Positions 1 through 34,385 of a stretch of DNA of 34,385 nt are shown piece by piece; positions within the stretch are counted from its first letter, which is position 1, and every line of letters begins with the position of its first letter. Below the pieces are notes generated by a model that was given only the letters and a program-made list of their open reading frames with translations, searched no databases and was not told where the DNA came from. This DNA is from Pseudanabaena frigida. Its GTDB lineage: Bacteria > Cyanobacteriota > Cyanobacteriia > Pseudanabaenales > Pseudanabaenaceae. The stretch is taken from the NCBI GenBank assembly GCA_003242085.1, contig QBML01000045.1:1-34385 (forward strand), read 5' to 3'. The translations under genes and the position numbers were made by a program.

Positions 1-54
1 ACTTTGTATCAAACATCTTGATATTTTCCTATATCCTTTCCTTTTTAGCACTAC

Positions 55-990
55 CCCCAAGGCTAAAGCCTTAATAACATCAGTACCTCGACGAATTCCT
101 CAATCAACAAGCACATCAACGGAACCAGCAACAGCATCAACTACTTCAGAGAGAGCATTCAAAGAAGCGATCGCCCCATCAAGTTGTCTTCCTCCGTGAT
201 TCGAGACAATAATTGCCTTAGCACCAGCTTCTACAGCCCTTACAGCATCATCTGCTCGTAAGATACCCTTAAGTACGAGGGGGAGTGGCGATATTGACTG
301 AACCCACTCAAGATCTTTCCACGTAATGGAGGGATCAAGTTGGTAGGCAAAATAGGTAAACAAATCTGACTCTGTATCACTATGCGAAATACCCAAACCT
401 GAAGAGGAAATATTTGCAAGTTGCATCCCTGATGGTAGGGAAAAATGGTTGCGTTGATCTCGCTCTCGGCGACCCAAGAGTGGAGCGTCAACTGTTAAGC
501 AGAGCGCTTTATAGCCCGCAGAGGACGCACGTTCTATCAGTGCCTGAGTTAAACCGCGATCGCGATGAATATACAATTGAAACCAGTTAAGAGGAGAGGG
601 GGAGGAGTTAAGGCTAGCTTGGGCAACTTCCTCAATACTTTTGGTTGCTAAAGTACTGAGAATCATGCCAACTCCTGCTTTAGCGGCAGCTCTAGCCGTG
701 GCAAGCTCCCCTTCAGGATTGGCTAAACATTGAAAAGCCATCGGAGCAATTAAAAGAGGAAATTGTAGAATATGTCCCAAAATTGTGGTTGTCAGATTTC
801 GCTTACTTACATCAACTAGCATTTTAGGACGAAGACGAAACTGATCAAAAGCGGCTCTATTATCTCTCAAAGTCACTTCATCCCATGCCCCACTGGCATA
901 GTAATCAAAAGCCATTTGAGAGAGATGTTGCGATGCTAACGATTCATATTCTAGGAGATTCAATGGCTGGAAGTTAGGATTATTGCTCAT
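55..990 (-). pseudogene. FMN-dependent alpha-hydroxy acid oxidase (lactate/glycolate oxidase family), broken
   Basis: Members of this family use FMN to oxidise L-2-hydroxy acids such as lactate or glycolate. The reading frame shows the family motifs: an early YYASGAWDE stretch, the FMN-binding PLLIAPMAF segment near residue 80, TVDAPLLGRRERD near 165, and the active-site SNHGGRQLDGA with catalytic His about residue 265. After VDVLVD a TGA at 100-102 replaces the first Gly of the expected DGGIRRG motif (GGA to TGA). Beyond it the same frame continues as GIRRGTDVIKALALG to about position 55, where homology stops. So there is a nonsense mutation plus loss of the last roughly 50 residues. The start ATG at 988-990 has no clear ribosome site. 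It is the last gene in the minus-strand series. The family is clear; the exact substrate cannot be told. Confidence 0.85.
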
Positions 991-1009
991 GTATGACTTA
1001 TGACTAAAG

Positions 1010-1168
1010 TTAATTCAAGTGAAATTCCGAATTATTCGGCGGTTGGATAGCGGCTTCCTGATGAGGAGTTCCGTCTGGAACCCAATTGTAAGGGATTAAA
1101 TAGGGATTTTTTGTATTAACGCCCGAAAAGGGGGAATCAGCAATAGCCTTGAAACCAAGGATATATAC
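1010..1168 (-). pseudogene. Unidentified coding remnant (C-terminal piece)
   Basis: The minus strand has a 52-codon open frame without a start codon, bounded upstream by TGA (1169-1171) and ending in TAA at 1010-1012. Its translation looks protein-like (it includes NPYLIPYNWVPDGTPHQEA) and ends just upstream of the hydroxy-acid oxidase start. I do not recognise the family. It may be the C-terminus of a lost cassette gene. An overlapping frame gives a hydrophobic peptide without a start, so coding status is uncertain. Confidence 0.3.
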
Positions 1169-1171
1169 TCA

Positions 1172-1434
1172 CAACTTAAGAAAATCAGAATGAGAAGGAA
1201 TGAAGCCACATAGATCACAATATCGGGAAAGAACTTCCCTAATCCCCTCTACTTCTTATATTTGACAATAGTTTCAACGAATTTATCACTCAAAAATAAT
1301 GCCCAGTAATTCTCCATTCTGTTCTGAGCTTTAGCTAGAAATCATCAAAATTAGCGACTGAAACCAATGCCAGAAAAGGCTTTCAGGAGATGTATTATTC
1401 TCAGACACGAATCGTTGCCATACCCCAACACGAA
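1172..1434. other. Gene-poor stretch with a short repeat shared with 9484-9542
   Basis: No convincing gene is seen. Within it, 1391-1428 is an inverted, partly deleted copy of a sequence at 9484-9542: both contain GGCAACGATTCGTG (here on the minus strand) next to a TCTGAGAATAATACA-like stretch. This looks like the trace of a small mobile or repeat element that interrupted the array next to the half attC site. Confidence 0.4.
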
Positions 1435-1472
1435 AATATCACAATTTTGTCCGCTCCAATGATTTGTTATGT
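1435..1472 (-). repeat. Half attC-like site (cupin cassette)
   Basis: On the minus strand the sequence runs ACATAAC, then ATTGGAGCGGACAAAA. This matches the left half of the complete attC-like site at 4152-4236 (GCATAAC, TATTGGAGCGGACAAAA). Identity continues outward on the gene side (about 1473-1507 against 4237-4270). The partner half ending in GTTRRRY is missing; a repeat fragment lies there instead. Confidence 0.5.
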
Positions 1473-1488
1473 CCTGATCGCTTAATAA

Positions 1489-1905
1489 TTATTGGTCTTT
1501 GCGATCACTATTCCTGTGAGTCGTGATTTTTAGGCGATCGCTTAACCAACTATTCAACTCGATTTGGAAATGATATTTCCAGAACAATACATCCAATATC
1601 AGTCCATGAATTTCACCAGGTGGTCTACTCGCATAATAACCACTTTCAAGCCATATATCGAATGCTTGATCGTAAATATGACCGCTCACAATAAATATTT
1701 CTTCAGGATAATCATGACTTTTTTCACCTAGAGAGGTTGTATCTGCGCCAGCATGAAATCGAGTTAAACGTGTGTATGCACCTGAGTCTTGATCTTGACT
1801 TAGGGTCAACTCTTCTATAACGCCTTCAAAGCCAGGGATTGGATTCCATTTCTGACTATTATCGGGACTCAATGGATTCCAATAGTTGGTAGTAGATTTT
1901 GGCAT
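1489..1905 (-). CDS. Cupin-domain protein (ChrR-type), C-terminus frameshifted
   Basis: This is a 138-aa single cupin barrel. The metal-site segment HDYPEEIFIVSG and the second motif RPPGEIHG are visible; related cupins are small metal-binding proteins often found beside oxidative-stress or sensor genes. After GEIHG the current frame gives an unlike tail. The alternative frame reads TDIGCIVLEISFPNRVE and ends in TAG at 1550-1552, which is the C-terminal strand expected of the family. A small deletion near 1595-1605, removing the residues normally between HG and TD, therefore probably shifted the frame. The start ATG (1903-1905) lies only 39 bp after the SnoaL-like gene, with no attC between. 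The protein may have lost activity; the fold assignment is secure. Confidence 0.75.
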   Translation of the reverse strand: MPKSTTNYWNPLSPDNSQKWNPIPGFEGVIEELTLSQDQDSGAYTRLTRFHAGADTTSLGEKSHDYPEEIFIVSGHIYDQAFDIWLESGYYASRPPGEIHGLILDVLFWKYHFQIELNSWLSDRLKITTHRNSDRKDQ

Positions 1906-1944
1906 ATTCTCTGTAGATTCGGTTTTAGTGAATACTTTGCAATA

Positions 1945-2325
1945 TTAGATTGCAACCACACAGACATGACCTGCAATAACTTGTAGAGACCCCGCCGAAG
2001 AGACTGCCCAAACACGAGTGAACCGATAATGCTGATCTATTTCTGCCCCTTCATAACTACCCAATATGTGCATTTTGACTGAGACAACTGAGAAGCCTTC
2101 GTTGGTCTTAATATACTGTTCTGATGGCATTAGTGCACTGAATTTCAGCATTCCAGATTGGTGTATGGCAAGATCTTGTTGCTTACTCACAATTTGCCCC
2201 AAATAGCTGGTAAAAATTAGCTCTGGTGCAATGAGTGCGTCCAGCTCAGCCACATCTGAATTCAGCATGGCTTGCCGAAGACGTTCTTCTATGTCAATGA
2301 TTTGCGATTCAGAATATTTGCTCAT
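1945..2325 (-). CDS. SnoaL/NTF2-like (DUF4440-type) protein
   Basis: This 126-aa protein has the NTF2-like cone fold signature: an N-terminal helix (IEERLRQAML), the LDALIAPELIFTSYLG strand region, and a terminal beta sheet with HYRFTRVWA. Members bind or convert small molecules, but the substrate cannot be predicted. It looks complete. It follows the attC-like site at 2350-2437 and precedes the cupin gene on the same strand, consistent with a former gene cassette. Confidence 0.75.
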   Translation of the reverse strand: MSKYSESQIIDIEERLRQAMLNSDVAELDALIAPELIFTSYLGQIVSKQQDLAIHQSGMLKFSALMPSEQYIKTNEGFSVVSVKMHILGSYEGAEIDQHYRFTRVWAVSSAGSLQVIAGHVCVVAI

Positions 2326-2349
2326 AAAGATAGCTCATCGCTAATAGTA

Positions 2350-2437
2350 GCCTAACGCATCCGTTCTCCCTCTGCTAGTAACCTCTCGGACTTACAAACA
2401 GACTTGATATGGTCGGTGTGCAACGGGATTGTTAGGT
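2350..2437 (-). repeat. attC-like site downstream of the GFA gene
   Basis: This 88-bp imperfect palindrome reads, on the minus strand, from ACCTAAC (core R'') through ATCCCGTT to AACGGATGC and ends in GTTAGGC (core R'). CCTAAC pairs with GTTAGG and ATCC/GTT pair with AAC/GGAT, with unpaired bases between as in integron attC sites. The GFA stop codon TAA sits inside the R'' core. Confidence 0.75.
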
Positions 2438-2872
2438 ATCACCACTCGTTTCGCGAACTTTGGCATGAGAACCGGGCCAAGTGTCGTATTGCGGTAGATC
2501 ATCAGTGATCTTGAACCAAGGCGACTTCGAGCCAACGAAAAAATGTCCTTCTGGTTCGTTGGTCGGTGCTTGCTCCAAGCCACCCAATGGAACCCCAATT
2601 TTGCTTGGATCGTTATCGTAAGTGCTGATCAAATTTGAGCCACAAACTGAGCAGAAATTTTTTACAACAAACTCCGACGAGTGATAGCTGGACAACAGTT
2701 CTGCGCCCTTAGTCCACTTGAACTGCGATGCCTTAATTGTGGCGCGGCTTCGGAATGCTGCGCCATGCCATCGTCGGCATTTAGAGCAGTGACAATGAAA
2801 GATTGGACCAAGCTCGCCTTCAATTTCGTAGGCAATTCTCTCACAAAGGCAGCGACCAGTAAGTAATTGCAT
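2432..2872 (-). CDS. GFA (CENP-V/Mss4-like) zinc-binding protein
   Basis: This 146-aa protein is of the glutathione-dependent formaldehyde-activating type. Zinc-ligand cysteines are visible: Cys8 and Cys10 (GRCLCE), Cys27, Cys29 and Cys32 (FHCHCSKCRRWHG), and the FCSVCGS pair at 74 and 77. Family members bind glutathione adducts or metals, though many have no proven enzymatic role. Length is normal and the gene looks intact. Such genes are common integron cassette cargo, and this one lies between two attC-like sites. Confidence 0.88.
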   Translation of the reverse strand: MQLLTGRCLCERIAYEIEGELGPIFHCHCSKCRRWHGAAFRSRATIKASQFKWTKGAELLSSYHSSEFVVKNFCSVCGSNLISTYDNDPSKIGVPLGGLEQAPTNEPEGHFFVGSKSPWFKITDDLPQYDTWPGSHAKVRETSGDT

Positions 2873-2888
2873 AGACTTCTCGTGTGAT

Positions 2889-2966
2889 ACCTAACGACTA
2901 AGATAAGCGGCAGCCGAGCATTTTGACAACCCCGCCAAGATCTTTCGACCGTCCGCTGCGTTGATT
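2889..2966 (-). repeat. attC-like site downstream of the GST gene
   Basis: On the minus strand, after the GST stop, the sequence runs AATCAAC, GCAGCGGACGG, a loop, CGGCTGCCGCTTA and then GTCGTTAGGT. The GCAGC and GCTGC arms pair and the right core GTTAGGT is good. The left core (AATCAAC) departs from the RYYYAAC consensus, so the site may be partly decayed. Confidence 0.6.
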
Positions 2967-2982
2967 GATTATGCCGCGATCG

Positions 2983-3624
2983 CTAGAATCGACGCTCCAG
3001 AATCTTTTGGATATTGGGAATAGCTGCCTCAATTGCTTCTGGATAAGCAACAGTATGCTGCCAACTCTCTCGTTGGGTTAGTCTTTCTGACCAAGACTTT
3101 AAGCGTGGATAGTTCTCTAGAGGCAGGGAAGGGATTAATGTTCCAGCCACAACTTCTGCAAATGTAAGTTCTTCATTTACAAAGTAAGTCTGCTCATTGA
3201 GCAACTCTTCAAAGAACTGCAAGACGATCGTTACTCGCTGTTGTGCCGCTTCAATCTTCCAAGGCTCGACTTCTAATCCTACCAAGGGTCGGGTTAGAGG
3301 AATTGTAGCAGGTTGAAGTTCAACAACTGTAATCGTTTCAACCATCCGAACAATCGCAATTGCTTCGGGTTCGCTAGGCATTAATGATGGAGTTGGATAC
3401 TTTGCCTCTAAGTAGTCCAAAATTGCCAATGACTCAACGACCCGAAATCCGTTATCTACTATTGTTGGAATTCGCTGAAGTGGATTAATCGCTGTGAAAT
3501 TGTCGTGAAACTGATCTCCATCTAAGTTCACCAAAATTGGCTCGAAGGGAATTTGCTTTTCCAATAATGCAACCCAGACTCGACGAGCATTAACGGAGAT
3601 TGGATTATAATAAAACTTCAGCAT
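2983..3624 (-). CDS. Glutathione S-transferase
   Basis: This 213-aa protein has the two-domain GST layout. The N-terminal thioredoxin-like half starts MLKFYYNPISVNARRVW and has the cis-proline region RIPTIVDNG followed by VESLAILDYLEAKYP (residues about 50-77), where the Glu-Ser pair binds the glutathione gamma-glutamyl group. The all-helical C-terminal half includes TFAEVVAGTLIPSLPL. GSTs conjugate glutathione to electrophiles or act as isomerases or reductases; the class is uncertain (zeta/theta-like). It looks intact and sits between two attC-like sites in the minus-strand series. Confidence 0.9.
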   Translation of the reverse strand: MLKFYYNPISVNARRVWVALLEKQIPFEPILVNLDGDQFHDNFTAINPLQRIPTIVDNGFRVVESLAILDYLEAKYPTPSLMPSEPEAIAIVRMVETITVVELQPATIPLTRPLVGLEVEPWKIEAAQQRVTIVLQFFEELLNEQTYFVNEELTFAEVVAGTLIPSLPLENYPRLKSWSERLTQRESWQHTVAYPEAIEAAIPNIQKILERRF

Positions 3625-3682
3625 TAAAACTACACCTTCACCAATTCCTTTGACAATAATATTGACTCGATCTATTTCTATT

Positions 3683-3754
3683 CATAAACGACTTCAAAGC
3701 CCTATCCTACCCATACCTGAGTGGCAAAACGGTTGACTGGAAGCCTTGTTAGGT
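3683..3754 (-). repeat. Degenerate attC-like site downstream of the second SnoaL gene
   Basis: On the minus strand the R'' core ACCTAAC overlaps the SnoaL-like stop codon and is followed by AAGGCTTCCAGTC, a classical attC beginning. The far end has only a weak core (GTTTATG) after GGCTTTGAAGTC. Arms pair partly (GAAG with CTTC). The position, between two unrelated genes, fits a cassette junction. Confidence 0.5.
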
Positions 3755-4132
3755 ATACGCAGCCTGAAGTGCAGCGGTGTCTTCAAACATTTTGTATGAA
3801 ACGATGAGACCGTTTTCTACTTTGCATACAAGCGCCCATTCGCATTGGAATACATGGCCGGTTTTCTTGACTCGATGTTGCATATAGCCACAGGCGAAAA
3901 CGTAATTGTCCATCTCTGCCCATTTGTCGAACCTAAATGCTTCGGTATCAAATAGCTCCGATAGAATGGTTAAAAACCGTTTTACTCCTTCGCGACCATG
4001 AAAGGTTCCGTAGATTGGAACGGAACTCGGACCTTGAGCTTCAAAAACACCTTTTTCGTGCACGAGTTCTAGCGCTCCTGTTACATCACCGTTACCGACG
4101 CACGAGAAAAACTTTTCTACGGGGTTGGACAT
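3749..4132 (-). CDS. SnoaL-like (NTF2 fold) protein
   Basis: This 127-aa protein shows the SnoaL pattern: the opening VEKFFSCVGNGDVTGALELV, then GTFHGREGVKRFLTILSELF, and C-terminal strands with FQCEWALVCKVENGLIVSYKMFEDTAAL. Proteins of this group are small polyketide-cyclase or isomerase-like enzymes or binding proteins; no substrate can be inferred. GGAGG lies about 7 bp before the ATG at 4130-4132. Complete, with the stop inside an attC-like core. Confidence 0.8.
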   Translation of the reverse strand: MSNPVEKFFSCVGNGDVTGALELVHEKGVFEAQGPSSVPIYGTFHGREGVKRFLTILSELFDTEAFRFDKWAEMDNYVFACGYMQHRVKKTGHVFQCEWALVCKVENGLIVSYKMFEDTAALQAAYT

Positions 4133-4151
4133 AACTTTTCCTCCAATGGAT

Positions 4152-4236
4152 TCCTAACGGCTTAATTGAGCAGCAAGCAAGCTTTCGCTCTCAACTAGAA
4201 TATTATGCTTTTGTCCGCTCCAATATTGTGTTATGC
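4152..4236 (-). repeat. attC-like site
   Basis: This 85-bp site on the minus strand starts with GCATAAC, then TATTGGAGCGGAC, and returns through GCTGCTCAATTAAGCC to GTTAGGA. The arms TTGGAGC and GCTCAATT pair. It closes a tiny cassette (about 4237-4365) with no recognisable gene; that cassette contains a GCACTCA/TGAGTGC inverted repeat at 4286-4319. Confidence 0.65.
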
Positions 4237-4365
4237 CCCGATCCCTTAACAATTATTTGTCTTTGCGATCGCCAATAACTTCCCCGCACTCAGAAACGAA
4301 GCAAAGCATTTTTGAGTGCTTAATTTTGGCGATAAATAGATAACTTTAACGGGTGTATCGTTTTC

Positions 4366-4453
4366 GTATAACGCTTTACATAACGGGGCGCAGAGTACTC
4401 AAGGAACGACAAGAAATTCGCTCGCCGCGCCCCAGTTCATGCAATTGTTATGC
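4366..4453 (-). repeat. attC-like site downstream of the GNAT remnant
   Basis: This 88-bp site on the minus strand begins with GCATAAC and CTGGGGCGCGG and returns as CTGCGCCCCGTTATG before ending in GTTATAC. GGGGCGC (4385-4391) pairs perfectly with GCGCCCC (4427-4433). The stop codon of the GNAT fragment lies inside the first core. Confidence 0.72.
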
Positions 4454-4577
4454 GACGCGCTCAGATTCAAATGAGAATAAATGCCAGCCCTCACCCTCTT
4501 TATCGAAAGGAACTGAGTCAATCTCTTTGCTTAAAAACTCACTAATTGCGCACCTCCAAAACTTTATCGCCCTTTGA
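4449..4577 (-). pseudogene. C-terminal fragment, probably of a GNAT N-acetyltransferase
   Basis: A 42-codon open frame on the minus strand runs into TAA at 4449-4451. It reads AIKFWRCAISEF at the start and GWHLFSFES near the end, matching the C-terminus of many GNAT acetyltransferases (xxFWRxxI then W.xFxF). The N-terminal acetyl-CoA domain is absent: the fragment abuts the MITE at 4578. If the MITE and one TGA duplicate are removed, this frame joins the DJ-1 frame upstream, so the two may have been fused before the insertion. Alternatively it is simply an unusual DJ-1 tail. Confidence 0.5.
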
Positions 4578-4840
4578 GGGATGTAATCAGGATACGTATA
4601 AAACAGTGCCACGAAACGCTAAGATGATTAGCTGACTTAAGTTCTAGAAATTGTCTCAAAGATCTTCTCTGTTTCAGGATATTGCCTAGATAGCAATTTC
4701 AGAACGAACAAATCAGCATTTCAGCCACCAGCTTTAACGTAAGAATACGGATTTCAGACCATCACTTTTAAGCGATATGGTCCAGAGCAAGATACGTGTA
4801 ATTCCGTGGCACTAAATTACACGTATCCTGATTACATCCC
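4578..4840. mobile_element. MITE-like element, copy 1 (263 bp, family A)
   Basis: The ends form inverted repeats (GGGATGTAATCAGGATACG outward on both sides) and are flanked by the direct triplet TGA (4575-4577 and 4841-4843). No transposase is encoded. The interior is shared with copies at 7626-7735 and 10430-10668 (for example GGATTTCAGACCATCACTTT). It sits between the DJ-1 and GNAT-like fragments. Confidence 0.8.
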
Positions 4841-5324
4841 TGATAGATGACCCAAGCAGCAAGATATTGAGAGGAAAGACAACCACCAGCCGTTGCAATA
4901 TTACCTTTTGCTATAAAGGATTGATTACTTGGACACCAGATTCAATTAGCCACGGACGAGTCACTAAATCGCTGCAAATGGGAATATTTTCTACCAGTCC
5001 GAGTCGTTTCATAATCAGTGCACCTGAACATTGTGAACCAATCAGTTGACCAGATGGATCGAGTTGAAAACCCGACATCAACTTCTCATCTTGAATCACA
5101 GTTCGGGTCAGTTTAACGCTCCCGAACAAAACAGCATCCGCTTGATTTATAAACGAGAATGGCTACTGCGTATGAACTACTACTATATTCATTGATGTTA
5201 CTCTGTCGCTTGGCGCAACGATTTCAGCTTTCCAACCTTCACGTTTTACCCGATTTAAAATATGTAGAGAAACAAACGAATCGATTTCATTGAAGCCCTC
5301 GAATGTGACAATTGCAATTTTCAT
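4841..5324 (-). pseudogene. DJ-1/PfpI family protein, broken
   Basis: The frame starts at ATG 5322-5324 (GGAGG 8 bp before) with MKIAIVTFEGFNEID, the typical DJ-1/PfpI opening. The nucleophile elbow GSQCSGALIMKRLGL follows, with the expected Cys. Two lesions are visible. An in-frame TAG at 5163-5165 interrupts VVVHTQ-PFSF, most simply CAG to TAG. A shift near 4918 then moves the rest (FIAKGNIATAGGCLSSQYL) to another frame, consistent with loss of one AATC unit. The C-terminus ends at the MITE. Family members are chaperones, deglycases, proteases or isonitrile hydratases; the role here is unknown and the gene is very likely dead. Confidence 0.82.
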
Positions 5325-5452
5325 TAAGTCTACCTCCATCAACATCTAATAGGCTGTACCAACTAAACCTTGAAAATTTAACCAGTATCTCGGTGTGCTG
5401 CCATCACCTCTAATCGATGCCGTAGAACGTTTGAGATGAGAATGACGTTTCC

Positions 5453-5836
5453 CTAAGAACGCTTCAGAGCTGTGACTTCGATTTCAATTTTCATGCGTGG
5501 ATCTGCAAGACCAGCGGAGATCATCATTGCGGCTGGACGCACTTCGCCGAAGTATTTGCGTAGTACCGGCCAGCATTGCTCAAATTCACCGCCGTTTGGC
5601 AAGACATACGTTACGCGAACGACATCTTGCAGACCAGAATTTGCTTCCCGCAGTGCGGACTCAATGTTCTTTAAACATTGCTCAGTTTGTTGGGGCAAAT
5701 TATCCGAAATGGACATGGTGCTATAGTCGAAGCCAGTGGTACCTGAGACAAATATCCAGTCGCCAGCTACCACCGCTCGGGAGTAGCCGATTTGCTTTTC
5801 AAAGGTGGAGCCCGAGCTAATTAGTTTTCTAGTCAT
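5453..5836 (-). CDS. RidA/YjgF/YER057c/UK114 family protein
   Basis: This 127-aa protein, started at MTRKLISSG (ATG 5834-5836, GGAAA before it), has the Rid fold pattern: YSRAVVAGDWIFVSGTTGFD, CLKNIESALREA, and RPAAMMISAGLADPRMKIEIE, in which the Arg corresponds to the imine-binding Arg of RidA. Rid proteins hydrolyse reactive enamines or imines from pyridoxal-phosphate enzymes or act in related detoxification. A longer start (5878) would add 14 unlike residues. It appears intact and lies in the minus-strand cassette-like series; no clear attC remains between it and the DJ-1 pseudogene. Confidence 0.88.
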   Translation of the reverse strand: MTRKLISSGSTFEKQIGYSRAVVAGDWIFVSGTTGFDYSTMSISDNLPQQTEQCLKNIESALREANSGLQDVVRVTYVLPNGGEFEQCWPVLRKYFGEVRPAAMMISAGLADPRMKIEIEVTALKRS

Positions 5837-6011
5837 TACATTTCCAAACAAGTGAAGTACAAGCAGCCTGAACTGCAACGTGATCGATCTGTAGCTAAGA
5901 CTCTTAAGAAAAGAGCGTGAAGATAAAGTACCGATTTAGTAACAAGAACTAAGAGTTACCAGTTACCTGACTGGCATACTATTAGACTGCTACTCCCTAA
6001 AGACTAAAACA

Positions 6012-6103
6012 GCATAACAATCCAAGATCAGCGCCCCGACCTGCGAGAGAGTCTCTTGCCACTACAACGCAATGGTCGGGTTCACTATATCGCATGGTTA
6101 GAT
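6012..6103 (-). repeat. attC-like site downstream of the tautomerase
   Basis: This 92-bp site on the minus strand starts with ATCTAAC 1 bp after the tautomerase stop and ends in GTTATGC. The arms CCCGACC and GGTCGGG (+ strand 6035-6041 and 6074-6080) pair perfectly, and the outer arms ATCTAAC.ATGC and GGATTGTTATGC also match imperfectly. It is one of the best attC-like sites here. Confidence 0.75.
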
Positions 6104-6104
6104 G

Positions 6105-6332
6105 TCAATTTTTGGACTTGCCTTCTGCAAGTGCCTTCACATCGTCAGTGGTGAGAGGATTACCACCAATTCCCCATTCACCGCTCTTAACCTCTTCGAT
6201 CACAACCCACGTTACTGAACGCATGTTCTCGCCTTCGATCTCCACCATTGTTTCAGTGAGCTTGCTGATCATCTCTTGCTTTTGTGTTGTCGTGAAAACA
6301 CCTTCGATTAGTTTTACATTCAATAAGGGCAT
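6105..6332 (-). CDS. 4-oxalocrotonate tautomerase-like protein
   Basis: This 75-aa protein starts MPLLNVKLIEGVF at ATG 6330-6332, with GGAG 7 bp before it. I chose this start because the family needs Pro as residue 1 after Met removal: it is the catalytic base for keto-enol tautomerisation. A longer frame from 6380 would bury the Pro and begin inside a 34-bp palindrome. The helix QKQEMISKLTETMVEI and the GIGGNPLT tail fit the family. Its promoter is shared with the divergent TetR gene and overlaps operator-like palindromes, so it is probably that regulator's target. Confidence 0.85.
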   Translation of the reverse strand: MPLLNVKLIEGVFTTTQKQEMISKLTETMVEIEGENMRSVTWVVIEEVKSGEWGIGGNPLTTDDVKALAEGKSKN

Positions 6333-6376
6333 AGGTTTTCTCCAATCTGTAATTTTGAATTGCTGTAAAGGATAGT

Positions 6377-6445
6377 ACATAAAAAAGACGAACGTTCGTC
6401 TTTTTTATGTATATTGATTATGACGACCGTTCGTGCTATTGTCAA
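6377..6445. promoter_or_regulatory. Divergent promoter region with two TetR-type operators
   Basis: 6377-6410 is a perfect 34-bp palindrome with half-site ACATAAAAAAGACGAAC. A second, near-identical core ACGACCGTTCGT lies at 6423-6434. On the minus strand TTGACA (6440-6445), a 17-bp spacer and CATAAT (6417-6422) form a near-consensus promoter whose spacer contains the second operator, and the large palindrome lies about where transcription would start. On the plus strand TTGATT (6414-6419) and TATTGT (6437-6442), 17 bp apart, could serve the TetR gene. Repression of both directions by the regulator is the simplest reading. The large palindrome could also form an RNA hairpin. Confidence 0.8.
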
Positions 6446-6467
6446 GATATAAATTTCGATTTAATTC

Positions 6468-7154
6468 ATGCCTGTTGCTTCGTCATCAAAGACCAGTTCG
6501 AAAAGTAGCGCCCCCCGGCGCTCTAGGGGACATTCCAGTCGTGACATCATTCTGCTCGCCGCAGCGAAGCTGGCAACAACAAAGGGACTTAATGGCTTGT
6601 CGCTTGGAGACCTAGCTGCTGAGGTAGGGATGAGCAAGAGCGGGCTTTACGCACACTTCAAATCCAAAGAAGAACTGGAGTTGGCGACGATTGAAACGGC
6701 AGCTGCGATTTTTGATAGTGAAGTGCTTCAGCCTGCAATGAAGGCATACAAGGGAATCGAGCAGCTTAAGGTACTAGCTAGTTCATTCCTTTCACATCTC
6801 GAGCGCAAAGTTTTTCCGGGCGGATGTTTTTTTGCTGCAGCTGCCTCAGAACTCGACACGCGCCCCGGTCCAGCGAGAGATCTAGTTGTCGATGTACTAG
6901 GCAAGTGGCTTTCATTGTTGAGTCAGTGCATTATTGATGCTCAGAAACTTGGAGAGATTGATCCCAACGCGGAAGTTGCTCAGGTGGTTTTTGAAATTGA
7001 GGCTATGCTTTTGGCTGCGAATTTCCTTTTTGTGATGATGAATGACCCAATTCATCTGACACAAGCAAGTAGAGGATTGGAAAATGTATTAGCGCGACTT
7101 GCTGTTGGTGTAGAGTCGCAGAAAATAACTAACCCCTTGGAAGCCTCAAATTGA
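6468..7154 (+). CDS. TetR/AcrR family transcriptional regulator
   Basis: This 228-aa repressor has an N-terminal helix-turn-helix with LSLGDLAAEVGMSKSGLYAHFKSKEEL at about residues 45-71, preceded by a basic Ser/Arg-rich tail. The C-terminal all-helical ligand domain has VFPGGCFFAAAASELD, as in the YxaF/AcrR-like branch. It is divergent from the tautomerase gene, with two TNACGAACGTTCGT-type operators between. It probably autoregulates and controls the tautomerase, perhaps with the cassette genes behind it. The ligand is unknown. It appears intact. Confidence 0.9.
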   Translation: MPVASSSKTSSKSSAPRRSRGHSSRDIILLAAAKLATTKGLNGLSLGDLAAEVGMSKSGLYAHFKSKEELELATIETAAAIFDSEVLQPAMKAYKGIEQLKVLASSFLSHLERKVFPGGCFFAAAASELDTRPGPARDLVVDVLGKWLSLLSQCIIDAQKLGEIDPNAEVAQVVFEIEAMLLAANFLFVMMNDPIHLTQASRGLENVLARLAVGVESQKITNPLEASN

Positions 7155-7200
7155 ATGCAAGATGGATATCATTTATCCTTTACTGCCTTTTGCGTACTGC

Positions 7201-7370
7201 TGGGATAGCTACTGGATACGTGTAAAAACCTGCAAGATCGGTCTTAAACGCGCATTCTATCGTTAGCTTTTTCGCCCCAAAAACTAAAAAATTTATTTCT
7301 TGAAATCTTCTCTCTGTATAGCTTTAAAGGTCATCTTGCAGGTTTTTACATGTATCCTGTAGCTACCCCA
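7201..7370. mobile_element. MITE-like element (about 170 bp, family B)
   Basis: Terminal inverted repeats of about 37 bp: the left end GGGATAGCTACTGGATACG and the right end, read inward, GGGGTAGCTACAGGATACA, both followed by TGTAAAAACCTGCAAGA. The part GGATACGTGTAA is also in family A ends, so the two are probably related. No open frame inside and no clear target duplication. Confidence 0.75.
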
Positions 7371-7578
7371 CTACAAGTAATGCGAAAGTTGAAACTTTCA
7401 TTATTAATACTCTTTTTGAGAACTATGCTCCTTTAGACAAGCTCTAATAAGCTATGGTTCACTCAAAATATGTGACTTTTTTCCTGTCTTTTGATATTAG
7501 CGATCGCAAAGAAATATATTAGAAAGGCGATTGTCACAGGAATACTAATAACATGCGAAATCCTAAGCCTCAGTTTTC
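7370..7578. other. Gene-poor stretch
   Basis: A 23-codon open piece on the plus strand (about 7373-7441, ending in TAA after ENYAPLDKL) could be the tail of a gene cut by the element at 7201-7370, but it is too short to identify. One GCGATCGC-like site is present. Nothing else can be supported. Confidence 0.25.
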
Positions 7579-7619
7579 GGTTCTAGTGGAAAATCAAAAT
7601 CAAGCTTTCCACTAGAACC
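7579..7619. repeat. REP-like hairpin
   Basis: A perfect 14-bp stem (GGTTCTAGTGGAAA and its complement at 7606-7619) encloses a 13-nt loop. Half of this palindrome (TTCCACTAGAACC, or TTCCCCTAGAACC) recurs in the window next to CATATGCGATCGC at about 20288, 21732, 28821 and 31089, and inverted at 11750 and 34263. It could also serve as a terminator, but has no T-run. Confidence 0.65.
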
Positions 7620-7625
7620 TATATA

Positions 7626-7735
7626 GGGGTGTAATTAAGAATGCGGATTTCAGACCATCACTTTTAAGCGATATAGTCCAGAGCAGATTCATCGTAGTTC
7701 CGTGGCAATAAAGCGCTTATCCTGATTACAACCCC
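7626..7735. mobile_element. MITE-like element, copy 2 (110 bp, family A, internally deleted)
   Basis: It begins GGGGTGTAATTA and ends in CTGATTACAACCCC, flanked by ATA on both sides (7623-7625, 7736-7738). The interior GCGGATTTCAGACCATCACT matches copies 1 and 3, but the middle of roughly 130-150 bp is absent. Confidence 0.75.
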
Positions 7736-7842
7736 ATAAATAGCTATCAGCACAGTGATGCAACGATAAAACCATAAAAGCTATAGAGCAATCGCTCTTA
7801 GCACAAGCGATTGCCTTACTCAAAAAGTGTTAAATAGCGGAA

Positions 7843-8409
7843 TTATTTAACTTCCCAGTGCACGTTGCCATTGTTATCTTTCACTGTTACCTCAATCGTT
7901 GCAGAGTTTCCTTTTACATCCTTAGCTTTGCACTCAAAGGTTCCACCAACTTTCACAGCCTTAAACTTTCCACCGCAGTCTACATTGGCATCAGCACCCG
8001 TTTTAGCTTTCAGGGTATCGACCATCTGAGTCTGGATTTTGTCCAGATCGAGAAATCCCTTAGAACCAGTCACATCCCAGTGAATATTGCCTTTGTCGTC
8101 GGTTTGCTTAACTGTAACTGTAATCGTGCTGTCATTTTCAGCTAATGCAGTACAGTCAAATGAGTCACCTGCTTTACCCTCACGTTTTTCAGGACAAGTC
8201 ACCGACTGAACAGTAACTCCCATCTGTTCTTTAATCCCGTCTTTGATTGAGGCTTTTACCTTGTCAATATCCAAGTTCGTAGAACAAGCCGTAATGATAG
8301 AGACGAGTCCAAGAGAAATACCCACAAGAACTGCTGACTTAGGCATTTCCCATACTGGTTTCTTAACGGATTGTAACGCTGATAGCTGGCGAGATCTGAA
8401 TAGATTCAC
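7843..8409 (-). CDS. Lipoprotein with two DUF4333 domains
   Basis: This 188-aa protein starts at GTG 8407-8409, with AGGGG 6 bp upstream. It has a lipobox (VSIITAC, Cys about 42) after a hydrophobic stretch at about 25-40; an internal ATG (8344-8346) would give a shorter signal peptide. Two homologous DUF4333 units follow (about 48-115 and 116-188). Each has a helix (DKVKASIKDGIKEQ, DKIQTQMVDTLKA), two cysteines (VTCP...FDCTA and VDCG...FECKA) and a closing GNIHWDV or GNVHWEV. The function of DUF4333 is unknown. The cysteine pairs suggest a disulphide in each unit, outside the cytoplasm. The second domain is an internal duplication. Confidence 0.85.
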   Translation of the reverse strand: MNLFRSRQLSALQSVKKPVWEMPKSAVLVGISLGLVSIITACSTNLDIDKVKASIKDGIKEQMGVTVQSVTCPEKREGKAGDSFDCTALAENDSTITVTVKQTDDKGNIHWDVTGSKGFLDLDKIQTQMVDTLKAKTGADANVDCGGKFKAVKVGGTFECKAKDVKGNSATIEVTVKDNNGNVHWEVK

Positions 8410-8491
8410 AATTTCCCCTCAAGAAGATTGGATGGTAACACAGAGTATAAAACCTATTTTGGACAATGCTTACTAACAATCTAATCTACCT

Positions 8492-9355
8492 TCAGCACAA
8501 CCCGATGAATTTTTTTAAATTATCGACGAATTCAACGGCTATTTGGCGATCTTTAATATTACCCAACCTAATCTCGTATTCACGATCAATCGTGATTCTA
8601 GGAATGAAAGATATTCGATCATTTTTATCAGGTGGAGCTTGTAAAAGATCGATTTTCGTAATATCTATAAATGCGTACTGTTTGATTTTTTCATCAAAAA
8701 CTATTCTGTGCTTGTAGATAAGCTGTGTTTCCAATTTATCTAATAACAACTCCTCATAGTAAAAAGGGGATGTTATAGCCGAAGCCAAAAGAAATAATCC
8801 AAGCAAAAAGAGAATCAGAAATAAATAAAATGAAAAATTATTACCTAAGCCATAGCGATCGTATGAAACCGTTAAAGATGGTTCGTTTGAACGCAAAAAA
8901 TTGTTTATGAATTCAAATGCTTTTTCACTTTCATCTTGAGAATTAAAATCATATATAAATATATTGTCTTCTTTAAATTGCTTGCTAACAGTAAATCTAA
9001 TGCCAAATCTAATTAACGACTTAGTCCTGTTTTTATATAAATCTATCGCTAAGATTCTTTGAATTTCCATCAAGTTATTTTGTGGAAAACTCGAATCTCC
9101 CGACCTAAATATCTTACAATCAACTCCATCATTTTTAAAACGTACGCAATCGATTTTAATGACTCCAATTTTGGAATAACTCCTATAGTAATTAGATACA
9201 CAAGTGCTTAGGAAGATTATTCCAACCCCTAAAATACCAGCGAATAAAGAATATTTCAATTTATGCAATACATTTAACGATGAAAAAAACATTTTTGTAT
9301 TGCTATGTCTTTTTAAAACTAGGATTTCTTCATTTACTTGCTTATTAACTTGCAT
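8492..9355 (-). CDS. Two-TM membrane protein of unknown function
   Basis: This 287-aa protein starts at ATG 9353-9355 with GGAG 8 bp before it. Hydrophobic segments at about 36-54 and 174-195 enclose a roughly 120-residue loop rich in Lys, Asp and Phe, and a C-terminal domain of about 90 residues follows (KLETQLIYKHRIVFDEK, ending near FVDNLKKFIGLC). This layout resembles cyanobacterial membrane proteins with a DUF3592- or PH-like tail, but I do not recognise the family. Codon use is AT-rich compared with the integron-like region. Confidence 0.6.
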   Translation of the reverse strand: MQVNKQVNEEILVLKRHSNTKMFFSSLNVLHKLKYSLFAGILGVGIIFLSTCVSNYYRSYSKIGVIKIDCVRFKNDGVDCKIFRSGDSSFPQNNLMEIQRILAIDLYKNRTKSLIRFGIRFTVSKQFKEDNIFIYDFNSQDESEKAFEFINNFLRSNEPSLTVSYDRYGLGNNFSFYLFLILFLLGLFLLASAITSPFYYEELLLDKLETQLIYKHRIVFDEKIKQYAFIDITKIDLLQAPPDKNDRISFIPRITIDREYEIRLGNIKDRQIAVEFVDNLKKFIGLC

Positions 9356-9539
9356 TAATATTTCTCCACTGAATTCACATTTAAAATTTGCGATAGAGAT
9401 AAAAATTTCTATTAATAGTAAGAAAGCTATTGGGGAAATTCAAAGGTTAATTATTTAGTCCTCTTGTTAGAAAGTCTTCAAAATTGGGTACGGCAACGAT
9501 TCGTGAAAACTGTATCACGATAGTCTCAGGAATAATATA

Positions 9540-9701
9540 CAGCAATATTTTCAGCAATTGATTTGAGAAAGATGATCGCTTCCCATCGGTGGGAACCGTT
9601 AACTACTTCATTAACGTACAAAGTACTTTGTTTATAAAGCAAAGTTCAAAGTAAATTAACAAAAAAGCAGTCTTAACCGATTTTGGCTAGGGTTGCTTTT
9701 T
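9540..9701 (+). ncRNA. Candidate small RNA
   Basis: A plus-strand terminator at 9667-9701 has no plus-strand gene upstream for more than 2 kb. The preceding 120 bp can fold: TTCCCA-TCGG-TGGGAA (9580-9595) is a 6-bp stem with a 4-nt loop, and ACAAAGTACTTTGT (9618-9631) is a perfect palindrome. This suggests an independent short transcript. The 5' end is not known, and no match to a named cyanobacterial RNA is recognised. Confidence 0.4.
9667..9701 (+). terminator. Rho-independent terminator
   Basis: GCAGTCTTAACC pairs with GGCTAGGGTTGC across a 6-nt loop (11 of 12 positions, including three G-U pairs), followed by TTTTT. A run of six A lies just upstream, so it could also act on the minus strand. 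Confidence 0.7.
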
Positions 9702-10025
9702 GTTGCCAGTGACGACTTTTTAATGCGATTGCAGATTTACAGAATTGATATATTTATTACAAATGCAAAAAGATTATTGATTCTAGGATAAGACTACCTA
9801 TTTTATGGCATAGACTTTACTCCCTCATCCCTAGGACGCATGAGTTTTTTTGTGTGAGTAGTTGTGACATTAAAAGATAAATTGATTACCTTTTCCCAAA
9901 TATAAGCTTCTATGATTACTAATGAGCATTTTTGATAGATGTCTCATTAGATATACCGAATCCTGCTAGTCCCATTGTTAATGCTGGCATTCTATACTTA
10001 CCTTATCGAAATCATAGGTTCACCA

Positions 10026-10415
10026 GTGCAAAAATATCTACATTCTTACTTATTTGCTTGCGGTTGTAGTTTATTAATGATGGGAGGATGTGCTTCTCCA
10101 ACATTGAATCCCCAAAATTCTAATGCCCCTATATCTACATCAGCCTCGATAGCTTCAACACCAAAGGACACGGATAAACCCAAAGCTAATAATTATTCAG
10201 AATCTTTTATCAAAGACTATACAGATGGATGTGTGTCTGCAATTAAGAGCATGAAAACAGAGGATGAGAAAAAAGCTGCTTGTACTTGTGTTCTTAATAA
10301 AGCTCAGGAATCTTACACGGCAGAAGAATTTGTAAAGGCTTCTCAGGAGCTAAATATGGAGAAACAAATTCCTCCCAAATTGTTTGAAATAATGATTTCT
10401 TGCGTAAAGAAATAG
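10026..10415 (+). CDS. Small Cys-containing lipoprotein of unknown function
   Basis: I start this at GTG 10026, which gives a 129-aa protein with a normal lipoprotein signal (YLFACGCSLLMMGGCAS; acylated Cys in LMMGGC). A longer frame from 9975 would add 17 residues. A Ser/Thr/Pro-rich linker follows, then a compact helical domain with four cysteines: DGCVSAIK, ACTCVLNKA and IMISCVKK. The spacing suggests two disulphides outside the cytoplasm. Family not recognised. It is followed by the MITE copy at 10430, only 14 bp after the stop. Confidence 0.65.
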   Translation: MQKYLHSYLFACGCSLLMMGGCASPTLNPQNSNAPISTSASIASTPKDTDKPKANNYSESFIKDYTDGCVSAIKSMKTEDEKKAACTCVLNKAQESYTAEEFVKASQELNMEKQIPPKLFEIMISCVKK

Positions 10416-10429
10416 AGTTGCTTCAGCTA

Positions 10430-10668
10430 GTGGTGTAATCAGGAGACGCACAATTTAGTGTTACGGAACTACGCTGAGCCTGATCTGGACTATATCGCCT
10501 AAAAGTGATGGTCTGAAATCCGCATTCTTGCATTAAAGCTGGTGGCTGAAATGCTGATTTGTTCGTTCAATATCCTGAAACAAAGTAGATCTTTGAGAAA
10601 ATTTCTGGAACTTAAGTCGGCTAATCATCTTAGCGTTTAGTGGCACTAAATCATCCTGATTATACCCC
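10430..10668. mobile_element. MITE-like element, copy 3 (239 bp, family A, inverted)
   Basis: Left end GTGGTGTAATCAGGA and right end, read inward, GGGGTATAATCAGGA; flanked by CTA on both sides (10427-10429, 10669-10671). The interior is the reverse complement of copy 1 apart from an about 19-bp segment that copy 1 alone carries. No open frame. Confidence 0.8.
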
Positions 10669-10844
10669 CTATATAACTATTTACTGTGCTTTTGCAAGGC
10701 GATCGCCTTGCTTCTAAAGACTGAGTTTCGCCACTGCGATCGCACTGCAAAAAAGGCACAAAGTTGCAAAATGGCGATCGCTGTCTAATTGTTCAGAAAA
10801 TTCTAAGAGTGATATATTGCATAAATGACAAAGGAGGCAAGACA

Positions 10845-11054
10845 ATGACTGTCACAACGAAGCAGCAAATTATCCAAGAAGTTGAAGCCATGTCAGAAAG
10901 TGAGTTGACCAAGGTTCTAAAGTTGCTGCAATCCTTTTGTTTAACTAAGCACAAGCCCCAAGTCGCTGATATTAAATATCCCCTGCGTGGTTTACCAGTG
11001 GAATATATCGATCCCCTCGAACCAGTTGCCATCGGTGATTGGGAACTGGCATGA
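10845..11054 (+). CDS. Antitoxin of a VapBC-type pair
   Basis: This 69-aa protein starts at ATG 10845, with AGGAGG 8 bp before it. The N-terminus TKQQIIQEVEAMSESELTKVLKLLQSF is helical, and the C-terminal half (YPLRGLPVEYIDPLEPVAIGDWELA) is an extended, acidic tail typical of antitoxins that wrap around PIN toxins. Its stop overlaps the toxin start (ATGA at 11051-11054), so the two are translationally coupled. Confidence 0.78.
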   Translation: MTVTTKQQIIQEVEAMSESELTKVLKLLQSFCLTKHKPQVADIKYPLRGLPVEYIDPLEPVAIGDWELA

Positions 11055-11278
11055 TTGTATTAGACACGCATATCTGGATTTGGTGGGTGCATGGAGATCC
11101 TAAGCTCAGTCAAACTACGATCGTTGCAATCCAATCCCATGAGTCTGATGTAATTGGGGTAAGCGCGATATCCTGCTGGGAAATTGCCAAGTTAGTTGAG
11201 TACGATCGCTTGAAATTGCCCTGCTACTCGCTAGGGGAGGCGATTGATTGGAATTGGTATTTTTACCAGTCCTATTAG
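11051..11278 (+). pseudogene. VapC-like PIN-domain toxin, truncated
   Basis: The product begins MIVLDTHIWIWWVHGD with the first PIN acidic residue (Asp5) and has SAISCWEIAKL with the second (Glu). PIN toxins of this kind are ribonucleases of about 125-135 residues; this one stops after 75. Just before the stop the sequence reads DWNWYFYQSY, whereas a neighbouring frame gives LELVFLPVLLDSQAI, which resembles the expected strand. Further on FDRLLDGA recalls the terminal PIN motif. The third and fourth acidic residues are therefore lost to a frameshift. The antitoxin remains intact. Confidence 0.75.
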
Positions 11279-11411
11279 ACAGTCAAGCAATTATTCACGA
11301 ACAAAAATGTTGCAATAATTTTTGCATATACACTTGTGGTAACCGCCAAAACGCCTTTGACCGTCTACTAGATGGCGCAAGATCATTTTAGGACTTACCT
11401 TAGAAAACCCA

Positions 11412-11738
11412 ATGCCCCAACCACCACTCCCCCAACCCCAACTCGATCGCACTCCAATCACCCTCGACCAATACGAAGCCTATACACCCGAAAAACTGGA
11501 GCTAATACATGGCTTCTATGACTATGGCTACCCAGATGATTTCAAAGGCTTTTACCTTGCGATACTCACAAATATGGGACTAAGCGCCGCCGTTAGCCAT
11601 GTACCAATTTCCAAGTGGTTAGCCACCATCCAAGAGGTAGCTTTGCAAAACCCCAAGCTTGACGATGCTTTGCGCGATCGCTTAGTCAAAGGGATAGCCG
11701 AGTTGAATGCAGTTGTCGAGTGTTTGGAGTCTGGATAA
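11412..11738 (+). CDS. Conserved hypothetical protein
   Basis: This 108-aa protein opens with a Pro-rich tail and ITLDQYEAYTPEKLELIHG, which looks like the start of Uma2-type (DUF820) nucleases. The rest (YGYPDDFKGFYLAILTNMG, AAVSHVPISKWLATIQEVA) is a helical region without the PD-(D/E)XK residues, so it is probably not a nuclease. Similar short proteins are likely widespread in cyanobacteria, but I cannot name a function. The start ATG at 11412 has no clear ribosome site. Confidence 0.55.
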   Translation: MPQPPLPQPQLDRTPITLDQYEAYTPEKLELIHGFYDYGYPDDFKGFYLAILTNMGLSAAVSHVPISKWLATIQEVALQNPKLDDALRDRLVKGIAELNAVVECLESG

Positions 11739-11793
11739 GGCGATCTGTTCTAGTGAAAAATCAAAATCATGAAAAAGCGCGGCTTTGTAATGT

Positions 11794-12582
11794 ATGGCTA
11801 AAAATCTAAAATTGAACTGCCTGAGAGGTCAAACTAATTGGGCTGATATAGCCTTGAGCTTGTTATGTCTGCCTGCACTCTTATGGGGTGACTTCATCGC
11901 GTTCGCACAGCAAGAAACCTCGCAATATGGACTAGGGCTCCAGCTACAGCAGAGGGGTTCTCTACATGCGTCACGGAATTATTGCATCACCGCGATCGCA
12001 CCGAAAGATGGTGGTCGAACACTTTCCCATCAACCTACTTTGTATTTTTATCTCAGCAAAAACAAAACTGAGCGAAATATTTTCATATCTGCATTAAGAA
12101 TAACGCTGCAATTAGAAGAAGGTAAATCTGTTCTCAGGTTTAGAGTCAAAGTGGAGAATTTAGCAGAAGGGCTGTACAAAATCGCTTTGCCTGTAGACAA
12201 TTTCCCAAACCTTAATAGAAAGATTCAACATTGGAGATTGAATGGAATAGATACGGAGTCTTTAGACTTAGAAGATGCGTTTGCATACGTTCAGCAAGGA
12301 TCTAATGAGAATGTGCTGAAGGAAATTCAGCCGACAAGTACCATACTAGACAAGGCGCATATCTATGCGAAATATTACTATTGGTATGATGCTTTTGATG
12401 CTTATAGTCAATGGTTACAGCAAAATCCAAAAGATGCGGTGGCTCGGCGCGAACGGGAAAAGATGCTCCAAGAGAATCTCAGTAGCCGATGTGTTGATGT
12501 TTACAAATTCTCATCGTTTGAAAAATTGCTCAAAGAGATCGATGTCAAACCTGCCAAAGCGATCGCCTTAGTCAAAAAATAA
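11794..12582 (+). CDS. DUF928 domain protein, exported
   Basis: This 262-aa protein has an N-terminal hydrophobic segment (LSLLCLPALLWGDFIAFAQ, about 20-38) that looks like a signal peptide cut after AFA. The DUF928 body shows HQPTLYFYLS, a strand-rich domain, and a C-terminal alpha-helical half with YYYWYDAFDAYSQWLQQNP, as in TPR-like tails of this family. DUF928 proteins are cyanobacterial and often sit beside CHASE2 or TPR genes; their function is unknown. The stop is 3 bp before the helicase ATG, so the two are probably co-transcribed. Confidence 0.75.
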   Translation: MAKNLKLNCLRGQTNWADIALSLLCLPALLWGDFIAFAQQETSQYGLGLQLQQRGSLHASRNYCITAIAPKDGGRTLSHQPTLYFYLSKNKTERNIFISALRITLQLEEGKSVLRFRVKVENLAEGLYKIALPVDNFPNLNRKIQHWRLNGIDTESLDLEDAFAYVQQGSNENVLKEIQPTSTILDKAHIYAKYYYWYDAFDAYSQWLQQNPKDAVARREREKMLQENLSSRCVDVYKFSSFEKLLKEIDVKPAKAIALVKK

Positions 12583-12585
12583 ACC

Positions 12586-14439
12586 ATGCCCTCTCTGATC
12601 CCATCCCTCAACAGTTGCGTCGCCCGAATGACATCAGGTGAAAAGCGCTTTGCGGTGAGATTGGAGCAGAAACTTTATGACGATTATCTAATCTGGTATG
12701 ACGTGCCCATCGGCAAAAAGCAACTGCACCCCGATTTCATTGTCTTGCACCCGTTGAGAGGCTTATTGGTACTAGAGGTCAAAGACTGGAAAATCGACAC
12801 CATTCTCAACGTCACTAGAGCCAACTGGACAATCGCCGATCGCAACTCTGGCGAACCCAAACAAATCAAAAATCCCCTAGAACAAGCCCGAACCTATGTT
12901 CTTCATGCAGTAAAGCTACTTGAACGTGATGCCGAGCTAGTCTATGCGATCGCAAATGACCACGCTGGTAAATGTATCGTTCCCTATGGCTATGGTGTTG
13001 TGTTTACCAATATCACAAGGGCAGTTTTTGATAAACAAGGGTTAGGAGAAGTCATAGAGTCAAACTTGGTAATCTGCAAAGATGAGATGCTCGAAAGTGT
13101 TGACGATGGAGAGTTTCAACAAAGACTATGGGATATGTTTCCCTACCATTTCGATCGCACCCTAAGCCCGCACCAAGTCAATCGCATCCGTTGGCATATT
13201 TTCCCAGATATCGCGATTCAGCAATCTTTGTTGCCAGAACCAGAGGAAGATGAAGTAATAACACCCGTAGCGATCGCACCTGACCTCATCAAAATCATGG
13301 ACTTGCAGCAGGAGCAACTAGCGCGAAGTTTGCGGGGTGGACACCGTGTAATACATGGTGTGGCGGGAAGTGGCAAGACTCTAATCTTGGTTTACCGTTG
13401 CCAATTTTTGGCAGAGAAAAGCGAAAAGCCAATCTTGGCACTGTGCTATAACATCTCGCTAGCATCGAGGCTGAGACAAATGCTCAAAGAGAAAGGAATT
13501 GAGGAGAGCAAAGTATCGGTGCAGCATTTCCATAGCTGGTGTGCGGAAATGTTGCGACTCTACAAAGTTCCTTTACCCGATCGCACCAAGTACTAAGGAC
13601 GAGAGTTTTTCAGTCAATTAGTTCAGCAAGTGGTTCTAGGGGTAAATGAAGAGAAGATACCCAAGGGCAAATATGGAGCAGTGCTATTAGATGAATGGCA
13701 CGACTTCAAACCGACTTGGTTCAATCTCATCGTGCAGATGGTTGACCCCGAAACTAATTCGTTATTGGTGCTATACGACGATGCTCAGAGCATTTACGAA
13801 CGGCGAGAAAGAGGCAGATTCAGCTTTGCTAGTGTGGGCATAAAGGCACAGGGACGGACGACCATCCTCAAACTCAACTATCGCAACACTGAGGAGATTT
13901 TGAGCTTTGCCTATGAGTTCACCAAGAACATCATGCAGCCGACGGAAGATAGCGAAGAAGATAGTCCTGTTCTCATCAAGCCGCAGAGTGTGGGCAGACA
14001 TGGTGCAAAGCCTACGTTTACAAGACTCAGTAGCTTCTCAGCAGAGACAAAACATATATATCGCATAGGGGAATATCGCGAACGGGGTTTAGCTTGGAAT
14101 GATATGGCGATCTTGTATCGTTCGGACTTTATGGGGCGATCGCTGAGCCGTGCTTTGAAAGATGTCGATATTCCTGTGGAATGGTTGAACGAAGACAGTA
14201 ACAGCAAGCGTTACCAACCAGAAGCGCAAAGCGTGAAATTGCTAACGATGCATAGCAGCAAAGGTCTGGAGTTTCCAGTGGTGTTTATTCCTGGTGTTGG
14301 ATTTATGCCAAATCAGTCTCAGGCGATCGCGGACGAGGCAAGGTTGTTGTATGTAGCGATGACTAGGGCTACTGAGCATTTGGAGTTGAGTTGTGATCGG
14401 GATTCGGTGTTTGTCAGGAGGTTGGAGAAGGGGATTTAA
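12586..14439 (+). pseudogene. NERD-UvrD/Rep-type helicase interrupted by one stop codon
   Basis: The frame is continuous from ATG 12586 to the stop at 14437-14439 except for one TAA at 13594-13596 (TKY-stop-GREFF). A single C to T change (CAA) would explain it. The first half (336 aa) has a NERD nuclease-like domain with DFIVLHPL (Asp50) and LVLEVKDW (Glu64, Lys66), then Walker A GVAGSGKT at about 258-265. The second half has Walker B LLDEWHDF, LYDDAQSIY, LNYRNTEEI, TMHSSKGLEFPVVFIPG and LLYVAMTRATEHLEL, the SF1 helicase motifs. It would act on DNA. The lone stop may be a recent mutation, a sequencing error or read through. A GTG at 13630 could restart the second half, which lacks Walker A. 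Confidence 0.88.
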
Positions 14440-14542
14440 GGTTGCGATCATTGAGAGGATGGGGTGCGATCAGGTTTAATCGCACTTCATAATAGTCACT
14501 AGAAAAGAGGTTTTGATATATATACAATAATTGCAATATTTC

Positions 14543-14623
14543 ATGAAAACATCAGTGTTCCACCGTGATATCAAACCTGCTAATTTAATGCGCCGTAGTA
14601 GCGATTGCTGCCTTTATAAATGA
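14543..14623 (+). pseudogene. Fragment of a Ser/Thr protein kinase (catalytic loop)
   Basis: A 26-codon open stretch reads VFHRDIKPANLMRRSS, the Hanks-type kinase catalytic loop (HRDxKPxN). No Gly-rich loop, Lys or DFG motif is found before or after it. It is only a scrap, but the motif is too specific to be chance. It lies directly upstream of the cyclase-ATPase gene, suggesting that a kinase gene once stood here. Confidence 0.7.
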
Positions 14624-14705
14624 ATAGTTTAGAGTATATTATTCAACTATATGAAGCTTTCGAGATCGAGTAAAATATTCAAATTCTGCGACAGGTAATC
14701 GCTGT

Positions 14706-16307
14706 ATGGTCAACACAACCAATACACCAAATCAAACGAATATTCTTGCCGCTATTGTCTTTACAGACGTAAAAGATTCCACACGGTTAATGGCTACTAA
14801 CCGAGATAGAACATTGAATGCAATTGTGCGCGATCGCCAGATACTTGAGTCTATTTGTAGTAACCATGGTGGAAAAGTCGTTAAATCTCTAGGTGACGGT
14901 CTGTTGATGTACTTTACTAGTGCTGAAAACTCCGTAACATCAGCGATTGTTATGCAGAGAACGCTCGCTGAGTTGTCTTCAGATCTCACTCCAGAAGATA
15001 TATTAGAACATAGGATTGGGATTCATCTAAGTGATGTCGTACTTATTAACGGCGACATTATGGGCGATGGTGTAAACATTGCATCGCGGATTCAGTCTTG
15101 TGCCAAACCTTGGGGCATTTGCATTTCACGAGTCATTTTTGATTCTATAAGTGCTGTTGTTAAAGTACCCATTGATGATGGAGGATTAAGGGAACTCAAA
15201 GGCATACCATACTGGGTAAGAGTTTATCACTTAATACCAGTAGAACCAAAGATCGCTGCCCGTGAAGATGATGGCATTATCCTTGAAGAACCATTAGGTC
15301 AGGTTCCCCCACATTCTCCTTTTTATATCGATCGCCCACCCATTGAGCGTGATTGCTTTGAAGCAATTGAAAAAACAGGAGCGCTAATCCGCATTAAAGC
15401 GCCGAGACAGATGGGAAAGTCTTCATTGTTAGGCAAAATTTTGCATCACGCTTCACAACATGGGTGCCAAATTCTTTCTCTCAATTTCCAAAGTGCAGAC
15501 AGTTCTGTATTTGCCGATCTAGATAAGTTTTTACGCTGGTTCTGTGCCATTGTGGGGAGGCAACTCAAACTAAAAAGTAAGATTAGCGATTCTTGGGATG
15601 AGATTTACGGTAGTAAAGACAATTGCACGGCATACTTTGAGGATTACATTCTTCCGAAAATCGGTGGTGCACTTGTGATTTCACTAGATGAAGTAGACTT
15701 ACTCTTTCGATACCGCGCGATCGCTGAGGACTTTTTTGGATTGCTCAGGGCTTGGCATGAAGCTGCAAAAAATCATGATTTGTGGAAGCGGTTGCGGTTG
15801 ATTGTCGTTCACTCTCAAGAAGTTTACATTCCACTAAATATCAACCAATCGCCGTTTAATGTTGGACTGCCAATAGAATTGAAGGAATTTACTTACGAAC
15901 AAGTGACCGAGCTTGTTGATCGGCACGAACTGAGATGGACGGATGTTGAGATAAATCGTCTAATGGCAATGGTTGGCGGACATCCTTATCTAGTGCGCGT
16001 TGCGTTGTATTACATTGCCCGAAATAACACTAATCTTGATGAGGTTTTAAGAAACGCTCCAACAGAAGCAGGTATTTATAGCGATCACTTGCGCCGCCAC
16101 CTATGGAACCTAGAGCAGAATCCTAAGCTTGCCGAAGCAATGAAAAAATTGGTGAGTAGTAAAGAAGCTGTGCGTTTGCCTTCAGAGGAGACCTTTAAAC
16201 TAGATTGTATGGGACTGTCATTACTTCAAGGGAATGATGCGATTCCACGGTGCAATCTTTATCAACTTTATTTTAGCGATCGCCTTGGTGTAGGTAAAAA
16301 TCTATGA
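14706..16307 (+). CDS. Class III nucleotide cyclase fused to an AAA_35-type ATPase
   Basis: This 533-aa protein has an N-terminal class III cyclase domain (about 12-170): [12 protein letters not shown] gives the first metal Asp (Asp21), [13 protein letters not shown] the second (Asp64), and [12 protein letters not shown] the transition-state Asn124 and Arg128. It therefore looks able to make cAMP or cGMP. The C-terminal ATPase (about 200-520) has Walker [12 protein letters not shown] (Lys238) and Walker [11 protein letters not shown] (about 322-331), as in AAA_35 signalling ATPases. Its stop overlaps the next gene's start (ATGA at 16304-16307). No membrane segment is seen. The ATPase may act as a sensor or switch that controls cyclase output; this is inference. 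Confidence 0.85.
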
Positions 16308-19300
16308 CAAGCCCAAACTATTCCTATCAAGTAGGAGGTTGTCTCCCCGCAAGTGCTTCTACTTATGTACGGCGACAAGCCGACGAGGATTTGTATGAGG
16401 GTATAAAAGCTGGAGAGTTTTGTTATGTACTGAACTCAAGGCAGATGGGCAAGTCTAGCTTACGAGTGCAAACTATGAAACGATTGCAAGCGGAAGGTTT
16501 TGCTTGTGTTGAAATCGATATGACTTCGATTGGAAGCCAAAATCTTACTGCCGATCAGTGGTATGCCAGTATTGTTCGCAATTTGGTGAGTGGGTTTAGA
16601 TTGGGTGAGCAAATTAATTTAAGGACTTGGTGGCGCGATCGCGATCTCATCTCGTCTGTTCAAAGGTTTAGCGAATTTATTGCAGAAGTTTTATTGGAAT
16701 TCATCTCACAAAGGATTGTCATTTTTATTGATGAGATTGATAGCGTACTTAGTCTTCCATTTAATGCCGATGATTTTTTTGCATCGATTCGCGCTTTTTA
16801 TAATAGCCGTGCCGATCGTCCTGATTTCTATCGCCTCACTTTTGTTTTGCTCGGTGTGGCGACTCCTTCCGATCTCATTAAAAGCAAGCATATCAGTACA
16901 CCTTTTAATATTGGTCGTGCGATTGAGCTACAGGGATTTGAAATTGATGAAGCCCAACCACTTGCAGATGGTTTAGCAGAAAAAGCTGCAAATCCTCGCG
17001 CTGTGGTGCGACAAATTCTTTACTGGACAAAAGGACAACCATTTCTGACCCAAAAGATCTGTAGATTAATTCTTACTTCTGAGGAATATATTAAGCCGAA
17101 TACAGAAGCAAAATTTGTTAAGAAACTAGTCTGGGGATCGATTATCGAAAATTGGGAAAGTCAAGATATTCCCGAACATTTGCGAACAATCCGCGATCGC
17201 TTGTTATGGCGTAGCGATCGTACCAGCCAACTTTTGGGTCTATATCGCAATATCTTGATGAAACAGGCTGTTATGTTTGATGGAAACAGTCAAGATCAAA
17301 TGGATCTGAGACTATCTGGCTTGGTCATTAACTATCAAAACCGCTTGATATCTCACAACGTTATTTATCAGAAGATCTTCAACATTGAATGGATAGATAG
17401 CGTATTAGCGAATCTATGTCCTTACTCGAAAAAAATGAACATTTGGCTTACATCTAGTAAACAAGATGATTCATTGTTGCTCTATGGAGAAGAACTACAA
17501 GTAGCTCTGGAGTGGACAAAGGATAAATCTTTAAGTGGCAACGATTTTCAGTTTCTTACTACGAGTTTGCGAAGAGTCAGACCTTTCAAATTTGAAGAAG
17601 AATTATCAGCTAATTCTGAAGAAATATTAGCACATATTTCCCTTGAATCATCGAAGCTTTTGTCTGAATTACAGACCCAGATAGAACTTGGCATAAAGCA
17701 AGATAATACTAAAGAGATGTTTGATATTTGGTTTGATCAAGGAGCAGCACTACAAAAAGAAAACAAATTTGAAGAAGCTGTGGCTGCTTACGAAAACGCT
17801 CTAAACTCTATATCTAAATATGAGGCTTGGTTTAATAAAGGTCTATCATTATGGAAATTAGGTAGATACGAAGAATCTATTGCTTCCTATGATAAAGCAA
17901 TAGAAATAAAACCTGATGACTTTGTATCATGGAACAATCGAGGTATTGCACTAGGAGAATTAGGAAGATTTGAAGAAGAGATCGACTCCTACAACAAAGC
18001 TTTAGAAATACAACCAGACTTTTCTGATTCATTTTATGGTAAAGCTTGTGCTTATACTTCTATAGGAGAAGCTGAAAAAGCCATAGATAATCTAGAAAGA
18101 GCTATTCAGTTGAATTCATTAGAGTTTCTTGATTTAGCAAGGAAAGATAAAGATCTTGACTCTCTGCGTTCCAATCCAAGATTTCAAGAATTAATTACCG
18201 ATTTACCCACTATTCTGAATGATAAGACACAAGATAATGATCCTGATAAATTTTATAAGCAAGGAGTTTCTCTTAGAGACATAGGTAGATATGAAGAAGC
18301 TATTGTTTCCTTCGATATAGCATTGAGAATCAAACCAGATTTTTATGATGCATGGTATAAGAGAGGTTCTACGCTTAGGAATTTAGGTAAATATGAAGAA
18401 GCATTAGACTCCTACGATCAAGCTTTGAAAATTAAACCCTATAAAGGCGTAGTATGGTTTCAACGAGGTCATGTTCTATTAAAATTAGACAAATATGAAG
18501 AGGCTATTTCGTCTTTCGATAGAGCAACACTGAACAACCCTGATTCTGACGAAGCTTGGTATAAACGTGGTTTTGCTTTAGGTAAATTAGGTAGATACGA
18601 AGAAGAGATAGAATCTTATGATAAAGCTTTAAAAATTAATCCTTACAAATATAATGCATGGTATAACCGAGGAATTGCTCTAAGAGAACTTGGTAGGTAT
18701 GAAGAATCCATTATGTCCTATGACAAGGCACTAGAGATCAAACGTGACGACTGCGAATTATTGAACAATCGAGGTGTTGCGCTTGTTCATTCAGGTAGAT
18801 ACGTAGAAGCGATCGCATCATATGAAAAAGTTTTAGAGATTCAACCAGAGCATTCAAGAGCTTTGTATAACAAAGCTTGTGCCTATGCTTTACAAGGAGA
18901 AATTGAACCTGCCCTAGAGAATCTTCAAAAAGCTATTGAGTTAAATCAATCAGAGTATTGTGATTTGGCAAAGAATGACGAAGACTTTGATTTAATTCGT
19001 GCTGATTCAAGATTTCAGGAATTGATTTATGCTATCATCATTAATGAAACTAATTTTTTATCAGCACCCGATCCAGATATCAATTCTTTGCGAAATATCG
19101 ATTGCAATCGGCTGCAAGATCTATTATCATCTGGTAAATGGCAGGAAGCAAACAGCGAAACCAACCTTCTTATATTGAAATTAACTAATCGAGAAAAAGA
19201 AAGGTTTCTTAGGGCAGATGATATCAAAAAAATTCCTCAAATAGATCTTCTAACTATCGATAGATTATGGCTGAATTATAGTAATGAGCGATTTGGGTTT

Positions 19301-20155
19301 AGTTTGCAACAACGAATTTGGAATGATTGCCATGCTTCGCTAGATATTATTAATGGAGCCTATGATTTTGGATCTAAAGTTGGATGGTGTGTTAACAATC
19401 TGTGGTTACATTGGAAAGATATGCACTACTCCTTAAATGCTCCTGAAGGTCATTTACCTACATTGCTTCTTAGAGAAAGGACTAAAAGGATTTTCCTTAA
19501 GCATTTCTTTTCCCATATTGAAGATTGTCTTCAACTATTTTCCTATATTGAAGATGGTCTTCAGCTATATTTAGTGAATATAGTTTCAACGAATATAGAA
19601 GGTAAATTTGTTGGTCAGTTTCCAGTAAAAGATAAGCTAGTAAGAATTTATCAAGGTGATATCACTAATCTTGAGGTAGACGTTATTGTTAGTTCTGACA
19701 CTAATAATTTATCAATGCTTGGTGGTATAGCTAGAAGAATTCGCAAGGTAGGAGGAGAAGAAATCTTACATGAAGCTAGAAACTTAGCTCCAGTATTACC
19801 AGGACAAATTGCTGTCACAAGAGCTGGGAAGTTAAATGCAAAAAAAATATTTCATGCATCAGTTTCAACTAAAGCCTCATTTGAACAAGTGATTTGCACT
19901 TGTATAAATAGATCCGATCAAAATTCATTTTCTAGTATTGCACTACCCTTATTAGGTACTGGAGGGGCAGGTTTTCCTTTAGATCTAGCGTGGCAGATAA
20001 CATTAAAAGAAGTGGTAAAATTGCTATCTCACCAAACTCAAACTCTTAAAGAGGTTGTTTTAGTGATTTATGAAAAAGAAGTTGTAAAATCTCTTGATGT
20101 CGTAGGAACCATAGAAAAAGCTAATAGGGAAGGATGGACATCTCTTTTGTCTTAA
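16304..20155 (+). CDS. AAA_35 ATPase-TPR-GUN4-macro domain protein
   Basis: This 1283-aa protein has four regions. (1) An AAA_35 ATPase at about 5-370, with [11 protein letters not shown] (Walker A) and [12 protein letters not shown] (Walker B). (2) Two TPR blocks at about 480-640 and 650-910, with helical repeats of the AWYKRGxALxxLGRYEEAI type. (3) A GUN4 domain at about 920-1065, with [38 protein letters not shown] and [13 protein letters not shown]4 binds porphyrins in chlorophyll-related signalling. (4) A macro domain at about 1110-1260, with [29 protein letters not shown] and [14 protein letters not shown], the ADP-ribose-binding fold. The usual NAAN is replaced by SSDTNN, so hydrolase activity is uncertain. 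It overlaps the cyclase-ATPase gene by 4 bp and is probably co-translated. Acts in the cytoplasm. Confidence 0.87.
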
Positions 20156-20265
20156 TCAATCAATATTAGCCCTGCTTAATCGACTGGATAGTTAATAATT
20201 TGTGCAATGTATTATTTTTGTCTGATTTTTGATATGCGATCGCCCCTCAATCCATTTCCACAAGC

Positions 20266-20308
20266 ACTACAATCTTGGCTAATTTCCCCTAGAGCCATAT
20301 GCAATCGC
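20266..20308. repeat. Short dispersed repeat ending in an octamer-like site
   Basis: CAATCTTGGCTAATTTCCCC followed by TAGAGCCATATGCAATCGC. Near-identical copies lie at 21716-21756, 28806-28846 and 31083-31118; partial copies lie at 24219-24240 and, inverted, at 34262-34285. In this copy and the one at 21716 it is joined directly to the helicase 3'-end fragment at the octamer GCGATCGC. Confidence 0.65.
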
Positions 20309-20417
20309 GGACGAGGCAAGGTTGTTGTCTGTGGCTATGACTAGGGCTACTGAGTATTTAGAATTGTCGTGCGATCGGGATTCAGTGTTTGTGAGGAGAT
20401 TGGAGAGGGTGCTTTAG
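20301..20417 (+). pseudogene. Helicase 3'-end fragment 1
   Basis: 39 codons in frame, ending in TAG, encode [19 protein letters not shown] and then [15 protein letters not shown]. This is the final part (motif VI and C-terminus) of the helicase at 12586-14439, with mostly silent differences. No start codon or upstream helicase sequence is present: the fragment begins at the octamer, directly after the short repeat. The unlike final residues (ERVL) and silent changes argue for an old, separate copy. Confidence 0.8.
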
Positions 20418-20426
20418 GTGTGAGAA

Positions 20427-20451
20427 CGGATGGTGTTACGAAGTGCGATCG
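20427..20451. repeat. Short repeat GGAT(CG)GNTGNTGTTACA...GCGATCG
   Basis: CGGATGGTGTTACGAAGTGC followed by GATCG. Related copies lie at 28751-28780, 30136-30163, 30990-31018 and 31027-31046. All contain GGAT, a short spacer, GTTAC and usually GCGATCG. These accompany the ends of duplicated gene pieces. Confidence 0.5.
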
Positions 20452-20591
20452 ATTATGGAGTGGATAGTATTACATTGCTATGTTGTTGCAAAATATCCCT
20501 AGTACAAATAGCTAAAAAACTGTGCAATTGCTAGGAAATTCGATCTATTTCGCAACGCAGATTTGGAAAATCTCAATCCAATCATAATATT

Positions 20592-21086
20592 ATGCTAAAT
20601 CTAACTTATTCTATTGGTATTTGGAAATTTGTTGGAATTTACTCAATATATAGTCTAGTCAGTATATATCTTTTCTATCTGACTTCATTGCCTGGTCTCG
20701 GCGCACTAATTATCATTGGTGTTACTGCTGTTTACTATATAGCAATGGGATTTGTGATGTTAACTACTGCATTTGTGAGATCGCGACGATCTCGAACATG
20801 GCATATTAGAATTTCTTTCTCTCTTATGCTTTTGCTTGTAATTCTTGTACTTCAAGTTATTATTCTCTTATGCAATTTCAACAGTAGTCTCCCCTCAATG
20901 GGTTATTACGCATCATGTATTCCTTCTCAAAATTTTATTCAGCGTATTATAGCGCCATTACCAGAGGGATCTGATTGCTCTACTCCGCCTTGGATCAGTG
21001 GAAGTTGGTTGTTTATTTTATATCTGCTTTATAGCTTTACTGGAGGGATTTTCTGGCTTTGCGCAATTTTCTCCGCTAGAAAATAA
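20592..21086 (+). CDS. Four-TM membrane protein of unknown function
   Basis: This 164-aa protein has hydrophobic segments at about 11-31, 38-62, 73-95 and 138-160. A basic turn RSRRSRTWHIR follows TM2, and an outside loop at about 97-137 has Cys110 and Cys129. I do not recognise the family. It starts at ATG 20592. It lies between helicase 3'-end fragments 1 and 2, together with the DUF3592 gene on the opposite strand, and may be cargo of that segment. Confidence 0.6.
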   Translation: MLNLTYSIGIWKFVGIYSIYSLVSIYLFYLTSLPGLGALIIIGVTAVYYIAMGFVMLTTAFVRSRRSRTWHIRISFSLMLLLVILVLQVIILLCNFNSSLPSMGYYASCIPSQNFIQRIIAPLPEGSDCSTPPWISGSWLFILYLLYSFTGGIFWLCAIFSARK

Positions 21087-21140
21087 TTTGCAATCATATT
21101 TAAGAAGATTACTTGTAGAGAATCATTCTAATTATCTTCT

Positions 21141-21638
21141 TTAGACCCAATTCAGAAATTTACGAATTTTCAAAACGATAAGGATAATTATAATTCCACC
21201 CGCAAGAAAAACAAACGATACGACAAATACTGCCTCCTGAGAAAAACCTGTTTCAAGGCAAGAAATATTCGGTGAACTTGAATTGTAAAAGACTTTAATC
21301 TGAGAACCAGTTGGATACTTTGCGATTATAGTTTGTACATATTTTGCATCAGTACTTTTATCAGAATAAAATGCAATAGTGTCTCCAGAATATACTTTTT
21401 TGGCTACAGTATATTCATAGCTGACATGAGGTGTGAACAAGTATTTATATTTACTAGATGCTTCTTGAGTAGAAATATACGAATTTGTTACTTTCCCATT
21501 TACACTTTCCCATGACTGACTTTGATAACTATTTGATAAATTATTTAATATCGGTAAAAGTAAATAGCCTAAAGCTATTAATATTCCTATACCAAATAGA
21601 TAAAAGAAAAAAAGCTTGATTTTATTACTCTTGAACAT
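21141..21638 (-). CDS. DUF3592 membrane protein
   Basis: This 165-aa protein has a TM segment near 9-29 and another near 136-157, enclosing a beta-rich domain: WESVNGKVTNSYIS, TPHVSYEYTVAKKVYSGDTI, KYPTGSQIKVFYNSSSPNISCLETG. This is the DUF3592 pattern (VxG.V, Y.Y.V, YPxGxxVxVYYxPxxPxxxxLE). Function unknown; such proteins sit in or across the membrane. It is paralogous to the gene at 30195-30680, which is likewise flanked by duplicated gene pieces. Confidence 0.85.
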   Translation of the reverse strand: MFKSNKIKLFFFYLFGIGILIALGYLLLPILNNLSNSYQSQSWESVNGKVTNSYISTQEASSKYKYLFTPHVSYEYTVAKKVYSGDTIAFYSDKSTDAKYVQTIIAKYPTGSQIKVFYNSSSPNISCLETGFSQEAVFVVSFVFLAGGIIIILIVLKIRKFLNWV

Positions 21639-21715
21639 ATCTAATTTCTAAATATAAGGGGTAACTTTAAGTAATAAACAGAAAGTTGAATAGAAATTGC
21701 CATCAAATATAGTGT

Positions 21716-21756
21716 CACAATCTTAGCAAATTTCCCCTAGAACCATATGCGATCGC
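21716..21756. repeat. Short dispersed repeat joined to a helicase fragment
   Basis: CAATCTTAGCAAATTTCCCC then TAGAACCATATGCGATCGC; the copy is nearly the same as at 20266-20308 and is fused to the helicase fragment at GCGATCGC. Confidence 0.65.
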
Positions 21757-21862
21757 GGACGAGGCAAGGTTGTTGTATGTGGCGATGACTAGGGCTACTG
21801 AGTATTTAGAGCTTTCATGCGATCGGGATTCAGTGTTTGTGAGGAGATTGGCGAGTGTGTAG
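21749..21862 (+). pseudogene. Helicase 3'-end fragment 2
   Basis: 38 codons in frame from GCGATCGC to a TAG at 21860-21862. The product matches the helicase C-terminus ([26 protein letters not shown]) but ends in ASV. The stop overlaps the hairpin element that starts at 21859, so the end was probably replaced by that insertion. Confidence 0.8.
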
Positions 21863-21952
21863 GCATTTCACTTTATATTTAACTCAGCCTATCTGCTTAG
21901 ACGCATTTAAATATTAAGATGAAATGCCTACGGTGCAAGCGCAGTGTGCACC
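21859..21952. repeat. Palindromic element downstream of the sod gene
   Basis: GTAGGCATTTCA (21859-21870) is complementary to TGAAATGCCTAC (21920-21931). A second hairpin follows, GGTGCA/TGCACC (21932-21952). It lies 51 bp downstream of the sod stop on the minus strand and could act as its terminator, but it also looks like a small inserted palindrome that truncated helicase fragment 2. Confidence 0.5.
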
Positions 21953-22003
21953 ATAAGGTTAAATTTAGTTTTTAATTATGCCCAGCGACTTAATTAAGCA
22001 TAT

Positions 22004-22747
22004 TCAAGAAACTGGTAATGCCATAGTTAGTTCATAACGCTTATTTACTGCATCCCAATTAACTACATTCCACCAAGCATCGAGATAATCTGCTCGGCGA
22101 TTTTGATATTTCAAATAGTAGGCATGTTCCCAAACATCATTACCCATAATTGGATAGTTTTCTTGGATTAATGGACTATCTTGATTTGCGGTGCTGATTA
22201 CCTTCAGTTTTCCATCTTTTGCCCGAACGAGCCATGCCCAACCGCTGCCAAATCTTTTAACTCCAGCATCATTAAACTGCTCTTTGAAATTCGCAAAAGT
22301 CCCAAAGTTAGCATTGATTGCTTCAGCGATCGCACCTGTCGGTTCGCCACCCGCTTTGGGAGCCATAATTTCCCAGAACATTGTGTGATTTAAATGTCCA
22401 CCACCATTGTTGCGAACTGTAGAGCGGATATCTTCAGGTATTGAGTCTAATTCGCGAATCAGTACTTCGACGGTTTTCCCATTTAATTCTGGATGTTTTT
22501 TAATGGCGGCATTCAAGTTATTAACATAGGCAAGATGATGCTTGTCATGATGTAATTTCATAGTCTGAGCATCAATGAATGGCTCTAAAGCATTGTATGC
22601 ATAGGGCAAAGGCGGAAGTTTAAACAGTCCTGCTTGCGAATTCTGCGCAGATACTTCACCAACATATGGAAACCCAATTGTTAGTGAAATCGCACCAACC
22701 AACAAGCATAAAACCATGAATAATCGCAAAGGTTGAAGTTTTATCAT
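22004..22747 (-). CDS. sodA: Secreted or membrane-anchored superoxide dismutase, Mn type
   Basis: The product converts superoxide to hydrogen peroxide and oxygen. From ATG 22745-22747 it has 247 aa; a GTG at 22762 would add five. It begins with a signal or anchor segment ([19 protein letters not shown]) and then [15 protein letters not shown], the SOD start. Metal ligands are seen in [12 protein letters not shown] (first His), [11 protein letters not shown] and [22 protein letters not shown] and STANQDSPL favour manganese (Fe enzymes usually have AAQVWNH). Cyanobacteria carry such anchored Mn enzymes on thylakoid or plasma membranes. It is flanked by helicase fragments 2 and 3. The gene looks intact. 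Confidence 0.92.
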
Positions 22748-22846
22748 GAATTTTCTGTTCACAAAATTTGGTAAGCAAATCGATGCACGAACTGCTCTAT
22801 TATAATGACCGCCATTTAATGACTGTGGAAGGTGTACCGAAGTGTG

Positions 22847-22999
22847 GGATTTATGCCGAATCAGTCTAAGGCGATCGCGGACGAGGCGAGGTTGTTGTAT
22901 GTGGCGATAACTAGGGCTACTGAGTATTTGGAGTTGTCGTGCGATCGAGATTCCGTATTTGTTAGGCGATTGGAGAAGGCGATTACTGGTGTGGGTTAG
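22847..22999 (+). pseudogene. Helicase 3'-end fragment 3
   Basis: 51 codons in frame: [20 protein letters not shown] then [18 protein letters not shown], ending in EKAITGVG and TAG. It matches the end of the helicase at 14299-14439, but this copy is longer and starts at GGATTTATGCC, upstream of the octamer. There is no start or upstream helicase sequence. It lies just upstream of the NucS-like gene's 3' end (on the opposite strand). Confidence 0.8.
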
Positions 23000-23032
23000 T
23001 GGGATTGCTTAGGTCTTTAAATGTCACTAATC

Positions 23033-24100
23033 TTATTGCTTCAGCCATGATTCAACAGTCATAGATGATAAAGTGTCCCAGAAATCTGGCTTTTCAGAAT
23101 TATCTCGACATCTTAAGTATGTCTCTATTTCTACTGGAGTCTTAGACTTACTTGATGAACTCTGTATCAAATGAGGTCGTTTTTCTCGTGGCACCTGTTC
23201 CCACTCTTGGAGTGTTTTCATTTTGCCAAAACCATCTGGAATATGACCTACATGAGAAATTGTTATTCCATTTGTCCAAATACGGAGACGACCAATAATA
23301 GGCTTTTTGATATAAGCAATCTCATTTGTGCCTGCTTTGTAAACTGCTCTGTTGATGGAATTTGGAGTAGGTAGCCATAAAAATAAGATTGGTTTTTGGC
23401 TAGTTTGCTGAAAACAAATTTCTGCACATACTCTCGTTTTCCCAGAGCCATAAAATATAGATTTTTTCTCAACAATTTCTTTCATTCGTTGACTACAACC
23501 AAGGATTTTGTTTCTTACTTGCAGAATGCCTTCCTGTTCTTCTTTTGCACAACTACCTAACCATTTAAGCAATTGTTCAGGGGGATCGGGAATATCACCT
23601 GAGCTAGATAATTCAATTGGTTGATACGGGATTAGATACTTTTTATGAATAAATTCTTTGCCAACTTTTTGAAGAAGAAAGTGAAAACATTCTTCTTCCC
23701 TAAAAACAGAAAAATTGAAGAGTGTAAAGTTAAGTTTGCTATGCTCTCTATCAATTAAATTATGACGATGGTAGCTTGGCGCGATCGTAATGAGTTGTAC
23801 TGGACGAGAATAATCTACTTCTTGTGAGAACGGTCTTTCTTCTACAAGATTTGCATAATAACGAGTTAACTGCTGAATTAAATACCGATCTTCAACATTC
23901 TTTAACTCTAGAATTACAAGACCTTTATCCCTATCAATAGCAATAATGTCACATATTTCACCATTACAGTTATATTGTTGCTTGAGGGGCGTAAGTTCAA
24001 ATAGCTCAGTAAGACTAGTCCATACGAATTTCTCTAATGCTGCTTCACTTATAAACTCCCATCCATTAGATGTCTCATGCAAAGCTACGCCACTAGTCAT
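23033..24100 (-). CDS. NucS-like (DUF91) PD-(D/E)XK nuclease-type protein
   Basis: This 355-aa protein carries the NucS/RecB-type core near the N-terminus: EICDIIAIDRDKGLVILELKN, with Asp51, Glu65 and Lys67 in the D...ExK pattern, followed by LIQQLTRYYANLVEE. NucS-type enzymes cut mismatched or branched DNA, but here the rest (about 165-355, with PFLFLWLPTPN-like and GRLRIWTNGI motifs) is not a known domain. Whether it is active on DNA is inference. Start ATG 24098-24100. It sits on the far side of helicase fragment 3 and may be another cargo gene of the repeated unit. Confidence 0.72.
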   Translation of the reverse strand: MTSGVALHETSNGWEFISEAALEKFVWTSLTELFELTPLKQQYNCNGEICDIIAIDRDKGLVILELKNVEDRYLIQQLTRYYANLVEERPFSQEVDYSRPVQLITIAPSYHRHNLIDREHSKLNFTLFNFSVFREEECFHFLLQKVGKEFIHKKYLIPYQPIELSSSGDIPDPPEQLLKWLGSCAKEEQEGILQVRNKILGCSQRMKEIVEKKSIFYGSGKTRVCAEICFQQTSQKPILFLWLPTPNSINRAVYKAGTNEIAYIKKPIIGRLRIWTNGITISHVGHIPDGFGKMKTLQEWEQVPREKRPHLIQSSSSKSKTPVEIETYLRCRDNSEKPDFWDTLSSMTVESWLKQ

Positions 24101-24218
24101 ATTTGAACAAAATCTCAGTAATAGGCAAAAGTAAACATTATCGTAAATTATTTAGATGTTGATGTCTAGGTTAATTTGAAACCAGTAGCGATCGCCCTAA
24201 ACCCAATCTCATACAAGT

Positions 24219-24240
24219 TATAATCTTGGCAAAATTCTCC
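24219..24240. repeat. Partial copy of the short dispersed repeat
   Basis: ATAATCTTGGCAAAATTCTC, followed by CTCGAATAAAG instead of the usual TAGAACC. A decayed copy of the repeat at 20266-20308. Confidence 0.45.
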
Positions 24241-24329
24241 TCGAATAAAGAAAAGAAATTAATTTGTAGAGTTGACAACATTAAAATGAGTTTATAGCGC
24301 AGTTTATTATCTATCCTAAGGAATAATGA

Positions 24330-25733
24330 CTAAGGCTTAAGCACATTAGTAAGAAACTGACTAAGTACATTGCCAGCAGGAGCATAGTTACAAACTACAT
24401 AAAAGGCATTATATGTCTGGTCACCAAGTGTTTTAGTCCCCTTAGCAGTACCACACCCCAATTGGATAGTACTCTTCCACACAACCTGCGTAAAATGTCC
24501 AGTACTCTGAGAAAAACCTGGGGAATCATATTTATACTGGCTCACTTCCTTCTCATACCAATTTTGCATCGTGCTATTGGCTAGTGTATCTGGGGCAATA
24601 GCATTTTCCGTAGTGTAACTAACGAAAAGGTTTTCTCCAGAACCGCTTCTCTGGTCTTGATTACTATGTTCAAGCTCACCTGAAGAAGCAATCCGCTCTG
24701 CCCAAGCTTGAGCTTGAGCATTTAATTGTTTATCAATCAATAGATCGGGGCTATGATGAATACTGCGATAATAATTATGCTTTGATAGTATTGTTTTAAT
24801 AAATGTAGAATCAGCAGTATTTTCAAGTGTAGGCGGTTGAATAACATTAAGCTGATCTGCAATCTCTTTAGCGATATTTGAAGGAACGTTTGGTGGTGAC
24901 CAGTTTGCAGGATTGAGAAAGTCTTTTACTTCAGTTTTTTGATTTATAGCATCCAGATCCAAAGTTGAAATGGTGTTTTGAGGATAAGCATATCTCTCAC
25001 CCTTTTTAATAAGTTGCTCCTCTGAAATTCTAGTTGATTTAACTTGGATATCTCCCTCAATAACGTCAATTGTTATACCAATTTCAGAATTTAATGTTTG
25101 AATTATTGTTCGTTGAGTTCCGGGCACGATAGTTATTGCATCTGAAGCTTGAGCTACTAATAGGCTTTTGATTTTAGTAGCTTTAGCAAGTTTTAGGTTA
25201 TCAAAGTTAAAAGAAGATTTAGTATTTATATTTTCAACTTTTAATCCATTACGATCGCCACAAGAGCGATTTACTCCTCCCTGCTGCCACCCCATCAAGT
25301 AATTCCCACTAATAATGCAAGAAAACCAATAGTTAGAAGAGTATTCACTAGGTAGAGTTTGCATAATTAACCCGCCATACTCTCGCGGATTTTGTTTCGA
25401 CAAATGGACAAGAGAAGCTTTAGATCGGTTGTCACCTTCCACGATTAAACGATCCTTTAGATTCCTAAGCTGGGAGAATCCATCTTTAACTTTATCTGTC
25501 CGATTATTATTGTCCGAACGAATGCTTAAACCTCTGCCCTTATAACTATAAGATTTACTGATTAATACACTAATTGGTTGCTTGGCTTCAACTGAATTAT
25601 CAAACCAAAAATTAATGACTAGACTGACAATAAGAGTTATTAATCCTACAAAAAAAATCGTTAACTGCTTATATTTTTTGTTTTGCATAAGGGTTTTCCA
25701 AAATTTAATCTGATTCATTGCTCTAAAGTCCAT
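24330..25733 (-). CDS. Membrane-anchored FecR-like and CAP-domain protein
   Basis: This 467-aa protein starts at ATG 25731-25733, four bases after the STAND stop. A TM segment lies at about 24-43 (FFVGLITLIVSLVINFWF). The middle, with SEIGITIDVIEGDIQVKS and LIKKGERYAYP (about 215-255), resembles a FecR domain. The C-terminal CAP (SCP/PR-1) domain at about 315-455 has KHNYYRSIHHSP, GENLFVSY, GHFTQVVWKST and NAFYVVCNYAPAGN, all classic motifs. CAP domains bind lipids or act as proteases or metal-dependent secreted factors. The protein should sit outside the membrane. It is the last gene of a three-gene operon with an nSTAND1 ATPase, an uncommon partnership. Confidence 0.85.
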   Translation of the reverse strand: MDFRAMNQIKFWKTLMQNKKYKQLTIFFVGLITLIVSLVINFWFDNSVEAKQPISVLISKSYSYKGRGLSIRSDNNNRTDKVKDGFSQLRNLKDRLIVEGDNRSKASLVHLSKQNPREYGGLIMQTLPSEYSSNYWFSCIISGNYLMGWQQGGVNRSCGDRNGLKVENINTKSSFNFDNLKLAKATKIKSLLVAQASDAITIVPGTQRTIIQTLNSEIGITIDVIEGDIQVKSTRISEEQLIKKGERYAYPQNTISTLDLDAINQKTEVKDFLNPANWSPPNVPSNIAKEIADQLNVIQPPTLENTADSTFIKTILSKHNYYRSIHHSPDLLIDKQLNAQAQAWAERIASSGELEHSNQDQRSGSGENLFVSYTTENAIAPDTLANSTMQNWYEKEVSQYKYDSPGFSQSTGHFTQVVWKSTIQLGCGTAKGTKTLGDQTYNAFYVVCNYAPAGNVLSQFLTNVLKP

Positions 25734-25737
25734 GACT

Positions 25738-28128
25738 CTACTTTGATTTTCGATTTGGGTTTGATATCGTTTTTGTTAAACCTAGACATTTATCCAAACT
25801 GTTTTCAATATCACTAATGGGTGGAGTAAATATTGAACTAATAAGGGTTTGTTTACCTAATTCTGTGCAAGTAGGTGCTGAATCCTTTTCGATTGAACCA
25901 TACCAGCCACAACGTTTATTTGTGTATTTTCTCCATAAATGTTCAATATCTCTAAATGTTTCACATGGGAACCGCTCAGCCTCTTCCGCATTGTCAATGG
26001 TTCCATTACCGTTCAAATCAGCTTTAGCGCCAAAGTCAGACATTAAAATTTTATAAGTAGTCCGTAATGCTCCAGACCGAGCATTTTCAATATCGGTCAT
26101 AGAGGCATCACCATTGACTTTTCCAAACATTTTATTACTGAGTTCAACTTCTAACTGTGGAAGTCGAGATTGTCTAATAGTCTCCACAATTCTATCTTGA
26201 GCTTTTTTAGCAATTACGTTAATAATTTGCCCATCTTGAGATTGAAACAGTGCGGGGGTAGTTTTAATTGCTTTATTTAGTGAGGTTGTATCTGTCAAAA
26301 TCTTGCGATAGTATGCAAGTGCTAATTGAACGTCCTCTTCTTTTCTAGTAGAACTTAGCCTATCGGCTTCTTCTAAAAAACTAGGCAGTTTTTTGAGAAG
26401 CTCTGGTTTAGATGGCTCAATCCCAAGTAAGAATGCTTTTTGTACTTGTTGCGCCTGCTGCTGCTGTTGCCATGCAAACAATATAGCTAGCAAGGCGGCA
26501 ACTGATAGTCCAGCTATTGATATGGCAAGCTTTATTCCTAACTGCTGACGCGCTTTATATGCTTTTTGCCAGCTAGTGCGGTCTTCTACACTTGCTTGAA
26601 TAAATACTTTCTCAGTTTGGCTTAAGTCAGATTCCTGTTTTAGAAACCAATCTTCAGCCTCAATCAATGGTTTTCCTCTTAATAAAGCTTCGCGATCGCG
26701 ACCACTTATTTCCCACTGCTTAATAATTATTCGTAGGCGGTCGCGCCAATTGAGAAAAATTTGGTTGTTTTCAAGCCAATTTCGTAATAACTCCCAGTGG
26801 CGAAATAAAGCTTCATGGGTTATCTCCGCCGTTTCTCCATCTGTTTGAGTAGAGAGGGTAATTAGTCTTACCTTTGGGTCTGCAAAACTACCTATTATTT
26901 GTTTAACTTGTTCTGCTGTCCCCAAGGAAGATACAAAATTTGCAAGCAGTTCTCTGTGTCGAGCGTATTTGATCGTATCGCCAAGTTTAACCTGTTGAAC
27001 TAGGCTCAAAAAAACTCCTCGAGCAATTTGCTGCTCAATAGGACTAAATTTCTCATAAATTCTTTGTGCTTCACCAGCTAAAGCTCCCCCTACTCCTCCA
27101 ATTCGCTCTATTGTCGCGATTGGAGTTTCTCCTTGTCTCATACCTTCCCAAATCTGAGCTAAAGCAAACTGGAGTAATGGCAAGGCTCCCTCGCGACCAT
27201 CAGTTTGCTCAATTAGAAGCTTTATAGTTGCTTTATCAAGTGGATATCTCGCCTGTTTTGCTGGCTCTGCGATCGCCTCTTGTAAACACTGCGTATCCAT
27301 TGTTGGTACTAGGAAACCTTGCGATGAGAACAAACGGTTTAAAGTCGAATGCTTTTGCGTCTCATTCAAAAAGTCACTACGCATTGTCAGAATAACTGAG
27401 ACATACCGAGATCTATCACTTGCTGCATAAAGCAAGTTGCCAATCATGGCATCTCTTATACTGTCATCCTTGCATTGAGAATAGACCTCCTCAAATTGAT
27501 CCACCAATACAACTAATGGTGTTATATCAATTTCTGGCAAGGCACTAGCGATCCTCTGTAACCCATCATATTGACCTGATGTATTTTTGAGTTTTAACTC
27601 TTCAACAAATTCCCTTGTCTTCTTTACTGGAATTAAGTCATTTCCAGCTATCCGTGCTAGCACAGTAGCTAATGCTTCTAGCGGTTGTGTTCTTGGAACT
27701 AATATTGCCACCCTTGCTTTTTCTTGAGCTGGCAAAGGATGCCTTCCCAAGTAAGGAATCAGTCCAGCACGAACTAGGGAAGACTTACCAGAACCCGAAG
27801 GACCAAAAATAGCCAACAAACGAGTCTCTAAATTTTGTAGGTCACGAAATTCTTCCCACAGATGTTGAATATCTTGCGATCTCCCAAAGAAATTAGCGCT
27901 GTCAGATTCCTGAAACGCTAATAGACCTTTGTATGGATTAGCTCCGATATCTAAAGAACTAGCTTTAGCTACTGGGCTTTCGGTCGCAGTAGGATTTATG
28001 ATTGCCTGTCCACCACAGACATATACTATGATTCCACCATATACTTGACCGATCGCTTGGTTGCCATCTCCATCTACTCTTTGATTAATCTGAGGTATAA
28101 CATTTGGGTTTAGCAAGTCATCAGACAT
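25738..28128 (-). CDS. nSTAND1-type ATPase with TM segment and EF-hand
   Basis: This 796-aa protein has a short N-terminal beta-rich tail (QINQRVDGDGNQAIGQVYGG) similar to the tail of the upstream gene. The nSTAND1 ATPase follows (about 62-440): NPYKGLLAFQESDSANFFGR, Walker A FGPSGSGKSSLV (109-117) and Walker B PLVVLVDQFEEVY (about 207-214). The TM segment is at about 535-552 (ISIAGLSVAALLAILFAW). The C-terminal part has KVNGDASMTDIENA and a canonical EF-hand loop DLNGNGTIDNAEE (704-715), so calcium binding outside the cytoplasm is likely. Such STAND proteins are signalling or defence switches. It lies 18 bp after the upstream gene and 4 bp before the next, so an operon is clear. Confidence 0.87.
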   Translation of the reverse strand: MSDDLLNPNVIPQINQRVDGDGNQAIGQVYGGIIVYVCGGQAIINPTATESPVAKASSLDIGANPYKGLLAFQESDSANFFGRSQDIQHLWEEFRDLQNLETRLLAIFGPSGSGKSSLVRAGLIPYLGRHPLPAQEKARVAILVPRTQPLEALATVLARIAGNDLIPVKKTREFVEELKLKNTSGQYDGLQRIASALPEIDITPLVVLVDQFEEVYSQCKDDSIRDAMIGNLLYAASDRSRYVSVILTMRSDFLNETQKHSTLNRLFSSQGFLVPTMDTQCLQEAIAEPAKQARYPLDKATIKLLIEQTDGREGALPLLQFALAQIWEGMRQGETPIATIERIGGVGGALAGEAQRIYEKFSPIEQQIARGVFLSLVQQVKLGDTIKYARHRELLANFVSSLGTAEQVKQIIGSFADPKVRLITLSTQTDGETAEITHEALFRHWELLRNWLENNQIFLNWRDRLRIIIKQWEISGRDREALLRGKPLIEAEDWFLKQESDLSQTEKVFIQASVEDRTSWQKAYKARQQLGIKLAISIAGLSVAALLAILFAWQQQQQAQQVQKAFLLGIEPSKPELLKKLPSFLEEADRLSSTRKEEDVQLALAYYRKILTDTTSLNKAIKTTPALFQSQDGQIINVIAKKAQDRIVETIRQSRLPQLEVELSNKMFGKVNGDASMTDIENARSGALRTTYKILMSDFGAKADLNGNGTIDNAEEAERFPCETFRDIEHLWRKYTNKRCGWYGSIEKDSAPTCTELGKQTLISSIFTPPISDIENSLDKCLGLTKTISNPNRKSK

Positions 28129-28146
28129 AGTGTGCGATTCCTTTGT

Positions 28147-28581
28147 TTACTCGCTGATGGTCACATTTCCTTTAACATTTCCAAATACTTTGCCGCCTGT
28201 AACCTGACCGATGACTTGGTTTTGGTTACCTGTTACTGTCTGATTAATTTGCAACCCAAACTTGTTATCTGAATCCGTTTCTGCCAGAATTTGGGAGATC
28301 TCCTCAGCTAAGTCTGGATTTTCCTTAAGTAAGGTTTCCAGTTCTTCCTTAAATACTGCTTTACGAGCTTCACTATCTGGTTTTGCTGCTACTTGTTCCG
28401 CAGCAATTTTTGCGTCGTCTTTTGCTTCTAACTTTGGATGGAGCTTTTCCCAGATTTTCTTAACCATCTCCCAACCATCTGTACCAATCTTGCTAGAAGC
28501 ACTCTCTACTGCTTTGCCTCCCAGTTTCATTAAAGAGGGCAAAAATGAACTAAGTAGAGCTGACAATGCCGCGATATCCAT
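28147..28581 (-). CDS. Small STAND-associated helical protein
   Basis: This 144-aa protein has an alpha-helical N-terminal half (LSALLSSFLPSLMKLGGKAV, EMVKKIWEKLHPKLEAKD) of the kind found at the front of many cyanobacterial STAND or repeat ATPases. Its tail QINQTVTGNQNQVIGQVTGG is Gly/Asn/Gln-rich and beta-solenoid-like. The tail closely resembles the N-terminus of the nSTAND1 protein encoded 18 bp downstream, so the two may interact through it. It probably acts as a partner or adaptor. No enzymatic residue is seen. Start ATG 28579-28581. Confidence 0.65.
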   Translation of the reverse strand: MDIAALSALLSSFLPSLMKLGGKAVESASSKIGTDGWEMVKKIWEKLHPKLEAKDDAKIAAEQVAAKPDSEARKAVFKEELETLLKENPDLAEEISQILAETDSDNKFGLQINQTVTGNQNQVIGQVTGGKVFGNVKGNVTISE

Positions 28582-28805
28582 GTGATTCAGCCTGATGATT
28601 TAATAGAAATAAAACTAAATTTGACGGCTGTGCAACATTATTACTTGCCGAATTTTTCTAAATTAAATCATTTAAATTATATGTTTGTTTTATTACTCAA
28701 AGAAACTTAAAATTTGTGGTAATTATTTTGTCACGGTAAATTCTTTATTTGGATCGCTATCCGTTACAAAATGCGATCGCATATAAATTTCATCTAACTA
28801 GCGCT

Positions 28806-28846
28806 ATGATCTTGGCAAAATTCCCCTAAAACCATATGTAATCGCC
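28806..28846. repeat. Short dispersed repeat at the 5' end of the nuclease gene
   Basis: ATGATCTTGGCAAAATTCCCC then TAAAACCATATGTAATCGCC. The consensus here would read CATATGCGATCGC; this copy has TGTAATCG, which creates a stop (see nuclease entry). Confidence 0.65.
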
Positions 28847-29705
28847 ACTAATCTTATTACTCACAACATTACTTGTTGTCGGTTGTGGACAATCTGATAC
28901 TCCTACGACAACCGCAGCAACACCTACTCCGAAACAGCCAACACAAACGCTAGACAATGACTATGGCAATGTCAACTTAAAGGCAGGTAATCCTAGCAAA
29001 GCCACGACCGATCCCGCGAGTGCCGACAACTACTTGCTACTCAAACCTCAGTATGTGCTGAGCTATAACAAAAGCCGCAATATAGCGAATTGGGCATCAT
29101 GGCAATTAAATAAATCTTGGATGGGTGATGCCCAACGTAAAGACCAATTTAGACCCGATCCTGCTTTGCCGAAAGGTTGGTATAGGGTGGTGACTAAAGA
29201 CTATAGCGGATCGGGATTCGATCGCGGACATCTTGTTAATTCAGAAGATCGCACAAAAAATGATGTGGACAACGCTGCAACCTTTTTATTAACCAATATC
29301 CTCCCCCAATCACCCGATAATAACAGGGGTGTTTGGGAAGAGTTAGAAAGCTATAGCCGTAAGTTGGCGCGAGATGGCAAAGAGTTGTACATCATTGCTG
29401 GTGGGAATGGTGTTGGCGGCGAGAGTAGTAATGGCATGGCTTCTCAATTGAAGGGGAAAGTTACTGTTCCATCAACAATGTGGAAGGTTATCTTGGTGCT
29501 AGACGCTCCCGCCAAAGGTTTAGCAGGAGTCAATAGCAGCACACGCACGATCGCGGTAATCATGCCAAACAAGATGGGACGTGATAAAAAGTGGCAAGAT
29601 TTTTGCACAACTGTTGGCGAAGTGGAGAAACTAACGGGTTACAACTTCTTTAGTAATGTGCCGCCCGACATCCAAAAGCAGATTGAATCAAAGAAAGAGT
29701 GTTAA
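28842..29705 (+). CDS. NucA-like DNA/RNA non-specific endonuclease lipoprotein (start damaged)
   Basis: From 28842 the frame reads a lipoprotein signal (PLILLLTTLLVVGC), a Thr/Pro-rich linker, then the nuclease domain: LLKPQYVLSYNKSRNIANW, FDRGHLVNSEDRT with the catalytic DRGH motif, NNRGVWEELE with the metal-binding Asn and nearby Glu. Homologues such as Anabaena NucA cut DNA and RNA and need a metal ion. The repeat before it ends CATATG-TAATCG. If it were the consensus CATATGCGATCG the protein would start MRSPLILLL; here the second codon is TAA (28839-28841). No ATG, GTG or TTG follows in frame until TTG at 29034, which would drop the signal. The nuclease is likely silenced. It is tail-to-tail with its inhibitor gene. 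Confidence 0.85.
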   Translation, partial: SPLILLLTTLLVVGCGQSDTPTTTAATPTPKQPTQTLDNDYGNVNLKAGNPSKATTDPASADNYLLLKPQYVLSYNKSRNIANWASWQLNKSWMGDAQRKDQFRPDPALPKGWYRVVTKDYSGSGFDRGHLVNSEDRTKNDVDNAATFLLTNILPQSPDNNRGVWEELESYSRKLARDGKELYIIAGGNGVGGESSNGMASQLKGKVTVPSTMWKVILVLDAPAKGLAGVNSSTRTIAVIMPNKMGRDKKWQDFCTTVGEVEKLTGYNFFSNVPPDIQKQIESKKEC

Positions 29706-30091
29706 GTTTCGACTACCGTAGTTTTGAGTCCCACCAGATCGGAACCGATCGCACCGACGATATAAACATCAATCTCGACTGTGCCAACTCTAAAAACTTG
29801 GACATTTTCTAATGTGGCGATCAACCCTTGCAGATCGCGAAATCTTTGTGCGATTTCCCGATCTTCATCGTCATACCAATCTTGATCGGTGACAACGGGT
29901 GCAAAGAAATCTTCTAAGGTAACAGATTCAATCGGTGTGTCTAATGGTTGTAGTGATCGCTCAAGGATTGTTTCAGGTGAGAGAGTTGCAGATTCCCACG
30001 AAAAAGGTTCTAGGGGATATTCGGACTCACTGGGAAATAGTAAATCTTTGGATAGGGTCGAGAGGCGATCGGTGATTTCTTTGGAAGTCAT
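29702..30091 (-). CDS. nuiA: Nuclease A inhibitor-like protein
   Basis: This 129-aa protein matches Anabaena NuiA in character and order of motifs: LLFPSESEYPLEPFSWE near residue 18, ESVTLEDFFAP and DQDWYDDEDREIAQRFRDL in the middle, and VQVFRVGTVEIDVYIVG then GLKTTVVET at the end. NuiA binds and blocks the NucA active site. Its stop overlaps the nuclease stop (TTAA at 29702-29705). The gene is intact (start ATG 30089-30091, no strong ribosome site). The 5' part is duplicated at 30862-30945. Confidence 0.88.
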   Translation of the reverse strand: MTSKEITDRLSTLSKDLLFPSESEYPLEPFSWESATLSPETILERSLQPLDTPIESVTLEDFFAPVVTDQDWYDDEDREIAQRFRDLQGLIATLENVQVFRVGTVEIDVYIVGAIGSDLVGLKTTVVET

Positions 30092-30135
30092 TGGTAAAGC
30101 CTAATTTTGTTTGATATGACCATACTGCGATCGTT

Positions 30136-30163
30136 GGATCGGATGCTGTTACATAGTGCGATC
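30136..30163. repeat. Copy of the GGATCGG...GTTACA repeat
   Basis: GGATCGGATGCTGTTACATA then GTGCGATC, just upstream of nuiA; a second copy at 30990-31018 follows the truncated nuiA copy, so it is part of the duplicated segment. Confidence 0.5.
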
Positions 30164-30194
30164 TGTCATAAGTCTTTATCATTAATTTCTTAAT

Positions 30195-30680
30195 TTATTC
30201 TTTCCTGAAGAATTGAAAGAAAATAAGAATGATGCCAAAAGCTACGATAAAAGCACTATATGAAAAGACAAATAGATTTTCCCAGAGGAAAAAGTTAGGT
30301 TCGATGCAACTTATACTTGGTGAATTTGGATTGTAAAAAACTTTTATCTCTGCACCGATTGGATACTTTGCGATTTTAGCTTCTGCTTCATTTTTGTTGG
30401 CAGTTTCAGTTGTATTAAACGAAATTGTATTGTTTGTATAAGAAGTTTTAGCTACGGTATATCTGTAATTAATGTTTGGAGTGAAGTAATATATAGATTT
30501 ACTTTTAGATGAACTAATAAAAGAGTTTATAATTCTCCCATTAACACTATCCCAACTCTTATTTTGATAGCCTTGAAATAAATTGTTTGTGGATTTAGTT
30601 AATGAAGGGGTTACCGTATATAAAATCCATATTCCAAACAGAACAAAAAAGACATTAAGAATTGAATAATGCTTGGGCAT
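30195..30680 (-). CDS. DUF3592 membrane protein (paralogue)
   Basis: This 161-aa protein has an N-terminal TM near 8-25, a beta-rich central domain (SWDSVNGRIINSFIS, YFTPNINYRYTVAKTSY, KYPIGAEIKVFYNPNSPSISCIEP) and a C-terminal TM near 135-157. It is clearly paralogous to the protein at 21141-21638. It lies between nuiA and a truncated nuiA copy, that is, between direct repeats of the neighbouring gene. The function of DUF3592 is unknown. Confidence 0.85.
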   Translation of the reverse strand: MPKHYSILNVFFVLFGIWILYTVTPSLTKSTNNLFQGYQNKSWDSVNGRIINSFISSSKSKSIYYFTPNINYRYTVAKTSYTNNTISFNTTETANKNEAEAKIAKYPIGAEIKVFYNPNSPSISCIEPNFFLWENLFVFSYSAFIVAFGIILIFFQFFRKE

Positions 30681-30861
30681 ATTTGAGTTGTCAAGGTGAA
30701 TTTTCTAACAATAAATATGGATTAGAAAACTTTTGTATTGATATTAATTTTACTTACTCGGATTATGCGTTGAAAAACTTTTCAACTAAAACAATACTAA
30801 AATTTAAAAGATTTTAATATTTAGTTTCAGGAGTAGGGGTTGCTAATTACTAAGTACATGG

Positions 30862-30945
30862 TTATAGGGAATATTCGGACTCACTGGGAAATAGTAAACC
30901 TTTGGATAGGGTCGAGAGGCGATCGGTGATTTCTTGGGCAGTCAT
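30862..30945 (-). pseudogene. Truncated nuiA copy
   Basis: A 27-codon frame from ATG 30943-30945 reads MTAQEITDRLSTLSKGLLFP, then SESEYSL and TAA. It matches the first 26 residues of the nuiA at 29702-30091; the DNA similarity continues past the start codon into the upstream GGATCGG repeat. The copy ends after EYSL. The DUF3592 gene lies between the two nuiA copies. Confidence 0.85.
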
Positions 30946-30989
30946 AAGTAAAGCCTAATTTTGGTTGATATAACGATATCGCCATTAAT

Positions 30990-31046
30990 GGATCGGGTGG
31001 TGTTACAAGATACGATCGTCTTAGGAACGGATAGCGTTACAAGTAT
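30990..31046. repeat. Two copies of the GGATCGG...GTTACA repeat
   Basis: 30990-31018 (GGATCGGGTGGTGTTACAAG) and 31027-31046 (CGGATAGCGTTACAAGTATC). The first matches the copy upstream of the complete nuiA. Confidence 0.5.
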
Positions 31047-31082
31047 CTGTAAACATTTGCACTCGTTAAGTGTGGAAATGCT

Positions 31083-31118
31083 GATTATAATTTTCCACTA
31101 GAACCATATGCGATCGCT
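31083..31118. repeat. Short dispersed repeat
   Basis: GATTATAATTTTCCACTAG then AACCATATGCGATCGCT, matching the repeats at 20266, 21716 and 28806, with TTCCACTAG as in the hairpin at 7579-7619. Confidence 0.6.
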
Positions 31119-31172
31119 AATCTCTATAAACCATGAATAAAATACTCCCCAGCGATCGCACTCTTGACAAGC

Positions 31173-32264
31173 TCAAAATTTACAAACAGTTTCAGGCTTG
31201 ATTGGACAAACCTTTTCAGCAATCGGATTGGAGTCAAGTTCTAGGTGAGCTATATTTGTCAAACTCGCAATAGGTTTAGTATCTCTAATTTGATTGATAG
31301 AAAGGTAAAGGGCAACTAAGTCCGTCAAACTCGAAAGAGGCTCAATATCTCTGATTTGATTGCGTTGAAGTGTGAGGATAGTCAATTTAGTCAAACCTTC
31401 TAGAGGCTTAACATCAACGATCTGATTGCTATCGAGTCTTAGGTCATTTATTTTAATCAAATTCGCGAGAGGTTTAATATCGCTGATTTGATTGCTGGAA
31501 AGATCGATTCTAGTCAATTTAGTCAAACTCGAAAGAGATTTAATATTACTGATTTGATTGCTATCGAGGAAGAGCAGAGCTAAATTTGCCAAGCCAGTTA
31601 GGGGTTTTACATCATTGATGTGATTGTTAGAAAGGTAGAGTCCACCTAATTTCGTTAACCTCGCGAGTGGGTTAATATCGCTAATTTTATTGTATTGAAG
31701 TTCGAGCCGAACTAAATTTATCAAGCCTGTAAGAGGTTTAACATCGCTGATTTGATTAAAGGGGAGATCGAGTACAGTCAAATTGGTTAAACCCTCTAGT
31801 GCCTGTATATCTCTGATTTGATTGTTATCAATCAAGAGAACAGACAAGTTTCTCAAACGAGCAAGAGGTTTTATATCTTTGATTTGATTGAAGGAAAGGT
31901 AAAGTTCATTCAATTTTGTCAAATTAACAAGAGGTTTAATATCGCTAATTTGATTGAAGGAAAGGTTAAGCCAAGTCAAGTTTGTCAAACTTGCAAGAGG
32001 CTTAATATCGCTGATTTGATTTTCAACAAGATAGAGTTCAGAGAGACTGTTAAGTTTGGAATCAGCTAACTCGCAGTCCTGAGTTTTAGCCGTCTTTAGC
32101 AGTATATCAATCGTCTTTTTGGTTTCAGTAGGGAGAGAATCTTTTTGCAGACACCACTGTTCAAAACTTTGAGGATGATTCGGAACTGCCCCTAACTGTG
32201 GGACATGACACGACAAAAGTACTGTGAAAACTGAAAGAATACTGGGTACGAAATGACACTTCAT
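31173..32264 (-). CDS. Secreted leucine-rich repeat protein (22-residue type), 363 aa
   Basis: The N-terminal signal region (SILSVFTVLLSCHVPQLG) is followed by VPNHPQSFEQWCLQKDSLP, a cap with Cys, and 12 full 22-residue repeats of the type LTNLTxLxLxxNQISDIKPL plus a capping unit that ends VCPIKPETVCKF with two cysteines. Such LRR domains bind proteins and are curved solenoids (internalin/SDS22-like). No membrane anchor or sorting signal is seen at the C-terminus, so it is probably free in the periplasm or outside. Paralogous to 32346-33581: N-terminal cap and C-terminal cap are the same. Repeats of 66 bp are seen in the DNA. Confidence 0.9.
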   Translation of the reverse strand: MKCHFVPSILSVFTVLLSCHVPQLGAVPNHPQSFEQWCLQKDSLPTETKKTIDILLKTAKTQDCELADSKLNSLSELYLVENQISDIKPLASLTNLTWLNLSFNQISDIKPLVNLTKLNELYLSFNQIKDIKPLARLRNLSVLLIDNNQIRDIQALEGLTNLTVLDLPFNQISDVKPLTGLINLVRLELQYNKISDINPLARLTKLGGLYLSNNHINDVKPLTGLANLALLFLDSNQISNIKSLSSLTKLTRIDLSSNQISDIKPLANLIKINDLRLDSNQIVDVKPLEGLTKLTILTLQRNQIRDIEPLSSLTDLVALYLSINQIRDTKPIASLTNIAHLELDSNPIAEKVCPIKPETVCKF

Positions 32265-32345
32265 GAGGTATTAGGGGATTTGTTTATGGCAACGGGATAG
32301 GAAGCGCTCAAACGATACAGACAAACAATATTGGTAAGTTCTACT

Positions 32346-33581
32346 CTAAATATCTGGTGTTGAGAAATTACAAACATTCTCTCGTTTGAAAGGACAAATT
32401 TTGTTGTCTATTGGATTTTCGTAGAGAAAAAGAACAGTCAATTTAGTTAATCTCGATAGAGGCATAATGTCTTTGATTTGATTGCTAATAAGATGGAGCC
32501 TAGTCAAATTAATCAAATTCCCAAGGGGTTTAACATTACTGATTTGATTTCTATCAAGATTTAGTCCAGACAAGTTTGTCAAACCCTTTAGAGGTTTAAT
32601 ATCTATAATCTGATTAGATCCTAAATTGAGTTCAGTCAAATTAGTTAAATTTGCTAGAGGATACACATTGGTGATGCGATTGCTTTCAATGCTAAGTTCG
32701 GTCAAATTAGTTAAACTTGCTAGGGAATTCACTTCGTTGATGCGATTGTTATTGAGACTGATTCCACGCAAATTGGTCAAACCAGCAAGAGGCTTAATGT
32801 CGCTAACTTCATTGCCAATTAGGCTTAGATATGTCAACTTCACTAAACCTGTAAGCGGATTAATATCGCTGATGTGATTGTCGTAGAGGCTGAGCCAAGT
32901 CAAATTAGTTAAAGCTCTTAGAGGTTTGACATTTTGGATTTTATTACTGCTTAGCCAAAGTCTAGTCAAATTAGTTAAACCTGCTAGAGGTGCGATATCT
33001 TTAATCTGATTTTCTTCGAGATAAAGTTTATGTAAATTAGTCAAATTTGCTAGAGGCTTAAGATCGCTGATTTGATTGCCATAGATAGTGAGTTGGGTCA
33101 AATTAGTTAAACCTGCGATTGGATTTAGATTGCTAATTTGATTAAAAACTAATTCTAGATGAGTCAAATTAGTTAAATTTGCAAGAGGTTTAAGATCGCT
33201 AATTTGATTTCTAGTAATAGCGAGGTGAGTCAAATTAGTTAAACTCGCTAATGTAATTAGATCGGTTTTTTTGTTACCATAAATTTTAAGTTCGGTCAAA
33301 TTAGTCAAACTGGCTAATGGCTTCAGATCGCTGATTTGATCGCTGACAAAGTCTATTGTAGAAAGTCTGTTTAGATTGAACTCAGCTAACTTGCAGTTTT
33401 GCGTACGAACTTTTGCTAACATTACCTCAACTGTATGCCTAGTTTCGGCTGGAAGAGAATCTTTTTGCAGACACCACTGCTCAAAGGTATGAGGATGATT
33501 CGGAACTGCTTGTGCCATTGGAACGTGAAGCGATGGAAATGCGGCAACAATTGAAATGCTAAAGGCTAAAGAATATTTCAT
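32346..33581 (-). CDS. Secreted leucine-rich repeat protein (22-residue type), 411 aa
   Basis: I start this at ATG 33579-33581 (MKYSLAFSISIVAAF, with GGAG 6-8 bp before); a longer frame to 33620 exists without a better start. After a signal peptide comes VPNHPHTFEQWCLQKDSLP, nearly as in the neighbouring paralogue, and then 14 full 22-residue repeats and a cap ending ICPFKRENVCNF. The repeats differ in number and order from the neighbour, as expected from tandem duplication plus repeat gain or loss. Function inferred only as ligand binding outside the cell. Confidence 0.9.
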   Translation of the reverse strand: MKYSLAFSISIVAAFPSLHVPMAQAVPNHPHTFEQWCLQKDSLPAETRHTVEVMLAKVRTQNCKLAEFNLNRLSTIDFVSDQISDLKPLASLTNLTELKIYGNKKTDLITLASLTNLTHLAITRNQISDLKPLANLTNLTHLELVFNQISNLNPIAGLTNLTQLTIYGNQISDLKPLANLTNLHKLYLEENQIKDIAPLAGLTNLTRLWLSSNKIQNVKPLRALTNLTWLSLYDNHISDINPLTGLVKLTYLSLIGNEVSDIKPLAGLTNLRGISLNNNRINEVNSLASLTNLTELSIESNRITNVYPLANLTNLTELNLGSNQIIDIKPLKGLTNLSGLNLDRNQISNVKPLGNLINLTRLHLISNQIKDIMPLSRLTKLTVLFLYENPIDNKICPFKRENVCNFSTPDI

Positions 33582-33655
33582 AAAAGCTCCAATTTTTAAG
33601 ACTCGATCGCTTATCCACAAATCAAAATGTTTTCATTCAGGATATTGATTGCATT

Positions 33656-34078
33656 TCATTTCAAGCCTGATTGTTCCTTATTAATTACTGAATTATTGTT
33701 GGATGTCACTCGCATATACGATCCATCTGAGTTTCTCCATGAATATGCTCGGACGGATTTATCTTTACCCTCTTCACAACTAGACTCTGTACCCAAAATC
33801 TTATTTACTTGCCCATAACTCATCCCAGTGCGGATCTGATTGTAATCTGCCATCGTAATTTTCTTGCGATTTTCCCCGCCTTTAGAAAATCCTATGTCTC
33901 CCGTACAATAAGCGGGAAAAGCAGCTAACCGAACCTCTTCTGCTATTCTATCTTCCGACTCATTATTCGATCTGATAAGGATCGCTGCCAAAATTCCGAT
34001 TCCTGAGATAATCAAAACTATTATGATTAGTATGACAGTCAAGAGAGTGCTAGGGGTTTTCGGAGATTGGTTAGGCAT
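33656..34078 (-). CDS. Membrane protein with BLIP/DUF3862-like domain
   Basis: This 140-aa protein has a TM segment near 13-35 (VILIIIVLIISGIGILAAIL), so it is anchored with its C-terminal part outside. That part contains ITMADYNQIRTGMSYGQVNKILG and later AYSWRNSDGSYMRV, which match the SmpA/OmlA, BLIP and DUF3862 pattern: Ty..I..GMs..eV...lG. Function unknown; the fold often serves in envelope assembly or inhibition of enzymes. Start ATG 34076-34078. Confidence 0.72.
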   Translation of the reverse strand: MPNQSPKTPSTLLTVILIIIVLIISGIGILAAILIRSNNESEDRIAEEVRLAAFPAYCTGDIGFSKGGENRKKITMADYNQIRTGMSYGQVNKILGTESSCEEGKDKSVRAYSWRNSDGSYMRVTSNNNSVINKEQSGLK

Positions 34079-34339
34079 GATGATGCTTTAGTGAAGTGAT
34101 AGGAAAACTGTGGCGACTGAGAAAGCACGAGATACTAAAGAAGATTACATATTGATTCCGATGTTTTAGGATTTTATTACTTGTAGAAAGTTATATTTGC
34201 GATCGCTGACGGGGTATTATGCGATCACGATCGCACGGTCAGCCACTATAAACATTGGTATTCGTTCTAGGGGAAAATTAAAAGGTAGTGATCAAGAGGG
34301 AATGATAAGAATCATAGATTGGATGAGAGTATTGTAGTG
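34079..34339. other. Gene-poor stretch with octamer sites and a repeat
   Basis: Contains GCGATCGC-like sites near 34199 and 34222-34236, and an inverted partial copy of the short repeat (GTTCTAGGGGAAAATTAAAA, 34264-34283). No gene or RNA is recognised. Confidence 0.4.
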
Positions 34340-34385
34340 ATGGACAAAAAGCCAAATCATAGCAATGTGATTATCGAACTTTTTA
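34340..34385 (+). CDS. Possible start of a gene that runs off the window
   Basis: ATG 34340 opens MDKKPNHSNVIIELF, still open at the edge. The ribosome site is weak (GAGAG about 10 bp before). Too short to identify. Confidence 0.3.
   Translation, partial: MDKKPNHSNVIIELF

Follow-up and report, generated by a model that had tools for sequence, protein, structure and literature searches.

Organization of the locus and of gene A

The stretch of DNA analysed, referred to as the window, comprises 34,385 nucleotides of a contig of Pseudanabaena frigida, and all coordinates below refer to its forward strand. Two genes overlap here by 4 bp, the start of gene B lying in the end of gene A. Based on its ORF, Pfam and an AF2 model, gene A (14706-16307, 533 aa) combines a class III nucleotide cyclase with an AAA_35 domain, a STAND-like ATPase, and is the predicted output chain. 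Gene B (16304-20155, 1283 aa; ORF and Pfam) is composed of AAA_35, TPR, GUN4 and macro domains and is the predicted sensing chain. This arrangement had been proposed in an original prediction made from the DNA letters, and both ORFs were found where it had placed them. Its domain calls agree with Pfam, which gave Guanylate_cyc at residues 15-148 (E 3.8e-9, 36.9 bits at a cut-off of 21.9) and AAA_35 at 196-524 (E 3.8e-145) for protein A, and AAA_35 at 14-359 (1.8e-30), about 11 TPRs, GUN4 at 929-1055 (9e-35) and Macro at 1134-1232 (1.1e-14) for protein B. Since the E-values are this low, the matches cannot be attributed to chance.

The cyclase domain comprises residues 9-182 of A (14730-15251; Pfam and fold match). 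In the AF2 model of A (pLDDT 90.5, pTM 0.69) its fold matches 3mr7 with a Z of 26.5 and an rmsd of 1.7 over 170 aligned residues, and also the adenylyl cyclase Ma1120. All six recognised catalytic residues are present, namely the metal aspartates D21 and D64, the transition-state residues N124 and R128, and the purine-selecting K60 and D117. The predicted integrity of the metal Asp and of the transition-state Asn/Arg was thus borne out. From K60 and D117 we infer ATP as the substrate and cAMP as the product. Among ten cyclase domains from nine A proteins, seven keep all six residues. One A protein (L030) carries two tandem cyclases that have lost complementary halves of the catalytic residues, as would be expected if dimerisation matters. 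Related cyclases that share 40-46% identity with that of A occur in fusion with NACHT elsewhere in this genome (L156, L157), and with NB-ARC (L158) or CHAT (L160) in congeners.

The two ATPase domains

The AAA_35 domains lie at residues 196-524 of A (15291-16277; Pfam) and 5-373 of B as delimited by our own HMM (16316-17422). Both comprise intact Walker A and Walker B motifs (GKS plus DE) and, downstream of the ATPase core, a GxP-type motif, which reads GGHP in A and GGQP in B. A GxP motif at this position is a trait of STAND NTPases, and its G and P were invariant in all rows of three alignments, two of A relatives (A1, 42 rows; A2, 65 rows) and one of B relatives (A3, 57 rows). The Walker G, K, D and E were found in 57/57 B relatives. 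In A2 the G, K and D were kept in 65/65 and the E in 60/65, while in A1 the Walker-B E was present in 19/42 and replaced by Asn in another 19/42, so that the A and B chains may work differently in some loci.

The AF2 model of the B ATPase (pLDDT 91.0, pTM 0.86) has a predicted fold that resembles STAND/Orc-type ATPases. The fold search returned the archaeal ATPases 2qen and 2fna (Z 20.3), Orc2 (17.4), the plant NLRs RPP1 (17.0) and NRC4 (16.6), CED-4 (15.6) and Apaf-1 (15.0), with matches extending over about 300 residues, and Foldseek additionally matched the defence protein Avs4 (E 1.1e-5). The fold matches listed for the A model all belong to the cyclase domain; the STAND/Orc-type fold assignment therefore comes from B, and that of the A ATPase rests on a single Foldseek match to 2qen (E 9.1e-11) together with the shared Pfam family.

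The predicted sensing arm of gene B

Downstream of its ATPase, B carries a TPR superstructure of about 11 repeats (approximately residues 473-908, 17720-19027; Pfam), a GUN4 domain (residues 929-1055, 19088-19480, the DNA bounds being taken from a genome search) and a macro domain region (residues 1116-1283, 19649-20152; Pfam 1134-1232). The GUN4 domain (PF05419) matches Synechocystis GUN4 1y6i with an E of 7.7e-16. Trp192 of Synechocystis is kept, the position corresponding to its Phe196 is occupied by Met, and the Arg position is not confidently alignable. PMC8967248 gives Phe/Arg of Arabidopsis GUN4 and Synechocystis Trp192 as residues of importance.

The macro domain (PF01661) showed PDB sequence matches to PARP14 (2.4e-22) and TTHA0132 (3.1e-15). 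Compared to the catalytic motif of MacroD, VNAAN...GGGVDG with its Asn and Asp, the sequence alignment showed VSSDTN...LGGIAR in B, in which the MacroD-type catalytic Asn/Asp are absent. Binding without hydrolysis is a possible mode for this domain. A linked sensing of tetrapyrrole, ADP-ribose and cAMP by the pair would be plausible.

The A-B module in other cyanobacteria

The pair in the window is one case of a common cyanobacterial two-gene module. Its gene A combines a changing N-terminal domain with AAA_35, and its gene B combines AAA_35 with a changing C-terminal arm (WD40, TPR, GAF, CHASE2, GUN4 and others, also PAS), of which GAF, PAS and CHASE2 are small-molecule sensors. In 42 A proteins the N-terminal slot held Pkinase (13), CHAT (12), TIR_2 (8), cyclase (4), GGDEF (1) and trypsin (1). 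PMC7159879 and PMC8195603 count domains of these types among the effectors or signalling modules of conflict systems.

The adjacency of the genes was determined in 80 loci (L041-L120), which ranked best by similarity to A among 514 or more relatives and were not picked for the presence of B. For 68 of the A genes the core was complete and the sequence reached at least 3 kb further downstream; in these, a same-strand B gene followed within 1.5 kb in 50 cases (within 150 bp in 31), and at a larger distance in 3. The genes overlapped by 4 bp or 1 bp in 8/68. No same-strand B was found downstream of the remaining 15/68, and some B genes have no A beside them (C67:46401 in the same genome, and L036), so that the dependence of A and B may not be strict. 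The divergence of the two ATPases is correlated (Mantel r 0.83 for 81 pairs, with 0/999 permutations as high), the pairs including near-copies and shared species history possibly contributing in part. The recurrent adjacency and this co-divergence support the functional tie that had been proposed between A and B.

The adjacency expected in other genomes holds for the module but not for the exact pair, since cyclase-A next to GUN4/macro-B was intact only in the window among the loci compared; one congener holds a decayed copy in which the macro part is missing. Likewise, the combination of AAA_35, GUN4 and macro recurred in a single congener (L015), where its partner is a kinase A and not a cyclase. 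GUN4 B genes also stand next to kinase, TIR or CHAT A genes (L005, L015, L077, L084), and two other cyclase A genes are partnered by WD40 B genes. Cyclase, GUN4 and macro as a fixed, co-selected set are thus not supported.

A probable exchange of the output domain

A further point against a fixed set is that a kinase seems to have given way to the cyclase while the core was conserved. Both ATPases, together with the A/B junction, form an unbroken block (15277-17559) with 81% DNA identity to the sister locus L005, and compared to L015 the block 15285-17560 showed 77%, while the flanks differ from both loci at both ends. Upstream, at 14555-14608, a remnant coding for a kinase catalytic loop, FHRDIKPANLMRRSSD, matched the kinase part of the L005 A gene with 94% identity over 54 bp, and L015 with 85% over 48 bp. 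With 97 bp between it and the start of the cyclase downstream, it suggests the trace of an exchanged output domain. In the ATPase tree the window A groups with two kinase-bearing A genes (support 100, starred), and within this clade of three genes the fork of window and L005 has a support of 90 (not starred). Based on the remnant and this grouping, the core in the window lineage probably had a Ser/Thr kinase as its output before the cyclase took over.

The 5' neighbour of the pair is a NERD-UvrD helicase gene (12586-14439), which consists of two ORFs here (12586-13596 and 13630-14439) and of a single 618-aa ORF in G022. Its 3' end (14298-14438) forms the left boundary of the A-B cassette and is repeated at the right boundary (20276-20417; 85% over 116 bp). 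These repeats flank the A-B pair and separate cassettes common to another species.

Comparison with known systems

Like STAND/NLR-type switches (AP-ATPase, NACHT; CED-4, plant resistosomes, Avs), the pair comprises the ATPase fold (in B), Walker motifs, a GxP-like motif, an N-terminal output domain and a C-terminal repeat arm. Canonical NLRs carry effector and repeats on one chain, whereas here the output lies on A and the repeats on B, each with its own ATPase. This makes a canonical NLR less likely and leaves the assignment as STAND ATPase unaffected.

PMC8195603 (eLife 2021) describes an operon of two genes with a STAND module in each and with GT4/HEPN effectors that vary, for which a hetero-multimer is proposed. 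As in our pair, adjacent STAND ATPase genes occur, one of them fused to changing effectors. However, one STAND of that operon is described with eroded nucleotide-binding motifs, and the family is placed close to CR-ATPase/Dap3, while both Walker sets are intact here, and its repertoire as given there differs from kinase, CHAT, TIR and cyclase combined with WD40, TPR, GAF, CHASE2 and GUN4. In the VMAP ternary and EACC1 conflict systems, as described in PMC7159879 (eLife 2020), cNMP cyclase, kinase, TIR, caspase-like, GUN4 and Macro domains are exchangeable as here, and the caspase domain of EACC1 can give way to a cyclase. The VMAP ternary system consists of a MoxR ATPase, a vWA component and VMAP, compared to two AAA_35 in the core of the pair. 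No MoxR or vWA was among the Pfam families listed (best 25 per protein) for 32 window proteins.

In PADLOC, run on ten window proteins, no validated defence model covered both genes; the pair showed weak PycC matches (cyclase), a PD-T4-6 match (GUN4 part) and TPR matches. PD-T4-6 is a single-protein, kinase-type system. The C-terminal positions 303-447 of the 450 of its model (PDLC04062) match the GUN4 domain of B (E 1.1e-34), and AAA_35, macro and cyclase of the pair are not matched. A lead by name alone is the Npun2340/2341 family, in which Npun stands for Nostoc punctiforme. PMC8195603 names this STAND NTPase family after Leipe et al. 2004; the two gene numbers in its name follow one another, as would be expected for an A-B pair.

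A candidate two-chain switch

Altogether, the most likely reading, which we consider rather probable, is that A and B form a split two-chain STAND (NLR-like) switch, in which B senses and A provides the output. The DNA order is output domain and ATPase followed by ATPase and sensing arm, with the ATPase-coding parts back to back. The two ATPases would pair, and through this pairing B would silence or recruit A. A protein bound to the TPRs could act as the trigger at the arm of B, gated through GUN4 by the tetrapyrrole level, through the macro domain by ADP-ribose or a partner modified with it, or by both. Against this stands that the key residues of the two domains are conserved in part only. 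Nucleotide exchange and joint oligomerisation of A and B would then bring the cyclase domains of A together. Since the active site of class III cyclases is formed at the dimer interface, this oligomerisation would switch on cAMP synthesis. Such a switch would most likely serve in conflict or stress (phage, damage, photo-stress) rather than in housekeeping.

A regulator of photosynthesis or stress appears rather unlikely as an alternative. GUN4 would then read free porphyrins and the macro domain ADP-ribose, and B would tune the cAMP of A, which would act via a CRP-type regulator on motility, heme or light acclimation. While the clear GUN4 domain (E 9e-35), the GAF, PAS and CHASE2 sensors among other B arms and the proposal of GUN4 fusions as photosynthetic-status sensors (PMC7159879) are in line with this, the Met at the GUN4 Phe196 position and the kinase, CHAT, TIR or cyclase outputs borne by the same core are not. 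Moreover, an exchangeable cassette, together with the presence of A on plasmids (36 records), would be unusual for housekeeping regulation.

The fixed order of two distinct AAA_35 types, the overlapping genes and the co-divergence make it improbable that A and B are independent multidomain ATPases, standing together by ancestry from an AAA_35 tandem duplication with no interaction required, although both belong to one Pfam family and either gene can occur without the other. A Pycsar-like defence, in which infection would induce cCMP/cUMP synthesis by the cyclase and a separate cyclic-nucleotide-gated effector would kill the cell, is very unlikely. The PycC matches to the A cyclase (best E 2.3e-8, 31.8 bits) speak for it, but they are weak and might be given by any class III cyclase, and A retains the Lys/Asp with which adenylyl cyclases select the purine. 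No Pycsar effector was recognised beside the pair among the ten proteins given to PADLOC, and the ORF at 20592-21086 (164 aa) had no family match.

The split two-chain switch can be extended, tentatively and with less than even likelihood, to a cyanobacterial split-NLR class in which the paired STAND-type ATPases would be the sole contact of sensing and output chains. Recombination would have turned a kinase-output into a cyclase-output switch, leaving the kinase scar, and the GUN4-macro arm would make cAMP conditional on tetrapyrrole and ADP-ribose, e.g. after NAD attack. With the two ATPases side by side in the DNA, an exchange at either end could leave the core untouched. Of the second-messenger switch originally proposed, the domains and the A-B tie are supported, and the conflict or stress role fits the alternating outputs in one slot and the STAND-like AAA_35 fold; the fixed cyclase/GUN4/macro set is not supported.

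If this reading is correct, it adds a two-chain form to the NLR-like switches, common in cyanobacteria and also present on plasmids. The A genes of this form mostly bear no annotation beyond 'AAA-like domain-containing protein', as in 12 of 15 listed plasmid entries. GUN4, a domain known for its part in chlorophyll synthesis, would then belong to a sensor of conflict type with cyclic-nucleotide output. The locus would furthermore be a natural experiment: an immune-type receptor would have had its output swapped while the rest of the core stayed conserved, so that it becomes directly testable whether the core signals whatever the output domain.

Domain composition of the gene pair

ORF analysis returned the two reading frames of the original prediction with the same starts, stops and 4-bp overlap, namely gene A (14706-16307, + strand, 533 aa) and gene B (16304-20155, + strand, 1283 aa). 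The domains proposed for them were recovered by profile search, which found a cyclase and AAA_35 in protein A, and AAA_35, about 11 TPRs, GUN4 and a macro domain in protein B. The cyclase had been described as intact in its metal and transition-state residues, and D21, K60, D64, D117, N124 and R128 are indeed all kept; K60 and D117 are the Lys/Asp pair of adenylyl cyclases. In the fold comparison, the predicted cyclase structure resembles 3mr7 (Z 26.5) as well as Ma1120, an adenylyl cyclase of M. avium. Both ATPases carry intact Walker motifs, and a 30-bp in-frame tandem duplication of two copies lies between the GUN4 and macro domains of B (19508-19568). Among the NCBIfam models listed, the TPR-end domain model NF047558 apart, none that represents AAA_35 or one of the whole proteins scored above its cut-off. 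Neither the promoter scan (21 sites compared to 20.9 +/- 4.1 in shuffles) nor the terminator scan (5 sites compared to 4.5 +/- 2.2) showed an excess.

AAA_35 as a recurring two-gene module

The genome of P. frigida contains nine AAA_35 matches, eight of which form four ordered pairs while one is solitary, and the family is present in 33 of the 38 genomes searched, this one included. Two types can be distinguished: A proteins with a strong Pfam match and a variable N-terminal domain, and B proteins with a weaker match and a variable C-terminal arm, the usual gene order being A, then B. The rate of pairing is quoted from the loci L041-L120 only, since L001-L040 were chosen among AAA_35 matches with an eye to pairs, which biases them. 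L041-L120 are the best-scoring 80 among a minimum of 514 relatives found for the query protein (P0001) and are therefore near kin. A core of 300 residues or more is encoded by 82 of their A genes; 14 of these were dropped for less than 3 kb of room, which left 68 full-core A genes followed by 3 kb or more of sequence. A same-strand B gene was found within 1.5 kb in 50 of these 68 (within 150 bp in 31), farther off in 3 and not at all in 15; overlaps of 4 bp occurred in five cases and of 1 bp in three. For the 41 A genes of the biased set, the corresponding numbers were 31 within 1.5 kb, 3 farther off and 7 without B, after two more had been dropped for room.

According to Pfam, the N-terminal domains of 42 A proteins comprise kinase (13), CHAT (12), TIR_2 (8) and cyclase (4), and more rarely GGDEF, trypsin and a LuxR-type HTH (1 each). 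The C-terminal arms of B carry WD40, TPR, GAF/PAS, CHASE2, CHAT, GUN4, FGE-sulfatase or macro domains. The domain labels on the loci stem from HMMs built in this analysis, with a Pfam cross-check on these 42 A proteins and on the tails of 20 B proteins. A genes were also observed on plasmids of several cyanobacteria (36 records). On the Nostoc plasmid pTCL26-01_A (L211, 826-9842), four consecutive AAA-like genes adjoin a NACHT gene and, judged by lengths and order, look like two A-B pairs, one after the other.

Fold of the AAA_35 ATPases

For residues 1-401 of B, an AlphaFold2 model (pLDDT 91.0, pTM 0.86) matched the archaeal ATPases SSO1545 and PABY2304 with a Z of 20.3 each (rmsd 4.3 and 4.5 over 316 and 313 residues), followed by Orc2 (17.4), the plant NLRs RPP1 (17.0) and NRC4 (16.6), CED-4 (15.6) and Apaf-1 (15.0). 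Foldseek added Avs4 (E 1.1e-5). Since Walker A/B and a GxP-type motif are also invariant in 57 aligned B proteins, the AAA_35 domain of B is best read, on the basis of the model, as a STAND/Orc-clade ATPase. The ATPase of A belongs to the same Pfam family and gave one Foldseek match (2qen); the matches listed by VIA-align for the model of A cover the cyclase alone, so that this ATPase was barely probed there. An Asn replaces the Walker-B Glu in 19 of 42 aligned A proteins, while all 57 B proteins keep Asp-Glu, and these A genes perhaps form a subclass with an inactive ATPase.

Probable exchange of the output domain

The deeper finding behind the pair is most likely a STAND-type switch that is split over two chains and has had its output exchanged. 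Compared to the sister locus L005, window positions 15277-17559 form one unbroken DNA block of 81% identity, which spans from the start of the A ATPase across the A/B junction past the end of the B ATPase. The same pattern holds true for L015 (77% identity), and in both comparisons the two outer ends beyond the core differ. Based on this unbroken shared core and the differing ends, the module layout reads as output - ATPase / ATPase - arm, with a constant core and exchangeable ends.

In the FastTree trees (local support values), the A ATPase of the window falls into a three-member clade (support 100) with L005 (87% identity) and L015, the A genes of which both bear a kinase; the fork joining the window to L005 has a support of 90. 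At 14555-14608, ending 97 bases ahead of the cyclase start, 54 bp of the window are 94% identical to the part of L005 that encodes the kinase catalytic loop; this segment reads FHRDIKPANLMRRSSD in one frame. Because of this remnant and the two kinase A genes in the clade, the simplest reading of the sequences is that a kinase formerly stood at this place and was replaced by the cyclase. In a second species, 36 of the 54 scar bases are also found (L155, a 25-kb contig of G020), where a decayed copy of the pair (7631-9972, 86% DNA identity) has an internal stop in A, a broken B and no macro domain. The B arm has changed as well, being WD40 in L005, WD40 + TPR in L015 and TPR in the window; GUN4 is common to all three and macro to the window and L015.

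The two locus sets together contain 85 A-B pairs with a gap of at most 3 kb, of which 81 entered the trees; the other 4 were left out for being short or duplicates. The distances in the A and B ATPase trees correlate strongly, with a Mantel r of 0.83 (0 of 999 permutations as high), in support of a tie between the two genes; part of this correlation may reflect shared species history. On the A tree, the N-terminal domain label needs 12 changes compared to a shuffled mean of 33.0, with 14 of the 81 pairs having no labelled N-terminal domain.

The original prediction had combined cyclase, GUN4 and macro domain into a joint second-messenger switch. That interpretation is supported in part: the domain set stands, but a fixed combination of the three was rejected. 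Within the class, 23 genomes out of 338 matched the macro-domain query (E up to 1e-12), and in a frame of more than 1000 aa the match lay only in the window's genome and G020. Within the genus, 3 of 26 genomes matched at E 0.001, and more divergent macro fusions may exist beyond these matches. GUN4 itself is common: across the phylum, 220 genomes out of 386 matched a combined GUN4 + macro query, the matches listed lying mostly in the GUN4 part. A phage origin of the pair was also rejected, since protein A gave no phage match at E 1e-8 and the only regions with PHROG matches were the cyclase (E 1.5e-4) and the TPRs (best E 2.7e-36). Membership in a VMAP system was rejected as well, with neither MoxR nor vWA among the Pfam families listed for 32 proteins of the window. 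The parts and the logic of such a split switch are already known, and no description of its two-chain AAA_35 form turned up in the open-licence PMC literature searched; a paper on sigma factors (PMC11119718) was the one relevant match there for AAA_35 (PF14516).

Proposed mechanism and related cyclases

In the proposed switch, the arm of B would detect a trigger, with GUN4 and macro as candidate gates; an ATP-dependent pairing of B with A would bring the cyclase domains of A together, and the joined domains would make cAMP. The sequence evidence on ligand binding points both ways. In GUN4, Trp192 (Synechocystis numbering) is kept, and the Phe196 position is a Met. The macro region retains the GDIT segment and lacks the catalytic Asn/Asp of MacroD, which makes a reader role likelier than hydrolysis. 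The GUN4 part matches the PADLOC defence model PD-T4-6, which is no more than a hint. Other conflict systems that include cyclases, GUN4 and macro domains among their parts are described in PMC7159879.

Seven of the nine cyclase-bearing A proteins found also carry a TIR domain, which is absent from the window's A and from L052, where the cyclase active site is degenerate. The A protein of L030 (2396-5032) comprises two tandem cyclases, then TIR and AAA_35. The first cyclase lacks the Arg and the second both metal Asp. Mammalian adenylyl cyclases are pseudo-heterodimers, and the losses in L030 follow a similar pattern. Each tandem copy has lost the half of the active site that the other keeps, which argues for selection on cyclase dimerisation in L030. 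Two cyclase-NACHT proteins of the window's own genome (L156, 2333-4591, 752 aa; L157, 2504-5332, 942 aa) have cyclases about 40% identical to that of the window, and congeners contain related cyclases fused to NB-ARC (L158, 46%) and CHAT (L160, 40%).

Genomic neighbourhood

On the 5' side of the pair lies a NERD-UvrD helicase gene in two ORFs (12586-13596 and 13630-14439; PADLOC C3a187 NERD+UvrD), which is a single 618-aa ORF in G022 (L204). Its last ~140 bp (14298-14438) recur as direct repeats at 20276-20417, 21724-21858 and 22846-22984 and split the region into three cassettes: the A-B pair, a 164-aa ORF with a DUF3592 gene, and a superoxide dismutase gene. Copies of the second and third, again next to these repeats, are present on two G009 contigs (L200 and L201) with identities of 91% and 95%. 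There, the second follows another neighbour, a CHAT-TPR gene, and the third comes straight after the end of the helicase gene. Since the repeats bound cassettes of which two recur in other surroundings, the A-B pair looks like part of an exchangeable cassette. At least two such repeats were found in five further loci of the genus (L199, L202, L203, L205, L206) and one in L204, L208 and L209; the repeated helicase ends are possibly a site of cassette exchange or accretion.

The window has further defence-like genes downstream of the pair: one product weakly matches NucS_C and PADLOC PDC-S18 (23033-24100), and another is a 796-aa nSTAND1 ATPase protein (25738-28128). An Endonuclease_NS gene (DNA/RNA non-specific endonuclease; 29034-29705, +) faces one that encodes a nuclease inhibitor of the NuiA type (29702-30091, -), their ends overlapping by 4 bp. 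Two neighbouring leucine-rich-repeat proteins are encoded at 31173-32264 and 32346-33620 (-).
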